DNA from: Flagellimonas hymeniacidonis
GTDB taxonomy: Bacteria; Bacteroidota; Bacteroidia; Flavobacteriales; Flavobacteriaceae
Direction of reading: 5' to 3'
Assembly: GCF_008040165.1 (NCBI RefSeq)
Contig: NZ_VRUR01000002.1
Location: 558,001 to 622,000 of the forward strand
DNA: 64,000 nt
This document shows positions 1 to 64,000 of the stretch, one piece after another; positions within the stretch are counted from its first letter, which is position 1, and every line of letters starts with the position of its first letter. Below the pieces are notes generated by a model. That model worked only from the letters and a program-made list of their open reading frames with translations, had not been told where the DNA came from and ran no database searches. Position numbers and translations under genes: made by a program.

Positions 1-443
1 CCTGCCTCTTTGCAGTCCATTGCAATGTGTTTTCCAACTTCAAAAACCAAATCATTGTTGTCCTGCACAGCTCCCAAGGTGATGGCGTAAGGATATTGAG
101 GTGTATTTTCAATTCTCATAGCCAAACCCCATTCAGCATCAATTGCGATCAGTAATGGAATTTCTGAAGCTTTTTGATATCTGGCTATGAGATCTTTGAA
201 ACGATTATAGCTGTTCTCATTATAAACTACCTTCTTTTTGCCTTCGAAGTTGGTGGCAGCACTAGCTCGGCTATGAAAAAAACAAATAGCGCCTATAGCA
301 TTTGTTTTCAGTAAATGCTCAATTCTTGTTATTTCTTCTTCTGTATCGTTTATAAAAACGGCAGGCATAAAAAGTTGCCCTACTTTTTGAGCCAGACTCA
401 GTTTTTCCTTTGCGTCTTTATATGAAATTAAGGTGTTAGGCAT
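1..443 (-). CDS. GH3-family beta-N-acetylglucosaminidase-like protein (N-terminal part, cut by window edge)
   Basis: The reading frame begins at the ATG at 443 and runs off the left edge of the window, so only about 147 residues are visible. Near the start it reads KVGQLFMPAVF, and further on LLIAIDAEWGLAMRI; this pattern of a conserved early beta-strand followed by an 'IDAEWG' strand is typical of glycoside hydrolase family 3, including NagZ-type enzymes that remove GlcNAc from muropeptides. No signal peptide is seen, so a cytoplasmic location is likely. Its start codon overlaps the end of the upstream permease gene by 8 bases (ATGCCTAA), so translation is probably coupled. The NagZ role is inferred from the AmpG-like permease and the MurQ gene in the same locus; the catalytic residues lie outside the window. 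Confidence 0.8.
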   Translation of the reverse strand, partial: MPNTLISYKDAKEKLSLAQKVGQLFMPAVFINDTEEEITRIEHLLKTNAIGAICFFHSRASAATNFEGKKKVVYNENSYNRFKDLIARYQKASEIPLLIAIDAEWGLAMRIENTPQYPYAITLGAVQDNNDLVFEVGKHIAMDCKEA

Positions 444-1716
444 TGTCGATATTCGTTTTCTTCCCGTAATCTTCGGGATATTTTAAATATTTGAGAACCA
501 AAAATGCTGGTAATGCGGCTATCACTACCCATAGAAAGAAACCATCGTATCCTAACCATTCTTGAATATACCCACTTAACATTCCAGGAAGCATCATGCC
601 TAATGCCATAAACCCGGTTGCAATAGCATAATGGGAGGTTTTAGAAATTCCTTCAGCGATATAAATCAGATAAATTAAAAAGGCGGCAAACCCAAATCCG
701 TAACCAAATTGTTCTATAATTACCGTACCTACTACTGCAAAAAGACTTTGCGTTTGGGTGATGGCAAGTATGGCATATAATACATTGGGTAAATTAAGGG
801 CCAGCAGCATTGGAAACATCCACTTTTTGAGTCCATCCCGTGAGATTAAAATCCCTCCGATAATCCCACCTATGGAAAGCATGATAACACCAACAGTGCC
901 ATAAATGGTACCGACTGCTTCTGTTGAATACTCCAATCCGCCTACCTCTAAGGTGTCCAATAAAAATGGAGAGGCCATTTTAACCAATTGCGATTCTCCT
1001 AATCGATAAGTAAGGATAAACAATAATGCTACGCCTATCTGGTTTTTCTTGAAAAATGATGTAAAAACTTCCAAGAAACTAGCTGGTTTTTCTGTAGACT
1101 CCTTTGCTGATTCTTCATACTTTGGTGTAACAAAAAAGTTGGAAATGGTCAGTATCAACATTAACACTGCTGCGCAAATCATGGTCATGGACCATGCCTT
1201 GGTATTGTCTCCATATTTATGCTCAAGATATCCCGCAAAAATGACCAAAAGGCCTTGGCCGGTTACCATGGCAAGACGGTAAAATGTACTTCGCAACCCT
1301 ATAAAAAAGGACTGCTTTTTTTGTGTAAGCCCAATCATATAATAGCCATCGGAAGCAATATCATTTGTGGCTGAAGCAAATGCTGCCATCCAAAAGAATG
1401 CCAGCGTAATAACGAAAAAGGAATTAGATGGCAGGAAAAAACCTATTCCCAAAAATGCCAATGCCACTACCAATTGCATGCCCAAAAACCATTTTCTTTT
1501 GGTGCCGTTTAAATCAACCAAAGGACTCCAAAGTGGTTTTAAAACCCATGGCAAATAGAGCCAACTGGTGTATAAACCTATCTCCGCATTGCCTATTCCC
1601 AGTCTTTTGTACATGATTACTGATACGGTAACAACAAGAATATATGGAATGCCCTGAGTGAAATAGAGTACAGGTATCCATGCCCATGCTCCTTTATCTT
1701 TTTTAACTGTGTTCAT
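436..1716 (-). CDS. AmpG-like MFS permease (muropeptide / amino-sugar import)
   Basis: A 426-residue polytopic membrane protein with about 12 hydrophobic segments. The opening (WIPVLYFTQGIPY, then a KPLWSPLVD motif near residue 60) is characteristic of the AmpG/PAT group of the major facilitator superfamily, whose best-known member imports anhydromuropeptides across the inner membrane. The C-terminus overlaps the start of the GH3 gene by 8 bases, and the DUF187 glycosidase lies 31 bases upstream, so the three genes look like one transcript. The neighbourhood (GH3, SusCD, MurQ, NagB-like enzyme) supports a substrate containing GlcNAc or MurNAc. The exact substrate cannot be read from the sequence. 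Confidence 0.8.
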   Translation of the reverse strand: MNTVKKDKGAWAWIPVLYFTQGIPYILVVTVSVIMYKRLGIGNAEIGLYTSWLYLPWVLKPLWSPLVDLNGTKRKWFLGMQLVVALAFLGIGFFLPSNSFFVITLAFFWMAAFASATNDIASDGYYMIGLTQKKQSFFIGLRSTFYRLAMVTGQGLLVIFAGYLEHKYGDNTKAWSMTMICAAVLMLILTISNFFVTPKYEESAKESTEKPASFLEVFTSFFKKNQIGVALLFILTYRLGESQLVKMASPFLLDTLEVGGLEYSTEAVGTIYGTVGVIMLSIGGIIGGILISRDGLKKWMFPMLLALNLPNVLYAILAITQTQSLFAVVGTVIIEQFGYGFGFAAFLIYLIYIAEGISKTSHYAIATGFMALGMMLPGMLSGYIQEWLGYDGFFLWVVIAALPAFLVLKYLKYPEDYGKKTNIDNA

Positions 1717-1747
1717 TTCAAATACCTCTTGTTTTTTGATTGCATGA

Positions 1748-3259
1748 TCAATCTGATTTTAAGGTTAATGGTTGCACTTTACTTTGATTACCATACGTAT
1801 CTATAACCATGATATAAATATTTTTTTTTCGCAATTTTGGGGTTAGTTGTATTCGGTTGCAGCTAGAATTTTGACCTACGGAAAGATACTGCTTTCTTAT
1901 GAGCTGTTTTTGATTTGGAATTTTCGGTGTTGCCTTGTAAAAATGCAAAAATCTGGGAATATTGTCCTGATGTGTAATGCAAATGTTTAGATATTCGTTT
2001 TGTATTTGGCTAGATGTTATTGTGGGAGCATTAACCTTTCTTTTTTCTTTAGTAAGCCCAATAGGGTTTTGTGAAGGATACAGATAAAACTTTCTTTTTA
2101 GAGTCTTTGAAACGTTTTCATGTTTTCCAATGAGGGACTTGGCACTGAAGAAAACATTTCCATTAATTTCTTGTTGCAATCTTGCTAAAACGAGTTGTTT
2201 TGGAATCTCATTTTTTCGTTTCCAGGCTTTGTCTTTGTTGTTTTTTATTTTGTAGGTGCCATTGCCAATATAGAGGTTGGTGTTTTTGGTATTATTTGCC
2301 CACCATTTGGTGATGATACGATGTGATGCTGGGGGATAATCCATGCTCCAATATGCTTGAGGGACCAGGTAATCCAACCAACCTTCCCTAGACCACAAAA
2401 GGGGGTCGGCGTACAAATCTTCATAGGTTGTTTGTCCTGCTTTGGTATTTGAACCTTTTGGGTCTGTGGAATTATTTTTCCATACTCCGAAGGGGCTAAT
2501 ACCAAATTGAACCCATGGTTTATTCTTTTTGATGACTTTATGCACGTTTTTTACCAAGGAGTCTACATTGCTTCTTCGCCAGTCTTCCATGTTTTGATTT
2601 TGTAATCCATGTTTTTTAAAAGAAAGTGAATCGTTGAAGATTTCACCCTTAATTTTATAAGGATAGAAATAATCATCAAAATGAATTGCATCTACATCGT
2701 AATTTGATACAACTTCTTCTATAATATTGGTCAGTTTTTGTTGTACCTCGGGCAAGCCAGGATTGTAGTAATATTTTTTACCATATTTAAGCATCCAATT
2801 CGGATGTTGGTAAAAATCATGCTCTTTGGACAAAGCCATCGTGTCCAAATCAAAAGTAGCACGATAAGGGTTGAGCCATGCATGAAATTCCATTCCTCTT
2901 TTATGAGTTTGGGCAATCATCCATTCCAGAGGTTCATTGAAATCTTTTGGTGTTTCTCCTTCAACACCAGTAAGGTATTTAGACCATGGCGCTAAATCTG
3001 TTTTATAAAATGCATCTCCAGCGGTCCTAATTTGCACTATTGCGGCATTGAAGTTTAGATTCTGATAGAAATCCAAGATTTCAATGAAATCCTTTTTTTG
3101 CTTTTCGGATGAGTCATTAGCGTTTTTAGGCCAATCAATGTTCTTAACCGTTGCAATCCAAACTCCTCTAAATTCAATCTTTGGAGCTGTATAGGTCACT
3201 CGTGATACCGAACAAGAGATGAATAAAAAAATAAGGATTAAAGATGCGCTTCTAAACAT
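1748..3259 (-). CDS. DUF187 / GHL10 glycoside-hydrolase-like lipoprotein
   Basis: A 503-residue protein with a lipoprotein signal peptide (lipobox FISC, Cys16), hence anchored in the outer membrane or on the cell surface. After the signal comes FRGVWIATVKNIDWP, the signature opening of the DUF187 (GHL10, YngK-like) TIM-barrel family, followed by AIHFDDYFYPY near residues 192-202, a conserved acidic strand of that family. The barrel spans roughly residues 28-350; a C-terminal all-beta segment follows. Members of this family are found with peptidoglycan- and amino-sugar-degrading genes, and here the gene sits between SusD and an AmpG-like permease. A role cutting a GlcNAc/MurNAc-containing glycan outside the cytoplasm is inference. 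Confidence 0.8.
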   Translation of the reverse strand: MFRSASLILIFLFISCSVSRVTYTAPKIEFRGVWIATVKNIDWPKNANDSSEKQKKDFIEILDFYQNLNFNAAIVQIRTAGDAFYKTDLAPWSKYLTGVEGETPKDFNEPLEWMIAQTHKRGMEFHAWLNPYRATFDLDTMALSKEHDFYQHPNWMLKYGKKYYYNPGLPEVQQKLTNIIEEVVSNYDVDAIHFDDYFYPYKIKGEIFNDSLSFKKHGLQNQNMEDWRRSNVDSLVKNVHKVIKKNKPWVQFGISPFGVWKNNSTDPKGSNTKAGQTTYEDLYADPLLWSREGWLDYLVPQAYWSMDYPPASHRIITKWWANNTKNTNLYIGNGTYKIKNNKDKAWKRKNEIPKQLVLARLQQEINGNVFFSAKSLIGKHENVSKTLKRKFYLYPSQNPIGLTKEKRKVNAPTITSSQIQNEYLNICITHQDNIPRFLHFYKATPKIPNQKQLIRKQYLSVGQNSSCNRIQLTPKLRKKNIYIMVIDTYGNQSKVQPLTLKSD

Positions 3260-3271
3260 AACAGATAAATA

Positions 3272-3306
3272 AAAAGGCCTACTTCTGGACTAAATGTAGG
3301 CCTTTT
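3272..3306 (-). terminator. Intercistronic hairpin between susD-like and DUF187 genes
   Basis: Perfect 11-bp inverted repeat (AAAAGGCCTAC / GTAGGCCTTTT) with a 13-base loop. On the minus strand it follows the SusD stop and precedes the DUF187 start, with a short T run. It may terminate part of the SusCD transcript, or stabilise its 3' end, so that downstream enzyme genes are expressed at a lower level. Confidence 0.65.
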
Positions 3307-3347
3307 CGCTTGATTAACTAAAAACTAACAAACTCAAACAAAGTTGT

Positions 3348-4679
3348 TTATATTGATGGGTCAGCAGGTGTATTTGGATTGCTATTTCTTTCCAAATCGG
3401 GGTACGGATAAAAATTCCTGTTCCGTTCTTCATCATAGTTCATGGCCGCACCACTTGGTTGTGGTCTATCAAATCGTCTACTGTCCTCCAAACTCATTCC
3501 CGTAAGAAAAAGCTCTGATCGTCTATTTCTTAATACTTCGATAAGCAAAGCATCTACGGTATTGTCACCTGCATATGCAGCTACATTTGCATTTACTTCG
3601 AATGGATCATCAGTATCCGTAAGCACTTCATCCAAAGCGGCGGTTGCTGCTGCTAAATTAGGAGTACCTTGTCTTAGATTGGCTTCCGCTATAATAAGAT
3701 TCATTTCATCTGGAATATACACGGGCAATGAACCTGTATTTACATTAAAGAATCCTGCTAAATCTTCTATGGGTAACCCATTCTGGTTCGTCTCATCTAA
3801 AGCGACTAGATAGAAAGCGAGTCTACCATCAGCAGCATCAAAAACAAACTCTGCAGGTAATCCAAAATTGTCTCTAGGTTTAAAGTTAGGGGCATCATTT
3901 TGAAACACTCTTGCCCAAATAGGATTTAGATTTTGTGAATCGTATGCAAAAACCGATGTGGAATTCAAATCAACACTATTGGCTGCAGCGATAGCCGCAT
4001 CATAGTTGCCCGCAAACAAATTGTAACGTGCAGTCATAGCCAATATGGTATTTTCCAAGTCTATATTGCCTAGGGTAATGGCATCGGTAAATTCATCCGA
4101 AGCCGCATTTGAAGAAAGTTGGCTACTTGCCTCATTTAAAAGCGTAATAGCAGTCAAAAAACCTTCATTCCTTGATACGAATGTAGCATCGTTGTTATTA
4201 CTTGTTTCCACAATTACTTGCTCATAGTTTTGTGCAAGACTACCTATGGCCATCGCTTTAAAAAGCTTGGCGTGAGCAATCAACCCACTTTGCGTTCCTG
4301 ACTCTAGTTCAATGGTTGCTGTGTTTGCTTCAATATCCTCTGCAATTTTTATCACACGAAGCATGGTGGACCATAATCCTTGAACATTTGAATTGAAGTT
4401 GGGTAGGGTAGCCCCTCCATCTTCCAATTCTATCATGTTCTGGAATGTAGTTGTAATTCCACCTTCTCTTGTAGTGATTGCAGGTGTCTCCACAATCCAT
4501 CTTACACCAGTGGTGGAAAATAATTGTTGTAGCCCTACGGCGGTGGCAAGGATTCCTTCACGAGAAGAAAATGTTTGCTCTTCTGTTGCTGCATTTGGAT
4601 TGTCAAAATCAGTTTCACAAGAGACAACTCCCAGGTAAAGTGAAATGCAAATGATACTATATTTTATACTGTTTTTCAT
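3348..4679 (-). CDS. SusD/RagB-family outer-membrane glycan-binding lipoprotein
   Basis: About 443 residues from the ATG at 4679. That start is preferred over an ATG 30 bases further upstream because it gives a proper lipoprotein signal (MKNSIKYSI...LGVVSC, lipobox Cys21). The body is the helical TPR-like fold of SusD/RagB, with the usual late element LIEVLRNRRSELFLTGMSLEDSRRF near residues 378-402. It is encoded directly after a SusC-type TonB-dependent channel, so the two should form a SusCD import complex on the outer membrane. It is shorter than many SusD proteins (about 500-550 residues). The substrate is inferred from the locus to be an amino-sugar glycan or peptidoglycan fragment. Confidence 0.9.
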   Translation of the reverse strand: MKNSIKYSIICISLYLGVVSCETDFDNPNAATEEQTFSSREGILATAVGLQQLFSTTGVRWIVETPAITTREGGITTTFQNMIELEDGGATLPNFNSNVQGLWSTMLRVIKIAEDIEANTATIELESGTQSGLIAHAKLFKAMAIGSLAQNYEQVIVETSNNNDATFVSRNEGFLTAITLLNEASSQLSSNAASDEFTDAITLGNIDLENTILAMTARYNLFAGNYDAAIAAANSVDLNSTSVFAYDSQNLNPIWARVFQNDAPNFKPRDNFGLPAEFVFDAADGRLAFYLVALDETNQNGLPIEDLAGFFNVNTGSLPVYIPDEMNLIIAEANLRQGTPNLAAATAALDEVLTDTDDPFEVNANVAAYAGDNTVDALLIEVLRNRRSELFLTGMSLEDSRRFDRPQPSGAAMNYDEERNRNFYPYPDLERNSNPNTPADPSI

Positions 4680-4695
4680 CGTAGCTTTTTTTTGA

Positions 4696-7600
4696 TTAGA
4701 AACTAACATTGATTCCTAGTTGATATGTTCTTGGAATTGGGACTCCGGCAAAATCAAAACCTCTTACTCCATTACTTTGACCTGCTGTGTTTATTTCAGG
4801 ATCCCATCCTGAATAATCATCCCATGAAATTAAATTTCTTCCTACTAAACTCACCTCAACATTATCAATTCCTTCAAGAGGAGGTTTAAATCCGTAGCTG
4901 ATAGCCAATTCTCTTAATTTTACAAAAGAACCGTCTTCCACAAATTCTTCGAAGATACCTGCCTGCGCACCTCCAAATCCTTTAGGTCTATTGCCCAACA
5001 ATTCTTGTCCGACATTATAGCCTCCGCCAAAAATCACATTGTCTAGAAGCCTTCTATTCCAATTGAAGACATCGAAACCTTGAACAGCATCCAACTGTAT
5101 GCGGAGTTTAAAATTTTTGTAGGCAAATTCATTAATCAACGAACCAAACCAATCTGGGTTAGGATCTCCGATTACTTTAGAGCTCTCACCATCTGGTGTG
5201 GTACCTCTAAAAGGATATCCATCTGCATCTAAAGAAATACTCCCATCCGCTTCGCGAGCGTAAAATTGCCTAAAAAATACACCTAAAGGCTCACCTTCTA
5301 TGGCAAAATTAGTTGAGAAACTTCCTGCAAGAGATAATTGTCCTCCTCCCGCTATACGGGTAACTGTGTTTTCATTCTTCGAGAAAGTGGCGGTAACATC
5401 CCAAGAAAAATCATTAGATTTTACTGGAGCACCTTTTAACAGGATTTCTATACCCTTATTTTCCAAGTCTCCCACATTTTCAATTCTGGAACCAAATCCG
5501 GTGGAAGGTGCCAATTCTCTTGGCAGGAGTAAATCCGTTACATCCTGCTTATAATAGGTAAATTCGATACCTAATCTATTGTTTAAGAATCCTGCATCAA
5601 AACCAAATTCAATTTCTTCTTGTCTTTCAGGAGCAATATTTAAATCACCTTGTTCTGGCGCTGAGTTTATATTGCCGTTACCCGCTGGAACTAAGCTTGG
5701 AGAACCATTTATGGAAAATGGAGTTAATGTTGTAAATCTTTGGAAAGCTGAAAGGGCGGTTAGGTTACCAGCCTGTCCCCAAGAACTTCTTATCTTGAAA
5801 GTGTTAAAAGCGTCTCCAAAAGTATTCTCCCAAAAATCTTCTTCTGATATTACATAGGACAAACTAGCTTTTGCATACAACTGATTTCTTTCGTCCTCAC
5901 CAAAAGTAGAGGCGCCATCTAATCGTAATGCTCCATTAATATATAGTTTGTCTTTATAGCTAAAGGATTGTTGTAAAAAAGACCCCCAATAGGAAATTTG
6001 AGAACGGGTTTCCCCTTGGGCTAATATGCTTCCATCTGAAGCGACTTGCACCACTGGTGCCAACCCATCAGCCTCAATACCTATTCTTTCAAATTCTTCA
6101 TACTGCCATGAACCACCTAAAGTGGTTGTAGATTCGATATCTTCATTGATTGGTGTCCTGTAGGTAAGGTTTAAATCACTGTTGTATTGGAAATTGTTGA
6201 TGTCTGCTCGTCTTGAAAAGCCGTTTCCGTTTGGTGAGGTATTATTTATAGGAATAAATGCCGTAGCTGACTGATTGTAAAAGTCAATCCCTAGAAGGTA
6301 ATTGGCACGCAACTTTTCAGTGATTTTTGCATTTAAACCAACACTGGTAATAACCCTGTTTACTTTTTGACCAAAATCGAAACGGTTAACCGCTTCGGCA
6401 GGATTTGTCCTTGGTACCAAAAGTGAGGTGACCGGATAAACACCGGATGCGTCTGGTGCAGGGTTTATAGAATTATCACTAAATACAAAACCTGTTATGG
6501 CTCCATACGCAGCATTGATACCACCATTTGGAATATCGTTGCTTACGCTTCGTGTGAAATTCAGACCGGCATTGATATCCAACCAATCAAAAGCTTTTTG
6601 CGTGATGTTGGTTTTAAAACCAATACGTTGGAAGTCAGTGTTCTTAATAACTCCTTCATTATCCAAAAAGGAACCAGAAATGTAATAGGAGGTTTTTTCA
6701 TTACCTCCAGTTACTGAAAGAAAGTTTTCAATCCCAAATCCTGATTGGAAGAATTCATCTTGAAGATTAAACCGCTCTACGGCTACAGTTTCCAAATTTT
6801 CACGATCAAAAGGATCAACCCATGCTAAAGGAACTGTATTGTAATCAATTTCTTTACGGAGTTCATTTACTCTTATATTGGTGGTAAAAGTGAATTTGGG
6901 ATCTCCAGAAGTTCCTCTTTTAGTGAAAATCTGAACGACACCGTTACTGGCTCGTGAGCCATAAATTGCTGCTGCCGCTGCTCCTTTTATTACTTCTATA
7001 CGCTCAATGTCATTTGGGTTTAGGTCCACCAATCTGTTTTGGGAATTACCGCCTAAATCAACTAAAGCATTACTGTTACTGGAATTGCTTATTATAATTC
7101 CATCAACGATATATAAAGGATCAGAATTTCCTAATACAGTACTGGGTCCCCTTAGGCGAATACTAATACCACCTGCAGGATCACCAGAGTTTTGCTGTAC
7201 CAAAGCACCTGATATTTTACCAGAAATAGCCTGATCTACCGCTATGGCTCCATTGTTGACTAAATCTTCTGCTTTAACAGAGGAGATGGCATTACCTAAG
7301 GTTCGCTTGTTTACACCAGCAGGGTTACCGGTTACAACCACTTCATCCAGACTTAACAAGTCTTCAGACATGGCAATGGCATTTGTTACCTCACCGCTTG
7401 AAAAACTGACACTTACTTTTTGGGTAGAATACCCTAGATAACTGGCAATAAGCGTGTAATCTCCTGGTTGAAGATTTACTTGAAAACGGTAGTTTCCGTC
7501 AAAATCGGTTACAGCTCCGTAAGAAGTGTTTTCAATAAAAACGGAAACCCCCGGAATGGGTGTTCCATTTCTACTGTCGGTTACTGCTCCAGAGAAGGAG

Positions 7601-7698
7601 CCTGAATTTTGGGAAAATGCACTGGTGCTAAGCACCACACACACCAAAAACAGTACTTGGCGTAAAATTTTTCCATTCATAAAATTAATTTTTTCCAT
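4696..7698 (-). CDS. SusC/RagA-family TonB-dependent outer-membrane transporter
   Basis: A 1000-residue protein. The signal peptide is best read from the second Met (position 7680, MNGKILRQVLFLV) although the upstream ATG at 7698 is in frame. Domains in order: a carboxypeptidase-D-like beta-sandwich (about 33-115; GAVTDSRNGTPIPGVSV), a plug with the DEVVVTG TonB-box-like segment at about 118-124, then a 22-strand barrel ending in a C-terminal aromatic (NVSF). It is the SusC partner of the SusD encoded 16 bases downstream. A divergent DeoR-type regulator gene lies 193 bases upstream, with a promoter match in between. The locus suggests import of GlcNAc/MurNAc oligomers. Confidence 0.93.
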   Translation of the reverse strand: MEKINFMNGKILRQVLFLVCVVLSTSAFSQNSGSFSGAVTDSRNGTPIPGVSVFIENTSYGAVTDFDGNYRFQVNLQPGDYTLIASYLGYSTQKVSVSFSSGEVTNAIAMSEDLLSLDEVVVTGNPAGVNKRTLGNAISSVKAEDLVNNGAIAVDQAISGKISGALVQQNSGDPAGGISIRLRGPSTVLGNSDPLYIVDGIIISNSSNSNALVDLGGNSQNRLVDLNPNDIERIEVIKGAAAAAIYGSRASNGVVQIFTKRGTSGDPKFTFTTNIRVNELRKEIDYNTVPLAWVDPFDRENLETVAVERFNLQDEFFQSGFGIENFLSVTGGNEKTSYYISGSFLDNEGVIKNTDFQRIGFKTNITQKAFDWLDINAGLNFTRSVSNDIPNGGINAAYGAITGFVFSDNSINPAPDASGVYPVTSLLVPRTNPAEAVNRFDFGQKVNRVITSVGLNAKITEKLRANYLLGIDFYNQSATAFIPINNTSPNGNGFSRRADINNFQYNSDLNLTYRTPINEDIESTTTLGGSWQYEEFERIGIEADGLAPVVQVASDGSILAQGETRSQISYWGSFLQQSFSYKDKLYINGALRLDGASTFGEDERNQLYAKASLSYVISEEDFWENTFGDAFNTFKIRSSWGQAGNLTALSAFQRFTTLTPFSINGSPSLVPAGNGNINSAPEQGDLNIAPERQEEIEFGFDAGFLNNRLGIEFTYYKQDVTDLLLPRELAPSTGFGSRIENVGDLENKGIEILLKGAPVKSNDFSWDVTATFSKNENTVTRIAGGGQLSLAGSFSTNFAIEGEPLGVFFRQFYAREADGSISLDADGYPFRGTTPDGESSKVIGDPNPDWFGSLINEFAYKNFKLRIQLDAVQGFDVFNWNRRLLDNVIFGGGYNVGQELLGNRPKGFGGAQAGIFEEFVEDGSFVKLRELAISYGFKPPLEGIDNVEVSLVGRNLISWDDYSGWDPEINTAGQSNGVRGFDFAGVPIPRTYQLGINVSF

Positions 7699-7761
7699 TT
7701 AGTGTTGGAGTTAGTTACAAATTCAAGTTCTCGTTTTACTTAATTATTGTAGAGTTCATAT

Positions 7762-7793
7762 CAAAAATATGCAAATAATCGAAAATCTTGCAA
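7762..7793 (-). promoter_or_regulatory. Promoter for the susC/susD/glycosidase/permease transcript
   Basis: Read on the minus strand there is TTG (7793-7791), a 21-base spacer, then TATTTTTG (7769-7762). This fits the Bacteroidota housekeeping promoter pattern TTG-N17-23-TAnnTTTG. It lies 64 bases upstream of the SusC start. Confidence 0.6.
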
Positions 7794-7835
7794 TGTTTTG
7801 CAATTATTTTTGTTAGATATTTCAACGTAAGCCAA

Positions 7836-7851
7836 TTTTTGCATTATTTTA
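7836..7851 (+). promoter_or_regulatory. Candidate DeoR-type operator, copy 1
   Basis: TTTTTGCATTATTTTA lies in the divergent susC/deoR region. A close match (14 of 16 bases) lies in the other divergent region of this locus at 10672-10687, and a related form (TTTTGCAATTATTTT) at 7796-7810. Both regions precede DeoR-family genes, so these may be binding sites of one or both repressors. Confidence 0.4.
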
Positions 7852-7867
7852 CATAACTGTTAATTTC

Positions 7868-7875
7868 TATTTTTG
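7868..7875 (+). promoter_or_regulatory. -7 promoter box of the first DeoR-family gene
   Basis: TATTTTTG matches the Bacteroidota TAnnTTTG box and lies 16 bases before the ATG at 7892. No TTG is found at the ideal spacing, so the assignment is moderate. Confidence 0.5.
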
Positions 7876-7891
7876 CCTAAACCAACAACCC

Positions 7892-8638
7892 ATGCTAAAA
7901 GAAGAACGCCATCAGGTAATATTGAATGAAGTGCGAATACACAATAAAGTGTTGTTGACCGATATTGCCGAGTTATTAAAGGTGTCTCCGGATACTGTGA
8001 GAAGGGATATCAAGGAACTTCATGACGCCAATAAACTTAAACGTGTTCATGGAGGGGCAATTTCGTTAGGGTTTAATCATTACAATTATGCCAATAGAGA
8101 AATATATTCTTTAGAGAAAAAATCAAAGATTGCAGAAAAAGGCATTTCGCTGCTTAAGGAAGGTCAGGTGGTTTTGTTAAGCGGTGGTACAACAAACCTG
8201 GAATTGGCCAGATTAATTCCGCCTTACCTCAAAATTACATGTTTTACCCCGAGCCTTCCTATTGCGGTTCAATTGTTACCAAAACCAAATATTGAAATCA
8301 TATTTATCGGGGGGAGGATAAATAAAGATTCACAGATTACCATTGGGGGAGGTCCTTTGGCTGCTTTGTCAGAGTTGAAAGCTGATATCTGTTTTTTAGG
8401 AGTTAACAGTATACATCCATCCGATGGTGTAACTGAATTTGATTGGGAAATTGTTCAGTTAAAAAAGGCGATGATAAAGGCTTCTAAAAAAGTAGTTGTA
8501 CCATCTATATCAGAAAAAATTAATTCTGCTCAACGCTATAAGATTTGCGATGTGGATGCTATTGATTTGTTGATTACGGAATTGGATAAAAAAGATCCAT
8601 TGTTGCAATCTTATGGAAAAAACATTGGGTTAATGTAA
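7892..8638 (+). CDS. DeoR-family transcriptional repressor (paralogue 1)
   Basis: A 248-residue protein with an N-terminal DeoR winged helix (residues 1-58: LLTDIAELLKVSPDTVRRDIKEL, then HGGAIS at about 55-60) and a C-terminal sugar-phosphate-isomerase-like sensor domain (SGGTTNLELARL near residue 96). DeoR proteins typically bind phosphosugars and repress sugar catabolic genes. It is divergent from SusC and convergent with the NagB-PIG-L fusion, with a shared terminator. It is clearly a paralogue of the regulator at 10807 (same MLKEER start and near-identical helix-turn-helix). A phosphorylated amino sugar such as GlcN6P or MurNAc6P is the likely effector; this is inference. Confidence 0.9.
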   Translation: MLKEERHQVILNEVRIHNKVLLTDIAELLKVSPDTVRRDIKELHDANKLKRVHGGAISLGFNHYNYANREIYSLEKKSKIAEKGISLLKEGQVVLLSGGTTNLELARLIPPYLKITCFTPSLPIAVQLLPKPNIEIIFIGGRINKDSQITIGGGPLAALSELKADICFLGVNSIHPSDGVTEFDWEIVQLKKAMIKASKKVVVPSISEKINSAQRYKICDVDAIDLLITELDKKDPLLQSYGKNIGLM

Positions 8639-8639
8639 A

Positions 8640-8669
8640 AAAAGAGGCCCATTATAATGGGCCTCTTTT
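8640..8669. terminator. Bidirectional terminator
   Basis: Perfect 11-bp inverted repeat AAAAGAGGCCC / GGGCCTCTTTT around an AT-rich 8-base loop, with A and T runs on both sides. It lies between the converging DeoR and NagB-like genes and can serve both. Confidence 0.9.
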
Positions 8670-8674
8670 GGGAC

Positions 8675-10618
8675 TTATTTAAACTTGTACCTTACAAAAC
8701 CTTCCATGGCCTCGTATTCTGCCATACCTAATTGATTGTACTTTCTGGCTGTTTCTGTATTCCGTTGCTCCGCACGTTGCCAAAATTCGCGTTCATCGTT
8801 TCCTGGGAACATGGCGGCATCTTTTTGGGATTGATGCTTAAAAATGGCATTTTTCTTTCGCTCCATGTCTTTTGGACCAATGGGCACTGCCATTTCCATA
8901 TCTGCAATGTCCCATTCTTGCCATGCACCGCGATAAAGCCATAAATAGCAATCGTCTATCCAATCTACTTTGTCTGCCACCAGTCGGTCTACGGCTTCAT
9001 ATATAATTTGCAAGCATACCCGGTGTGTTCCATGTGGGTCTGAAAGGTCACCTGCAGCAAATATCTGATGAGGTTTCACTTCGTTCAAGAGGTCGTATGT
9101 GATTTGAATGTCTTCTTCGGAGTGAGGTCGTTTCTTTACCGTACCCGTTTCATAAAATGGGAGGTTCTGAAAATGTGCATTTTTTTCTTCGACACCGCAA
9201 TATCTGCAAGCCGCTAACGCTTCTCCTTTTCTTATTAGACCTTTTATTTGTTGAATTTCTGGACTATCAACCTGGCCAGGAGATTTGGAGCTTAGAAACG
9301 CCCTGACTTCTGAGAATTTTTTCTCCAGCTCAGTGTTTCCTTCTTGTATATCGGTTGCAAAATCCAGAAAGCGAATGACTTCATCATCAAAAACGGCAAT
9401 ATTTCCTGAAGTTTGATAGGCCACATGTACTTGATGACCTTGATCTACTAGGCGTAATAATGTCCCTCCCATAGAGATCACATCATCATCTGGGTGTGGA
9501 CTAAATATTAATGAACGTTTAGGGTAGGGGTCCTTTCGCTCTGGACGCTGACTATCATCCGTGTTGGGCTTTCCTCCAGGCCAACCTGTGATGCTGTGCT
9601 GAAGTTCGTTGAAAACTTTAATATTAATATGCTCGGCAGAACCTATTTCAGCAACCAAATTCCCCATTCCATATTCATTATAATCTTCGTTGGTGAGTTT
9701 AAGAATGGCTTTGTCCAATTTTTCGGAAAGCCATAGGGTCGCTTTTTTGATTAATTTGTCATTCCATTCGCATTCCGTCACGAGCCATGGTGTTTTAACA
9801 CGAGTAAGGAAAGAAGCTGCTGCGGAGTCTATAATGAACTCACAATTTTCATGATACTGCAAGAAGGTTGCAGGTACACTTTCCCTAATTTCACCTTCAA
9901 CGGATTGCTCTATTACTCTGGATTTACCCTCACCCCAAGCCATTAAAATCACTCTTTTGGCGGCCATGATTGTACCAACTCCCATTGTAATTGCTTTGGT
10001 GGGTACATTTTCTAGCCCAAAGAAATCACTAGCGGCATCTAATCGCGTTACCCTGTCTAGGCGTACTAAACGGGTTTTACTCTTTAAGGAAGACCCAGGT
10101 TCGTTAAACCCAATATGCCCGGTTCTACCAATTCCCAAAACCTGAATATCTATACCTCCAGCTGTATTTATTTTTTCTTCATATGCTTTGCAAAAATCGC
10201 GTACATCTTCTTTATCCAAAGTTCCATCAGGAATATGTATGTTTTTCTCTTTGATATCAATATGATCAAAAAGATGCTCATTCATAAAGCGGACATAACT
10301 ATGGACGGAATCTGCTTTCATCGGATAGTATTCATCCAAATTAAAAGTGATTACATTTTTAAAGCTAAGCCCTTCTTCTTTATGAAACTGGACCAAATAG
10401 TCATAAACCTTGGTGGGTGTAGACCCAGTTGCGAGACCTAAAACGGCATTTTTGCCCTGTTTTTGCCGTTGTCTTATGAGTTGGGCGATTTCATTGGCTA
10501 CCCAAAAAGAAGCATCTTGAGAACTCTTGTGGATGTGTGTTGCTATTTTCTCAAACTTTTTGGATTCATCATCATTAGGGTATTCTAATCCTATTGATTT
10601 TGGTACTGCTTGTGACAT
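8675..10618 (-). CDS. nagB: Glucosamine-6-phosphate deaminase-like protein fused to a PIG-L/LmbE deacetylase-like domain
   Basis: A 647-residue two-domain protein. Residues about 25-290 form a NagB/6-phosphogluconolactonase-type domain with LGLATGSTP at about 60-68 and FNLDEYYPM, the phosphate-binding and catalytic segments of GlcN6P deaminases. Residues about 370-610 form a PIG-L/LmbE-type domain with the metal-binding SPHPDDD motif and a second site GDLSDPHGTHR; members of that family hydrolyse N-acetyl groups of GlcNAc-type sugars. No signal peptide, so cytosolic. The fusion could couple deacetylation with deamination, feeding fructose-6-phosphate into glycolysis. It faces the second DeoR gene divergently and converges with the first. 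The same architecture is common in Bacteroidota. Confidence 0.88.
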   Translation of the reverse strand: MSQAVPKSIGLEYPNDDESKKFEKIATHIHKSSQDASFWVANEIAQLIRQRQKQGKNAVLGLATGSTPTKVYDYLVQFHKEEGLSFKNVITFNLDEYYPMKADSVHSYVRFMNEHLFDHIDIKEKNIHIPDGTLDKEDVRDFCKAYEEKINTAGGIDIQVLGIGRTGHIGFNEPGSSLKSKTRLVRLDRVTRLDAASDFFGLENVPTKAITMGVGTIMAAKRVILMAWGEGKSRVIEQSVEGEIRESVPATFLQYHENCEFIIDSAAASFLTRVKTPWLVTECEWNDKLIKKATLWLSEKLDKAILKLTNEDYNEYGMGNLVAEIGSAEHINIKVFNELQHSITGWPGGKPNTDDSQRPERKDPYPKRSLIFSPHPDDDVISMGGTLLRLVDQGHQVHVAYQTSGNIAVFDDEVIRFLDFATDIQEGNTELEKKFSEVRAFLSSKSPGQVDSPEIQQIKGLIRKGEALAACRYCGVEEKNAHFQNLPFYETGTVKKRPHSEEDIQITYDLLNEVKPHQIFAAGDLSDPHGTHRVCLQIIYEAVDRLVADKVDWIDDCYLWLYRGAWQEWDIADMEMAVPIGPKDMERKKNAIFKHQSQKDAAMFPGNDEREFWQRAEQRNTETARKYNQLGMAEYEAMEGFVRYKFK

Positions 10619-10671
10619 AAATGAAATGGTTTAGAGCGACAAATGTAGGTAAAAAATTCAATAAATGCTTT

Positions 10672-10687
10672 TTTTTGCAGTATTTAA
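10672..10687 (+). promoter_or_regulatory. Candidate DeoR-type operator, copy 2
   Basis: TTTTTGCAGTATTTAA lies between the divergent NagB-like and second DeoR genes and matches 14 of 16 bases of the element at 7836-7851. Confidence 0.4.
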
Positions 10688-10767
10688 TGCTGCTATGTGC
10701 ATTTATTAACCTTTCATTAATATTTGTGAATAGAAAACAGAATAAAATGGCATGAGTAATATTTTCA

Positions 10768-10775
10768 TATATTTG
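10768..10775 (+). promoter_or_regulatory. -7 promoter box of the deoR2-murQ operon
   Basis: TATATTTG fits TAnnTTTG and lies 31 bases before the preferred ATG at 10807. No TTG at the ideal distance was found. Confidence 0.5.
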
Positions 10776-10806
10776 CCTTTTGAAACATGGTAGAGTAAGG
10801 TGTTTT

Positions 10807-11556
10807 ATGCTCAAAGAGGAACGTCAGCACATAATTTTGAACGAGGTTGCGCTTCATAACAAGGTGCTATTAACAGATATTGCCGAACTTTTGGATGTGT
10901 CGATTGATACCATTCGTAGAGATGTTAAGGAGCTTGATGGAGAAAATAGACTGCGTAAAGTTCACGGAGGTGCTATTTCTTTGGGTTTTACTAGTTCCAC
11001 CGTGCAGAATGCCAATATTTATGCCCTTGAAGAAAAAAGAAAGATTGCCGAAAAAGCGGTAACCATGTTAAAGGAGGGTGGGGTAATCTTTATTGATGGT
11101 GGTACAACTTGCTTAGAATTGGCAAGACAGATACCCGAGACCATTAAATTAACCTGTTTCACTATGAGTCTTCAAGTGGCTATGGAACTACTGAGCAAGC
11201 CCAATGTTAAAGTGATTTTTGTAGGTGGGGAGATTTCTCCAGATTCCCAAATATCCGTTGGGCTAAATACTATTCATCAATTGTCAGAAATACAAGTAGA
11301 CTATAGTTTTATTGGGACAGGTTATGTAGATTCTATTTTTGGATTAACGGAATTTGATTGGGATATTGTGCAGGTTAAGAAGGCCGTAATAAAGGCTTCC
11401 AAAAAAACTGTACTTTTGTCGATATCCGAAAAACTGAATTCCCAACACCGCTATAAAACCTGTGATATAAACGCCATCAATACGATGATAACCGAATTGA
11501 ATCCCAACAACAACCTTTTAAATCTTTTTAGAAACCAAGAGATTCATCTTTTGTAA
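10807..11556 (+). CDS. DeoR-family transcriptional repressor (paralogue 2)
   Basis: About 249 residues from the ATG at 10807. This start is chosen because it aligns with the paralogue at 7892 (both begin MLKEER) and because the more upstream ATG at 10780 is too close to the promoter box. The N-terminal winged helix reads LLTDIAELLDVSIDTIRRDVKEL and is followed by VHGGAIS and a C-terminal sensor domain with DGGTTCLELARQ. Its stop codon overlaps the MurQ start (TAATG), so the two are co-translated, and MurNAc6P or a product is a plausible effector. The opposite-strand NagB-like gene starts about 190 bases upstream and may share control. Confidence 0.9.
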   Translation: MLKEERQHIILNEVALHNKVLLTDIAELLDVSIDTIRRDVKELDGENRLRKVHGGAISLGFTSSTVQNANIYALEEKRKIAEKAVTMLKEGGVIFIDGGTTCLELARQIPETIKLTCFTMSLQVAMELLSKPNVKVIFVGGEISPDSQISVGLNTIHQLSEIQVDYSFIGTGYVDSIFGLTEFDWDIVQVKKAVIKASKKTVLLSISEKLNSQHRYKTCDINAINTMITELNPNNNLLNLFRNQEIHLL

Positions 11557-12371
11557 TGGAAATGGATTATAAGAAAATTACAGAGAACCCTTCAAATTAT
11601 GATAATTTGGAGCAAATGGACACCCGTACCATTTTAGACAGTATCAATAATGAGGACAAAAAAATTGCGGAGGCTGTTGCGCAGGTTATTCCAGAAGTAA
11701 CAAAACTTGTGGATTTGATTGCCGAACGTTTTTTAGATGGAGGCAGGCTATTTTATATTGGAGCTGGCACCAGTGGACGCTTAGGTATATTAGATGCATC
11801 GGAGATACCGCCTACCTATGGTATGCCCCACAATAGGGTTATAGGCCTTATTGCAGGAGGGGATGCTGCCATAAGAAAGGCAGTGGAATTTGCGGAAGAT
11901 AGTACAGAACAAGCATGGAAGGATTTACAGAAGTTTGATATAGACAAAAACGACGTTGTCATTGGCATTGCAGCTTCTGGTACCACACCATATGTTTTGG
12001 GCGGAATTAGAGAAGCCAAGAAGCATGGATTGTTAACAGCGGGTATTACTAATAATCCTGGCTCCCCTTTAGCTGTGGAGTCTGATATTCCAATGGAAAT
12101 TGAAGTGGGCCCCGAGTTTGTGACTGGAAGTACTCGTATGAAAAGCGGAACCAGCCAAAAACTTGTATTAAACATGATTTCTACAGCCTTAATGATTAAG
12201 ATAGGAAGGGTAAAAGGCAATAAGATGGTAAATATGCAATTGAGCAATACCAAGCTGGTAGATCGGGGCACGCGATATTTAGTTGAAGAATTGGGATTGG
12301 ACTACAGCGAAGCAGAAAAGGCGTTGATAAAATATGGGTCTGTAAAACGTGCTATTGAAGAAATGAAATAA
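11556..12371 (+). CDS. murQ: N-acetylmuramic acid 6-phosphate etherase MurQ
   Basis: A 271-residue cytosolic protein with the SIS-domain signatures of MurQ: the opening ITENPSNYDNLEQMDT, then YIGAGTSGRLGILDASEIPPTYG near residues 66-88, VIGIAASGTTPYV, and FVTGSTRMKSGTSQK. MurQ cleaves the lactyl ether of MurNAc-6-phosphate to give GlcNAc-6-phosphate and D-lactate, the key committed step in MurNAc recycling. The ATG overlaps the stop of the DeoR gene by one base; an in-frame ATG two codons later is also possible. It is slightly shorter than the usual 295-300 residues. It gives the strongest evidence that the whole left-hand locus handles peptidoglycan sugars. Confidence 0.95.
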   Translation: MEMDYKKITENPSNYDNLEQMDTRTILDSINNEDKKIAEAVAQVIPEVTKLVDLIAERFLDGGRLFYIGAGTSGRLGILDASEIPPTYGMPHNRVIGLIAGGDAAIRKAVEFAEDSTEQAWKDLQKFDIDKNDVVIGIAASGTTPYVLGGIREAKKHGLLTAGITNNPGSPLAVESDIPMEIEVGPEFVTGSTRMKSGTSQKLVLNMISTALMIKIGRVKGNKMVNMQLSNTKLVDRGTRYLVEELGLDYSEAEKALIKYGSVKRAIEEMK

Positions 12372-12395
12372 ACCTCTGAAGTTTCATATTCCAGC

Positions 12396-13514
12396 TTAGT
12401 TAGGTATTAGCCTGTAAATACCTTTTCCTTCAACACCAACATAGATGAACCCGTCGGGTGCTTGACGAACATTTCTGATTCTACCCATCCCATCTAGTAA
12501 TTTTTCCCGATATACTACCTTATTTTCTTCAATGATAAGTCTTTCCAAATATTGAAAGGCCAAGGAACCAACCAGAAGGTTTCCTTTCCATTTGGGATAT
12601 TTTTCTGAAGTTACAAAGGTCATTCCACTAGGTGCAATGGAAGGCGTCCATTGATAAGTGGGCTGTTCCATACCGATTTTAGTGGTTTCGCTGGTAATTT
12701 TAGTGCCACTATAATTGATTCCATAGGTGATAACAGGCCATCCATAGTTTTTTCCTTTTTGAACAATGTTGATTTCATCTCCACCTCTAGGACCATGTTC
12801 ATGTTCCCATAACTCTCCAGTGTCTGGATGTTTGGCCAACCCCTGTGGATTACGGTGTCCATAGCTAAAAATGGCCGTTTTCGCACCAGTTGCAGTCACA
12901 AAAGGATTATCAGTTGGGATACTACCATCAGCATTGAGCCGATATATTTTGCCCCCATCTCTAGTTACGTCCTGAGGATTAACGTCTCTATTTCCTCTAT
13001 CTCCAACGGAAAAGTATAAAAACCCTGAATTGTCAAACTCAATCCGAGAACCGAAATGTTGTCCTCTACTGGTATTGGGAGATGCTTTATAGAGCAGTTC
13101 TTTTTCTACTAGCTTATTTCCAGACAGTTTAGCCCTCATTATAGCAGTGTTTCCACCTTTATCATTACCTTCAGAAGATGAAAAAGAAAGGTATAACCAT
13201 TTGTTATTGTTGTAATTAGGATGGAGTTCAATATCCATAAGCCCTCCTTGACCACGAACATAGATATCAGGAACTCCCAATATTTCCACACTTTTTCCGT
13301 TATTAAAATGAAGTAATTTTCCTGACTTTTCCGTAGTTAAAATACTACCATTTGGAAGGAATGCCATTCCCCAAGGGTTTTGAATATTCTTAACCACGAG
13401 TTCAGTACTAAAATCAATGGTTTTGGGAATATTTATGCCTTTATCAGATTTTTGGGCACAAGAAGAGGTGAGCATTACAACGAAAAAATAGGTAACTATC
13501 GCACTTTTTTTCAT
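12396..13514 (-). CDS. PQQ-dependent sugar (aldose) dehydrogenase-like lipoprotein
   Basis: A 372-residue lipoprotein (lipobox SSC, Cys19) with a six-bladed propeller of the soluble glucose dehydrogenase / YliI group. Typical segments are NPWGMAFLPNGSILTTEKSGKL, GGLMDIELHPNY and ELWEHEHGPRGGDEINIV, the last carrying residues near the quinone site in this family. It probably oxidises aldoses in the periplasm or on the surface with PQQ and passes electrons to the respiratory chain. It converges with murQ across a 24-base gap with no obvious terminator; a functional link to murQ is not evident. PQQ biosynthesis genes are not in the window. Confidence 0.85.
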   Translation of the reverse strand: MKKSAIVTYFFVVMLTSSCAQKSDKGINIPKTIDFSTELVVKNIQNPWGMAFLPNGSILTTEKSGKLLHFNNGKSVEILGVPDIYVRGQGGLMDIELHPNYNNNKWLYLSFSSSEGNDKGGNTAIMRAKLSGNKLVEKELLYKASPNTSRGQHFGSRIEFDNSGFLYFSVGDRGNRDVNPQDVTRDGGKIYRLNADGSIPTDNPFVTATGAKTAIFSYGHRNPQGLAKHPDTGELWEHEHGPRGGDEINIVQKGKNYGWPVITYGINYSGTKITSETTKIGMEQPTYQWTPSIAPSGMTFVTSEKYPKWKGNLLVGSLAFQYLERLIIEENKVVYREKLLDGMGRIRNVRQAPDGFIYVGVEGKGIYRLIPN

Positions 13515-13660
13515 AATTTCACGTTGAAATAATAGATTTTATAGACGAATGACGGCTTTTAATAGTCGAAGATAAATAGAAATATATAAGATTAGATAAT
13601 TACTATTAGAATATTTAGGTCCCAAATCCGAACATATTCTACCTTAACAAGACTTAACCT

Positions 13661-16600
13661 ATGCTCCCTCAAAAAACAAGGCATTTGCTATATGCCGTGT
13701 TGTTGGTGTTCATATCAATATTTTGTTCCACGGTACTAGCAAAAACAGAGGTCAACAGGATACTTACTAGTATAGTATCCACAGTTGTTGAACCTGATTC
13801 TGAAAAAACTTCGGAAACTTCAAAAGGAAATGTTTCTACGGACAAAACCCAGGTTTTTAGTTCCGCTAGTATGTTTATGACCATTATACAAGGCGCCAAT
13901 GAAGAAGTGGTTTGCCCCAACGATGGTAGTACCTTGGCAAAATTCTTTTTGTGTGGTACCAGTGATATTAGAACTCTTACGCTTAGTCAATCGGGTAGTT
14001 CCTATGAATGGCAACAGTTGGACCCAAATACATGTGCGCCTACTGTGGTCGATGATTGTCCTACTATTAACGCAGCCTGTACTTGGAATACAGTAGGTAC
14101 TGGAGCAACTTATAGTTTGGACTCGGCCGGAGAGTTTCGAGTTCGTGTGGATTCTGGACAATTCTTTTATTTTAAGTCTACTTTAAACCCATTGGATCCC
14201 CAATTGATTAAGGAAGATATTATATGTGGAAATCCAGGTAGGGTAGAAGTGACCAATGTGCCAGCGGGCTATGAATATAGTTTGAATAATTCTGGTGGAC
14301 CTTACCAAGACGATCCATTTTTTGATGTGACCACACCAGGAAACTATATGGTATGGGTACGTTTAAAAAATGTGTCAGCAAGTGCATGTCTATTCCCTTC
14401 AAACACAGTAAACATTCAAAACTTGGATATTACAGTAGATGTAACTGCCAATGATATTTTATGTAGTAGTGAATTAGGAAGTATAGATGTTCAAGTTTCA
14501 GGAGTTCCAGGTTTTTATACCTATCGCTTAATTAAGAACGGCGTAACCGTAGATACTTTCGGTCCAAATGGATTGGATTCTTACACCTTTGCCAATGTGA
14601 GTCCGGGTGTGTATAGTATTAGGGTAGACACCAATGATTGTTCCGAAACGGTCACCACGGATACAGGTGGAGCAACTATTGAAATAGGAAATGGAATAAG
14701 TCCTTTGGATGTTTCGGCAACAGCTTCAGCTAGTTTTGGTTGTGGAGCTGCTTCTGTTGATGTGGATTTGACCACTTCTGGAGGTACCGCACCATATCGT
14801 TTTAGTGTAGACGGAGGACCATTTGGTCCAACATACACAAGCCCTACATCTTTTACAGTGACTACGGCAGCTACTTATGCCATTTTGGTGGAGGATGCCA
14901 ATGGTTGTCAGAGAAGTGCATCTGTAAATGTGGCAGATATTCCACCACCAATTTTTAATATTACTGAAGAAGATGCCAATTGTGGAGGTTCAAATAATGG
15001 TAGAATTACTGTAAATGTAACCAATGGCTTCGGGTATGAAATAGAATACAGTAATGACAATGGAGCAAACTATCAAACCAGTAATGTGTTTTCCAATCTC
15101 GCACCTGGAACATATGATATCGTTTTAAGATACGAACAAGATTCTTTTACTTGTACCACATCTCCGATAGTGGGAACCATTGGAACCCCATCAAATATTA
15201 CGGCTACCGCTACTCCGGATTCTGTGCCTACCTGTACAGATGAAAATGGTGGACAGATTACGATTTCTGGAGTTTCGGGTGGAACAGGACCCTACGAATA
15301 TAGTGTAGGTGCCGGATTCGGCCCAAATCCAGTATTTGCTAGCTTAGGTGTTGGAACCTATACACCATTAATACGAGATGCAAATGGATGTGTTCAGCCT
15401 TTACCAGATATCATTTTTAATACTTTGGACAAACCTACAGATATAGCCTTTACAATCTCTAGCTTAGATTGTATCACTACTACAGCTTCTGTGGGATTGG
15501 TTATAACTGGAGGTACGGGACCTTATAATCATGAAATTATTGCCCCAGTGGGGAGTGCTGTGAATAATGGAACAAATAGCACATTTACCGGATTGGGACT
15601 TGGAACATACACATTTAGAGTAACAGATAGTGAAGGATGTTCATATGATGAAAACTATGCCATTACAGATATCAGCTCTATAGGTGTTCAAGCGCAGCAA
15701 ACCAAAGTGGTTACCTGTGTTGGAGATACTGATGGAGAAGGTCGTTTCTTAGTCGATGGATTTAATACTACGTATAGCTACGACATAGACGGAGGAACAT
15801 TGTTTACAGGTCAAAATAGCGGTATCATACCATTGACAGGACTAGCTGCGGGTAGTTATTTAATTACCGTTACCGATGAAGATACAAATTGTACAGATAC
15901 TTCCACGCTCGTAATTGAAGAACCCACAACAGCCTTTGCTATTTCCAGTTTGGATGTTACGGATATGAGCTGTCAGAATGGAAATATCGGTGCGGTTAGG
16001 GTAAATACTGTTGGAGGATGGGGAGGTAATAGGTATACCTTAACCCAACCCGATAGCTCCACAAGAGGCCCTAAAAATGGAAGCGTTTTCTCCAATCTTT
16101 CACAAGATGGATTGTATCAAGTAAGTGTGACAGATGCAAACGGTTGTACTGTAACGGATAACTTTACACTTACTACGCTACAAGCACCGACATTAACGCT
16201 GGATGCTGGAGCATCAGATTTTTGCTATGATAATTTTACAGCCGCGACTTTGGTGGTCAATGCAACTGCAGGTACGGCGCCATATCAATATAGAATAAAT
16301 GGAGGTGCGTTAGGTGCAAGCAATAGTTTTTCAGGTCTTACACCAGGAAACTATAGTATAGAAGTAGTGGATGCAAACGATTGTAGAGACACAGTCACTG
16401 CAACTATTGAACCTCAGGTAACTGCATTGGCAACAACCATTCAAGAATTGGATTGTGCCGGTCCCCCTGCACAAATTCAAGTGAATATTAGTAATGGATA
16501 TACCTCTGGTGGTAATTATGATATTTATGAAGTACAGATTAATGGCGGGGGCTATTCATCAGATAATAATAACATTACAGGAAATTCCTTTACCTATAGT

Positions 16601-19600
16601 ATTCCTAACGACGGTTCAATCACCTCAGATACCACGTATCAGTTTTTGATTACGGATAGTCAAGGATGTACCACAGAATCGAATATTGTAACGATTACCC
16701 CTCCTGAAACCATAGCAGGTTCGGTTGTTGGAATCGATACACAATGTGGTGATGCAACCAGTGGAATTGTAGAGGTAATTGCCGATACTACCCAAGGAAT
16801 TCCACCATATGAATATAGTAATGACAATGGAGCAACGTTTGGTCCTCAAAATATTTTCTCAGGTTATGGCCCAGGAACCCATGGAGGGTTTATCGTAAGG
16901 GATAGTAGGGGCTGTGTAAGTCCAGCATATAGTGTTACCATTGCTGCAAGTGTTGCATTGGATGCTACCGCGACTCCTACAGACGCAGTGTGTTCTTCAG
17001 GAACTGTAAATGGTTCAGTATCTGTAGCAATTACTGGCGGTAGTGGCGTAGCACCTTTTGATTATATATTGTTGGACGTAAATGGCGTTCCTATAGCATC
17101 GTCCATAGGAACTCCCAGCCTTACAGCTAATTTTCCAAATCTTCCTTTAGGTAATTATACTATAGTAACTACTGATGCTCAAGGGTGTGAGGATAGGGAT
17201 GAGTTTATCATAGATCAGAATGTTTTAGATTTAACACCACTTGATTCACCTCCTGCATTATGTTCGGATACATCATTTCCATATAGGGTCCAAGCTAGTG
17301 GTGGTACAGAGCCTTATGAGTTTAGATTGGTGGGTGACCCAACATTTCAATTGGGAACGGGACTAAATAACGATATTTTTGATGTTACTGGTCTCGTGGT
17401 CCCAAATGTGACTTACTTTGTCGAAGTAAGAGATGCAAATGGCTGTACTTATATTGAAGAGATAGATTTCTTGACAGCACCGAGTCCTGTAACTGTCACC
17501 GCTACGTCAACTACAGCTTCTTGTAATGTCGCAGGAAGTGGTGGAATAGATTATGAGGTTTCAGGGATTTCATCAAACCCAGGAGACTTCACCGTAACAC
17601 TTGAAAACACCGATACTGGTGCCACCATATCTGGGCCTACATCACATACGAATGAACCTATTCCGTTTAATGATACGTTTACAGGATTGGCACCAGGTAA
17701 TTATCAAATCATAGTTTCGGATGATGTTACTGGTTGTAGTTCTAGTACTTTGGTATTTATAGGGTTTAGCTCACCTTCTATTGTTATAGACAATAATGTT
17801 GAAGCCACCTGTAATACTGGAGCATTTGTTACCGTAAGAGGATTTGGCGGAACTGCACCATTCGGATATGCTTATGTTCCTAACGGAGATCCAGCGCCAA
17901 CAGTGTTTAGTACGGATACCACATTTGAAATCCCTGGACCTTATGCTTCGGATTATGATTTTTATGTACAAGATGCTAATGGATGTACCGCTTTAACGAC
18001 TGCAACCGTAACACAGGAAGCGGGAATTCCAACACCTGCCATAGATGTAATCAATCAATGTACAGCAACAAGCGGGTATCAAATTGATGTAACCGCTCCT
18101 ATATCTACCGGATCAGGACTACCCGAAGAAACCTTTATGTATGATATTGGTAGTGGTTTCCAAAGTAGTGTCAATTTTGTGGTTCCAAACCCAGGAAGCT
18201 ATGTGATTACGATACGAGATGGGAACGGATGTACCGATACTATCACCGCAGAGGTCTTTGACTTTTTTGCGATTACCGCTGATGCTACTTCTTTCCCAAC
18301 CTGTAATGCCGGTGATGGTGAGATAACAGTGAATACTACCGGAGGTAGTGGCAATTTTGAATACCAATTACGAGATGCTGGAACATTGGTCAATATTGGA
18401 CCAGCACAGAGTTCCAATACATTCACTAGCGTATTACCAGGGGATTATAACATTTTGGTTACTGATTTAAGTTCTAATACATTACCGCTATGTTCTGATG
18501 AGGCCATTGTTAATGTATCCACTGTAAATACGCCCGTTATCACTGCGACCCCAAGTACAGATATCTCCTGTAATGGCGCTAATGATGGTACAATTGTGGT
18601 AGAGCTTCAACCAGGTAGTGATACAGACACGCCAATAAATTATATTTTATATGACGGTGCTAGCGCAATAGTAATGGCAGGGCCTCAACCATCTCCAGTC
18701 TTTGATAATTTGGCACCAGATACGTATCAAGTTGAAGTGGTTTCAGATAGAGGTTGTACAGATCGTTCTGGCAATATCTTAATCAATGAACCAACACTAT
18801 TGGAGGTAAATGCCATCAATACGGAGTTTAGTTGTAACCCTTCCAGCAATCAATTTAGTACTGCTACCATTACCATTTTTACCGATACTAACGGAGATGG
18901 TACAGGAACCGCAACAGGAACAGGTCCGTATACCTATAGTATGAATGATGGTACTCCACAGTTTGATGGTACCAACTTCCAAACTAGCAATACTTTTGAA
19001 GTTATTGATAACGGTTCCAATCAAAGTATCATTCTAACCGCACGAGATCAGAATGGTTGTGAAGAGACATCCACAGTAAATATAAATACACCTACAGATA
19101 TTACCTTTAGCTATAGTGTTAGTCAAATAACCTGTGATGCTTCAGGTGCAGGAGTAAGTCCTGGTTCTATATCAATTATTGTAAACGAAGGTGCCGGAAA
19201 CTACGAGGTAGAGATTTTACCTTTAGGTTCAGAACCGGCTAGAAATTCTGGTGGTACCGATCGCGTGGTTTGGCCAATTTCAACGCCTGGTGATTACATC
19301 TTTGCGGTTACCGATGTTGGTAATGGAGGCTGTTCGTATCTGACCGCAACGGTCAATATGCCCGAATACAATACTATTGAAGCTGTAATTGCTGAGGTAA
19401 GACCTGTCACCTGTTTTAATGGTAATGATGGGGAAATCAGCTTGGCGATTAATAATTATAGTGGAATGTACAATTATGAAGTGTTCTCAAGGGACAATTT
19501 GGGTGCTGAAACCACAACAGGTGTAACAGGAAGTTTTGATACCAACGCACCAATTAATAGCCCAGAAATTATTACAGGACTTCCAGCAGGGAACCTAATT

Positions 19601-21982
19601 GTTTATGTTGAAGCTTTAGATACACCTTTCTGTGATGTGGCAAGTAATGTTGTTACGGTAAGATCTCCAGATAGGGCCTTATCGGTTGCCGCAATTCAAA
19701 CTTCAGAAGTCACCTGTAATGTACCCGGTCTTGGTGAGATTACAGCCACAGGAGATGGTGGTTGGGGAACTTATGAATACCAGTTGATTGCACCAGATGG
19801 CACTACAGTTTTGGTGGATTACCCCAATACAAATCCAATATTTCAAGATTTGTCCACAGGAAATTATACTGTGAATATTAGAGATTTTAGAGGTTGTGAA
19901 GAAACTACTTCTATAAACCTTCCCCCGCCCACGCCTATAACTGCTGACATTCGAGTAGTAAGTCCGTTGGCATGTAATAATGATAATGATGGTATTATAG
20001 AGGCGCACAATATGGCAGGAGGTCAAGGACCTGGAAATTATCTGTATCAATTGAATCGAATCACAGATGGTACGAATAGTGGACTTCAAACCACCCCGAC
20101 ATTTGCAAATTTGTCGGCAGGACAATATACCATTACCATTTTTGATGGATGGAACTGTAGTTTTACAACAATTCCAATTACGATTCAAGATCCTGAAATA
20201 ATAATTGCAGAATTGGTAGAGCTTCAACCTCCAGGTTGTGGAGATTTAGGACGAATGGGACTTACCGTTACGAATCCAGAAGTAGGAGTGGACTATTTTT
20301 ATCGAAGAGCTGGAAGCGCAGGCCCATTCACGCCATTTGGAGCTGGTTTATCCAGTATAGAAATCACTGTCGATATCACAGTAGATGCGGGACCATTCCA
20401 GTATGAAGTTCAAAACTCAAATGGATGTCCGTTTGAGAGTTCCAACCAGATTTCACTAGATCCAGCAGCACCTTTGGTAATAGCATTGGACTTAACAAAT
20501 GCAACCATCAATTGTGCAGGAGAGGCAACAGGAATTATTCGTTCCGAGGCATTTGGAGGAATAGGCAGTTACGTATATACCTTGTTAGATTCCAATACAC
20601 CGCCTAATCCTACTGCGACCAATACGGTAAGACCTGCACAGAGTTCAGGTATCTTTAGAAACCTGAATCCGGGAACCTACTTTGTTTATGCACAGAGTGG
20701 AGGTTGTGAGGCAATATCTACCCCAATTGTTATCGAGCCAAAACCACCATTGGTTCTGGAGTATTTGGAAGCAGTTCCGGTTATTTGTTATGGTGACACC
20801 AATGGACAGATCATTATTGAAGCCAGCGGTGGTACAGGAGATATTAGATATTCAATATCCGATACTTTAAGTGAGTTCTTTGAAGGTGATGATCCGGCAA
20901 ATCCAAACAGAAAAACGTTTAATGATTTATCGCCAAGGACGTATGATGTCATTATTCAGGATGATTTAGGATGTACCATTACAAGAACTGTGGAAATAAC
21001 CCAGCCTTTAGAATTATTGGCAGGGATAGCCTCAACCACTCCAGAAACGTGTTTGGGAGATGAAGATGGAACACTCACATTATCGGTTACAGGAGGTACG
21101 GCACCATACTTTACAAGTGTGAACTCAGCTGATGATGCGGATTTTGTGCAGAATGATTCCTTGTTTTTTGATAATCTGCAAGGAGGAGAAACCTATGCAG
21201 TTTTTATTAGGGATTCCAATGGTTGCCAGACAAGCGTTATCGCTGATATAGGAGTCGGAATAGAATTGATGGCAGAACCCATAGTGGAGTATGGTTGTGA
21301 CGGTATTTTCCCCAATAGTACTGCAACTGTATCAATCGCGGACGGCTCGTTATTGCCCAATCTCCTTTTTTCTTTGGATGTAGATGATGTATTATCAGCT
21401 ACTGAACAAAGAACGTTCGGAGACTTGCCTCCTGGGGAGCATACCGTTTATATTTATCATCAGAATGGATGTGTAACTTTTGTGGAGTTTAAAATTGATG
21501 CTTATGAACCTTTGACGTTGCAAGCAGAAAAAATTAGCGCGAACCAAATTAAGGCAATCGCCACAGGTGGATTTGGAGGATATGAGTACTTCTTCCAAGG
21601 AGAATCCTTTGGTGAAACCAATATCTTTACGACGAATCAAGATGCAAACGTTACTATTATGGTACGAGATCAAAATGGTTGTGTTGCCAATTTGGTAATG
21701 CCATTTGATTTTGATGGAATGCCAGATATTCCAAATTTCTTTACTCCAGATGGAGACAATTTGAATGATTATTGGAGAATTGGTAATAGTAGCTTCTTTC
21801 CAGATTTAGAAGTGAAAATCTATGATCGTTACGGTAGAGTTGTGGCTATATTAGATCAAGTTAAAGGTTGGGACGGTACATACGAAGGAAGCGAACTGCC
21901 GACAGGGGATTATTGGTATGTTGTAAATGCCAACGACAGAGATAAGCAACAATATGTAGGACATTTTACACTATACAGATAG
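13661..21982 (+). CDS. Giant SprB-repeat adhesin with type IX secretion (type B) C-terminal domain
   Basis: A 2773-residue secreted protein, the largest in the window. A signal peptide (YAVLLVFISIFCSTVLA) is followed by well over twenty SprB-type beta repeats of roughly 75-110 residues, each with a GGTxPY...GxYxxxVxDxxGC pattern; the DANGC / DSNGC ends are easy to follow by eye. The final about 85 residues (FFTPDGDNLNDYW, IYDRYGRVV, GWDGTYEG, LPTGDYWYVV, ending HFTLYR) are a classic gliding-motility / T9SS type B sorting domain. SprB adhesins are moved along the surface by the gliding motor and bind substrate such as polysaccharides. The downstream neighbour expected for this class, a PorP/SprF-like protein, is absent here. 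Repeated cysteines, about two per repeat, suggest internal disulfides. Confidence 0.92.
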   Translation: MLPQKTRHLLYAVLLVFISIFCSTVLAKTEVNRILTSIVSTVVEPDSEKTSETSKGNVSTDKTQVFSSASMFMTIIQGANEEVVCPNDGSTLAKFFLCGTSDIRTLTLSQSGSSYEWQQLDPNTCAPTVVDDCPTINAACTWNTVGTGATYSLDSAGEFRVRVDSGQFFYFKSTLNPLDPQLIKEDIICGNPGRVEVTNVPAGYEYSLNNSGGPYQDDPFFDVTTPGNYMVWVRLKNVSASACLFPSNTVNIQNLDITVDVTANDILCSSELGSIDVQVSGVPGFYTYRLIKNGVTVDTFGPNGLDSYTFANVSPGVYSIRVDTNDCSETVTTDTGGATIEIGNGISPLDVSATASASFGCGAASVDVDLTTSGGTAPYRFSVDGGPFGPTYTSPTSFTVTTAATYAILVEDANGCQRSASVNVADIPPPIFNITEEDANCGGSNNGRITVNVTNGFGYEIEYSNDNGANYQTSNVFSNLAPGTYDIVLRYEQDSFTCTTSPIVGTIGTPSNITATATPDSVPTCTDENGGQITISGVSGGTGPYEYSVGAGFGPNPVFASLGVGTYTPLIRDANGCVQPLPDIIFNTLDKPTDIAFTISSLDCITTTASVGLVITGGTGPYNHEIIAPVGSAVNNGTNSTFTGLGLGTYTFRVTDSEGCSYDENYAITDISSIGVQAQQTKVVTCVGDTDGEGRFLVDGFNTTYSYDIDGGTLFTGQNSGIIPLTGLAAGSYLITVTDEDTNCTDTSTLVIEEPTTAFAISSLDVTDMSCQNGNIGAVRVNTVGGWGGNRYTLTQPDSSTRGPKNGSVFSNLSQDGLYQVSVTDANGCTVTDNFTLTTLQAPTLTLDAGASDFCYDNFTAATLVVNATAGTAPYQYRINGGALGASNSFSGLTPGNYSIEVVDANDCRDTVTATIEPQVTALATTIQELDCAGPPAQIQVNISNGYTSGGNYDIYEVQINGGGYSSDNNNITGNSFTYSIPNDGSITSDTTYQFLITDSQGCTTESNIVTITPPETIAGSVVGIDTQCGDATSGIVEVIADTTQGIPPYEYSNDNGATFGPQNIFSGYGPGTHGGFIVRDSRGCVSPAYSVTIAASVALDATATPTDAVCSSGTVNGSVSVAITGGSGVAPFDYILLDVNGVPIASSIGTPSLTANFPNLPLGNYTIVTTDAQGCEDRDEFIIDQNVLDLTPLDSPPALCSDTSFPYRVQASGGTEPYEFRLVGDPTFQLGTGLNNDIFDVTGLVVPNVTYFVEVRDANGCTYIEEIDFLTAPSPVTVTATSTTASCNVAGSGGIDYEVSGISSNPGDFTVTLENTDTGATISGPTSHTNEPIPFNDTFTGLAPGNYQIIVSDDVTGCSSSTLVFIGFSSPSIVIDNNVEATCNTGAFVTVRGFGGTAPFGYAYVPNGDPAPTVFSTDTTFEIPGPYASDYDFYVQDANGCTALTTATVTQEAGIPTPAIDVINQCTATSGYQIDVTAPISTGSGLPEETFMYDIGSGFQSSVNFVVPNPGSYVITIRDGNGCTDTITAEVFDFFAITADATSFPTCNAGDGEITVNTTGGSGNFEYQLRDAGTLVNIGPAQSSNTFTSVLPGDYNILVTDLSSNTLPLCSDEAIVNVSTVNTPVITATPSTDISCNGANDGTIVVELQPGSDTDTPINYILYDGASAIVMAGPQPSPVFDNLAPDTYQVEVVSDRGCTDRSGNILINEPTLLEVNAINTEFSCNPSSNQFSTATITIFTDTNGDGTGTATGTGPYTYSMNDGTPQFDGTNFQTSNTFEVIDNGSNQSIILTARDQNGCEETSTVNINTPTDITFSYSVSQITCDASGAGVSPGSISIIVNEGAGNYEVEILPLGSEPARNSGGTDRVVWPISTPGDYIFAVTDVGNGGCSYLTATVNMPEYNTIEAVIAEVRPVTCFNGNDGEISLAINNYSGMYNYEVFSRDNLGAETTTGVTGSFDTNAPINSPEIITGLPAGNLIVYVEALDTPFCDVASNVVTVRSPDRALSVAAIQTSEVTCNVPGLGEITATGDGGWGTYEYQLIAPDGTTVLVDYPNTNPIFQDLSTGNYTVNIRDFRGCEETTSINLPPPTPITADIRVVSPLACNNDNDGIIEAHNMAGGQGPGNYLYQLNRITDGTNSGLQTTPTFANLSAGQYTITIFDGWNCSFTTIPITIQDPEIIIAELVELQPPGCGDLGRMGLTVTNPEVGVDYFYRRAGSAGPFTPFGAGLSSIEITVDITVDAGPFQYEVQNSNGCPFESSNQISLDPAAPLVIALDLTNATINCAGEATGIIRSEAFGGIGSYVYTLLDSNTPPNPTATNTVRPAQSSGIFRNLNPGTYFVYAQSGGCEAISTPIVIEPKPPLVLEYLEAVPVICYGDTNGQIIIEASGGTGDIRYSISDTLSEFFEGDDPANPNRKTFNDLSPRTYDVIIQDDLGCTITRTVEITQPLELLAGIASTTPETCLGDEDGTLTLSVTGGTAPYFTSVNSADDADFVQNDSLFFDNLQGGETYAVFIRDSNGCQTSVIADIGVGIELMAEPIVEYGCDGIFPNSTATVSIADGSLLPNLLFSLDVDDVLSATEQRTFGDLPPGEHTVYIYHQNGCVTFVEFKIDAYEPLTLQAEKISANQIKAIATGGFGGYEYFFQGESFGETNIFTTNQDANVTIMVRDQNGCVANLVMPFDFDGMPDIPNFFTPDGDNLNDYWRIGNSSFFPDLEVKIYDRYGRVVAILDQVKGWDGTYEGSELPTGDYWYVVNANDRDKQQYVGHFTLYR

Positions 21983-22203
21983 GAATAAACGTTTTTTGAG
22001 TATATTTACAAGTATAACTTTGTACTGTAATTTTATTATTTGAATTGGAACAACCTGACCATTGATTCGGATTCTTATATGGAAATATAGTTCAATTATA
22101 GAAATGGGAAACCCGCCATTTTGGAGATATCAGGCTACTTTTAATTGCTTTGAGGATTCTAATGGTAGCAAAATATAAACCCATTCTTAAACGAACTAAC
22201 ATA

Positions 22204-22500
22204 ATGAATAAGAATATACCTATTTCAATTCCATCCTTCTTAACAAACGAATCCGAAAATCTTGAATACTCTATCTTCCAACTAAATCTTTATCTAAACG
22301 GTTACAGTGAGTTGGAAAAGCCATACAAAATAGACTACAATACCTTGTTGATGAGCTATCATTTATGCAAGGGCAAGGATATTGAGGAATTTTGCTTAGA
22401 TCAAACTTTAGGTTATTTTCTTTTAAATCCAGCAAATGATTCCGCAGAAGCTAGGGAGGCTTTTTGCATAGAAATACGAGAGTTTTTATTGGGTATTTAG
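22204..22500 (+). CDS. Small protein of unknown function
   Basis: A 98-residue acidic protein from the ATG at 22204 (an in-frame ATG at 22150 is less likely because the added residues look non-native). It has no signal peptide, no clear membrane segment and no domain I recognise; it appears largely helical with several aromatic and leucine positions. It stands alone between the adhesin and tRNA-Pro and may be chromosomal, as it lies outside the proposed element. Confidence 0.5.
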   Translation: MNKNIPISIPSFLTNESENLEYSIFQLNLYLNGYSELEKPYKIDYNTLLMSYHLCKGKDIEEFCLDQTLGYFLLNPANDSAEAREAFCIEIREFLLGI

Positions 22501-22590
22501 ATGATTTGTTTTGGGCGTTATTTCTTTTATTGAATTTCTAAAACTTCAGGTAGTAGTATCATTAAAATTTATATTTTTGCAATCCATTTT

Positions 22591-22665
22591 CGGGATGTGG
22601 CGCAGTCCGGTTAGCGTACACGGCTGGGGGCCGTGTGGTCGCAGGTTCAAATCCTGTCATCCCGA
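22591..22665 (+). tRNA. tRNA-Pro (anticodon GGG)
   Basis: A full cloverleaf can be drawn: acceptor stem CGGGATG / CATCCCG, anticodon stem CACGG / CCGTG with loop CTGGGGG (anticodon GGG), a T-arm around GGTTCAAATCC, and discriminator A at 22665. CCA is not encoded. Its 3' end appears to be the insertion site of the element that follows. Confidence 0.96.
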
Positions 22666-22666
22666 C
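22656..22666 (+). repeat. Candidate attL core
   Basis: GTCATCCCGAC at the 3' end of tRNA-Pro is repeated exactly at 37341-37351; a further five bases upstream match at three positions. Confidence 0.5.
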
Positions 22667-22771
22667 GAACCACTTTTCAGTGGATATCAGAGCACTGTCA
22701 ACTGACTGATTGACAGTGCTTTTCATTTTTATTGTATTCACCTGATATCATCTAAAACCATATAAAAGGTG

Positions 22772-22786
22772 TAGAGTTCGGTGAAT
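22772..22786 (+). repeat. Candidate left integrase arm-type site
   Basis: TAGAGTTCGGTGAAT lies about 105 bases inside the left core and 98 bases before the integrase ATG. An identical 15-mer occurs at 37264-37278, about 62 bases inside the right core, in the same orientation. Confidence 0.5.
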
Positions 22787-22883
22787 GAATTGGTACGTTC
22801 CTTGTGCATAATTTTGATAGCATATAAGGCTATTTAGGGTCGTCTTTGCAAACAACTAATGTTTCATTTAAAAGACCTGTATC

Positions 22884-24143
22884 ATGCGGAACAACAGTAC
22901 ATTAAAGGTTCTCATTTTTACCAGAGACCACACAAACAATCCAGAAAGGCTTACCATTTATGCGCGGATAACCGTTGACGGGAAGAGGGCAGAGATCAGT
23001 TTGAAACGCTACATTTCGGTGAATGATTGGGACGAAACACGGGGTAGGGTCATTGGCTTCTCACAGAAAGCACGACTCCTGAACAGTTATCTGGACGAAG
23101 TCTACATACAGATCATGGATGCCCATAAACAGCTCTTGGGGGAGGGAAAAGTAATAACCGCACAAGCTATCAAGGCCCGTTTTTTAGGGCAAGACGACCA
23201 AAACAAAACTTTAAAGGAACTTATAGAGTACCATAACAGGACGCAGGTATTGGTGCTTCGACCGGGTACCATGAAGAACTACTATTCAACGGAAAGATAT
23301 CTGGATAAGTTCTTGGACGAGAAATTGAAGCTCCCCGACATCTATTTGAAACAGTTGAGCTATAGGTTCATCTTGGATTTTGAGCAATATCTCAGGACTT
23401 ATCAACCTAAAAAAGCAAGAAAGACCTGTTCAAATAATGGGGCCATGAAACATTTGGAAAGGCTCATGAAGATGGTAAACCTTGCGGTAAGACTGGAATG
23501 GTTGGCAAAAGACCCGTTTCGGAATTACAAGCTCAATTTTCATAAAACAGAACGAAGCTACCTTACCGAAAGGGAACTTCGACTTATTGAGGAAACGAGC
23601 TTTAGGGGTGCCGGCTATGAAAAAGTAAAGGATGTATTTCTGTTTTCATGCTATACGGGACTCTCCTATATCGATGTCAAGGAATTGAAATCACATCAAT
23701 TAGTGCTGGGTATCGATGGAAACCTTTGGATACATACCAAACGGGAAAAGACCAATGAAACTGTAAAGATTCCATTATTGCCGAAAGCAAAAATGATACT
23801 GGAGAAATATAAGAGTGGAGAGGAAAAAGATGTTCTTGGTAAGGTCTTGCCCGTATTTAGCAACCAGAAAATGAACAGTTATCTAAAGTTTATTGTCAAA
23901 GCATGTGGCATACACAAACATGTGACCTTTCATACAGCACGGCACACTTTCGCGACCACAGTCACATTGTCAAACGGTGTCCCGATAGAAACGGTCTCGA
24001 AGATGCTTGGACATACCAAGCTTACCACTACCCAGATTTATGCAAGGGTTTTGGAGAGAAAAGTAGGAGAGGACATGCAGCACCTTATTGCAAAAATGGA
24101 AACCAAAAACAGTACTGAAGAAATACGATATCTGGAAAAATGA
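22884..24143 (+). CDS. Tyrosine recombinase / site-specific integrase
   Basis: A 419-residue integrase of the Bacteroidota type: an arm-binding N-terminus (VLIFTRDHTNNPERLTIYARI), a SAM-like core-binding domain (about 105-210) and a catalytic domain. The catalytic box HTARH lies at 350-354 (Arg353), a late His at 377 in MLGHTKL, and the nucleophile Tyr386 in QIYARV. The first catalytic Arg position reads CYTGLSYIDV, with Ser where many integrases have Arg; this is known in the CTnDOT-like group. It starts about 220 bases after tRNA-Pro and points away from it, the usual position of an integrase that targets a tRNA gene. All key residues are present, so it is likely active. Confidence 0.95.
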   Translation: MRNNSTLKVLIFTRDHTNNPERLTIYARITVDGKRAEISLKRYISVNDWDETRGRVIGFSQKARLLNSYLDEVYIQIMDAHKQLLGEGKVITAQAIKARFLGQDDQNKTLKELIEYHNRTQVLVLRPGTMKNYYSTERYLDKFLDEKLKLPDIYLKQLSYRFILDFEQYLRTYQPKKARKTCSNNGAMKHLERLMKMVNLAVRLEWLAKDPFRNYKLNFHKTERSYLTERELRLIEETSFRGAGYEKVKDVFLFSCYTGLSYIDVKELKSHQLVLGIDGNLWIHTKREKTNETVKIPLLPKAKMILEKYKSGEEKDVLGKVLPVFSNQKMNSYLKFIVKACGIHKHVTFHTARHTFATTVTLSNGVPIETVSKMLGHTKLTTTQIYARVLERKVGEDMQHLIAKMETKNSTEEIRYLEK

Positions 24144-24204
24144 AAAGGCATTTGATGTTTTCTGGATTTGATAGTGGAACGGTCAAATTCGGAAAAGCAA
24201 GAGG

Positions 24205-24227
24205 GTAACGCGCTAAAGCGACGTTAC
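24205..24227 (+). repeat. Inverted repeat between integrase and mobilisation gene
   Basis: GTAACG...CGTTAC forms the outer 6 bp of a hairpin that can extend inward through CGCT / AGCG with one bulged base. It lies 60 bases after the integrase stop and 150 bases before the BfmA-like start. It could be part of an origin of transfer or a terminator; it lacks a T run, which argues against the latter. Confidence 0.4.
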
Positions 24228-24298
24228 GTTATCAAAATTGATGTTAAAATGTTGAAAATCAATATTTTAAAAACAGATTAAAAGGGGTTTGAAATATT

Positions 24299-24354
24299 GA
24301 ATTGTAACAATTCGACCCAAGACCTTTATAAATAGGGCTTTAGATTGTCACAAT
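24299..24354 (+). promoter_or_regulatory. Twin ATTGTnACAAT palindromes upstream of the mobilisation gene
   Basis: ATTGTAACAAT at 24301-24311 (extending to GAATTGT/ACAATTC) and ATTGTCACAAT at 24344-24354 are two copies of one 11-base palindrome, 43 bases apart. The second ends 20 bases before the ATG at 24375, a typical place for an autoregulatory operator. Confidence 0.5.
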
Positions 24355-24374
24355 TGGATGAGAAAAATAAGAAA

Positions 24375-24926
24375 ATGGACAGGTTTGGAACCATACGGCT
24401 ACACCATAGAACCATTAAAAGGTTCAGGCGATTTTCAAGGAAGATGACAAAATCATATTCTGAGACCTTGGAATCGATTATGGACTTTTTTGAATGGCAT
24501 GGAATCTCTTCTGAAAGCAGGTTTCCAAAGAGGGTGGATGAAGATGGGGAGAAGACACGCAAAAGAATAAATGCTCTTATTGCTATTGTAAGGGACATAG
24601 AAAAGACTCAGACATTGCCTACGAACGAAATGCTATTGGCCCTCTTTGGACATCATGAAATCGTTAAAAAAAGCAAAGAACCCATTAGGGAAGAAACCAA
24701 GTTCAAAAAATTAACAAGGGAAGAATGGAATAAATTGGAAAAAAAAGTGTCCAAAATTGAATATGAGTTTTTGGAACAGGATTATAAAACGGCTACAAGA
24801 ACTGCATTGCATTTTTTGGAAAGGGTGGAGTGGGTCAAGCCACGTTTCGGGAGTCCATACTATAAAGTTGATACGGACGCAGGCGAACTGCACGTTCTTA
24901 AAAAGAGATTTAGAGATGGATTTTAA
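24375..24926 (+). CDS. BfmA/BtgA-family mobilisation protein
   Basis: About 183 residues from the ATG at 24375 (MDRFGTIRLHHRTIKRFRRF). The start is preferred over an in-frame TTG 30 bases upstream because it aligns with the family opening. The N-terminal half, RFGTIRLHHRT...KSYSETLESIMDFFEWHGI, is the ribbon-helix-helix-like segment of the BfmA/BtgA mobilisation proteins of Bacteroides elements; such proteins bind the transfer origin together with a relaxase. No relaxase is seen in the window, so the element would need one supplied in trans. The C-terminal half is basic and coiled, with no domain I can name. Confidence 0.75.
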   Translation: MDRFGTIRLHHRTIKRFRRFSRKMTKSYSETLESIMDFFEWHGISSESRFPKRVDEDGEKTRKRINALIAIVRDIEKTQTLPTNEMLLALFGHHEIVKKSKEPIREETKFKKLTREEWNKLEKKVSKIEYEFLEQDYKTATRTALHFLERVEWVKPRFGSPYYKVDTDAGELHVLKKRFRDGF

Positions 24927-25027
24927 AAGAGCCTCGCTCAGCAGTATTAGTCCTGGTAAGATTTGGGAAGCTTGCAGCGCAAAACTTTGTTTCGCTCGCT
25001 TTTGATTACCAAAAAATTGTACATTGT

Positions 25028-28000
25028 ATGAGTAGAACCAAAATCATGCCTTTTACCAAAATCAATCTTTTTTACGTATTGTTCCTAGGTGCATGGATGG
25101 CCGCAATAGCTCAAGAAGGAAGATTTGGACAGGAATTATATGCATTAAGTGGGGAAAAGTACTTTAGTACGGCCAATGCGCTAATAGAGGATAATTTGGA
25201 CAATTCCTTAAAAGATGGTAATGCCTTGGTAGTGGAAATTCTCGCGAACCCTGCCATATCCAATTATCCTGCAGAACATGCCACGGCCTATTACCTAAGG
25301 GGTAAAATCTTATACATTCAAGGGAGTTATGATGAAGCGTATGATCCTTTGGATAAGGCCATTACCCTTTATGGGGAAAATAACGATGAAGCCGGACTGG
25401 CGAAATCTTATCTGGCCAAAGGGGTGGCCTATACCTATCAAGGCCAAAAAGATAATGCCAAAATCACTTTAGATAAAAGTTTAGAACTATATACCGACGT
25501 GGACGATGAATCTGGAGTCGGCCAAACTTTGCATGAACTTGGTCATTTTTACTACATATTTGCTGATGATACCAAGGCTTTGGAGTATTATGAAAAAGCA
25601 TTGGATGTTCAAAAAAAAATAGATGACAAAAAAGGTATTTCCCAAAGTTATTTTAGAATGGGATTGGCGTACCTTTCAAGTGATAAGGGAGAGTCATTAA
25701 GACTCTTAGACCAAAGTAAAAGGCTTAAAGAAGAAATTGGTGATTTAAGAGGATTGGCAAAAGTTGGAATTTCTTTGGGCGTACTTCATGAAGAGAATGG
25801 AAACTATCAAAATGCTCTGGATTATTATAAGCAAAGTTTAGAAGCAAATGAAAAATTTGATGATAAGCGAGTCGCTTCCATTATCTATAACAATTTGGGA
25901 ATTGTCTATTTGGATTTAATGGAACTTGATAGTGCTATTGTGTACCATAACAAAGCCTTAGAGTTTAGAAAGATATTGGGAAATGAGCGCGGTGTCGTAC
26001 AATCACTTCTCAATATTGGTGAGGTATATCAAAAAAAGAAAGATTTTTATAGAGGATTGACTTTTTTCCATAAAGCAAAAGCAATTAGTGAAGCGAGTAG
26101 CAGAAAACCGTTCATGCCCAATATTGTTGAAAAATTGGGAGAGGTCCATTTAAGCCTAAACGCATTGGATAGTGCAGATATATATTTTACTATGGCATTG
26201 ATCCAAAAACAAGAAGCTGGTAATTTTAATAGTTTAAGTAGCACTTACAGGAATTTATCCAAATTATTCGAAAAGCGAAGGGATTATAAAAAATCTCTAG
26301 AATACTTTAAACAGTTTAAAACGGTTCAGGATAGTGTCACTATTAATAAGAAGAACCGTGAACTTGCCGAAGTTCAAGCTAAATACGATACCGCAAAGCA
26401 AGAAAGGGAAATCAATGAACTGCAACAAGAAAATAAATCCAGAAAACTGTGGCAAAATATTTATGCAGTTGGGGGCTTATTGGCATTAATATTAACAGTT
26501 ATACTTTTTCAATTCTTTAGATTCCGAAATAAAAAGAATCAAGAGCTATTGGCCATAAAGGAATCACAAAGACAACAATTAGAAGAGGTCAACCAATTAA
26601 AAACACGATTTTTCCATAACATCTCACACGAATTCAGAACACCTCTTACCCTTATCTTGGGGCCATTAGAGCAACTAAAAAGTACAGTTGATTCAAGCAT
26701 ACAACCAACGTTGGATATGATTGAAAGAAATGGAAAACGTTTGCTGAAGCTTATCAATCAACTACTCGATTTATCAAAGATTGAAGAAGGGAAAATTAGC
26801 CTAAAAGCATCTCATATTGATATTGTGCCACTAATAAAAGGTTGGGCAACCTCCTTTCAATCCATGGCAGAAATAAAAGGGGTAGGCCTATCCCTTAACT
26901 TAAAAAAAGAATCCCATTTTCTTTATGTGGATAAGGAAAAATTAGAAGAGATTATTATCAATTTATTATCAAATGCCCTTAAATATACGCCTTCGGGCGG
27001 GAGTGTCTCTTTAGATGTGGATGAAAGCGAAAATCAGTTATATATTACGGTTTCAGATACTGGCGATGGTATTCCAAAAGAAGAGCTTGAGTATATCTTT
27101 AACCGATTTTATCAAGCATCCAATGCAAATACGGAGAGCCAGATTGGAACGGGTATTGGGCTGGCATTGGTGAAGGAACTGGTAGAATTACATAAAGGAA
27201 CTATAACAGTCGATAGTGAAGTTGATAAAGGGAGTGTCTTTAAAGTAGCGTTGCCATTGGGAAAAGAACATTTATCTCCAAATGAAATTGTAACAATCTC
27301 TTCAACTATTGCAACTACGATTGAAAGGCAGCAGTCGGACCTTCCAACTGAGTGTGAAACGATAGGAAGTGAAAATGAGGAATTACCAATATTATTATTG
27401 ATTGAAGACAATGCTGATTTAAGAACATACATAAAAAGTGTATTAAAGAACCATTACTGCATCAGGGAAGCATTTGATGGGGAAGAAGGCATATCGCAAG
27501 CCGTTGAATTAATACCGGACATTATTATTAGCGATTTAATGATGCCCAAAGTGGATGGCTTAGAGGTCTGTAAAACATTGAAAGAAGATGTGCGTACCAG
27601 CCATATTCCTATTATCCTACTTACTGCTCGCTCATCCAAAGAAGACAAGATAGAAGGCTTGAAAAGTTTAGCCGATGATTACTTGACCAAACCCTTTAAC
27701 AATGAAGAGCTGTTGGTAAGAATAGAAAATCTGGTGGAAGTGAGAAGCAAAATGCAACAGCACTTTTCAACTGGTGAGATATTAAAGCCAAAGAAAGTAA
27801 CCCTCAATTCAATTGACCAGGACTTTATCAAAAAAGTTACTGATGTGTTGGAAGTTGAAATTGCCAATGAGAATTTTGGTGTTGTAGAATTGGCCGATGC
27901 CGTTGCGTTGAGCAGGTCGCAGCTGTTCAGAAAAATTAAGGCCATTACCAATCTTACCCCAAACGAATTTATTAGGTCATTTCGTTTGCATCGTGCCATG

Positions 28001-28135
28001 GATATGCTCAAACAGCAAAGTGGTACCATAGCAGAAATTGCATATAGTGTTGGATTCCAAAATCCATCCTATTTTTCAAAGTGTTTCCATGAACAATTTG
28101 GAGAATTGCCCAGCGATATTTCGCAAACCAATTAA
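25028..28135 (+). CDS. TPR-containing hybrid histidine kinase with receiver and AraC-type output
   Basis: A 1035-residue single-chain two-component regulator. After a signal peptide (ending AIAQ) there are about nine TPR repeats (roughly 60-430), a coiled segment, a membrane helix (about 475-497), a HisKA domain with phospho-acceptor His534 in NISHEFRTPL, an ATPase domain with NLLSNALKYT and DTGDGIP, a receiver domain with Asp836 in IIISDLMMPKVDG, and a C-terminal AraC helix-turn-helix (about 930-1035). Classical hybrid regulators of glycan loci use Reg_prop or periplasmic-binding sensors; here the TPR domain is the sensor. The gene lies immediately upstream of the hydroxylase-NHL operon, with tandem repeats in the gap, and probably activates it. 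All catalytic residues are present. Confidence 0.93.
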   Translation: MSRTKIMPFTKINLFYVLFLGAWMAAIAQEGRFGQELYALSGEKYFSTANALIEDNLDNSLKDGNALVVEILANPAISNYPAEHATAYYLRGKILYIQGSYDEAYDPLDKAITLYGENNDEAGLAKSYLAKGVAYTYQGQKDNAKITLDKSLELYTDVDDESGVGQTLHELGHFYYIFADDTKALEYYEKALDVQKKIDDKKGISQSYFRMGLAYLSSDKGESLRLLDQSKRLKEEIGDLRGLAKVGISLGVLHEENGNYQNALDYYKQSLEANEKFDDKRVASIIYNNLGIVYLDLMELDSAIVYHNKALEFRKILGNERGVVQSLLNIGEVYQKKKDFYRGLTFFHKAKAISEASSRKPFMPNIVEKLGEVHLSLNALDSADIYFTMALIQKQEAGNFNSLSSTYRNLSKLFEKRRDYKKSLEYFKQFKTVQDSVTINKKNRELAEVQAKYDTAKQEREINELQQENKSRKLWQNIYAVGGLLALILTVILFQFFRFRNKKNQELLAIKESQRQQLEEVNQLKTRFFHNISHEFRTPLTLILGPLEQLKSTVDSSIQPTLDMIERNGKRLLKLINQLLDLSKIEEGKISLKASHIDIVPLIKGWATSFQSMAEIKGVGLSLNLKKESHFLYVDKEKLEEIIINLLSNALKYTPSGGSVSLDVDESENQLYITVSDTGDGIPKEELEYIFNRFYQASNANTESQIGTGIGLALVKELVELHKGTITVDSEVDKGSVFKVALPLGKEHLSPNEIVTISSTIATTIERQQSDLPTECETIGSENEELPILLLIEDNADLRTYIKSVLKNHYCIREAFDGEEGISQAVELIPDIIISDLMMPKVDGLEVCKTLKEDVRTSHIPIILLTARSSKEDKIEGLKSLADDYLTKPFNNEELLVRIENLVEVRSKMQQHFSTGEILKPKKVTLNSIDQDFIKKVTDVLEVEIANENFGVVELADAVALSRSQLFRKIKAITNLTPNEFIRSFRLHRAMDMLKQQSGTIAEIAYSVGFQNPSYFSKCFHEQFGELPSDISQTN

Positions 28136-28164
28136 TATTTCTTAAAACCTTGGAATAGGCCAAA

Positions 28165-28203
28165 TGCAACATGCTTTGTATGTATTGCAACATCTTTTGC
28201 ATT
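28165..28203 (+). promoter_or_regulatory. Tandem 21-bp direct repeat, candidate binding site of the hybrid regulator
   Basis: TGCAACATGCTTTGTAT begins at 28165 and TGCAACATCTTTTGCAT at 28186: two direct copies exactly 21 bases apart, 14 of 17 positions identical. A partial third copy (TGCAACAAATCTGC) begins at 28237. Direct repeats spaced two helical turns apart are the usual site of a dimeric AraC-type domain, and they lie about 70-100 bases before the promoter box. Confidence 0.6.
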
Positions 28204-28271
28204 CCATATACATTTCTAAAAAACAATAAGTTACCATGCAACAAATCTGCGCTATAATGACACTTTTCAGG

Positions 28272-28303
28272 TTGAAGCTATAGGCGGTCCGGTAATATGT
28301 TTG
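28272..28303 (+). promoter_or_regulatory. Promoter of the hydroxylase-NHL operon
   Basis: TTG (28272-28274), a 21-base spacer and TATGTTTG (28296-28303) fit TTG-N17-23-TAnnTTTG. The box is 27 bases before the ATG at 28331. Confidence 0.55.
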
Positions 28304-28330
28304 CGGTGTTAATCTTAAAAACAAATTATT

Positions 28331-30181
28331 ATGATAACGCCATTAGAAATTTTATCAGATCCAGTATCTATTACTGTATTGGCAATGTATGCTTTATTAA
28401 TGTTTTGGGAAGCCGTTTACCCGGCACAAGTGTTGCCAAAAGTCAAATTTTGGAAATTAAGAGGATTATCGGCATTTGCATTTTTCTTCTTTTTATCATC
28501 TTATTTACCATTGTTTATAGACCCTTATTTAGAACCCTATCGTTTATTGGACCTTACTAATTTAACAACAGTTATTGGTGGATTGGTAGGTGTGTTTTTA
28601 TATGAGTTTGGCGTGTATGTGTGGCATCGTTCATTACATAAATCTAACTTCTTATGGAGAACATTCCATCAAATGCACCACAGTGCAGAAAGATTAGACA
28701 CATTCGGGGCATTTTATTTCAGTCCATTAGATATGATAGGATGGACGGTTTTAGGAAGCGTTTGTTTTACCTTATTAATAGGCTTGTCACCACAAGCAAT
28801 AACGGTCATGCTTTTAGTAACAAACTTTTTGGGCATGTTTCAGCACGCCAATATCAAAACAGCACCATGGTTGGGTTACATTATTCAACGACCAGAAAGT
28901 CATACAGTTCATCACGCAAAAGGAATCCACAAACATAACTATTCCGATTTACCAATTTTCGATATCCTTTTTGGCACATTTAAAAACCCTAAAACGTATG
29001 AGCATGAAACGGGGTTTTTCCATGGTGCTTCAGCAAAAGTTTTACAAATGCTAATGTTTAAGGATTTGAATAAAATTAATGGGAAAAAAAGTAAAACTGC
29101 CAAAACAATTGCCAAAGCAACGGTTGTTTTAATTATAACATTTATGGTATTTAGTTGCAGTAACGACGATTCAGAATCTATAATTGAAACACCAGAACCA
29201 ATCCAAATAGTAACCGTAAGTACGCTTGCTGGCAATGGAGAAGATGGTTTAGTTAACGGAACGGTTAACGAGGCACAATTTGACTACCCCCAAGATATTG
29301 CTATTGATAATGAAGGAACTATTTACGTTGCAGATAGTCGTAATCACGTCATTAGAAAAATAACTCAAGATGGTATGGTATCTACTTATGCAGGTAGTAT
29401 GCAAGGTGATGGAGACGGTACACTATTAAATGCCAAATTCAATATTCCTAGAGGAGTTGCGGTTGATAACTCTGGTAATGTATATGTTGCCGATACTAAT
29501 AATAACAAAATCAAAAAAATCACACCTATGGGTGTTGTGGTTACTCTTGCTGGTAAAAGTGAAGATGGATATGAAGATGGTCCAGGTAGCGAGGCTCAAT
29601 TTAATTATCCAAGTGATATCGACATAGATAGTGAGGGAAATCTATTTGTTGCCGATTATTATAACCATAAAATCCGCAAAATAACACCAGAAGGCATTGT
29701 AAGTACAGTAGCTGGTGGTGATATAGGTTTTGCAGATGGCCCTGCGATGAGCGCTCAATTTGACCATCCTACAAGTGTAACTGTAGATGCTTTGGGTAAC
29801 CTATTTGTTGCTGATAATGAAAACCACAAAATTCGTAAAATAAGTACAGATGGCATGGTAAGCACTCTAGCTGGAAGTATTGATGGATATGCAGATGGTA
29901 ATGGTGCTAATGCAAAATTTAATTATCCAGAATATGTTGCTGTAGATGGAAATGGGTATCTGTATGTCACAGATACCTATAATTATCGAGTTAGAAAAAT
30001 AAGCCCTAATGGAGATGTTACCACATTAGCGGGAAGCACAGAAGGATTTTCTGATGGAATAGGTAATATCGCCCAATTTAATCAGCCTAGAGGCATAGCA
30101 ATAGGCGCAGATAATATTATTTATGCTGCCGATGAAAGAAACCATAGCATCAGAAAAATAACTATTGAGGAATCAAATTAA
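28331..30181 (+). CDS. Fatty-acid hydroxylase/sterol desaturase-family enzyme fused to an NHL propeller
   Basis: A 616-residue chimera. Residues 1-250 form an integral-membrane di-iron hydroxylase with about four membrane segments and histidine clusters HRSLH (99-103), HQMHH (113-117) and HTVHH (191-195). Then a basic stretch and hydrophobic helix ending FMVFSC (Cys276) looks exactly like a lipoprotein signal peptide, and is followed by SNDDSE and about six NHL repeats (residues 295-616; VSTLAGS...ADG...A.FN.P.GIAVD..GN.YVAD..NHKIRKI). Topology: hydroxylase active site on the cytoplasmic side, propeller outside. It is the first gene after the proposed regulator-controlled promoter, and the next NHL gene starts 5 bases later. 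The fusion may be recent and in frame, or a real bifunctional protein. Confidence 0.85.
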   Translation: MITPLEILSDPVSITVLAMYALLMFWEAVYPAQVLPKVKFWKLRGLSAFAFFFFLSSYLPLFIDPYLEPYRLLDLTNLTTVIGGLVGVFLYEFGVYVWHRSLHKSNFLWRTFHQMHHSAERLDTFGAFYFSPLDMIGWTVLGSVCFTLLIGLSPQAITVMLLVTNFLGMFQHANIKTAPWLGYIIQRPESHTVHHAKGIHKHNYSDLPIFDILFGTFKNPKTYEHETGFFHGASAKVLQMLMFKDLNKINGKKSKTAKTIAKATVVLIITFMVFSCSNDDSESIIETPEPIQIVTVSTLAGNGEDGLVNGTVNEAQFDYPQDIAIDNEGTIYVADSRNHVIRKITQDGMVSTYAGSMQGDGDGTLLNAKFNIPRGVAVDNSGNVYVADTNNNKIKKITPMGVVVTLAGKSEDGYEDGPGSEAQFNYPSDIDIDSEGNLFVADYYNHKIRKITPEGIVSTVAGGDIGFADGPAMSAQFDHPTSVTVDALGNLFVADNENHKIRKISTDGMVSTLAGSIDGYADGNGANAKFNYPEYVAVDGNGYLYVTDTYNYRVRKISPNGDVTTLAGSTEGFSDGIGNIAQFNQPRGIAIGADNIIYAADERNHSIRKITIEESN

Positions 30182-30186
30182 AAACC

Positions 30187-31269
30187 ATGAAACATATAAT
30201 AAAAATAAGTTTACTACTAGCATTAACATTAGTAATAATTGGCTGTAGCAAAGACAATTCAGAGCCTATAATCGAAACTCCTGAACCAACACCAACTCAA
30301 ATTATAACAGTAAGTACAATTGCGGGTAATGGGGATATTGGCTCTAATAATGGTTCAGCTAACATAGCAACTTTCAGTTTGCCTACAGGTATAGTAAGAG
30401 ATGCGTATGGAAATATATATGTAGCTGATACCGATAGTCATAGAATAAGAAAAATAGATTTGAACGGAACTGTTAGCACTTTTTCAGGAAGCGATAAAGG
30501 CTTTGCAGATGGTTCATTGACAGAAGCAAAGTTTAATAAACCAACGGGATTGGTCATTGATTCTAATGGCAATATATATGTAACCGATAAAGATAATAAC
30601 AGAATAAGAATAATTACTCTAGATGGAAAAGTGAACACTTTGGCAGGTGCATCCAGAGGAGATAAGGATGGTTTAGGTGCTGATGCAAACTTTAATTCAC
30701 CTACAGGAATTGATGTTGATGTTGATGGTAACCTTATTGTTAGTGATAATGGTAACCATAAAATAAAGATGGTGACTCCATTTGGTATGGTAACCACAAT
30801 TGCTGGAAGCGATGAAGGGTTTGCAGATGGTATCGGAAATGAAGCCCAATTCAATTTTCCTTTTAATCTGGCTGTCAATAAAGATGGAAATATCTATGTA
30901 ACTGACGCTAAAAACCACCGTATTAGAAAAGTTACTCCAGAAGGCAATGTAACAACCTTAACGGGAAGTAGAGAAGGTTTAAATAATGGAGTATTGTCTG
31001 AAGCACTTTTTAGCCATCCTTTGTCAATTGCATCTGATGATTTAGGAAACTTATATGTGGCAGGAAGTAATTACCAAATAAGAAAGATATCATCTGAAGG
31101 TGTAGTGAGCACTATCGCAGGAAGTACTTCAGGATATGATGATGGTTTAGGCATTGTGGCAAAATTTGAAAGAATCCATGACATATGTATAGATGAAAGT
31201 AATAATCTACTTATGGCTGATTCCGAGAATTATAGAATCAGAAAAATCACCATAGAAGAGTCAAATTAA
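30187..31269 (+). CDS. NHL-repeat lipoprotein
   Basis: A 360-residue lipoprotein (lipobox IIGC, Cys20) made almost wholly of about six NHL repeats (VSTIAGN.G..NG.A..ATF..PTGIV.DA.GNIYVAD...HRIRKI), forming a six-bladed propeller. It lacks the IPT domain of the next three proteins, so it resembles the C-terminal half of the hydroxylase-NHL fusion, from which it is separated by 5 bases. NHL propellers usually mediate protein or ligand binding rather than catalysis, and a periplasmic or surface location is expected. It is part of the same operon as the four related genes. Confidence 0.85.
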   Translation: MKHIIKISLLLALTLVIIGCSKDNSEPIIETPEPTPTQIITVSTIAGNGDIGSNNGSANIATFSLPTGIVRDAYGNIYVADTDSHRIRKIDLNGTVSTFSGSDKGFADGSLTEAKFNKPTGLVIDSNGNIYVTDKDNNRIRIITLDGKVNTLAGASRGDKDGLGADANFNSPTGIDVDVDGNLIVSDNGNHKIKMVTPFGMVTTIAGSDEGFADGIGNEAQFNFPFNLAVNKDGNIYVTDAKNHRIRKVTPEGNVTTLTGSREGLNNGVLSEALFSHPLSIASDDLGNLYVAGSNYQIRKISSEGVVSTIAGSTSGYDDGLGIVAKFERIHDICIDESNNLLMADSENYRIRKITIEESN

Positions 31270-31316
31270 ATAAGAAGGGACTAAAGTTTCAGAAACATCA
31301 ATAAAAAATATAGACA

Positions 31317-32645
31317 ATGAAAAATTCAATAATAAAAATAAGTTCGCTACTACTTATGGTAATAGTAATGTATAGTTGTAGCAAAGACAGTGATTCAGAA
31401 ATTGAGGCCATAGAACCTCCCATAGAAGTATCTACAGACCCCAGTTTAGGAGTGATATCACCCTTAACAGGGCCACAGAAAACAGAAGTAACTATCAATG
31501 GTTCCAATTTTGGTACAGATATATCAAAAGTGACTGTATTTTTTAATGAAAAGGAAGCTATTGTTGAAAGTGTTACAGATACAAAAATTGTAACAGAAGT
31601 ACCTACAAGAGCTTTTACAGGAACTATCAAAGTATTTATAGATGATACAGAATTAATAGGTCCAGAATTCACCTATGTCATTTCTGGCAGAAGGGTAAGC
31701 ACATTTGCTGGTGGCCTTGAAGGAATGAATGATGGTGTAGGATTAAGCGCAAAATTCAGACGCCCAAAGCATGGTGTTTTTGATGATGAGGGCAACCTAT
31801 ATGTCACCGATAGTGAAAATTACAGAATAAGAAAAATTACCCCTCACAAAGTGGTAAGTACATTTTCTGGTGGTACTAGAGGTTTTGAAGACGGTGATGC
31901 CACTACTGCAAAATATGAGTACCCAACAGGGATTACCATAGATAATGATGGCAACTTATACGTAACAGATGCATCTAAACATGCCATACGTAAAATTACC
32001 CCAGAAGGTATAGTTACAACTTTGGCTGGAAATGGTTCTGAAGGAGATGCAGACGGTACAGGTGAAGATGCCCAATTTTATTGGCCTCAAGATATTGCAT
32101 TTAGAAATGGACTTTTATATGTGGCAGATATGAATAATAACAGTATAAGAAAGGTAACTCTTAATGGAGAGGTTACTACCCTTGCGGGTGGAAATCAAGG
32201 GGATTCAGACGGTCAAGGAATAAATGCCCAGTTTAAGGTTCCTCATGGTATAGCTACAGATGCTCAAGGAAATATTTATGTTGCCGATACAGGTAACGAT
32301 AAAATAAAAAAGGTTACCCCACAAGGTTTGGTAACCACAATTGCAGGAACTATTGCGGGCTATGAAGATGGAGTGTCAACACAAGCAAGATTTAATAATC
32401 CAACAGATATAATCATTGACGACATGGGCACATTATTTATAGTGGATAGGTATAACTACAAAATTCGAAGTATGTCTTCAGATGGTACAGTTACTACAAT
32501 TGCAGGTTTAGGTATAGGAGACGTAGATGGTTTGACAACTCAAGCAAAATTTAGATATCCAAACGGGATAGTTCAAGACACAGAAGGAATAATATATGTA
32601 ATGGATTCTGAAAATCATAAGATAAAAACCATAAAGGAAGAATAA
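31317..32645 (+). CDS. IPT/TIG and NHL-repeat lipoprotein (paralogue A)
   Basis: A 442-residue lipoprotein (Cys21 in MYSCSKD). Residues about 40-120 form an IPT/TIG immunoglobulin-like domain (LGVISPLTGPQKTEVTINGSNFG, then VTVFFNEKEAIVESVTDTKIVTEVPT). Residues about 125-442 hold about six NHL repeats. IPT domains in Bacteroidota lipoproteins are common stalks of surface glycan-binding proteins, so this could present the propeller on the cell surface. It lies 47 bases after the previous gene, in the same operon. Confidence 0.85.
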   Translation: MKNSIIKISSLLLMVIVMYSCSKDSDSEIEAIEPPIEVSTDPSLGVISPLTGPQKTEVTINGSNFGTDISKVTVFFNEKEAIVESVTDTKIVTEVPTRAFTGTIKVFIDDTELIGPEFTYVISGRRVSTFAGGLEGMNDGVGLSAKFRRPKHGVFDDEGNLYVTDSENYRIRKITPHKVVSTFSGGTRGFEDGDATTAKYEYPTGITIDNDGNLYVTDASKHAIRKITPEGIVTTLAGNGSEGDADGTGEDAQFYWPQDIAFRNGLLYVADMNNNSIRKVTLNGEVTTLAGGNQGDSDGQGINAQFKVPHGIATDAQGNIYVADTGNDKIKKVTPQGLVTTIAGTIAGYEDGVSTQARFNNPTDIIIDDMGTLFIVDRYNYKIRSMSSDGTVTTIAGLGIGDVDGLTTQAKFRYPNGIVQDTEGIIYVMDSENHKIKTIKEE

Positions 32646-32664
32646 AACTTGAAAAGATAAAACA

Positions 32665-33966
32665 ATGAAAAAGTTAATTATAAAATTGAATATGCTATTC
32701 CTAGTATTACTATCAATAAGCAGCTGTAGTAGCGACAATGATACTGTAGCAACGCCAATGGCAACACTATCATCCATAAGTCCAACAAGTGGACCTAAAG
32801 ATACAGTAGTTACTATTATTGGAGATAACTTTGGAGCAGACTTAAATAAAATTCAAGTATTTTTTAATGATGTTGAAGCAGAGGTGCAATCGGTAGCCAA
32901 TACAAAAATAGTCACAAAAGTTCCAGTTAGAGCCTATTCTGGTACTGTTAAAATAATAGTTAGAGATGCCGAATTAGGGGGTTCTGAATTCACATACTTA
33001 CTTAGTGAAACTGTTGTTACAACTTTTGCTGGTGACATTCAAGGAGATACTGATGGCACGTTAGAAAATGCCCAATTTTCAGGACCGGTTGACGGTGTTT
33101 TTGATTCTAATGGAAATTTATTTGTTGTAGACAATAGTACTCATAAAGTTAGAAAAATAACACCAGATGGTGTGGTTTCAACTTTTGCAGGTAGTACTAT
33201 AGGTTATGAAGATGGAATTGGTACAGAAGCTAAATTTAGAACACCATTTGGTATTGCAATAGATGCCAATAGCAATATCTATGTAGCAGATGCAGGTAAT
33301 AGTAGAATAAGAAAAATTACCCCAGAAGGTGCGGTAAGTACATTTGCAGGAGGCGATTCTGGAAATGAAGATGGAAACGCATTGGATGCTAAGTTTAGCA
33401 CGCCTCACGCAATAGATACAGACGGACAAGGGAATCTTTATGTGACTGATGTTCTAAACCATAGTATTAGAAAAATCACCCCAGATGGAACGGTTAGCAC
33501 CTTTGCGGGTAGCACTGTTGGAGATGAAGATGGAATTGGAAGCAATGCTAAATTAAACAGACCTAGAGGGCTTAAAGTGGATGCACAGGGCAATATTTTT
33601 ATCACCGATTCTTTTAACAATAAAATTAAAAAAATAACACCTCAAGCACAAGTTACCACAATTGCAGGAGACGTAGGTGGCAATAGAGATGGTAATGGCA
33701 CTTTTGCGCTATTCAATATTTCATTAGGGATTGATGTAGATACAGAAGGCATTTTATACGTTGCAGACACCAATAACCATAGTATTAGAAAAATTAATAC
33801 GAGTGGTGATGTAATTACTTATGCAGGTAATGGTGATGGCTATGAAGATGGAATTGGTGCGGAAGCAAAATTCGACAGACCCTTCAACATAATTCTTGAA
33901 GATGAGTACACATCATACGTAATGGATTTAAACAATAACCGAATCCGAAAAATCACTCAAGAGTAA
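32665..33966 (+). CDS. IPT/TIG and NHL-repeat lipoprotein (paralogue B)
   Basis: A 433-residue lipoprotein (Cys21 in SISSCSSD) with an IPT/TIG domain (about 32-112; LSSISPTSGPKDTVVTIIGDNFG) and about six NHL repeats (about 115-433). It is 19 bases after paralogue A. Sequence similarity to its neighbours is strong in the repeat core (GNLYVTD..NHSIRKITPDG.VSTFAGS) and weaker in the loop residues between blades, the positions that would face a ligand. Confidence 0.85.
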   Translation: MKKLIIKLNMLFLVLLSISSCSSDNDTVATPMATLSSISPTSGPKDTVVTIIGDNFGADLNKIQVFFNDVEAEVQSVANTKIVTKVPVRAYSGTVKIIVRDAELGGSEFTYLLSETVVTTFAGDIQGDTDGTLENAQFSGPVDGVFDSNGNLFVVDNSTHKVRKITPDGVVSTFAGSTIGYEDGIGTEAKFRTPFGIAIDANSNIYVADAGNSRIRKITPEGAVSTFAGGDSGNEDGNALDAKFSTPHAIDTDGQGNLYVTDVLNHSIRKITPDGTVSTFAGSTVGDEDGIGSNAKLNRPRGLKVDAQGNIFITDSFNNKIKKITPQAQVTTIAGDVGGNRDGNGTFALFNISLGIDVDTEGILYVADTNNHSIRKINTSGDVITYAGNGDGYEDGIGAEAKFDRPFNIILEDEYTSYVMDLNNNRIRKITQE

Positions 33967-34034
33967 TAGTTAATTAATAGCAGTTTCCCATATCAGTAAA
34001 GCTGTTTGCCATAAGCAAGCTTTAATGACAGTAA

Positions 34035-34060
34035 AAACCTGCCTTTAGGTTGGCAGGTTT
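34035..34060 (+). terminator. Hairpin between NHL paralogues B and C
   Basis: Perfect 9-bp stem AAACCTGCC / GGCAGGTTT with an 8-base loop. Only a short T run follows, so it may be a weak terminator or a 3'-end stabilising structure. Confidence 0.5.
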
Positions 34061-34102
34061 ATGGGAACATCACAAATCGAAATATTAAAAAAAAAAGTAA
34101 TC

Positions 34103-35368
34103 ATGAAATCAATTTATAAAACAGTTTTAGTAGCACTATGCATTTTGGTATTTAGTTGTAGCAAAAATGATGATGCTAATATAATAGTTGAAACACCTAT
34201 TCCAATAGTATCAGCAATAGGTCCCGAGAGTGGAACAAAAAATACAGTTGTAACCATTAATGGTAACAATTTTGGCACAGATGCCAGTAAGGTACAAGTG
34301 TTTTTTAACGGCAAAGAAGCAAATGTTAGCCAAGTTAGAAATACTAAAATCGGCACTATCGTTCCGGCAGGAGCATATACGGGAGAAGTAAAAGTAATAA
34401 TTGATGGTACCGTGTTAATAGGTCCCGAGTTTGAGTATATCCTATCTGGGGCAGTTGTAACCACTTTGGCAGGATCAAGAGAGGGGTTTGTAGATGGTAA
34501 TGGTATAGATGCCAGGTTTAACAGGCCTACAGGGTTGGCTGTAGATTCAAATGGTAACATATTTGTTGCAGACCCTGGAAACCATCGCATTAGAAAAATT
34601 ACTCCAGATGGCATGGTAACAACCTTTTCTGGAGGAGAGAAAGGCGATAGAGATGGATTTGGTTCAGCCGCCCAATTTAATGCTCCCTGGGATGTTGATA
34701 TTGATGCAGATGGCAATGTATATGTAGCTGATTCAGGAAATCATAGAATTCGTAAAATAGCCCCAAATGGAAATGTAATAACCCTGGCAGGGCTCACTCA
34801 AGGAAACGCTGATGGAAGAGGGACGGACGCACAGTTTGATACACCAACAGGAATTGCAGTTACGCCAGCTGGAATAGTATACGTAGCGGACTCTAGAAGT
34901 GGAATGATTCGAAAAATAGACCTAGAAGGTAATGTAACTTCATTTTCTAGCGGTTTTGGAGTTGTAGTAGGAATTACTATAGATGAAGAAGAGAATGTAT
35001 TCTTTACGGAGCCTAATGGACATTATATTTGGAAAATTAATTTTGAAAATAATGAGATAGCACTTATCGCGGGTGATGGAGAAGGTGATGTTGATGGACA
35101 CATTGAAGGAGCACAGTTTCGATATCCAAGAGGTCTAGATATAGATGCGGAGGGTAATATCTATGTGGTCGACGAGCAGAATCAAAAAATTAAAAAGATT
35201 AGTGGTGACCAGGTAATCACTTATGCAGGTAGTATTGAAGGAGAGGCGGATGGGTCTGGACTAGATGCTCAATTTAACCATCCGTTTGGGGTGACAGTAG
35301 ACACCAGCGGTAATGTATATGTTGCCGATACTTCCAATCATAGAATTCGTAAAATAATCCAAGAATAA
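34103..35368 (+). CDS. IPT/TIG and NHL-repeat lipoprotein (paralogue C)
   Basis: About 421 residues from the ATG at 34103, chosen because it gives a clean lipoprotein signal (MKSIYKTVLVALCILVFSC, Cys19); an upstream in-frame ATG at 34061 overlaps the hairpin and adds an unnatural leader. It has an IPT/TIG domain (about 32-112) and about six NHL repeats. One repeat in the middle is divergent (VFFTEPNGHYIWKINFENN), breaking the usual YVAD...RKI pattern, which may mark a special blade. It ends one base before the small membrane protein gene. Confidence 0.85.
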   Translation: MKSIYKTVLVALCILVFSCSKNDDANIIVETPIPIVSAIGPESGTKNTVVTINGNNFGTDASKVQVFFNGKEANVSQVRNTKIGTIVPAGAYTGEVKVIIDGTVLIGPEFEYILSGAVVTTLAGSREGFVDGNGIDARFNRPTGLAVDSNGNIFVADPGNHRIRKITPDGMVTTFSGGEKGDRDGFGSAAQFNAPWDVDIDADGNVYVADSGNHRIRKIAPNGNVITLAGLTQGNADGRGTDAQFDTPTGIAVTPAGIVYVADSRSGMIRKIDLEGNVTSFSSGFGVVVGITIDEEENVFFTEPNGHYIWKINFENNEIALIAGDGEGDVDGHIEGAQFRYPRGLDIDAEGNIYVVDEQNQKIKKISGDQVITYAGSIEGEADGSGLDAQFNHPFGVTVDTSGNVYVADTSNHRIRKIIQE

Positions 35369-35369
35369 T

Positions 35370-35621
35370 ATGGAACGTTTTAGATTGCAGAATACATTCA
35401 CGCTTTTATGCATAATTTTTATTGATATCGTAGCTTATTTGTTAATGGCTTTTTTAGTCATGGATGATGACTGGCAATTTGCCAATTCTAAAACCTTCTT
35501 ATCCATGACCATATATCTTTGGTATGGAGTGAATTCCATTTTTATTGGATACTTACTCTTTTTAGGGATCAAGATTCTCAAAAAAGAAAGAGTAGATCTT
35601 AAAGTGGGCAAAGGCAATTAA
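35370..35621 (+). CDS. Small two-helix membrane protein of unknown function
   Basis: An 83-residue protein with two hydrophobic helices (about 9-30 and 47-67) and a basic tail (KKERVDLKVGKGN). Its ATG follows the previous stop by one base and the kinase gene starts two bases after its own stop, so it is embedded in the operon and is unlikely to be a chance frame. I do not recognise a family. Confidence 0.65.
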   Translation: MERFRLQNTFTLLCIIFIDIVAYLLMAFLVMDDDWQFANSKTFLSMTIYLWYGVNSIFIGYLLFLGIKILKKERVDLKVGKGN

Positions 35622-35623
35622 AA

Positions 35624-36148
35624 ATGATTTATCTATTAATAGGACAAAAAGGAAGTGGTAAAACATTCATAGGTGAATTGTTTGAAAAGCATTTCAACAT
35701 CAAATTTGTTCGTGTTGAAGATTGGGCCAAACCAATAAAAAAAGACAGAAAGGTAGATGATGAAAACTATCTAAAAGAAGTGTTTGCCGCAGTTGAGAAC
35801 GGAATTAGAGGCTCATTGCAAAAACGCGAATCATTGGTTTTTGAATCTACCGGACTGACAAAATACTTTGATGCCATGTTGCTCAATCTTCAGTCGGATT
35901 TTAAAGTGGTTACCATTGGTGTTAAAGCCACGTCAGAACTGTGTTTGGATAGAGTAAAGTCCAGAGACCAATCCATTCATATCAACGTGTCCGATGAGCA
36001 AGTAAACAAAATAAATGATGCTGTAATTAAGCGTAACAGGCAAACAGATTTTGTCATTAACAACAATAACAAAAGTGAACCAAGTTTAGTAGATGAAATA
36101 GCCAATATCATCAATAAAAATGTTCAACTAAAAAATAGAAAAACATGA
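35624..36148 (+). CDS. P-loop nucleotide kinase-like protein
   Basis: A 174-residue cytosolic protein. It opens with a Walker A motif (GQKGSGKT, residues 7-14), has VFESTGLTKYF as a likely substrate/Walker B-like strand near residue 71, and a lid-like segment rich in Arg and Lys (DRVKSRDQS). Size and layout resemble the adenylate/shikimate/dephospho-CoA kinase group, but no substrate can be assigned. Its end overlaps the next gene by 4 bases (ATGA), so the two are translationally coupled. Confidence 0.7.
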   Translation: MIYLLIGQKGSGKTFIGELFEKHFNIKFVRVEDWAKPIKKDRKVDDENYLKEVFAAVENGIRGSLQKRESLVFESTGLTKYFDAMLLNLQSDFKVVTIGVKATSELCLDRVKSRDQSIHINVSDEQVNKINDAVIKRNRQTDFVINNNNKSEPSLVDEIANIINKNVQLKNRKT

Positions 36149-37197
36149 AAAAAATAAATAATATAATATTAACGGACGGAGGTTTAGAAACTGATTTAAT
36201 CTTTAACCATAATATAGAACTAGAACATTTTGCAGCGTTTCCTTTGGTAGAAGATCATATCCACAAAAACACCCTAAAAAATTACTACAAGGATTATCTT
36301 GAAGTTGCAAAGGATAGCAAGACTGGTTTTATATTAGAGAGCCCAACCTGGAGAGCAAATTTAGATTGGGGTTTAAAATTAGGGTACACAAAAGAACGGC
36401 TAATAGCAGTAAATAAATTGGCTATAGCGCAACTTGCTGATTTAAGGGAAACATACAGCAAGGATATTCAAAATATCTTTGTAAGCGGCCAAATTGGCCC
36501 AAGAGGAGATGGTTATCAAGTAAATACAAGTATGTCCTATTTAGAAGCTTCTGATTATCATAATCTGCAGGTTCAGGCATTTAAAGAAGCTAATGTTGAT
36601 TTGGTTACTGCAATTACCATGACTTATTCAGAGGAAGCTTTGGGTATTGTGAAATCTACTGAATATCATAATATTCCAGTGGTCATTTCATTTACGGTAG
36701 AATTGGATGGTAAACTACCCAGCGGTGAAAGCTTAAAAGAAGCTATTAAAAAAATAGATAACGAGACAGGAGAATATCCATTGTACTATATGATTAACTG
36801 TGCACACCCTACACATTTCATAGCTGAGTTGGAGACTGATGAAGCTTGGAAAAATAGAATTCAAGGAATCAGGGCAAACGCATCCTGTAAAAGTCATGCC
36901 GAGCTGGATGAAGCCCTTGAATTGGATAAAGGAGATAAAGGTGAACTGGGAGTATTACATAAAAAACTGCAGCTACTACTGCCCGAGTTAAAAGTGTACG
37001 GGGGCTGCTGTGGAACGGATGTATCCCATGTAACGACAATTTGTAATGCAATAAGAATGGATAGTGAATCTCTTTTTACAGAATCCGAAGTTCTAGTTCC
37101 AATAAACGACACTTTAATTGTTCAGTCGGAGATGGACCCAAAAAGTAATAAGGAGGGATTACTAATTTTAACAAAGAATCTATTAACATCGAATTAA
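36145..37197 (+). CDS. Homocysteine S-methyltransferase-family protein
   Basis: A 350-residue cytosolic TIM barrel. It begins ILTDGGLETDLIFN, the family's opening strand, and carries the zinc-binding cysteines: one in MINCAHP (near 218) and two in GGCCGTD (near 287). Family members transfer a methyl group from S-methylmethionine or betaine-like donors to homocysteine or selenocysteine. It is the last gene of the operon and of the proposed element. Its role beside NHL lipoproteins and a lipid hydroxylase is unclear. Confidence 0.85.
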   Translation: MKKINNIILTDGGLETDLIFNHNIELEHFAAFPLVEDHIHKNTLKNYYKDYLEVAKDSKTGFILESPTWRANLDWGLKLGYTKERLIAVNKLAIAQLADLRETYSKDIQNIFVSGQIGPRGDGYQVNTSMSYLEASDYHNLQVQAFKEANVDLVTAITMTYSEEALGIVKSTEYHNIPVVISFTVELDGKLPSGESLKEAIKKIDNETGEYPLYYMINCAHPTHFIAELETDEAWKNRIQGIRANASCKSHAELDEALELDKGDKGELGVLHKKLQLLLPELKVYGGCCGTDVSHVTTICNAIRMDSESLFTESEVLVPINDTLIVQSEMDPKSNKEGLLILTKNLLTSN

Positions 37198-37263
37198 TTC
37201 GTATTTTCATGGTGCGAAACACCCATAAATTTTGTACAAAAATGTACTGATTTGAACACAGTT

Positions 37264-37278
37264 TAGAGTTCGGTGAAT
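37264..37278 (+). repeat. Candidate right integrase arm-type site
   Basis: TAGAGTTCGGTGAAT, identical to 22772-22786 and in the same orientation, 62 bases inside the right core repeat. Confidence 0.5.
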
Positions 37279-37327
37279 CAGTTTAGGGAATCAGTGTAAG
37301 ATATTGATATATAGGATATTGTGATGA

Positions 37328-37717
37328 CTATTTTGATTCAGTCATCCCGACCTTTATCTCGAAACCCTTATTAGTAGGGATCACTTGGAAGTTATCTACT
37401 ACGGATTTTCTGTATTTCAATACAAAATACTGGTCGAATTTTTTGTCATTGTCGGCATCCACTGCAATCAGTTTAGTGACCTTGGCTGCCGTGGTTTCCC
37501 TGTCTTGATTGACGTCTCCCTCATCTTTACTGTCAAACTGCATGGGATAGTCCCGATGTTCCAAGACCTTTATGTTACATGTGGTCTCGGTTCCATCTAC
37601 ATCAATAGTAAAGGTTTTATAAAGTGTTGCATTTAGGGTTCCCGAATTTTGATTCTAGGCCTGCATGCCGAATAAGGTGATTAGGGATAGACTTAATATG
37701 TTGAAAATATTTTTCAT
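37328..37717 (-). pseudogene. Small secreted protein gene with an amber stop, running into the proposed element
   Basis: From the ATG at 37717 the frame reads MKNIFNILSLSLITLFGMQA, then TAG (37657-37655), then NQNSGTLNATLYKTFTIDVDG and on to a TAA at 37328. The first part is a clean signal peptide; the stop falls exactly at the expected QA-Q cleavage region and is one base change from CAG (Gln). The rest is an open, plausible secreted domain of about 109 residues. The final residues cross the right core repeat, so the 3' end may have been replaced when the element integrated. No family recognised. Confidence 0.6.
37341..37351 (+). repeat. Candidate attR core
   Basis: GTCATCCCGAC, an exact direct copy of the tRNA-Pro 3' end at 22656-22666. 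Confidence 0.5.
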
Positions 37718-37765
37718 GTGCATAATTTTTAAGGATTAACAATTTTTTGAAAATGGGGCTCAACA

Positions 37766-38275
37766 TTATTTGAGGTAGGAGGTGAACATCCAATTTCTTT
37801 TTTCCAATGCCCTTAAGAAGTCTGTGAGTATCTGTTCGGTGGCAATGTCTCCGATGTCAAGGGATGCTCCAAGAGCGGACATCATGTTTTCATGAAGAAT
37901 TTCAAAATCCTTTAATATTTCCCTTACCATTTCAATAGCTGATACATTTCGTTCTGTTTCCTTAATTTCGGAAAGTTCCAAAGTCTTTTTTAAGGTAAAG
38001 TTGGGCTTGATTCCGAAAACCCGAATGCGCTCGGCGACTATATCGATATTCTCTTTTACCGTGTTGTATTCGTTCTCAAACTCTTCGTGTAGTTCAAAAA
38101 ACTCTGGACCTTCGACGTTCCAGTGAAAATTTCTGAGCTTATTGTAATGCACCTGATAGTTGGCCAATAAGGTGTTTAGGTGTACCACAATTTCTGCAGT
38201 TTCCAAATAGGTAAATCCCAATTTCTTGAATTCTTTGTTTTTTTTGATTTTATCTTGTGTTTTTATAGTTTCCAT
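37766..38275 (-). CDS. dps: Dps-family ferritin-like protein
   Basis: A 169-residue cytosolic four-helix protein. NKLRNFHWNVEGPEFFELHEEFENEY carries the Dps ferroxidase signature (His and the Asp/Glu positions of helices A and B), followed by DIVAERIRVFGIKPNFTL. Dps dodecamers oxidise and store iron and shield DNA from peroxide. It has a lysine-rich N-terminal tail (KIKKNKEFKK) of the kind used for DNA binding in some members. It is a stand-alone gene about 400 bases outside the right end of the element. Confidence 0.92.
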   Translation of the reverse strand: METIKTQDKIKKNKEFKKLGFTYLETAEIVVHLNTLLANYQVHYNKLRNFHWNVEGPEFFELHEEFENEYNTVKENIDIVAERIRVFGIKPNFTLKKTLELSEIKETERNVSAIEMVREILKDFEILHENMMSALGASLDIGDIATEQILTDFLRALEKRNWMFTSYLK

Positions 38276-38823
38276 TTTTATGTATTTAGATTAATAATTC
38301 ATTGTTGTGTAATCAAAATATATTTGCAACCCAATAGAATTGTATATTGTTTTTGATTAAAAAGATAATTCCGAATAACGTGCGGGATTGAAACTCCCTG
38401 TGAAGAATAAATAGTCGATCACTCGACTTAAAACACTAAAGACTTATAAAGTGATTGTGAATGATTCATGTACTTAATATACAGTTATACATGAAAATTT
38501 CAAGTATTTAACAGGGTTTAACACAATTAACAAACCTTTAAGGTTCTGTTTTAAAAGCTTTCCAGATGAGATTATATAAATCATAACAAATGTAAATGGC
38601 TGACGAATTTATAGGCTCTACTTCCTTTTACAGTGGACTCCTCACAAGTATATCGGGGTTATCAAATACAGAAGCTTTTCAATATTCTTAAAAAACCCTC
38701 CAAAAATGACTTGGTCCTTATTAAAGTAGGGTAGTTTATTGTGGGATTAGAATCGAGGTTAATTGTTCCCGATTAATACCCAATTAAATTATCAAGAGTA
38801 ATTATTATTCCGTTTTACTGCGT

Positions 38824-39060
38824 TCAAGTAAGCTTTAAAACAGTGATTGCCAATAGAATCACAAAAGCAATCCAGACCAAGGTTTTCACTAAAACAAAGG
38901 ACTTTGATGTTCCTGTCCTTTTTTTATTTTTTCATTATCCCAGAAATACACAAATGCAAGTGCAATAGAGGCCATTAAATATAACAATATGAGCTTGCCT
39001 ATTATTATAAAAGCAAGGTATGAAATAACGTGGTACTTTGGTTCACTTGGGCTATTCAGG
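38824..39060 (-). pseudogene. Frameshifted small two-helix membrane protein remnant
   Basis: On the minus strand one frame reads SPSEPKYHVISYLAFIIIGK then LILLYLMASIALAFVYFWDN EKIKK, ending at a stop soon after. A second frame continues as SKSFVLVKTLVWIAFVILL AITVLKLT and a stop (TGA at 38826-38824). The two join across an A7 run, so a one-base slip would restore a two-helix protein. No ATG lies between the last upstream stop and the first helix, which supports decay rather than a sequencing error alone. Confidence 0.45.
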
Positions 39061-39073
39061 GCTGTAAAGATTC

Positions 39074-39132
39074 AATAGTATTACTATTATATTATGAAAG
39101 TTTAACTATTAATTATAAATAGTAATAGTATT
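39074..39132. repeat. AT-rich inverted repeat upstream of the carbonic anhydrase
   Basis: AATAGTATTACTATT (39074-39088) and AATAGTAATAGTATT (39118-39132) are inverted copies with one mismatch, 29 bases apart. They lie just upstream of the promoter box and may bind a regulator. Confidence 0.4.
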
Positions 39133-39150
39133 AATATAGATATTACCATC

Positions 39151-39158
39151 TATATTTG
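39151..39158 (+). promoter_or_regulatory. -7 promoter box of the carbonic anhydrase gene
   Basis: TATATTTG fits TAnnTTTG, 23 bases before the ATG at 39182. No upstream TTG at ideal spacing. Confidence 0.5.
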
Positions 39159-39181
39159 AACTGAATTTTAAAACTATCAAT

Positions 39182-39913
39182 ATGAAAAAGCAGTTTATCA
39201 CTATCGCAGGCCTATGTTTACTATCGTTTACCATGACTGGTCAAAAATCCGAAAGCGTTACCATTGAAATCGATAAGAGTCAAATTCTTGTGGAGTCCGT
39301 CTTGACCAAAGAAGAACAAGAGGCACTTACCCCTAACAAAGTGTTTGAAATTCTAAGGGCTGGCAACGAACGGTTTGTACGTAGTGATCTTACGGCTAGA
39401 GACCATTCAGTACAGATTCGAGAAAGTGTCAGGGCACAATATCCAAAGGCAATAGTATTGTCTTGCGTAGATAGCAGGGTTCCGGTAGAAGATGTCTTCG
39501 ATAAGGGTATTGGTGATATTTTTGTTGCTAGGGTAGCAGGGAATTTCATCAACGATGATATCTTAGGTAGTATGGAATTCGCGACCAAGGTGGCAGGGGC
39601 CAAGTTGATTCTGGTAATGGGACATGAGAACTGTGGTGCTATTCATGCTGCAATAGACGGTGCACAATTGGGCAATATAACAGATATGCTCGATAACATA
39701 AAGCCCGCTGTGGCCATGTCAACTGTCGCGGAAGGCCCTAGAACATCAGGCAATAGGCTTTTTGTGCACGAGGTCAGTGAGAACAATGTGCGCAATGCAC
39801 TTAAAAAAATTGTAACGGACAGCCCTATTATTAAGGAACTATTGGACCAGGGGGAGATCGACATCAAGGGAGCAGTATACGACATGGATACTGGAGTTGT
39901 CAATTTTTTATAA
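39182..39913 (+). CDS. Secreted beta-class carbonic anhydrase
   Basis: A 243-residue protein with a signal peptide (MKKQFITIAGLCLLSFTMTG) and a beta-carbonic anhydrase domain. The zinc ligands are visible: Cys95 in SCVDSRVP, with Asp97 and Arg99 of the catalytic dyad, and His148 and Cys151 in GHENCGA. It interconverts CO2 and bicarbonate, here outside the cytoplasm, most likely in the periplasm, where it may help supply inorganic carbon or adjust pH. It stands alone with its own promoter box and a strong terminator. Confidence 0.93.
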   Translation: MKKQFITIAGLCLLSFTMTGQKSESVTIEIDKSQILVESVLTKEEQEALTPNKVFEILRAGNERFVRSDLTARDHSVQIRESVRAQYPKAIVLSCVDSRVPVEDVFDKGIGDIFVARVAGNFINDDILGSMEFATKVAGAKLILVMGHENCGAIHAAIDGAQLGNITDMLDNIKPAVAMSTVAEGPRTSGNRLFVHEVSENNVRNALKKIVTDSPIIKELLDQGEIDIKGAVYDMDTGVVNFL

Positions 39914-39928
39914 ATACAACATGTATGG

Positions 39929-39959
39929 AAAGGCCCGCCCCACTACGGGTGGGCCTTTT
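39929..39959 (+). terminator. Rho-independent terminator after the carbonic anhydrase
   Basis: Strong GC-rich hairpin AAAGGCCCGCCC / GGGTGGGCCTTT (one G-T pair) followed by a T-rich tract, 15 bases after the stop codon. Confidence 0.9.
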
Positions 39960-40151
39960 AATTTTTCCTACCAGATCAAAAATAATCCACCGTAACTGCC
40001 TTTGTGATTATCTATACAAAAGGTTCCTGGTCAAGGGCAAAACAAAGCTAAATATCTTATGGTCAATTAAAAAACGCTGTAAAAAGGCTTGACTCTTCCC
40101 GGTCATAGTTTTGTGGACAATTGCAAATTGGTTTCATTCCCATGTTTTGAT

Positions 40152-41702
40152 TCAGTCAAATTTCTTAATCTGATTTGAACTTGCTGAATCAGCAGAAATC
40201 ACTTGAACTCCCTTTGTGACAATTTGATACTCTAACCCCATGGGTAGCTCTAAATTTTCTATAGCTATATCCTGGACGTGATGAAAAACAAAGGCTGGCC
40301 TATAATCAGAATCCTCCAATCGTAGCTTTATGTTATTGAATGTTATGCCCTCTACATAACGAACGTAAAACGCCCAGGAGGGTAGTTCTCCAAACATGGT
40401 ATATTCAGGATAATGGTCAATGTTTTCTGGGACGTCGTCCAAACGCCATAGAGGTATATATGCCATTCCTTTTGATGCCCGTCCAGGATAACTAATTTCA
40501 ACATTTTCCAAAACAACCCCCGAAATATTGGCTCCTTGGATGCCCACAATGGAAGCTGGGTGACGATTATGAAAATACCCTGTTGCAGGCCCCCTCAAGT
40601 CATAATTGAGATCTGGACGGCCGAATGGTATCTGTACTTTGATATTTTTAAAAGTTACGTTTTTTAGTTTGCCTGGCTTTTTGCCACTTCTATAGCCCAA
40701 TCGCACAAATATGGCATTGCCCGTGTTTATTGCGTTTATATTTGAAACATGCACATTTTCAATGAACCCACCATCAACGGTTTCAATTGCAATTGCCGAG
40801 CGAAAGGTATCATAAACCGAAATACTATCAATGGTTATGTTCTTGAACCCACCAATGGAAGCCGTTCCAAATTTAATTGCACTTGCACTGCTTCTTACCC
40901 TACAGTTTGAAATAATTACATCATCGTTATATTCATCCTCAAAGTAAGACTTTAGAGTAATGCCGTCATCCGCCGCATTCACATCACAATTACGGATTCG
41001 CACATGACGACTGTCAGTAATATTTATACCATCATTGTTCCAATATGCGGTACTGTTCACCTTGATATTTTCTATGGTGACGAATTTGCAAAGGTCATAG
41101 GTCTGTACCCAACTGGCAGAATTTTTTATTGTAATCCCAGATACGGCGACCTTTTCACATTTTAAAAAATTGATGATTTTTGGCCGTAATGTTTCACTTG
41201 GCCTACCGCTGTAGTTGGGATCAACTATCACCCCTTTATGATGCAAACTGTCAATGGCAAGGGCTAGAGGTCTACCTTGCCCATCAATAATTCCCTTTCC
41301 TGTAATTGAAATGTTATTGGCCTTATAGCCCCATATCAAAGCCAATTTGGAATTGTCATCTGTTTTGGATGATACCCTTTCATTTTTCAAGTCTAATTTT
41401 GGATAATCTCCAGGGTTTTTGCTCCCTAATAAAAAAGATCCTTCTTCAAACAGAAAATGTATATTGGATTTAATGATCAAAGTCCCCGATACAAACTTTC
41501 CTTTTGGAAAAACAACTACGCCACCGTTCTCCTCATGTGCTGCATTTATGGCTTTTTGTATGAACTTGGTATTGATGGTCTTCCCGTCATCGACAGCACC
41601 GAAATCCTTTATATTGAATCTTGATAGAGTAGCTTTATAGCTATTGGCGTAACTAATGGTAATGAACAGGTTTAATAATAAAAGGATGTTTCTTTTCTTC
41701 AT
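40152..41702 (-). CDS. Glycoside hydrolase family 28-like secreted enzyme
   Basis: A 516-residue protein with a signal peptide (LLLLNLFITISYANS) and a right-handed beta-helix. FNIKDFGAVDDGKTINTKFI (about 29-48) is the usual GH28 opening, and WNNDGINITDSRHVRIRNCD followed by VNAADDGITLKS contains the catalytic Asp cluster (the NxDGxx Asp and the DD pair). GH28 enzymes hydrolyse galacturonan-type uronic-acid polymers; divergent members act on other uronates or rhamnogalacturonans. The classical GHG motif is not obvious, so the substrate is uncertain. It is not in an operon with transport genes here. Confidence 0.85.
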   Translation of the reverse strand: MKKRNILLLLNLFITISYANSYKATLSRFNIKDFGAVDDGKTINTKFIQKAINAAHEENGGVVVFPKGKFVSGTLIIKSNIHFLFEEGSFLLGSKNPGDYPKLDLKNERVSSKTDDNSKLALIWGYKANNISITGKGIIDGQGRPLALAIDSLHHKGVIVDPNYSGRPSETLRPKIINFLKCEKVAVSGITIKNSASWVQTYDLCKFVTIENIKVNSTAYWNNDGINITDSRHVRIRNCDVNAADDGITLKSYFEDEYNDDVIISNCRVRSSASAIKFGTASIGGFKNITIDSISVYDTFRSAIAIETVDGGFIENVHVSNINAINTGNAIFVRLGYRSGKKPGKLKNVTFKNIKVQIPFGRPDLNYDLRGPATGYFHNRHPASIVGIQGANISGVVLENVEISYPGRASKGMAYIPLWRLDDVPENIDHYPEYTMFGELPSWAFYVRYVEGITFNNIKLRLEDSDYRPAFVFHHVQDIAIENLELPMGLEYQIVTKGVQVISADSASSNQIKKFD

Positions 41703-41807
41703 TTTAAGCAGTTGTTTAAATGGTTATACTTATTGGAAAGGTCACAGCGTAATCGCAATGGGTACAAGAGCACTGTAAGAGTCAATAATAAACTTAAATG
41801 ATAAGGT

Positions 41808-41833
41808 AAAAAGAGGTTGCAAAACCTCTTTTT
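41808..41833. terminator. Bidirectional terminator-like hairpin
   Basis: AAAAAGAGGTT / AACCTCTTTTT, a perfect 11-bp stem with a GCAA loop, flanked by A and T runs. It lies upstream of the GH28 start and may stop transcription coming from the minus-strand cluster at 42.3-48.6 kb. Confidence 0.75.
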
Positions 41834-41941
41834 ACGATTATAAATTTAGTTTATTTCCGATTAATGAAAGGTATTGGTCGGCTCAACCTTCAATGTATGG
41901 ACTATGCTTTCAAAAGATTTTGGTAAGCTGGTCGTTATTTC

Positions 41942-42166
41942 ATGTTTTATCGCGAAGCCTATCTCTCATTATGTAATGAAAGGTTGGTTGTAAAACTATC
42001 CTTATCAGATCACTATGGGATGGTGGACTTTTTAAATGGCTATTGTGGGAACACTGGTGACTACCATTCTTCCGGTAAGTTTTCAGACAATCAAGGCCGC
42101 GAGACAAATACCATAAAAGTTTGCATACGGAATGAAGAAAACCTAGTGAAGGCTTTGAAAGAGTAA
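41942..42166 (+). CDS. Short open frame, doubtful gene
   Basis: A 74-residue open frame (YREAYLSLCNERLVVK...) in the 640-base gap between the GH28 and PanE-like genes. Composition looks like coding sequence, but no ribosome-binding or promoter signal and no domain is recognised; it may be a remnant of a larger gene. The rest of this gap, 41703-42339, shows only the hairpin at 41808. Confidence 0.25.
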   Translation: MFYREAYLSLCNERLVVKLSLSDHYGMVDFLNGYCGNTGDYHSSGKFSDNQGRETNTIKVCIRNEENLVKALKE

Positions 42167-42339
42167 TAACTTCTTTCAGGCAACCAATTCAGTAGTTTCA
42201 TAAGACGGCAGATTAAACGAACCAAATTGGAGAAAGAATTAAATCCCGAAAACGTACATTACATAGAACTAATCCAAAAATTGATTTTTCAACTTTTACC
42301 ATCTATCTGTACTATTTGAATTTGTCATTCACAATTTTC

Positions 42340-43269
42340 TCATGTCTTTTTCAAGCTTAATTCAGATTTGATTTTTATAAGTTCTCCCAATAAGTTGGTT
42401 TCTTTAATCTCATTTTTCATTCCTAGTTCCAAAGCAATTCTTGAGAATTCAAGGTTTAGGGTATCAATCTCCGTTTTTCTTCCATTTTTTATATCCTGCA
42501 AGGTTGATATCTGTTGCCCATCGGATTTTTTGCTTATTTGGAGAACTCGTTTCTCAATATCCTTTAGGTTCAGTGTTACCCCTTTTAGGGTTGCTATTTG
42601 ATGGCATTCGGCAATTACTCTTTGCGCTATTTTAAAAACGGGCTTCTGTCTATAAAATATGCCGTTGTCGGCTTCCAACAATGGACAGATCGAATTGAAC
42701 ACGCTATTGGCTATGGCTTTCTCCCAGATAATTTTTTGAATATCGTTTTCCGCCTTAAATTCAAAGTGGATACTGTTTAGGCTTTCGACTATAGCTGTCA
42801 AATCACTATTGGTACTTTTAATAGTTCCTATCGGTGAAACAGCCACAGGTTTATAGCTTATTTCGTTATCTGAGTTCATTTGTCCAGTCATAAATAGAAC
42901 GCACCTATACATCTCAGAAAAGCCCTCATCAATAAAAGGTTGTTCGATATTTATACCATTCTGAAGAATTACCAGTGGTGTATCCTTTGATTTACCTACT
43001 AGCTTTTTTGCTAAGCTTTCATTTCCGTAAGACTTATTGGTCAAGACCACTATACCATTCAGGTTTTCAAAATTTGAAATCGTATTGATATTTACAAAAG
43101 TCTCAAGTCTGGTTTTATCGTTATAGACAACATTTATCTTTTTATCAAAACTTGATCCGTCATCAACGTTTCCTCTTAGGAGGACAACGTCTTTACCTTC
43201 CAGACTCAGGGAAACCGCCAGGACTTTGCCCACAGCACCCGCACCGATTATATAAATTGTTTTGTTCAT
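42340..43269 (-). CDS. Ketopantoate reductase (PanE/ApbA)-family protein
   Basis: A 309-residue cytosolic oxidoreductase. It begins IYIIGAGAVGKVLAVSLSLEG, the NADP-binding GxGxxG of the family, and the C-terminal helical domain contains WEKAIANSVFNSICPLLEADNG, with the conserved Lys and Asn of ketopantoate reductases, and SMLQD-like ISTLQDIKNGRKTEID. It may reduce 2-dehydropantoate in CoA synthesis, or another 2-keto acid; several paralogues exist in many genomes. It is the last gene of a minus-strand cluster and lies 55 bases after the GNAT gene. Confidence 0.8.
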   Translation of the reverse strand: MNKTIYIIGAGAVGKVLAVSLSLEGKDVVLLRGNVDDGSSFDKKINVVYNDKTRLETFVNINTISNFENLNGIVVLTNKSYGNESLAKKLVGKSKDTPLVILQNGINIEQPFIDEGFSEMYRCVLFMTGQMNSDNEISYKPVAVSPIGTIKSTNSDLTAIVESLNSIHFEFKAENDIQKIIWEKAIANSVFNSICPLLEADNGIFYRQKPVFKIAQRVIAECHQIATLKGVTLNLKDIEKRVLQISKKSDGQQISTLQDIKNGRKTEIDTLNLEFSRIALELGMKNEIKETNLLGELIKIKSELSLKKT

Positions 43270-43324
43270 CGTTTTTCGTTTTTAAACATTCCAATCAATT
43301 CAATAGAACTAAATGATTCATTGG

Positions 43325-44149
43325 CTATTTCAGAATTAATTCCATTTCATATTGGTCAATGGTGTTTTTAAGACCGATATGGTTAAGAAAATTGATTTTA
43401 TCGTTTCGTGAGGTATCAACATTGTTGATTCTGATGGTATTGGAAATTTGCCCAATAGCTGTAAATAATCGTTCCCAACCATCCTTTGCATCCGTAAAAA
43501 CATCAAATTGGCCCAAATAGGCGTTCGAGTGGTCTATTACAAAATAGGATTCAAGAGCTGATTCCCTGAAAACCGCATAAAACTCAAAAGCACCGTTCTT
43601 CAGTGTTTCCATTTGATTGTCCCATGAGTATTGTTTTTGGTCGATTTTCTTCCAATCAAAAAAATCAAAAGCTACCTTCTTTAAAATGAAAGATGCGCTA
43701 TCGATTCCATTGTTAATCTTGCCGTTGTAACACTTATAATTTTTAATTACCTCAAAACCGATACGCTTATAGACCTTTAGGGCTGGTATGTTTTTAGTGA
43801 TGACCTCCAAGGTACATCTTTGGATGCCCTTTTCTCTCAACAAAGGTAGGGCATGGTCATACAAGGCATCGACCAGATGCTTTCCCCTAGAGGAAGGTAG
43901 CACCCCCGTGCCCGTATTGTGGGCAACTAGTTTATTATTTCTTTGGTCGATAGCATTGATGATAAAACCTATGAGCTTATCGTCATCGAACATTCCAAAA
44001 GACAAACCATAATCAACCTTTCCCGCATGCCATCGCTTCCTGTAATAATCGGGAGCTGTGGGCATTTCCACAAAATACCCTTTAAAGGCATTTAAGAAGC
44101 ATTCTATTATTAGTTCAAACTTTACGTTTTCAAGACTTCTGATTTCCAT
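43325..44149 (-). CDS. GNAT-family acetyltransferase (tandem-domain type)
   Basis: About 274 residues from the ATG at 44149 (MEIRSLENVKFELI); an in-frame ATG at 44170 overlaps little and is less likely. The first half is a GNAT domain with the acetyl-CoA-binding segment TGTGVLPSSRGKHLVDALYDHALPLL and the later VYKRIGFEVIKNY. The second half looks like a decayed or divergent second acetyltransferase-like domain (FYAVFRESALESYFVI). It is within the minus-strand cluster with ACT-domain and reductase genes. Substrate unknown. Confidence 0.75.
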   Translation of the reverse strand: MEIRSLENVKFELIIECFLNAFKGYFVEMPTAPDYYRKRWHAGKVDYGLSFGMFDDDKLIGFIINAIDQRNNKLVAHNTGTGVLPSSRGKHLVDALYDHALPLLREKGIQRCTLEVITKNIPALKVYKRIGFEVIKNYKCYNGKINNGIDSASFILKKVAFDFFDWKKIDQKQYSWDNQMETLKNGAFEFYAVFRESALESYFVIDHSNAYLGQFDVFTDAKDGWERLFTAIGQISNTIRINNVDTSRNDKINFLNHIGLKNTIDQYEMELILK

Positions 44150-44202
44150 GAATTTTGTTTTGATGCCCAATCATGTTGGTGAGTGTTTCCAATAAAATAT
44201 CA

Positions 44203-44685
44203 TTATTTTTTTTCAAATTTATCTTTGATGGTTTTTTTATGCTGAATTGCCATTCGTTTTAAGAGTCCCACGGTCCGCTTTGCATTCTTCCAATCAACAA
44301 GAATATGATCGTGGTAATAGCCAGCTACCACATTACAGCTGATACCACATTCCGCCAATTCAGTTGAGAAGGCTGCAGTCAATCCTATAGCTTCCAAAGA
44401 AGAATGCACGTTCAATGTAATCCAAGAGGCCACAAAGTGGGTGTTGAACCCAAGCCGTTTAGCGCTATCTTTTTTGAGGACCAATGTGGTTCCCTCTTCT
44501 TCTTTAAACGTTGCAATGGTATCACTTCTATTGATATTGGACGAATCGGAAACCGGCACAAAAAGATACTCTCCGTTGTTTAGTTGAGGCTCCATATTCG
44601 CAATAAGTTCGGATAAATCGGTTTCTCCTATTGCTGCACTTTTCCGGGATGTTGGATTAAACTTATAAACGAAATGATGCACCAT
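44203..44685 (-). CDS. ACT-domain protein with an uncertain start
   Basis: A 160-residue frame whose body matches two-ACT-domain proteins (ETDLSELIANMEPQLNNGEYLFVPV, then WITLNVHSSLEAIGLTAAFSTELAECGISCNVVAGYYHDHILV). Such proteins bind small ligands, often amino acids. The first usable ATG (44685) gives a 58-base overlap with the upstream membrane-protein gene and an odd 18-residue leader. Family members usually start near the position of Ile19, where the codon is ATA and overlaps the upstream TAG as ATAG. Either the long start is used, or a non-standard ATA start, or the ATG has been lost. Confidence 0.7.
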   Translation of the reverse strand: MVHHFVYKFNPTSRKSAAIGETDLSELIANMEPQLNNGEYLFVPVSDSSNINRSDTIATFKEEEGTTLVLKKDSAKRLGFNTHFVASWITLNVHSSLEAIGLTAAFSTELAECGISCNVVAGYYHDHILVDWKNAKRTVGLLKRMAIQHKKTIKDKFEKK

Positions 44686-44906
44686 ATCGCCTCAAGAAGC
44701 ATAAATGGCCAAAAGCGCAATACATAGGAAGCAATGAAGGCCATTAAAGCACCCGAAAAATTAAGGGCCTTGAACAAAAGGTCTTTGGTGCCAACCCTTC
44801 CTGAAACATTCAGAAAATAGGCCAAAAGAATCTGTAAAACACCCCAAAACCCTATCCAATCTGCTAGGTTCATACTGTAGTTCTCAATAATATCAAGTGA
44901 TCTCAT
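44628..44906 (-). CDS. Small CBU_0592-type membrane protein
   Basis: A 92-residue protein with three hydrophobic helices. LADWIGFWGVLQILLAYFLN near the N-terminus and the GxxxFKALNFSGALM segment resemble the CBU_0592 family of small membrane proteins. A shorter start at 44873 (MNLADWIGF) fits the family length better. The ATG at 44906 lies 8 bases after the DUF5916 stop, so co-transcription is likely. Function unknown. Confidence 0.65.
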   Translation of the reverse strand: MRSLDIIENYSMNLADWIGFWGVLQILLAYFLNVSGRVGTKDLLFKALNFSGALMAFIASYVLRFWPFMLLEAIWCIISFISLIQHPGKVQQ

Positions 44907-44914
44907 AGGTATTG

Positions 44915-47530
44915 CTATCGGTGAAATCGGTACGTAAGCTTGATCAAAAAAGTGCTCCCAAGGTTTTGTGAAAAAATCTGTTCTCTCAATGAAGATACCA
45001 AACCATTTTCTGGTAAGGCAGTATCATTAAAGTTTTGGGACCAAACGAGAAAGAGTTCTGAACCTGGTCGGTACTCCCATCGATACACCAAGTTGGAGCG
45101 AAATTGCGCGAAGGAAAAATCTGAATTCCGTATAAATGCGTCACCAACGCCGTCGGAATCCATATCTACTTCGAGCTTGGTTCCGCTAGATGCTGTGTTG
45201 ATTATATCCAATGGATTCAATTGCTCCTCTGTAAAGGATTGGAGTGGATTTTCCACTAGAGCGAATCGGTTGTACTTGCCTTGCGAGATAAAGGGCTCCG
45301 CATAATATTGCAGGGATATATTCGGACCTATGGTTACATCTGCCCGAACCACAAGACTCAAGGTATTTTGGTCCAGTAGTGATACAACGTATTGATTATC
45401 CATGCCGTTGATTAGTGTCTCGTTGTATTGAAGCCTATGTTTTATCTGTGTAAGCTTAGGAGTGACCGAAATGCGAAGCCTATCTAACGGCTGGTAGTTG
45501 ATTCCCAACGTATTTTCAAGAAGGTAGTAGCTACCTTCACCACCGGTTTTGGTCCATCCGGAATAAGTGATAAAGAACTTTCGTCTTGAATCAGTATTCA
45601 AGGCCCACCAAAACCCGTGTTGATCGGTCAGTTTAATTCGAGGTCCGCCCTGTAGCAATGACTTGGAAAAAATATGGGGTTGGGAAAAATATCCAAATGC
45701 GGACGACCAATTGTTTTGGAAAGTAGCCTCTGCAGAAACGTCCCAATCCACATAGTTCAGCTTACCCTCGAAGTCCCAGTTCAACCAATGTTGATAAGTA
45801 GCCTTGGCATTTCTGAAGATGCCAAAGGAGTTGATTGAACGGTAAGAAATACCCGTGTAATGCTGGAACAGGTCTGCTTCACGCAAGAATCCAATATCAT
45901 TCAGATCAAGTTCAGGGGAACGCCAAGTGACCCCTAGTTCCCCTTGGATATTACCGCTACCTGCTTTGCCCAGTTTGATGTCCCCTCCGGTACCCGTCAA
46001 TGAGGTTCTGGTGGAGTCCAGGGCTATATGGCCTGCCCCTCTTTGAAATAAGTGCGGAATTGAAAGCTGTGTCCTACGTATGGCTTCTTTTGAACCGTTT
46101 ACATGGCTCATGACCAAGTTTGCCCCAACGTACCAATTTCGGTCTTGCCATTGATGGAGAAAATCAAGACCCCCGGTTTTGGCCGATTTATGCAAAAAGC
46201 TGGTCTCGGGCTGCTCTGCCCGTATCACCGATGTGAATATCCCCCCTATAAATGTTTTTCGGTTATTCAGGTCTTGCAATACGCGGGCCATAAAATAATT
46301 GGTCTGTGGTTCAGTGAGTTGTGAGCTTCCATCACTGATTTCTGCAGTCACCTTCGGTGTGAAACTTTCCAGAACTCCAAAAGACAATCCCTTTCTTGTT
46401 TTCCCGCTCAGCTTTATCGCACCAAGAATGGCCGTTCTTTGGGGAATATCCGCAAATTCACCTTCATTGAGGGAAACACTGCCTTGAGGTTGCCTCCCTA
46501 TCCTTCTGGAATAAAAAAGATTGTCAGAACTGTATGGTCCACCTATGATGGGGGAAGAAAACCGATAATCAAATATATTTTTGTTTTCTATAAAAAAAGG
46601 CCGCTGTTCTTGAAAGAAAAGTTGAAAACCATCGAGAGCAATCGCTGAGGGATCCGCCTCTACCTGCCCAAAATCCGGATTTATGGTAAAGTCCAAGGTA
46701 ATGTCATTGGTGATACCAACTTTTCCATCAAGACCAAAGTTAAGGGCCTGCTTGTTACTGTTTTGAAATGGATTATCCGGAATTTTTTCAAAGGTTTCCA
46801 ATGTACCTACTATAAAGGGTTGTAGTTCCAATTGTTTTTGTGGTTTGATGCCGTTAATGCCCTTTACTATTCCAAATTCGCTTACCCATCCTGGGGCATC
46901 TTGGGGAACCCGCTGCCATAACGAAAGCTCCTCGTTCCGTAAAATCCTTCTTTGCACCTGTAATCTCCATGTCTGTATTTCCTCCTTGCTGAACCTGAGC
47001 TGGCTCAGGGGGATTTTCATTTCGGCCGTCCAACCCTCGGCATATAGAGCACTTTGGGCATACCAAATAGGATTCCAGGCCATATCTTCTTCGGCTCCGT
47101 TCAAGGTGATGTATTTATCGCTTTTGACCCCGGCCGAGCTTAGGGTAAAGGAGAAAGCTGTTCGTTTGTCGTGATAGGTATCAAGAATGATTTCAACCCA
47201 ATCGCCATTGTAACCATCCCTTCTTGACATCCACCGATTGATGTTTTCAACCTCATCCTTGCATTGAACCCCAACATAGAGAAAGGTATCATCATACAGG
47301 ATTTTGAAATAGGTCTGTTTTGAAGGTTGGGCACCCTCATTGGGCAATCTTTGGACAAAATCTGAACTCCAGTTTCCATCAGCATCTGACCAGGCTTTAT
47401 CAGTAAGCCTTCCATCTATAGTGGGTTCATCGCTCGTTCTTGTTGCCCAATGATTCCTTAAAACCTCTTGGGAATTTCCGAAGAAGCTTAAAAGAATAAA
47501 ACAATATAAGATCAAATTTTTGTTTTCCAT
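44915..47530 (-). CDS. DUF5916 outer-membrane protein with CBM9-like domain
   Basis: About 871 residues from the ATG at 47530 (MENKNLILYCFILLSFFGNSQ), which gives a signal peptide; a much longer in-frame start has no such signal. Residues about 15-220 form a CBM9-like beta-sandwich (PTIDGRLTDKAWSDA, TYFKILYDDTFLYVGVQC, WVEIILDTYHDKRTAF). The rest is a DUF5916 region, with long runs of alternating beta strands typical of an outer-membrane barrel, ending in LTYRFHR. Proteins of this type are common and poorly understood in Bacteroidota. A LysR-family gene lies 226 bases upstream in the same orientation. Confidence 0.85.
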   Translation of the reverse strand: MENKNLILYCFILLSFFGNSQEVLRNHWATRTSDEPTIDGRLTDKAWSDADGNWSSDFVQRLPNEGAQPSKQTYFKILYDDTFLYVGVQCKDEVENINRWMSRRDGYNGDWVEIILDTYHDKRTAFSFTLSSAGVKSDKYITLNGAEEDMAWNPIWYAQSALYAEGWTAEMKIPLSQLRFSKEEIQTWRLQVQRRILRNEELSLWQRVPQDAPGWVSEFGIVKGINGIKPQKQLELQPFIVGTLETFEKIPDNPFQNSNKQALNFGLDGKVGITNDITLDFTINPDFGQVEADPSAIALDGFQLFFQEQRPFFIENKNIFDYRFSSPIIGGPYSSDNLFYSRRIGRQPQGSVSLNEGEFADIPQRTAILGAIKLSGKTRKGLSFGVLESFTPKVTAEISDGSSQLTEPQTNYFMARVLQDLNNRKTFIGGIFTSVIRAEQPETSFLHKSAKTGGLDFLHQWQDRNWYVGANLVMSHVNGSKEAIRRTQLSIPHLFQRGAGHIALDSTRTSLTGTGGDIKLGKAGSGNIQGELGVTWRSPELDLNDIGFLREADLFQHYTGISYRSINSFGIFRNAKATYQHWLNWDFEGKLNYVDWDVSAEATFQNNWSSAFGYFSQPHIFSKSLLQGGPRIKLTDQHGFWWALNTDSRRKFFITYSGWTKTGGEGSYYLLENTLGINYQPLDRLRISVTPKLTQIKHRLQYNETLINGMDNQYVVSLLDQNTLSLVVRADVTIGPNISLQYYAEPFISQGKYNRFALVENPLQSFTEEQLNPLDIINTASSGTKLEVDMDSDGVGDAFIRNSDFSFAQFRSNLVYRWEYRPGSELFLVWSQNFNDTALPENGLVSSLREQIFSQNLGSTFLIKLTYRFHR

Positions 47531-47755
47531 GCTCTTTGAATTTGAGGAGCCAAAGGACGGAAGCTTGTTTTCCAAACCATAGCATCGTAGTTGAAATATG
47601 CCTGGGTAGGAAGATGAAATTTTTTCAATTAGATATCGGTGGTCATTTAGTGACACCTTTCTAAAGCCTAAAAGAGGAATGATAAACCACTTGCCAGTTT
47701 ACACAAAGTGGTCTAGACCAGTCAACGGAAAATTGGATGCTGCAGGATACTGAAC

Positions 47756-48649
47756 TCAACCCAAGTTCAAGAAATCTTCCTCGAAATTGGAAATGAAGTC
47801 GTGGATATATTTCTTGTTCCGATTGGATTTTTGAACCACCAGATAGTGGTCGCGTTTGAGACCGTTCTTACTAATACGCTTGAACACAATTTCATCTGAA
47901 CGCTTAAAGGATTTTAGCTGCCATTTTGGAGCACACATGATTCCCATATTGGCCTCTATCATGGAGAGGGTAATTTCGGTAAAAGGAATAGCGGAAATCT
48001 TGGCTGGATTGATTCTGTTGGGTTTTAAAAAATGCTCGTAGACCGAGACCCCGTCCAACGGAAACGAATTGATCAGTAGATGCACCTTACCAAAATGACT
48101 GGCTTCTAAATATCCTATATCATTTAGGGGGTTTTCCCGGTGCATTACTGCAAATATCTCGTCCTCATGCACTTTAATGCTCACCAACTCCTCTGAAGCA
48201 GGTTTTGTGGTGACAATGGCAATGTCTATGTCATTGGACAAAACCTGTGAAATGGTCTGGTGGGTAGCGCCCAAGGTCAGGTCAATATCTATTTCGGGGT
48301 ATAAAATTCCCATTTTTTGAATAAAATTGGGGATAGTATGAAAGAAAGATTGGCATTCGGCACTCAATTTTATGGCACCTCTGGAGCCCTCTTTTATATG
48401 CTCAATGTTACTAAACCCTTCATCTATGGACCGGAACAGTTTGTTGGCAAGCTTATAGAGCTCATTGCCCTCTTCGGTAGGTTCCCATTTGTTACGCGTT
48501 CTATGAAAAACCTTAAATCCGAGACGTTCCTCAAGATCTCGAAGCTGGTGGCTCAAAGCGGATTGCGTTAAAAACAAACGCTCTGAGGAATTCGCAAGAC
48601 TGCCCTCTTCCTTTATCGTCTTAATAAGCCTGAAGTACTTGAGTTCCAT
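47756..48649 (-). CDS. LysR-family transcriptional regulator
   Basis: About 297 residues from the ATG at 48649 (MELKYFRLIKTIKEEG). The N-terminal helix-turn-helix reads NSSERLFLTQSALSHQLRDLEERLG and is followed by a periplasmic-binding-like effector domain starting near residue 90 (GAIKLSAECQSFFHTIPNFI). The sequence resembles the MetR-like group. It is upstream of, and in line with, the DUF5916/ACT/GNAT/PanE cluster, which it may control. No binding site was identified. Confidence 0.9.
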   Translation of the reverse strand: MELKYFRLIKTIKEEGSLANSSERLFLTQSALSHQLRDLEERLGFKVFHRTRNKWEPTEEGNELYKLANKLFRSIDEGFSNIEHIKEGSRGAIKLSAECQSFFHTIPNFIQKMGILYPEIDIDLTLGATHQTISQVLSNDIDIAIVTTKPASEELVSIKVHEDEIFAVMHRENPLNDIGYLEASHFGKVHLLINSFPLDGVSVYEHFLKPNRINPAKISAIPFTEITLSMIEANMGIMCAPKWQLKSFKRSDEIVFKRISKNGLKRDHYLVVQKSNRNKKYIHDFISNFEEDFLNLG

Positions 48650-48785
48650 GAAGTAAAGATACGATAACACTCATTTGGTCGTAGTTGAATTTTTTTCAAC
48701 GATGGCCCTTGTACCATTCAATCACCAAACTTCCTGTGGACCATACCTCACTCTATTTTTGGTCATTCATTTTAAAAAAAAGGAA

Positions 48786-49028
48786 ATGAAAGTAACAAGA
48801 AAATTCACAAAACTCTTTTTAGTCGCTTTAACCATGACTTTGGTACACTCCTGAGGCAAAGATGATTCTCCAAGCCCAGAGCTTGAGCCGGATTTTGAAA
48901 TAATGCAACAGGCATTGACCATTACAGAAAATGAAATAGCATCGACAATAAAGAATGATTTGTCCATCGCTTAGGAATATAACATTCTTGTTTCTGTTGA
49001 TGCTGCCTTCGAAAATATGTTTGAATAA
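48786..49028 (+). pseudogene. Small lipoprotein gene with two nonsense codons, one at the lipobox cysteine
   Basis: The frame from the ATG at 48786 reads MKVTRKFTKLFLVALTMTL VHS, then TGA (48852-48854), then GKDDSPSPELEPDFEIMQQ ALTITENEIA..., TAG at 48972-48974, and a final TAA at 49026-49028. The signal is a typical lipoprotein signal and the TGA sits exactly where the lipobox Cys (TGC or TGT) should be, in the common S-C-GKDD context. With a second stop, this is a degraded gene. No family is recognised. Confidence 0.65.
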
Positions 49029-49129
49029 ATCAATGTTAATATGGGCGTAGAAATAAATAATATTGGTGAACTAGCGCGAACATTGTGGAGGATATTATTG
49101 AAGTTCATACCATTCCTTTTGTAGGATAA

Positions 49130-49849
49130 CTAAATATCCTTTTCTTTCAGCCAATCCTTAAATTCCTCCTTAATTTTCTCATTGGTAAGGGGATAAAGAC
49201 CAATTATTGCTGTTCCTCCTTTGACTTTTTCCATGACAAATTCTTCATATAACGTCATTTGCAGACATTCTTTTGCTACTTCTTCGGCTAGGTGAGAGGG
49301 TACCACCATGATCCCGTCGTCATCGCCAATAATATAATCACCAGGAAACACGGCAACATCGCCACAACCTATTGGCTCATTTATGGCAATAGCCTGATGC
49401 AAGGTTAGATTGGTTGGTGCGGATGGACTTTGATGAAAGGAAGGGAAATCTAACTCAGCAATTTCCGCCGAATCTCGAAAACCTCCATCAGTTACAATTC
49501 CACTGGCGCCTCGTTTCATGAGTCTGGTAACCAGAATGGAGCCTGCGGAAGCCGCTCTTGAGTCTTTGCGACTATCAATAACCAATACATGACCTTTTGG
49601 GCATTCTTCTACAGCTACACGCTGAAGGTGTTTGGGATCTCTAAACACTTCGATTGGGTTTAAATCTTCTCTAGCGGGAATATATCGCAAGGTATAAGCT
49701 TGTCCTACCAACGTAGTAGTCATTTTTTTTAAGGGACGAACATTTTGAATGAACTGGTTTCTTAACCCTTTTTTAAAGAGACACGTAGCTACTGTTGCTG
49801 TACTTACTTTTTTTAGCTGTTCTATTATATGACTGTTGTCTTTTACCAT
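49130..49849 (-). CDS. RraA-family protein (aldolase/decarboxylase-like)
   Basis: A 239-residue cytosolic protein of the RraA / HMG-aldolase family. STATVATCLFKKG near residue 16, SAGSILVTRLMKRGASGIVTD with GGFRD after it (the DxxR-type Arg and Asp that bind metal and substrate), and VAVFPGDYIIGDDDGIMVVP are diagnostic. Enzymes of this family cleave or decarboxylate 2-keto acids such as oxaloacetate or 4-hydroxy-4-methyl-2-oxoglutarate; others bind RNase E. It is encoded 23 bases downstream of a TIM-barrel protein whose promoter carries the alginate-type operator, suggesting a role in uronate or keto-acid breakdown. Confidence 0.88.
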   Translation of the reverse strand: MVKDNSHIIEQLKKVSTATVATCLFKKGLRNQFIQNVRPLKKMTTTLVGQAYTLRYIPAREDLNPIEVFRDPKHLQRVAVEECPKGHVLVIDSRKDSRAASAGSILVTRLMKRGASGIVTDGGFRDSAEIAELDFPSFHQSPSAPTNLTLHQAIAINEPIGCGDVAVFPGDYIIGDDDGIMVVPSHLAEEVAKECLQMTLYEEFVMEKVKGGTAIIGLYPLTNEKIKEEFKDWLKEKDI

Positions 49850-49872
49850 AGGAAGTATAATAGTGATTTAAA

Positions 49873-50841
49873 TTAAGGTGCTTGTCTCCAAGTTTCACGT
49901 AAAAATTTTAAATCATTTTTCATACGTTTGAAAACTTCTTCTTTTGAGATAGTAATTTTTCTGTTTCCGTGTTCGGCACCTCCTAGGTCATATTCAAGAT
50001 GTAGCGACATGGGCACATTGATACCATACTTTTTTAATAGTGAAAAGTAATATGGAAAATCAATTACTCCCTGACCTAAAGGGACATTTACCGGTTTCCA
50101 AGCCCCATTATTTTTACCCCATAAAAAATCTTTGATCACAATAGATTTAATGAACGGTTTTATTTGTCTTAAACCAAGTTCCCAACTACTTCCTCCTTCA
50201 ACAACGGCATGCCTAATATCGTACTGTACTCCGAAATACTCATTATTGGTGGCTTCCAAAATGGAAGGAAGGTCCCAAATGGGAGCACCAACATGATTGC
50301 CAGCGTGATTTTGATAACAACCTATTAAACCTAAGTCTTGATTCAATTGCCCCAGATCTTTTGCTTGCTGTGCATAAATAGCCTGACTTTGGGGTATTGT
50401 TCTATCTTCAGGATAAGATAGCCAACCTGTGCGGTAAAAGGTAAAACCTAATTTTGAAGCTGTTTCTAATACCATCTTATTTGTTAAGTCTTTTATATCC
50501 CAAACGTTAGTAGTCATCATTTTGGGCTTCATGCCATATTTTTTAATGGACTCCACAGCTTTTGGCAAATCATCCGCCACTCTCTCTGGTAAAACATGAC
50601 CCTTGGGTCTTACTGTTAAATCTAATCCGTCAAATCCTATTTCCGCTGCTGCTGATGCCATTCCTGAATAATCAAGAAATTGCAAGTGTTTTGAGAATAT
50701 GCTTACTTCGATTTCATTTTTTAATTTCGGAGCAGTAGGGTAAAGGGTATTCCCTAATCCCATTAATGGAATACTCGCAACGGCTTTAGTAGATAACTTA
50801 GTAAAGCTTCTTCTGGAAATCACTTTTTTAGTTTTTTGCAT
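49873..50841 (-). CDS. Tat-exported sugar-phosphate isomerase/epimerase-like TIM-barrel protein
   Basis: A 322-residue protein with a twin-arginine signal (ISRRSFTKLSTKAVASIP), so export in folded form is likely. The body is an AP-endonuclease-family-2 TIM barrel: FDGLDLTVRPKGHVLPERV, GCYQNHAGN, EYFGVQYDIRHAVVEGG, SIVIKDFLW and MSLHLEYDLGGAEH hold the His, Asp and Glu positions typical of the metal-binding site in sugar isomerases/epimerases. It is divergent from the tandem alginate lyase and shares its operator region. The substrate may be an alginate-derived sugar acid; this is inference. Confidence 0.85.
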   Translation of the reverse strand: MQKTKKVISRRSFTKLSTKAVASIPLMGLGNTLYPTAPKLKNEIEVSIFSKHLQFLDYSGMASAAAEIGFDGLDLTVRPKGHVLPERVADDLPKAVESIKKYGMKPKMMTTNVWDIKDLTNKMVLETASKLGFTFYRTGWLSYPEDRTIPQSQAIYAQQAKDLGQLNQDLGLIGCYQNHAGNHVGAPIWDLPSILEATNNEYFGVQYDIRHAVVEGGSSWELGLRQIKPFIKSIVIKDFLWGKNNGAWKPVNVPLGQGVIDFPYYFSLLKKYGINVPMSLHLEYDLGGAEHGNRKITISKEEVFKRMKNDLKFLRETWRQAP

Positions 50842-50887
50842 AATCAGGTTCTAATTAATACCGAATAGAGGGAATTAATGTTAAAAA

Positions 50888-50918
50888 TTTGCTCGTCTTA
50901 CAAATATATGTATTTTTG
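50888..50918 (+). promoter_or_regulatory. Promoter of the tandem alginate lyase and kdgF
   Basis: TTTG (50888-50891), a 19-base spacer and TATTTTTG (50911-50918) fit the Bacteroidota pattern. The box runs straight into the operator. On the minus strand TATATTTG (50908-50901) is a likely box for the divergent isomerase/RraA transcript. Confidence 0.65.
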
Positions 50919-50944
50919 GTAAACCAAACTGGTTAACCAATTTT
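50917..50944. promoter_or_regulatory. Alginate-locus operator, copy 1 (divergent)
   Basis: The element contains GTAAACCAAACTGGTTAACC and continues with AATTTT; TGGTTAACCA is a perfect palindrome. It is shared with 53622-53651 and 62635-62663. It lies between, and overlaps, the promoter boxes of both divergent transcripts, so it is placed to repress both. Confidence 0.75.
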
Positions 50945-51109
50945 AAGAAATAAGCTTTTTACACCGTTATGGGAATTTCCTTTACGAATTACAAGATGCT
51001 AAAACCACCATATAGAAAGGTTTGTTTTGAATGTCGAAGAATGCATTGCAACCGTTGAAATTTAACTGAGTACCTAATCACTTTAACAATAACCCACACA
51101 TTATAGAAT

Positions 51110-53167
51110 ATGAACTTTAAAATATTCAAATCGGATTTTACCTCTTATACAGCAGCAGCAGTTGTCATTTTGTTACTGAGTTGTTGCGGAAATGGTAATA
51201 AAAAAAAGAACACAACAAGTAATGTTGGGGATGCAACTGAAGTGACCTATGCAAACGACATCATACCCTTTTTCCAACAATGGAATTTAATTTTGGGAGA
51301 TGGTTCCAACGTGGGTCAGGCGACACACTTTGAGAACAAGAATTTCTTTTATGCCACAAGTGACGACAAGGCGGATTGGGTAGTATTTAAATCACCTAAT
51401 GCTGGCAATACACATGGCACTTCAAACAATACCAGAACCGAACTTGCTCAATTAAAAAAGTGGTTGCCAAAAACTGAAGCCAATATGAAGGCAACCCTTA
51501 AAGTAATGAATGTGGCCACTACTGGGGATTCCCGTGTTGCAGCAACGTATTCTGTAGTTGTTGGTCAGATACATAGTGCGGATGGTCATGAAAATGAACC
51601 ATTAAAAATATTTTACAAAAAATTTCCAGGTCATACTAAAGGCTCTGTTTTTTGGAATTATGAAATCAATACAGTAGGGGATGATAATTCTAAACGATGG
51701 GATTATTCATATCCTATTTGGGGCTATAACTTCTCCATGGTCGGCATAGATGAAAACACTTACCCTCCGGAGCCAGAAGATGGAATAGCTTTGGGTGAAG
51801 AGTTCAGCTATGAAGTGGAAATTAAGGATGGCATCATGAACCTAACGTTCACCAGTGAAGGGCATGAGACTAAAACATTCACTAAGAACTTAATAACTTC
51901 CGAGTATTCGAAACGGGAGGACATCCCTCAACAGGTTCAAAATTTGTTTGTGCCCATAGGGCAAGATGGGATTGAACGTGAAAATGCATACGCCAACGAA
52001 GGACTCTTTTTTAAGCTGGGGTGCTACAATCAAACGAACGGGAAAGACCCTAAGATAAATAAGGTATGGTGTTCCGGAGCGGAAACCTATGGTGGCGATT
52101 TACAAAAACAATATGAAAGCGGAAATTACGCTGAAGTCTGGTTTAAATCCGCAAGTATCACTATTCCGGAAGATGCCATATCCAATGCGGGGTATTTTGA
52201 AGCAAATGATGGCCTAAGTGCAAAATCGGTATACCCCAGTGAGGTAATTCCTTTTATGGACAAGTTTAAAATTCTGATGGGGGATGGAACGCATGTGGAA
52301 AACCTTATCGATTTCGAACACAAGGATTTTTTCTATACTGCAATTGATGGTACCCGGAGATGGGTGGTCTACAAAACACCAAATTCAGGTGTTACCTCAA
52401 AAAACTCCAGTAATACAAGAACCGAGTTGCATGAAAAAAGAGAATGGACACCTGAAGAAGGAGGTAATCTGACAGGTACATGCAAGGTTATGCAGGTCTC
52501 TGTTTCAGGTGATGCAACGGTTGCAGCTTCTTACTCTGTAGTTGTTGGGCAAATTCATGGTGGTGAAGGCCATGAAAATGAACCCCTAAAAATATTTTAC
52601 AAAAAATTCCCTGGCCATACAAAAGGCTCCGTCTTTTGGAATTATGAGATAAACACAGCAGGTGACGATAATTCTAAAAGATGGGATTTCTCAACCGCCG
52701 TATGGGGCCATGATATGTCCGTCATTGGAAAAGATAAAAATGACTATCCAGAGGAGCCATCGGATGGTATTGAACTGGGAGAAGAATTTAGCTACGAGGT
52801 AAATGTATATAAAGGCATCATGTACCTGACTTTCAAAAGTGATAACCACAAAACAAAAACGTTCACAAAAAATCTTATCGTATCGGATTATGTTAATCAA
52901 TCCGATCTTCCGGAACAGGTGCAGCGACTCTTTGTACCTATTGGGCAAGATGGAACAGAACGGGCAACTGCCTATAAAGGTGAGTTAGGTTATTTCAAAC
53001 AAGGGGCTTATAATCAAACCAACGGAAAAGATCCTGAAACAAACAAGGTTTGGTGCGCAGGGGCGGAGACCTATGGAGGTGATATTGCTAAGCAATATGA
53101 GAATGGCTGTTACACCGAAGTATGGTTTAGAGAAGGAACCGTGGGTCCAGGCATACTACCAAATTGA
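51110..53167 (+). CDS. Tandem-domain PL7 alginate lyase lipoprotein
   Basis: A 685-residue lipoprotein (lipobox LLSC, Cys25) with two PL7 (alginate_lyase2-type) jelly-roll domains, about residues 50-345 and 375-680. In domain 1 the catalytic motifs are Arg109 (NTRTEL), Gln153-Ile-His155 (GQIH) and Tyr306 (GCYNQ); in domain 2 they are Arg437, Gln481-His483 and Tyr634. Each pair is exactly 328 residues apart, so the domains are an in-line duplication with no indel between these motifs. PL7 enzymes cleave alginate by beta-elimination, giving unsaturated oligouronides. Both copies keep the catalytic residues and may differ in M/G preference or endo/exo action. KdgF follows after 56 bases. Confidence 0.92.
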   Translation: MNFKIFKSDFTSYTAAAVVILLLSCCGNGNKKKNTTSNVGDATEVTYANDIIPFFQQWNLILGDGSNVGQATHFENKNFFYATSDDKADWVVFKSPNAGNTHGTSNNTRTELAQLKKWLPKTEANMKATLKVMNVATTGDSRVAATYSVVVGQIHSADGHENEPLKIFYKKFPGHTKGSVFWNYEINTVGDDNSKRWDYSYPIWGYNFSMVGIDENTYPPEPEDGIALGEEFSYEVEIKDGIMNLTFTSEGHETKTFTKNLITSEYSKREDIPQQVQNLFVPIGQDGIERENAYANEGLFFKLGCYNQTNGKDPKINKVWCSGAETYGGDLQKQYESGNYAEVWFKSASITIPEDAISNAGYFEANDGLSAKSVYPSEVIPFMDKFKILMGDGTHVENLIDFEHKDFFYTAIDGTRRWVVYKTPNSGVTSKNSSNTRTELHEKREWTPEEGGNLTGTCKVMQVSVSGDATVAASYSVVVGQIHGGEGHENEPLKIFYKKFPGHTKGSVFWNYEINTAGDDNSKRWDFSTAVWGHDMSVIGKDKNDYPEEPSDGIELGEEFSYEVNVYKGIMYLTFKSDNHKTKTFTKNLIVSDYVNQSDLPEQVQRLFVPIGQDGTERATAYKGELGYFKQGAYNQTNGKDPETNKVWCAGAETYGGDIAKQYENGCYTEVWFREGTVGPGILPN

Positions 53168-53223
53168 ATCGAAATAAAGCAATCAAGAGAATTATATTTT
53201 GAATTTTATAAGAACACTATTAT

Positions 53224-53571
53224 ATGAAAACATTTGGAGCAAGTAAAGAATTTATAAAAGGAGAAGATCTTGACTGGGAGGTTGTGGGTGAAGGCCTAAA
53301 ACGGAAGATTATGGGCTATGATGATAAGATTATGTTGGTCAAGGTTCATTTTGAAGTAGGAGCCGTTGGTCAAATGCACGAACATTACCATTCCCAGGTG
53401 ACCTATGTTGAAAGTGGAAGTTTTGATGTTACTATTGATGGGAATACACAAACCTTGAAAGGAGGCGATTCATTTTATATTCCTCCACACGCCATGCATG
53501 GAGCGATTTGCACTGAAGCAGGGGTTTTAATTGATGTTTTCAGTCCCATTCGTGAGGATTTCATGGAGTAA
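53224..53571 (+). CDS. kdgF: KdgF-type cupin (unsaturated uronate processing)
   Basis: A 115-residue single-domain cupin that strongly resembles KdgF: VVGEGLKRKIMGYDDKIMLVK, then a metal site MHEHYHSQVTYVESGSF and GDSFYIPPHAMHGAICTEAGVLIDVFSP. KdgF speeds opening of 4,5-unsaturated monouronates to 4-deoxy-5-keto-uronate (DEH), the entry step after oligouronide cleavage. No signal peptide, so cytosolic. It follows the tandem PL7 lyase and is probably in the same transcript, under operator copy 1. Confidence 0.9.
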   Translation: MKTFGASKEFIKGEDLDWEVVGEGLKRKIMGYDDKIMLVKVHFEVGAVGQMHEHYHSQVTYVESGSFDVTIDGNTQTLKGGDSFYIPPHAMHGAICTEAGVLIDVFSPIREDFME

Positions 53572-53616
53572 AAGTGTTAAAATCAACATTTTACTTTTTT
53601 TAACGAAAAAATAACA

Positions 53617-53651
53617 TATATTTGGTAAACCAAATTGGTTAACCAGTTTGG
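53617..53651 (+). promoter_or_regulatory. Promoter box and alginate-locus operator, copy 2
   Basis: TATATTTG (53617-53624) is followed at once by GGTAAACCAAATTGGTTAAC and CAGTTTGG. The operator directly overlaps the -7 box of the SusCD-lyase transcript. No TTG at the ideal distance was found. Confidence 0.7.
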
Positions 53652-53696
53652 AATACCAATAAAAACAACAAAATATGAAAACATAACCCAACAAAA

Positions 53697-53722
53697 AAGG
53701 ATAGGTGCACGCCTATCCTTTT
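53697..53722 (+). terminator. Terminator-like hairpin between operator 2 and the SusC gene
   Basis: AAGGATAGG / CCTATCCTT with a 6-base loop, followed by TT. It lies 46 bases after the operator and about 195 bases before the SusC start, with a tiny ATG-AAA-ACA-TAA frame just before it. It either ends the lyase-kdgF transcript or acts as an attenuator in the SusC leader. Confidence 0.7.
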
Positions 53723-53917
53723 GTAGATATCACTTCTTTGGAGGGAAGTAATACTTAAACAAATACACTTTACTGTTACTTGTCAACACAAAACTACGGA
53801 ATTCATTTGATTTTTGGTGGTCAGTGATGTTTATCAGTAAGTGAAGACGAAAATCACAATGCACAATGTGAATTGAATTTTACTAATCAACATGAATTAT
53901 TGAAACTAACTAAACAA

Positions 53918-56900
53918 ATGAATTTAAAAACTAAACTATTATTAATTGCAATATTGCTTTCCAATATTCAATTATTTGCTCAGGACAACATCAGTCTTGC
54001 TGGCACAGTGAAGGACACAGACAACGTTCCAATTCCTGGGGCGAATGTTGTTGTTTTAAATACAACAAGAGGAACTCAGACCGATTTTGATGGTAATTAT
54101 TCCATTCAGGTTTCTAATGGAGATGTATTACAGTTTTCATACATTGGTTATGCGACACAAACTGTAATTATTAATGGACAGACATCTATTAATATAATAC
54201 TTCAAGAAGATACGAGCGAACTGGATGAAGTCGTCGTTATTGGTTATGGTACGCAGAGGAAATCGACATTAACCGGTTCTATTTCCAAAGTAGTTAATGA
54301 TGATTTGGACCAAATTGCGGTGTCAAGGGTAGATGAAGCCCTTATTGGTCAAGTATCCGGGGTCAATATTCAAGCAACCAATGCGGAAGCAGGTGGCGCT
54401 CCTACAATTACCATTCGTGGTTTTGGATCGATAACTGCGGACTCTGGCCCTGCATTAGTGGTCGATGGAATAGTTGTAAGCTCTGAATTTTTGGCAAATA
54501 TTGATATGAACGATGTGGAATCGTTCGAAGTATTAAAGGATGCAGCATCGGCGGCTATTTACGGTAGTGAAGGCTCTAACGGTGTTATCCTTATTACCAC
54601 AAAAACTGGTAAGGCTGGTAAAACACAATTCAGCTATCAAACCTACTTAGGTTTTAAGGAAGCTCATGGAAGTGATGATTATAGGAAGAGTGTTGCAGAT
54701 TGGTCAAGAATAGAGCAAGCCGCTACCGGTACACTTTCTGGCGAAACCTTATACGCGCAGGATCTTGTTAGGATTACTGGAATTGACAGAGATTGGCAAG
54801 ATGTTTTCTTTGATGGAGGAAACGTTATAAGTCATTCTTTTTCTGCAAGAGGAGGTTCTGAAAATACCAAGTTCAGTGCATCTTTAAGGTCACTACATGA
54901 TGAGGGTGTTGTTATCACAGATGACTATACATCATACATCGTAAATTTGAAATTGGATACAAAATTGACTGACAAATTAAGATTTGGACTTAGAGCTTCA
55001 CCATCTTTCACAGAGCAAAGAAGGCTGCCTACATCAATACATAACCCAACACGTCAGTCGCCATGGTTGCCTATCTATCATACTGAGGAAACGCTTGAAT
55101 TTATAAATAGAAGCAATTACCCAGATGTAGGTGTTGGAGATTATTTCTTTGAAAACCATTTGGAAAACAGGGATTATGATAATGATGGCAATACAGAAAG
55201 ACCTCGAACTTCTGGTGATTCAAATCCATTCGCACAATACGTTGAGCGTGAACATTTCGAGGATAATACCAAGTTGTTCGGCTCTACATATTTTAGTTAC
55301 GAAATTTTGGATGGGCTTACAGCTAAAACATCTTTAGGGGTCACTTTAGAACAAAGAACACGAAGAAGATGGGACGGTACAAGGCACCATGCAGCTGGTA
55401 ATAGCAGGGCTCAATATAATTTACAGAATAGATTCCGTACAAGACTGATTTCCGATAATACGTTGAACTACAGCAGAACATTTGGCGATCACGATCTTGG
55501 TTTTCTTGCAGGGATGACAGTGCAGCAGCGGAAATCCGAAGAAAGTATTACTACTGGAAACGGATATTCCAACGATTTACTTAAAAATTTACAAGGAGCA
55601 ACGGCAATCGCAAGTTTTTCAGAGGTCAATACCGAACTTAGAAAGGTAGGCTACTTTGCCAGGGTTAATTACGCCTACAAGGACAAGTACTTATTTAATG
55701 CCTCTTTTAGACGCGATGGTAGTTCTGTTTTTGGTGTAAATTCCAAATATGGTAATTTCCCCGCGGTATCCGCAGGTTGGAACGTAGCCAAAGAAGACTT
55801 CTTAATTAACAGTGACCTTGTAACCAATTTAAAGCTTAGGGCCAGTTATGGTCTTACTGGTTCAGAGAATTTTAATGTAGGAGACCAAACTGTAAACACT
55901 TGGCCATACTTGGCCTTGTTGCAAAATTCCAACGCCATTGTTGATGGTAGTGTAGCTCCTGGTGTTTCGCCACTTAATATTGCAAATGCATTGTTACAAT
56001 GGGAAGCTTCTGAAGAATTCACAGTTGGTTTGGATTACGGTTTTTTAAACAATAGAATTTCAGGTTCCATAGATTATTACCAAAGAAATAGTGACGAATT
56101 GCTATTAAATAATCCAGTTTCATATATCACAGGCTTTAATAATGGTATCGTGAATTTGGGAGAAGTGCAAAACCGAGGGTTGGAACTTGAACTTAGAACG
56201 AGAAATATTGTTAACGAGAAGTTTCGATGGAGTTCTACTTTAATTGCTTCTACCAACCAAAATGAATTGTTGAGTTTTGGTGATTCGAACAATGCACTTA
56301 TAGAGGATACATACGGTAGAAATTCTCAATGGATCAATCGAATAGGGGAGCCAATATCATCTTATTGGGGTTATGTTGTAGATACTGATGTGTATGATGA
56401 TACCCAGTTTAGAACAACCTATGTCGACAATCCATGGAATCGAATTAACGGCCAAGCCGATGACACTATCGTTAAAGATCTCAATGGTGACGGAATTATT
56501 ACCGAAGAGGACAAAACTATTTTAGGAGACCCTTATCCAGATTTGTTGTACAGTTTCACCAATGACTTTCAATTAGGTGCCTTTGATTTATCATTTCAGG
56601 TTCAAGGAAGCCTAGGGGCACAAGTAAATAACATTGGAGATCAATACTTCTATAATTGGTTTGGAAATAGGACCAGAAGTGGTGGTGAATTACAAGCAGT
56701 AGCCGATGGCCTCGTTCCACATCCATCTTTCATTCAAGAAAAAGTATTGACAAGTGAAGTTATTGCAAGCGCAGATTACTTTTCGCTACGTAATGTAAAC
56801 CTTGGTTATAATTTTTCAGATGATGTACTATCCAAATTAGGTTTAAGCGCTTTAAGAATTTATGTCACCGGTCAGAATCTGATTTATGTCACTGCTGATG

Positions 56901-57019
56901 ATTATCACGGTTTCAATCCAGAACATGATGATAATGGTAATCCAAGAGCCTATGGCTCCCAAAGAGCAGGAACACCGATATTCAGAACCATGACATTAGG
57001 GTTGAACATTGATTTTTAA
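53918..57019 (+). CDS. SusC-family TonB-dependent transporter (alginate oligosaccharides)
   Basis: About 1033 residues from the ATG at 53918 (MNLKTKLLLIAILLSNIQLFAQ), which gives a signal peptide; an in-frame ATG at 53873 is less likely. It has a carboxypeptidase-D-like domain (about 24-100; GTVKDTDNVPIPGANVVVL), the DEVVVIGYGTQRKSTLTGS plug entry, and a barrel ending MTLGLNIDF. It is the transport channel of the alginate SusCD pair, under operator copy 2. The next gene, SusD, starts 17 bases after its stop. Confidence 0.94.
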   Translation: MNLKTKLLLIAILLSNIQLFAQDNISLAGTVKDTDNVPIPGANVVVLNTTRGTQTDFDGNYSIQVSNGDVLQFSYIGYATQTVIINGQTSINIILQEDTSELDEVVVIGYGTQRKSTLTGSISKVVNDDLDQIAVSRVDEALIGQVSGVNIQATNAEAGGAPTITIRGFGSITADSGPALVVDGIVVSSEFLANIDMNDVESFEVLKDAASAAIYGSEGSNGVILITTKTGKAGKTQFSYQTYLGFKEAHGSDDYRKSVADWSRIEQAATGTLSGETLYAQDLVRITGIDRDWQDVFFDGGNVISHSFSARGGSENTKFSASLRSLHDEGVVITDDYTSYIVNLKLDTKLTDKLRFGLRASPSFTEQRRLPTSIHNPTRQSPWLPIYHTEETLEFINRSNYPDVGVGDYFFENHLENRDYDNDGNTERPRTSGDSNPFAQYVEREHFEDNTKLFGSTYFSYEILDGLTAKTSLGVTLEQRTRRRWDGTRHHAAGNSRAQYNLQNRFRTRLISDNTLNYSRTFGDHDLGFLAGMTVQQRKSEESITTGNGYSNDLLKNLQGATAIASFSEVNTELRKVGYFARVNYAYKDKYLFNASFRRDGSSVFGVNSKYGNFPAVSAGWNVAKEDFLINSDLVTNLKLRASYGLTGSENFNVGDQTVNTWPYLALLQNSNAIVDGSVAPGVSPLNIANALLQWEASEEFTVGLDYGFLNNRISGSIDYYQRNSDELLLNNPVSYITGFNNGIVNLGEVQNRGLELELRTRNIVNEKFRWSSTLIASTNQNELLSFGDSNNALIEDTYGRNSQWINRIGEPISSYWGYVVDTDVYDDTQFRTTYVDNPWNRINGQADDTIVKDLNGDGIITEEDKTILGDPYPDLLYSFTNDFQLGAFDLSFQVQGSLGAQVNNIGDQYFYNWFGNRTRSGGELQAVADGLVPHPSFIQEKVLTSEVIASADYFSLRNVNLGYNFSDDVLSKLGLSALRIYVTGQNLIYVTADDYHGFNPEHDDNGNPRAYGSQRAGTPIFRTMTLGLNIDF

Positions 57020-57036
57020 TTACTAAAAAATAAACT

Positions 57037-58500
57037 ATGAAACATATAAAATATTTAATCTTAGCTATCACAGGATTTGTTCTCACTTCCTGTAGTGATG
57101 AGTTTTTAAATCCATTACCAGATACCTCAGTTGCGGTAGATGCATTTTTTCAGTCCGATGCAGATGTATTAGCTGGAGTTATTGGAATCTATGATGCCCT
57201 TCAAGGGGTCAATGAAAATACCGTAACAAATATTGGTAATGCGAACAGAGGGATACAATTTGAACATCTTTTAACGGAGCATCGTACCGATAATACGAGA
57301 AATGCCACACTTGAAGGTTCAAAATCTGATTTTCATAGATACGTGGTAAATGCCAACAACGTAGAATCTGAAGATTATTATGCTTCCATGTATGAGGTGA
57401 TTTTTAGAGCCAATAATATCTTGAATTTTATTGATGTTGCAGACGCAAGTAATCAAGCAAGTTATACGGCAGAAGCCAAATTCTTAAGAGCTTATGCATA
57501 CTTTAAATTGGTTAGGTTGTTCAGCGATGTCCCCTTGGTAACCGAAGTGGTCGGGCCTACAGATGAAGAAGCCCTTTTTACAAGAATACCTGAAGCTCAA
57601 ATTTATACCCAAATAGTAGCCGATTTACAAGAAGCGGTGGCTGTATTGGATAATACCTATAAATCTAGAGCCTCTAGGGCAGCGGCACAAGCCTTGTTAG
57701 CAAAGGTATATTTAACACAAGCAAGTCCCAATTATACAGGTGCAGAACAATTATGTGAAGCGATTATCAATAGTGGGGATTTTGATTTAGAGCCTAACTA
57801 TCATGATGTATTTTATTCAGAATTGAATGATGAAATAATTTTTGCAATTCAATATGAATCAGGAAATGCTCAGGAAAGTCAAAGTTTTTCATCTGAGTTT
57901 ACTTCTTCAGTTCGCGCAGGTAGAGAAGATGGACAAAACATTGTCAATGATAACCTTAGAATAGCTTTTGTTTCCAATGGAGGAATTAGAACAGCAACAT
58001 CTATTACCGATTTTGATGGGACACTTGCACCTGATGAAAATGAAGTGGCAAAGTTTTTCCCGGATGGATTTGATGTGAATGCGGATCCTGATCCTTATGG
58101 TCCAAATGCCCGAAATGCTGGGAATGATTATATCGCAATACGTTTTGCCGATGTGCTATTGATGCATGTTGAAGCGATACTGGCAGGAGGTTCATCAACG
58201 AGTGTCCCAGCTGCCGTAACTTCTTTTCAAAGGGTAAGAGATAGGGCGTTTCCAGATACTGCACCAAACCCAATATCAAGTATATCAAAAGATGAACTTT
58301 TACTTGAAAGGCGCGTGGAGTTGGCATTTGAGAATCAGCGCTGGTTTGATTTGTTAAGATTTGGTGTTGCAGATGATATATTGACAGCCCATGCAGCTGA
58401 AATGGGATATATCTATAATTCAAGAGCCCTATTGTTACCAATTCCGGCTAGAGAAATAAACATAAGCAAAGGCCTTTTGACACAAAACCCAGGGTATTAA
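57037..58500 (+). CDS. SusD-family alginate-oligosaccharide-binding lipoprotein
   Basis: A 487-residue lipoprotein (lipobox LTSC, Cys19). SusD/RagB features are FLNPLPDTSVAVDAFFQSDADV, AEAKFLRAYAYFKLVRLFSDVPLVTE (the TPR-like region) and LLLERRVELAFENQRWFDLLRFG near the C-terminus. It should cap the SusC channel and bind alginate oligosaccharides at the surface. It is followed by the PKD lipoprotein after 18 bases. Confidence 0.94.
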   Translation: MKHIKYLILAITGFVLTSCSDEFLNPLPDTSVAVDAFFQSDADVLAGVIGIYDALQGVNENTVTNIGNANRGIQFEHLLTEHRTDNTRNATLEGSKSDFHRYVVNANNVESEDYYASMYEVIFRANNILNFIDVADASNQASYTAEAKFLRAYAYFKLVRLFSDVPLVTEVVGPTDEEALFTRIPEAQIYTQIVADLQEAVAVLDNTYKSRASRAAAQALLAKVYLTQASPNYTGAEQLCEAIINSGDFDLEPNYHDVFYSELNDEIIFAIQYESGNAQESQSFSSEFTSSVRAGREDGQNIVNDNLRIAFVSNGGIRTATSITDFDGTLAPDENEVAKFFPDGFDVNADPDPYGPNARNAGNDYIAIRFADVLLMHVEAILAGGSSTSVPAAVTSFQRVRDRAFPDTAPNPISSISKDELLLERRVELAFENQRWFDLLRFGVADDILTAHAAEMGYIYNSRALLLPIPAREINISKGLLTQNPGY

Positions 58501-58518
58501 TATTTATATAAAAACACT

Positions 58519-60486
58519 ATGAAATATAAAGTAAAAATATTTAGTAATACAAAATGGCTGCTCTTGAGTTTGGTTGTAGCCAGTTTTGTCGTTAGCTGTG
58601 TAGGTGATGAACTATTTCGAGATGAGTTACCTGATGCAAATTCTAAAGCGGACACCGTATTTCCAGAAGCTAACTTTGCTTATGCATCATCTTCTGATGA
58701 TTTTAGAATGATTAATTTCAGTAATCTTTCTTCTGAGGCGACATCATTCGAATGGGATTTTGGAGGAGGAAATACGTCAACCGATTTAGATCCAACATTT
58801 ACATTCGAAGGTGGTGAAGGCACCTACCCGGTAACATTGACTGCTAGTGATGCAAATGGTATTACGGGTGCTATAACCATTGACGTTATGGTTGTGGAAG
58901 GACCATTTCAACCAATTATTCTTGAGGCAGGTTTTGAGGATGACACCTTACCAGAAGGTGGTGGTGATGGCCGAGACTCATGGAGAAATAATGACTTAGG
59001 CGGTGTTATTCAGATAACAGGTGATCCGGTAACTTTTGGAGATCAAGGTGCTAAGTTACCCGTTCCTGCTGGGGATCGTATTGGTTACCAAGAGATTACT
59101 GTAGAGCCTGATACAAATTATGACTTGAGATTCTGGTATACCATGTTAAGCGGTTCGTCAGACCCCTCACTAACCGTTGCTGTATTGGGTGTTACAGAGT
59201 TTGGTCCATTTGGCACCAAAGAAGAAGCTTTAGATGGTGTTATTGCTTCTGTAACCGTTACCGATGATTCAGAGCCCGATGTTTATGTGCAACAGAAGTT
59301 GTCCTTTAATTCTGGAATCAATAATACTGTTGCTATCTTTTTTACGAATGGCGAAGTGGAATGTAGATTGGATGATTTCACCATAGATGTTGGGGCTGCC
59401 GGTGCAGTACCTCCCTCTGCCGGATTTAGTTCTGCGCAAAGTGAAATCAATTTTTTAGAGTATACATTCACTAACTCATCAACAGGAGCCACTAGCTACG
59501 AATGGGATTTTGGAGATGAAAATACTTCCACAGAGGAATCTCCAACCCATATTTATACGGAAGCTGATACTTATACTGTAACGCTTATAGCTACAAATGA
59601 CTCTGGTTTGTCAACTACTTTAGAACAAACCATCGATATACAGGCACCGGTCACAGCAGATTTCACCTTTGAAGTTGATGCTATGGACTACAAGACCTAT
59701 ATTTTTACGGATGCTTCAGAAGATGCCGTATCTCTATTATGGGAATTTGGAGATGGGTTCCAATTTACTGGAATGAATCCTTCACATACCTACGCAGAAG
59801 ATGGGACTTACACGGTAACTTTGACAGCATCTAGTATTACAGGTGCCACATCTATAGCCACTGCGCAGTTTACAGTTGCTGCAGGATTTGTGGTACAGGT
59901 TCTTAACGGTACTTTTGATGATCATGGAGTTATAGGTAGTGGTAGTACAGGTGATAATGCAGATGCTTGGGACATGACACCTAATCCTACTATTTTAGAC
60001 GAGAGTGGTGCTGAAATTCCTAGTCCATATACTTGGAGAAATGAGGATTTAAACGATTATATTGATGGAGCATATTGTACCAATGAGCAAATTGGTTCTA
60101 CCAGTGATGGAAATAATGGAACAAGAGGTGGAAAAATAAGCAATAGTTGTCGACGCTTATATCAACCTGTTCAAGTAGAGCAAGGAGTTGAGTATACTTT
60201 CTCAATTGATACACGTTCGGAAGCCATGGGAGTTAATACTGAAGTATTTATTTTAAATACAGAAATCACTACGGAGACGGGTATTGATGCTTCTACTTCT
60301 GACCCTGCTATTGATGCGTATTTTGACATTACCAACGATTTCAATGCAGATAAGACTGTGTTTACTACAAGCACCTTTACATTCACTCCATCTACAAATC
60401 AAATAGTTATTTATGTAAGGGCTTTACTTGCTGTAGATGGCAGTACTGAGGTCTTTCTTGATAATGTAGAAATAACAGAGAATTAG
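58519..60486 (+). CDS. PKD-domain surface lipoprotein (glycan-binding candidate)
   Basis: A 655-residue lipoprotein (Cys27 in VVSC). It has three PKD beta-sandwiches (about 45-130, 295-375 and 378-455) with the typical ATSFEWDFGGGNTSTDLDPTF and YEWDFGDENTSTEESPTHIY pattern, alternating with two larger beta regions (about 135-290 and 460-655) that resemble carbohydrate-binding modules. It occupies the place of SusE/F-type surface glycan-binding proteins, directly after SusD, so it probably binds alginate at the cell surface. It lacks any catalytic motif I recognise. Confidence 0.85.
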   Translation: MKYKVKIFSNTKWLLLSLVVASFVVSCVGDELFRDELPDANSKADTVFPEANFAYASSSDDFRMINFSNLSSEATSFEWDFGGGNTSTDLDPTFTFEGGEGTYPVTLTASDANGITGAITIDVMVVEGPFQPIILEAGFEDDTLPEGGGDGRDSWRNNDLGGVIQITGDPVTFGDQGAKLPVPAGDRIGYQEITVEPDTNYDLRFWYTMLSGSSDPSLTVAVLGVTEFGPFGTKEEALDGVIASVTVTDDSEPDVYVQQKLSFNSGINNTVAIFFTNGEVECRLDDFTIDVGAAGAVPPSAGFSSAQSEINFLEYTFTNSSTGATSYEWDFGDENTSTEESPTHIYTEADTYTVTLIATNDSGLSTTLEQTIDIQAPVTADFTFEVDAMDYKTYIFTDASEDAVSLLWEFGDGFQFTGMNPSHTYAEDGTYTVTLTASSITGATSIATAQFTVAAGFVVQVLNGTFDDHGVIGSGSTGDNADAWDMTPNPTILDESGAEIPSPYTWRNEDLNDYIDGAYCTNEQIGSTSDGNNGTRGGKISNSCRRLYQPVQVEQGVEYTFSIDTRSEAMGVNTEVFILNTEITTETGIDASTSDPAIDAYFDITNDFNADKTVFTTSTFTFTPSTNQIVIYVRALLAVDGSTEVFLDNVEITEN

Positions 60487-60509
60487 TATAGAAATCAAGC
60501 GATTGTAAA

Positions 60510-60542
60510 ACCACCCAGGCTTTAAATTCGGGACTGGGTGGT
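60510..60542 (+). terminator. Hairpin between the PKD and PL7 genes
   Basis: 9-bp stem ACCACCCAG / CTGGGTGGT with a 15-base loop and no T run. It may be a processing or stabilising structure that sets expression of the lyases apart from SusCD. Confidence 0.5.
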
Positions 60543-60611
60543 ATTATAACGCAAGAGCTGAATAAATAAAAATAGATATAGTAACGATTACACCTAATAA
60601 GAATTGATAAA

Positions 60612-61523
60612 ATGAACATTTTCCGAAAGAAATCTCTAACAATTTTTTTAATGATATTTCTAGCTGTTGGTGCTACTTCTCAAAACAAGAAAAGTAGTGG
60701 TACAGAATCGGATAGCAAAATTGAAAAACGAAATAAAAAGAAGAAAAAGGTAAAACTACCAAATATAGATTTAAGCCATTGGAAGGTTACTATACCCGAG
60801 GGTGAAGGAAAAGGAGGTGCAATTAGTGTTTCACCACCTGAGATATTGGACTACGCAAATAATGAGGTTTTAGCACCTTTTATGTACAATGATTCAGTGT
60901 CTGGCGCATTGGTTTTTCATGCGTATCCAACTAATGCCACTACGGCCAATACAAAATATTCGCGATCAGAACTTAGGGAACAGATGGAACCTGGTAATGA
61001 TAAAGTAAATTGGACATTTGCACAAGGCGGTACGTTGAAAGCTAAAATGGCGATGGGCGATGTTTCAAGAACTGATGATGGAAAGTATCACAAGGTAATT
61101 ATTGCTCAAATACATGGCCGGTTAACAAATGAACAACGAGAATTGATTGGACAGAAAGATAATAATGCTCCACCTATTTTAAAGATTTATTGGCAAAATG
61201 GTAAAATCCGAGTGAAAACCAAGGTTTTAAAATATGCAGGGGTGGACCAAAAAGCAATTTTGTACAAAGAAGCGTGGACCGATGATAAAGGCAAAAATTT
61301 TGAACAAGAAGTTGGTTTTAGAAAATTTACCATTGAAGTTAAAGTCAGCGATGGTAAAATGGTAGTTTCCTTAAATAAAAATGAGTTTTTTGTTTACGAT
61401 AATGCCAGTATAAAACGATGGGGAGTATTTGAAAACTATTTTAAGGTTGGAAATTACTTTCAAACTAGAGATGAAGGAGCATTTGCGAACGTGAAAGTTT
61501 ACGAATTGTCTGTTGAACATTAA
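60612..61523 (+). CDS. PL7-family alginate lyase (secreted)
   Basis: A 303-residue protein with a signal peptide (LTIFLMIFLAVGATSQ) rather than a lipobox, then a lysine-rich linker (KIEKRNKKKKKVK) before a single PL7 domain (about 50-303). Catalytic positions: Arg118 in SRSELREQ, Gln166 and His168 in AQIHGR, Tyr282 in VGNYFQ. The pattern matches its neighbour at 61573 closely, so they are paralogues. The basic linker may help bind the acidic polymer. It lies 125 bases after the PKD gene, in the same direction. Confidence 0.92.
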   Translation: MNIFRKKSLTIFLMIFLAVGATSQNKKSSGTESDSKIEKRNKKKKKVKLPNIDLSHWKVTIPEGEGKGGAISVSPPEILDYANNEVLAPFMYNDSVSGALVFHAYPTNATTANTKYSRSELREQMEPGNDKVNWTFAQGGTLKAKMAMGDVSRTDDGKYHKVIIAQIHGRLTNEQRELIGQKDNNAPPILKIYWQNGKIRVKTKVLKYAGVDQKAILYKEAWTDDKGKNFEQEVGFRKFTIEVKVSDGKMVVSLNKNEFFVYDNASIKRWGVFENYFKVGNYFQTRDEGAFANVKVYELSVEH

Positions 61524-61572
61524 CCGTTTCAAAACCACAAATAAAAAAATAACTGTTTAATCCAAATACACC

Positions 61573-62490
61573 ATGTTTAAAAGCCTACTCAATCTTATTT
61601 GTCTTTTTTTGATTCTTGGTTCATGTCAAAAAAGCAGTTCAGTTTCTCAAGAAAAAGAAGATGAAATAGCTGGTGAGGAGCCTACAAATGATGTTGTAGA
61701 GATTCCAGAGCCAGATACTGAGGATACTTCTTTTATACTACCGGAAATTGATTTGAGCAATTGGAAAGTAACCCTGCCAATAGGCCGCCCAGATGAAGTA
61801 AAACCCCCGGAAATATTGGAATATGCTACCAACGAAAAGCTAAAACCGTTCATGTATAATGACTCTATTGAAGGTGCTTTGGTTTTCTACACCTATCCTG
61901 GAGCCACTACGGCAAACTCCTCTAGATCAAGAACAGAGCTTAGGGAACAGATGGAACCTGGCAGCAATTCGGTTAATTGGACGTTTTCCCAAGGAGGAAG
62001 GCTTAAAGGAACATTGGCAATGGACGATATTTCCAAAGATTCAGATGACAAATACCATAGAACCATCATTATGCAGATTCATGGGCGTTTGACAAATGAA
62101 CAAAGGGATTTGATTGGCCAAAAGGACAATAATGCGCCACCAATGCTTAAGATTTATTGGCAAAATGGTGAGGTAAGGGTAAAGACAAAGGTTTTAAAAG
62201 ACCCAGATGTTTCCAATGCTGACATCTTGCGCACTGATTCGTGGACAGATGATGAGGGCTTTAATTTTAATGAAGAAGTGGGGTTCGATAAGTTTTCACT
62301 AGAGGTCTTGGTTTCCGATGGAAGAATGGAAGTGATTTTAAATGATACAGAGTCAGTTGTATATGAAGGTGATGATATAAAAAAATGGGGCATTTTTGAG
62401 AACTATTTTAAGGCAGGGAATTATTTGCAAACGTCTGATGAAGGTTCATATGCTCGGGTAAAATATTATGATTTACTGGTTGAACATTAA
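61573..62490 (+). CDS. PL7-family alginate lyase lipoprotein
   Basis: A 305-residue lipoprotein (LGSC, Cys18) with an acidic linker (EEPTNDVVEIPEPDTEDTS) and one PL7 domain. Catalytic positions: Arg120 in SRTELREQ, Gln168 and His170 in MQIHGR, Tyr284 in AGNYLQ. It is a close paralogue of the preceding lyase, but the linker is acidic rather than basic and it is lipid-anchored, so the pair probably works at different places on or near the cell. Confidence 0.92.
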   Translation: MFKSLLNLICLFLILGSCQKSSSVSQEKEDEIAGEEPTNDVVEIPEPDTEDTSFILPEIDLSNWKVTLPIGRPDEVKPPEILEYATNEKLKPFMYNDSIEGALVFYTYPGATTANSSRSRTELREQMEPGSNSVNWTFSQGGRLKGTLAMDDISKDSDDKYHRTIIMQIHGRLTNEQRDLIGQKDNNAPPMLKIYWQNGEVRVKTKVLKDPDVSNADILRTDSWTDDEGFNFNEEVGFDKFSLEVLVSDGRMEVILNDTESVVYEGDDIKKWGIFENYFKAGNYLQTSDEGSYARVKYYDLLVEH

Positions 62491-62524
62491 GAGTATTTTT
62501 TTTGAGTTAGTTTAGTTAAATACC

Positions 62525-62561
62525 AAAAACTATCGGACAAAATTTTTGACCGATAGTTTTT
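62525..62561 (+). terminator. Terminator after the PL7 genes
   Basis: Perfect 12-bp stem AAAAACTATCGG / CCGATAGTTTTT with a 13-base loop; it closes the SusCD-lyase transcript before the regulator. Confidence 0.85.
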
Positions 62562-62634
62562 CATCCAGACACGGAAATTATAGTGAATAAGAATAAAAAT
62601 AATGCTTTACGGGTTAAAGTAATTTGCTTAAATT

Positions 62635-62663
62635 TAACAAACCAATCTGGTTAACCAATTTTA
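62635..62663 (+). promoter_or_regulatory. Alginate-locus operator, copy 3 (autoregulation)
   Basis: AAACCAATCTGGTTAACC followed by AATTTTA, preceded by TAAATTTA (62629-62636), a weak -7-like box. It ends 15 bases before the regulator's ATG. The core TGGTTAACCA equals that of the other two copies. Confidence 0.7.
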
Positions 62664-62677
62664 GATTGAGATAATTT

Positions 62678-63379
62678 ATGAGAGTTGATATACTTACAAA
62701 GAGTGAAAACCGAGAGGTGCAAAAGGAGGTAATTTCCAAGTTGCGAGATTTGATAACTTATAAAAATCTAGAACCTGGAGACAAATTACCTTCAGAAAGA
62801 ATGCTTTCCGAAAAATTCGGTGTGAGTAGAAGCAATGTCAGGGAAGTTATTCAAAAATTGGAATTTTTTGGCATTCTAAAATCCAGGCCCCAAAGTGGGA
62901 CTTTTATAGCGGATATAGGACAAATTGCCATGAGCGGTATGATGGATGATATCTTAAGGTTGGAAGACCCCGACTTTAAGTCTTTGGTAGAAACACGAAT
63001 CCTCTTAGAGCTTAAAACGGTACGTTTGGCTTCTTTAAGAAGGACAGATGAAGATTTAGCAAAAATGAGGCATGCTTTGGATGCATACAAGGAAAAGGTC
63101 TTGAATGGGCGAGATGCTGTAGAAGAAGATTTATTGTTTCACTTGGCCATAGCACAAGCAAGCAAAAATAGCACCATGAACACGTTCATGTTGATTATTA
63201 CCCCGGAGATTATTACAAATTTTGAAAAATACCATGTCTGTGATGCCAATCTCTCGTTAAAGGGAATTCAAGAACACGAAGATATTTATGAAGCTATAAA
63301 AGAACAAGATCCAAAAAAGGCCAAAGAAAAAATGAAGGCGCATTTTAAAATCTTGTATCAGTATTGCTATAACATTTAA
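62678..63379 (+). CDS. FadR-type GntR-family regulator of the alginate locus
   Basis: A 233-residue protein with a GntR winged helix (about 10-80; PGDKLPSERMLSEKFGVSRSN, VREVIQKLEFFGILKSRPQSG) and a C-terminal all-helical FCD effector domain (about 95-230). FCD regulators of uronate pathways bind a keto-deoxy-sugar acid and release DNA. With operator copies at its own promoter and at the two lyase promoters, it is the obvious local repressor of alginate use; binding is inference. It lies between the lyases and a permease. Confidence 0.92.
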   Translation: MRVDILTKSENREVQKEVISKLRDLITYKNLEPGDKLPSERMLSEKFGVSRSNVREVIQKLEFFGILKSRPQSGTFIADIGQIAMSGMMDDILRLEDPDFKSLVETRILLELKTVRLASLRRTDEDLAKMRHALDAYKEKVLNGRDAVEEDLLFHLAIAQASKNSTMNTFMLIITPEIITNFEKYHVCDANLSLKGIQEHEDIYEAIKEQDPKKAKEKMKAHFKILYQYCYNI

Positions 63380-63607
63380 AGATTAATATTAGAGGTAAAA
63401 CAAAATTGCACGCTTTTGTTTTTACTGTTTTGAAATATTTGGAGGGAAGAAGAATTGAACAAAATACGATGGCAACTCCTTTTAATGAATAGGGTTTACA
63501 TATCAAGTTTAAGTTCCAAAAGTGTTTTGCGAAAAGGATGGGTTTCAATATGAACCATTTTGCCTTTAAGAAAAACCCTTGTCAATACTTCCTTAAAACT
63601 TAAAAAA

Positions 63608-64000
63608 ATGAAATTAAAAGGCTTAAGGTGGTGGGTAATAGCATTGATTTGCATTGCCACCGTAATCAATTACATTGATAGAACCGCATTTGGCGTAATG
63701 TGGCCGGAAATGGGTAAAGACCTAGGTATGGATGAGTCAGATTATGCGGTCATGCTGAATGTTTTTATGGTAACCTATGCCTTAGGCAAGTTTTTATCAG
63801 GTAAACTCTACGATAAAATTGGCACGCGATTAGGTTTTGTGTTTTCAATTACACTTTGGTCTGCAGCAGCGGTACTGCATGCTTTTGCAAGAGGCTTGGT
63901 ATCACTCTCGGTGGTTAGGGCCATGCTTGGTTTAGGTGAGGCCGGAAATTGGCCAGGTGCAGTGAAGAGTAATGGCGAATGGTTTCCGATAAAAGAACGA
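63608..64000 (+). CDS. MFS permease, hexuronate-transporter type (N-terminal part, cut by window edge)
   Basis: From the ATG at 63608 the frame stays open to the window edge (131 residues). RWWVIALICIATVINYIDRTAFGVMWPEM is the opening of the ExuT/GudP anion:cation-symporter group, with GLGEAGNWPGAVKSNGEWFP near residue 110 as the matching signature. It probably takes up uronate or DEH into the cytosol. The 228-base gap before it shows no operator copy. Confidence 0.88.
   Translation, partial: MKLKGLRWWVIALICIATVINYIDRTAFGVMWPEMGKDLGMDESDYAVMLNVFMVTYALGKFLSGKLYDKIGTRLGFVFSITLWSAAAVLHAFARGLVSLSVVRAMLGLGEAGNWPGAVKSNGEWFPIKER

Follow-up and report, generated by a model that had tools for sequence, protein, structure and literature searches.

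Structure of the island and its integration site

The window analysed here is a stretch of 64,000 nt from Flagellimonas hymeniacidonis (GCF_008040165.1, contig NZ_VRUR01000002.1, positions 558,001–622,000 of the forward strand). It contains an integrase-bearing island of 14.7 kb (22667–37351) located at a tRNA-Pro gene (Table 1). A previous reading made from the sequence only had delimited an element at 25028–37197. The genes that it named lie in one direction where it had placed them, and their domains were confirmed by Pfam, but the island exceeds that interval because it begins at tRNA-Pro and additionally contains an integrase and a BfmA/BtgA-type protein.

Table 1. Features of the tRNA-Pro island, with positions in the window
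Feature	Position	Strand	Basis	Remark
tRNA-Pro (GGG)	22591–22666	+	ARAGORN	Integration target
Left att core GTCATCCCGAC	22656–22666	+		Last 11 bases of tRNA-Pro
End repeat TAGAGTTCGGTGAAT, left copy	22772–22786	+		Putative integrase arm site
Tyrosine recombinase	22884–24143	+	Pfam	Arm-DNA-bind_5, Phage_int_SAM_5, Phage_integrase
BfmA/BtgA-family mobilization protein	24345–24926	+	NF041200	89.4 bits, cut-off 24
Hybrid sensor kinase, HTCS domain order	25028–28135	+	Pfam	TPR, HisKA, HATPase_c, Response_reg, HTH_18
Predicted regulator site 1	28165–28192	+		TGCAACA-N14-TGCAACA, 21-bp period; 166 bases before hydroxylase start
Predicted regulator site 2	28237–28264	+		Degenerate pair (3 mismatches), 21-bp period; 72 bases past site 1
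Bacteroidota-type promoter -7 box TATGTTTG	28296–28303	+		TAnnTTTG; TTG upstream at 28272–28274
FA_hydroxylase–NHL fusion	28331–30181	+	Pfam	Membrane FA_hydroxylase, residues 1–248; six-bladed NHL propeller, residues about 291–616
Internal lipoprotein signal-peptide-like segment	29084–29158	+		Residues 252–276, ends VFSC; joins both domains
NHL lipoprotein 2	30187–31269	+	Pfam	Lipobox IIGC, read from sequence
TIG-NHL lipoprotein 3	31317–32645	+	Pfam	Lipobox read from sequence
TIG-NHL lipoprotein 4	32665–33966	+	Pfam	Lipobox read from sequence
TIG-NHL lipoprotein 5	34061–35368	+	Pfam	Lipobox read from sequence
Small membrane protein	35370–35621	+	Translation	83 aa; resembles small ORFs in L092 and L096
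P-loop (AAA_33) protein	35624–36148	+	Pfam	29.3 bits, cut-off 27; Walker A GQKGSGKT
S-methyl_trans (homocysteine S-methyltransferase family) protein	36145–37197	+	Pfam	114 bits
End repeat TAGAGTTCGGTGAAT, right copy	37264–37278	+		
Right att core GTCATCCCGAC	37341–37351	+		Right island end

Just two copies of the att core are present in the window. This 11-base sequence was accepted as the att core because a sister island in genome G312 (L221) has the same ends, the DNA similarity between the two (82.6% over 138 bases) stopping at the core. A longer tRNA repeat was rejected as the att site, since neither a second 22-base copy nor a 14-base copy with two or fewer mismatches was found. The end repeat is located 104–105 bases past tRNA-Pro in five loci of the same genus, four of which contain the integrase; it was dropped as a candidate crossover point because the similarity to G312 continues to the core. 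No clean empty site was found among the eight same-genus genomes searched, and the right boundary therefore rests on the G312 comparison. None of the proteins of the window's right flank was found in the stretch read past tRNA-Pro in these eight. In a search of eight genomes for the right-end pattern, two showed it, the window's own and G312; it was not seen in G319, G325 or G307, all three of which have the integrase.

G312 and G319 carry tyrosine recombinases 84–86% identical to this one at the same tRNA-Pro position, and G319, one of the eight same-genus genomes, also has the BfmA-type gene in common with the window. The BfmA/BtgA-family protein gave no match in the Pfam scan. The tRNA-Pro site is a hotspot, to which the same integrase family brings other cargo in G312. 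The island thus combines an integrase, a tRNA target, flanking core repeats and a sister element with different cargo, as expected of a tRNA-targeted integrative element. Relaxase and transfer genes, which would define a conjugative element (ICE), were not found in 22667–37351, where the integrase and the BfmA-type protein are the only mobility genes.

Sensor kinase and its predicted sites

The kinase comprises, in order, a signal peptide, a TPR superhelix predicted to be periplasmic, a transmembrane segment, HisKA, HATPase_c, a receiver and an AraC-type HTH domain; the signal peptide and transmembrane segment were read from the sequence. The superhelix is predicted with a mean pLDDT of 84 in the structure model. 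Sensor, HisKA, HATPase, receiver and AraC HTH thus lie within one polypeptide, as in the HTCS of Bacteroides (PMC3878776), which control an adjacent operon. The sensor differs from most known HTCS, in which it is of the COG3292 type; TPR repeats take its place here, and BT1754 is one accepted exception named in the same paper.

The kinase and hydroxylase genes are separated by 195 bases containing a conserved promoter region, and the kinase is therefore not simply part of the hydroxylase operon. The TGCAACA repeat with exact 21-bp spacing is present upstream of the hydroxylase unit in all eight loci compared. Of the 37 spacings tried, 21 alone gave the pair, the chance expectation being 0.003 loci. 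A second, weaker pair with one to three mismatches follows 71–72 bases further on in 8/8 loci, and every one of these loci has a TAnnTTTG box, which we take to be the Bacteroidota-type -7 promoter consensus. The TGCAACA-N14-TGCAACA pattern is absent from 65 other hydroxylase loci. L091, which has no kinase within 10 kb, retains both the repeats and the box, and the kinase is encoded elsewhere in its genome.

The predicted HTCS sites of Bacteroides are direct repeats at an average distance of 21 bp (PMC3878776); the arrangement in two 21-bp pairs 71–72 bases apart sets the present sites apart from them. Because the spacing equals this published average, control by the kinase is well supported, and the kinase very probably regulates the hydroxylase/NHL operon, as the sequence-only reading had proposed. 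We do not claim other members of the regulon: pairs with up to one mismatch number 3–8 per genome in eight genomes, including G229, which lacks the cluster, and the reversed pattern numbers 0–3 in these genomes.

Hydroxylase–NHL fusion and remaining operon genes

The hydroxylase part scores 98 bits against the Pfam FA_hydroxylase model (cut-off 31), and histidines 99, 103, 113, 116, 117, 172, 191, 194, 195 and 200 are invariant in 10 aligned sequences, including that of the window. Its only NCBIfam match is to the OlsE model NF052566, whose cut-off of 475 bits it misses with a score of 68. The ornithine-lipid headgroup hydroxylase OlsE (PMC11631085) is also a membrane hydroxylase with the FA_hydroxylase fold and conserved histidines, and differs from the protein described here in this low score, in the fused NHL propeller and in the HTCS-type control. 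A phmmer search against solved structures yielded one non-significant match only. The structure model predicts the propeller half; the hydroxylase half of the same model is of low confidence. Six-bladed NHL folds of this kind are found in the PDB in a teneurin-like protein, the lumenal domain of a plant-type 'quenching protein', NHLRC2 and TRIM71, whereas here the fold occurs in a bacterial lipoprotein or fusion.

The internal segment and its lipobox cysteine are present in all five full fusions, the residue before the cysteine being G or S in four and N in one. In fbcH-type fused proteins, a membrane enzyme is followed by an in-frame internal signal peptide and an exported domain. The predicted arrangement here is the same, except that the segment is of the lipoprotein type and its processing is putative; it suggests that the junction yields either a membrane-anchored or a cleaved product. 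The hydroxylases of the window and seven other loci form one group (SH-aLRT 91, the tree tool's mark being 95). A recent fusion of two genes is not simply accepted, since fused members lie on both sides of the tree (L091–L093, and the window with L094). In L096, the hydroxylase and NHL parts are separate genes with an 8-base overlap, and at the end of L095 an NHL remnant was read by eye where Pfam sees no NHL. The fusion may be the ancestral state, with the two parts having separated later in L096.

The genes from the hydroxylase to the methyltransferase are spaced by 1–94 bases and one pair overlaps by 4 bases, which agrees with the close spacing previously reported. The earlier proposal of one operon accordingly holds for this run of genes and not for the kinase, which forms a separate unit across the promoter region. 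NHL proteins 3, 4 and 5 also contain a TIG domain, which that reading had missed. All 22 matches to PF01436 (NHL) in the genome fall within the cluster. The small membrane protein had no match in the Pfam scan, and the P-loop protein is 54–60% identical in L094 and L096. In the S-methyl_trans protein, C219, C288 and C289, which are presumably zinc-binding, are invariant in seven aligned sequences (window included). This protein scores 55 bits against NF007020 (equivalog cut-off 215). It matched four homocysteine- or methionine-synthase-type models and reached the cut-off of none, and no relative was found among solved structures (phmmer, E ≤ 0.001).

The HTCS-type regulator, the spacing of its sites and the TIG domains could also suggest a reduced polysaccharide-utilisation locus, in which the TIG-NHL lipoproteins would be surface binding proteins for uptake or glycan sensing. 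We consider this very unlikely, as the sensor is of the TPR type and no SusC/SusD or carbohydrate-active gene is present from kinase to methyltransferase in the window, L094, L096 or L097; the target operon differs in this respect from those of the Bacteroides HTCS (PMC3878776). An anti-phage or inter-bacterial defence island would fit the hotspot position and the PADLOC matches to TPR, NHL-type PD-T4-6 and VakA models among seven proteins scanned. These matches are generic-domain or weak (17–73 bits), however, and a Pfam scan of ten proteins recognised neither a nuclease nor a toxin or NADase domain, which makes a defence role extremely improbable.

Occurrence in other genomes

A search covering at least 80 related loci identified the layout, whole or partial, in seven other loci from Flavobacteriaceae, Cytophagales and Saprospiraceae. 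L094 and L096 have the same gene set and order as the window, and these three are the only loci in which the P-loop gene was seen. L091, L092, L093, L095 and L097 are shorter versions. No methyltransferase was found in the stretch read at L091, L092, L093 or L095, and L097 consists of kinase, hydroxylase and methyltransferase. Thus, the hydroxylase, NHL and kinase genes do co-occur across genomes and travel together; a lack of co-occurrence, which would have refuted the sequence-only reading, was not observed. The NHL genes are not essential to the set, as L097 illustrates. Six kinase orthologues from two genome surveys all adjoin such genes, five a hydroxylase gene and one an NHL array, where a truncated S-methyl_trans gene is also present. 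The kinase was found in 3 of 71 genomes of the genus. The family survey for the kinase scored the best two candidates per genome and that for the hydroxylase–NHL protein the best four, and absences in these family surveys are therefore uncertain.

Unrelated cargo gathered by a mobile island, with no joint function, would be consistent with the different cargo carried by the same integrase family at the hotspot in G312. This is contradicted by the conserved gene order; moreover, the set recurs without this integrase in stretches read from other families and orders, the hydroxylase and methyltransferase groups (support for the latter, 97) are co-inherited and the promoter is conserved. We therefore regard a chance assemblage as highly improbable.

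The hydroxylase–methyltransferase pair also occurs without NHL genes and without a kinase. In many loci, including L090 on the window's own chromosome, a hydroxylase 63–74% identical to that of the cluster is followed by a methyltransferase of the same family. These core operons differ from the cluster in that the upstream gene encodes a TPR protein without a kinase and in that they have neither NHL genes nor a TGCAACA site. The pair probably predates the NHL genes. Literature searches revealed no name or relevant description of this pair, nor any named system with the layout of the cluster, as the sequence-only reading had maintained.

Alternatively, the NHL lipoproteins and the TPR kinase may be the core, acting as a periplasmic ligand–receptor pair in which a ligand would be captured by the propellers and the TPR superhelix would in turn sense these, with the hydroxylase and methyltransferase as one of several outputs. 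TPR sensor kinases of other two-component classes are located near NHL genes in 4 of 12 NHL-only loci (L072, L076, L078 and L081; the sample leaves out places in G004, G021, G119, G137 and G239 and second places in G094 and G135). The 40 control loci contained 1 TPR kinase (Fisher p 0.008; counting only the three kinases found by another locus's query, p 0.034), although the queries included the NHL-linked kinases themselves and so favoured them. The NHL arrays of F. algicola, accompanied by a truncated methyltransferase and a kinase paralogue, point in the same direction; no TGCAACA site was found at these arrays and the paralogue (L200–L203). However, the sample is small, 8 of the 12 loci showed no such kinase, TPR kinases are common (a search with one of them gave 6–9 matches in each of five genomes), and L097 keeps kinase, hydroxylase and methyltransferase without NHL. 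We consider it rather unlikely that the receptor pair is the core.

Proposed function and implications

The explanation that we favour, with moderate confidence in it as a whole, is a mobile regulatory-effector cassette that remodels the cell envelope; the existence of the cassette and its regulation, judged from the sequence comparisons, is very likely. A signal would be received by the periplasmic TPR superhelix, upon which the kinase would phosphorylate its own receiver and the AraC-type domain would bind the 21-bp repeats and start the operon. The operon would supply a di-iron membrane hydroxylase, whose most likely activity when the sensor fires would be to hydroxylate a membrane lipid or some other hydrophobic substrate, the lipid step being a tentative assignment. 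The C-terminal lipoprotein-type segment of the hydroxylase would take the NHL propeller across the inner membrane, where the propeller might stay tethered or be cut loose at the lipobox cysteine, and the further NHL/TIG lipoproteins may be binding modules that act either in the periplasm or on the cell surface. The S-methyl_trans enzyme appears to be a partner of this hydroxylase family even where NHL proteins are absent.

A bolder and unlikely extension is that NHL lipoproteins and TPR sensor kinases form a general, unnamed ligand–receptor pairing in Flavobacteriia that has been recruited by several two-component classes and is here wired to a mobile hydroxylase whose NHL domain is released at the internal signal peptide, so that the enzyme and one of the sensor system's binding modules would be made as one polypeptide. 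If this is true, the large NHL arrays seen, for example, in F. algicola would represent repertoires of such modules that have diversified.

The cluster represents a defined module in which a mobile element carries an operon together with its promoter and a predicted binding site. That the hydroxylase and methyltransferase are paired in different phyla hints at a pathway, of which our literature searches found no description. Most of what is known of HTCS logic comes from glycan foraging. That is also the context of PMC3878776. Here, the same logic is linked to a membrane hydroxylase and to propeller lipoproteins of one family, suggesting that envelope remodelling is a further role of HTCS-type cassettes that move horizontally.

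Gene layout of the cluster and its relatives

All of the ORFs listed in the sequence-only reading are present in the window, with the gene order and domains described there. Its claim of one operon agrees with the spacing from the hydroxylase (FA_hydroxylase) to the methyltransferase (S-methyl_trans), where the intergenic gaps are 5, 47, 19, 94, 1 and 2 bases with a single 4-base overlap, but not with the position of the TPR hybrid sensor kinase, which ends 195 bases ahead of the operon. All 22 matches to PF01436 (NHL) in this 3.9-Mb genome lie within the cluster, while FA_hydroxylase occurs at 7 places in the genome.

Relatives were sought in GTDB genomes with an alignment of four proteins in which hydroxylase and NHL are fused; the scan yielded at least 80 loci, of which seven (L091–L097) are set out in the table below. 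The hydroxylase tail of L095 is read as a probable one-blade NHL remnant; Pfam detected no NHL in this tail. Kinase orthologues were found in 3 of 299 family genomes (E ≤ 1e-200), a survey in which orthologues may have been missed because two candidates were scored per genome, and in 3 of 71 genus genomes (E ≤ 1e-180). Together, these surveys identified six genes (window counted once), five of which adjoin the hydroxylase; the sixth, on contig 14 of F. algicola, adjoins NHL genes and a truncated S-methyl_trans gene. As the earlier reading had stated, the layout appears to belong to no named system: no description of it was found among the matches listed in the open-licence literature searched, the long result lists being covered in part.

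Features of the window and compared loci
Locus	Feature	Position	Content
Window	Surface-type protein gene	13661-21982	2773-aa repeat-rich protein adjoining tRNA-Pro
Window	GTCATCCCGAC	22656-22666	last 11 bases of tRNA-Pro
Window	GTCATCCCGAC, single further copy	37341-37351	
Window	Mobile island	22667-37351	kinase and operon
Window	End repeat TAGAGTTCGGTGAAT	22772-22786, 37264-37278	inside either island end
Window	Operon	28331-37197	hydroxylase to methyltransferase
L091			fused hydroxylase-NHL, three NHL; no kinase within 10 kb
L092, L093			kinase, fused hydroxylase-NHL, small ORF
L094			kinase, fused hydroxylase-NHL, NHL, small ORF, P-loop, methyltransferase
L095 (Agaribacillus aureus, Cytophagales)			kinase, 370-aa hydroxylase
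L096 (F. algicola)			kinase, 171-aa ORF, separate hydroxylase, three NHL, small membrane ORF, P-loop, methyltransferase
L096	Eight-A run	around 10755	hydroxylase and NHL frames part here
L097 (Saprospiraceae)			kinase, hydroxylase, methyltransferase; no NHL
L204 (G330)	21-bp-period repeat of TGTTACATA	6210-6329	between GAF hybrid kinase and NHL gene
L221 (G312)	Sister island	1915-11938	same integrase and ends; different cargo (1266-aa protein, three lipoprotein-like proteins)
L221 (G312)	Core end CATCCCGAC, additional copy	16611	

Predicted regulator site

In each of the eight loci compared (the window and L091–L097), a TGCAACA-N14-TGCAACA pair (≤1 mismatch) precedes the hydroxylase unit. When spacings of 8 to 44 bases were compared using words drawn from the window, a spacing of 21 was common to the eight loci and the next-best spacing to two; resampled sequences gave a mean of 0.003 loci with the pair and a maximum of 1 in 2000 trials. 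In seven loci, the pair starts 164–166 bases ahead of the hydroxylase start codon and a TAnnTTTG box ends 25–28 bases ahead of it; in L096, these distances are 221 and 83 bases, respectively, from an extra ORF. A second, weaker pair of equal period (1–3 mismatches) follows 71–72 bases downstream of the first in all eight. Scanning of a further 65 hydroxylase loci (L086–L090 and L098–L157) did not reveal the pair. L091, which lacks a linked kinase, retains it, and the kinase is encoded elsewhere in the same genome (L092).

According to PMC3878776, the predicted motifs of hybrid two-component systems (HTCS) consist of tandem sites 21 bp apart on average. The predicted regulation of the window cluster is HTCS-like, and control of the operon by the kinase is well supported at the sequence level, because the site occurs in all eight loci, is retained in L091 and matches this average. 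Genome-wide, the pair (≤1 mismatch) occurs 3–8 times per genome in eight genomes (0–3 times for the backward pattern). A wider regulon was considered and dropped because of this number of matches and because pairs also occur in one genome without the cluster.

Protein features and the hydroxylase-NHL junction

The kinase comprises an N-terminal hydrophobic segment, a TPR superhelix (mean pLDDT 84 in the predicted model), a transmembrane segment placed near residue 480 from the sequence, and the kinase domains. In the fusion model, the NHL half has a pLDDT mostly >90 and is closest to the teneurin-like protein 9ifo, followed by a quenching-protein lumenal domain and NHLRC2. The hydroxylase half is poorly modelled, and a sequence search brought up no significant relative of solved structure for it; ten histidines are invariant among 10 aligned hydroxylases. 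Hydroxylation of lipids by OlsE-type enzymes, which act on the ornithine-lipid headgroup, has been described in bacteria in PMC11631085, and is widespread in Bacteroidetes according to work cited in its reference list. The window hydroxylase differs from OlsE in falling short of its cut-off (68 versus 475 bits). The methyltransferase is below the cut-offs of all four models matched, and its C219, C288 and C289 are invariant in seven aligned sequences.

The five full-length fusions retain, in frame, lysine-rich and hydrophobic stretches and a cysteine (VFSC, ALGC, TFSC, ALNC and SIGC). Because these elements are kept, export of the NHL part is probable, perhaps accompanied by lipidation and cleavage. 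Among the five, only L094 has an ATG within the lysine-rich part, which could be the site of a separate start. In L096, the hydroxylase and lipoprotein genes overlap by 8 bases. The eight-A run listed for L096 in the table is also present at the equivalent junction of L094, where the gene is fused.

Phylogeny of the hydroxylase and methyltransferase

In a tree of 72 hydroxylases, the eight kinase-linked or NHL-fused proteins form one side of a branch (SH-aLRT 91, below the tree tool's 95 mark), and none of 500 label shuffles scored as low. Beside them is a six-member group, 5 of which are preceded by a TPR protein starting with an AVLPF motif. In a tree of 26 methyltransferases, those of the window, L094, L096 and L097 group together (support 97), and two divergent truncated F. 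algicola copies lie outside this group. The trees are consistent with joint inheritance of the two genes.

A methyltransferase gene is present ≤1.5 kb after the hydroxylase gene at 12 of the 31 readable loci in L091–L122 and at 5 of 32 in L123–L157, including loci from Pseudomonadota, and the pair also occurs elsewhere in the window's own chromosome (L090). An AVLPF protein precedes the hydroxylase at 20 of 32 and 0 of 30 loci in these sets, respectively. We infer a single event in which the TPR kinase took the place of the AVLPF protein, and an insertion of NHL genes between the hydroxylase and methyltransferase genes; the NHL genes may have been lost in L097.

An operon of AVLPF-type TPR protein, FA_hydroxylase and S-methyl_trans is kept in L086, L090, L099, L102, L107, L111, L112 and others. 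A GNAT-like gene follows the hydroxylase in L104, L108, L109, L114 and L120 (Pfam-checked in L104 and L109). In L135, a DJ-1_PfpI/HTH_18 (GlxA-like) regulator is encoded divergently to a hydroxylase-methyltransferase pair; quaternary-amine use is often under the control of such regulators.

Mobile island at tRNA-Pro

None of 100 shuffled versions of the window contained two GTCATCCCGAC matches. In 5 of the 19 same-genus tRNA-Pro loci checked (L052–L070), the TAGAGTTCGGTGAAT repeat lies 104–105 bases past the tRNA (L052, L054, L061, L062 and L066), and a related integrase (73–86% identical) is present at four of these, L054 (G317) being without it. Genome G312 has the full plan within ~10 kb: tRNA core, repeat, integrase, BfmA-type mobilization gene, other cargo, repeat and core. 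Its right end is 82.6% identical to that of the window over 138 bases, and the similarity stops at the core. Because G312 shows the same plan, with the match ending at the core, the putative island limits were placed accordingly (see table). The right-end pattern occurs in 2 of 8 genomes searched and was not found in G319, G325 or G307; G319 has integrase and BfmA-type genes in common with the window island. No relaxase was seen within the island limits. A clean empty site was not found: the right-flank genes of the window are absent from the stretch read after tRNA-Pro in all eight same-genus genomes compared. The C-terminal 600 residues of the neighbouring 2773-aa protein show 81–90% identity in eight same-genus genomes.

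NHL genes and TPR kinases elsewhere

TPR sensor kinases of other classes (one hybrid, two HisKA_3/LuxR and one LytS/LytTR) lie near 4 of 12 NHL-only loci (L072, L076, L078 and L081), these 12 being a subset of those yielded by a family survey; the control loci had one TPR sensor kinase gene in 40 (p = 0.008, or 0.034 counting just the three found via another locus's query). Because TPR kinases are common, this proximity is taken as a lead.

F. algicola carries large tandem NHL/TIG gene arrays (L200–L203), with 16 genes on contig 9 (one short), 7 on contig 14 and at least 5 on contig 13. Two arrays extend to contig ends; a kinase paralogue and S-methyl_trans genes in truncated form accompany the arrays.

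Proposed mechanism

The anatomy, conservation, island and regulator site are supported by the sequence. In the proposed mechanism, the TPR domain of the kinase would receive a signal, the two repeat pairs would mediate activation of the operon, the hydroxylase would perform membrane hydroxylation, and the NHL propellers would be placed in the envelope. HTCS-type regulation such as that of the cluster is already known, from Bacteroides; its target here is, to us, new.
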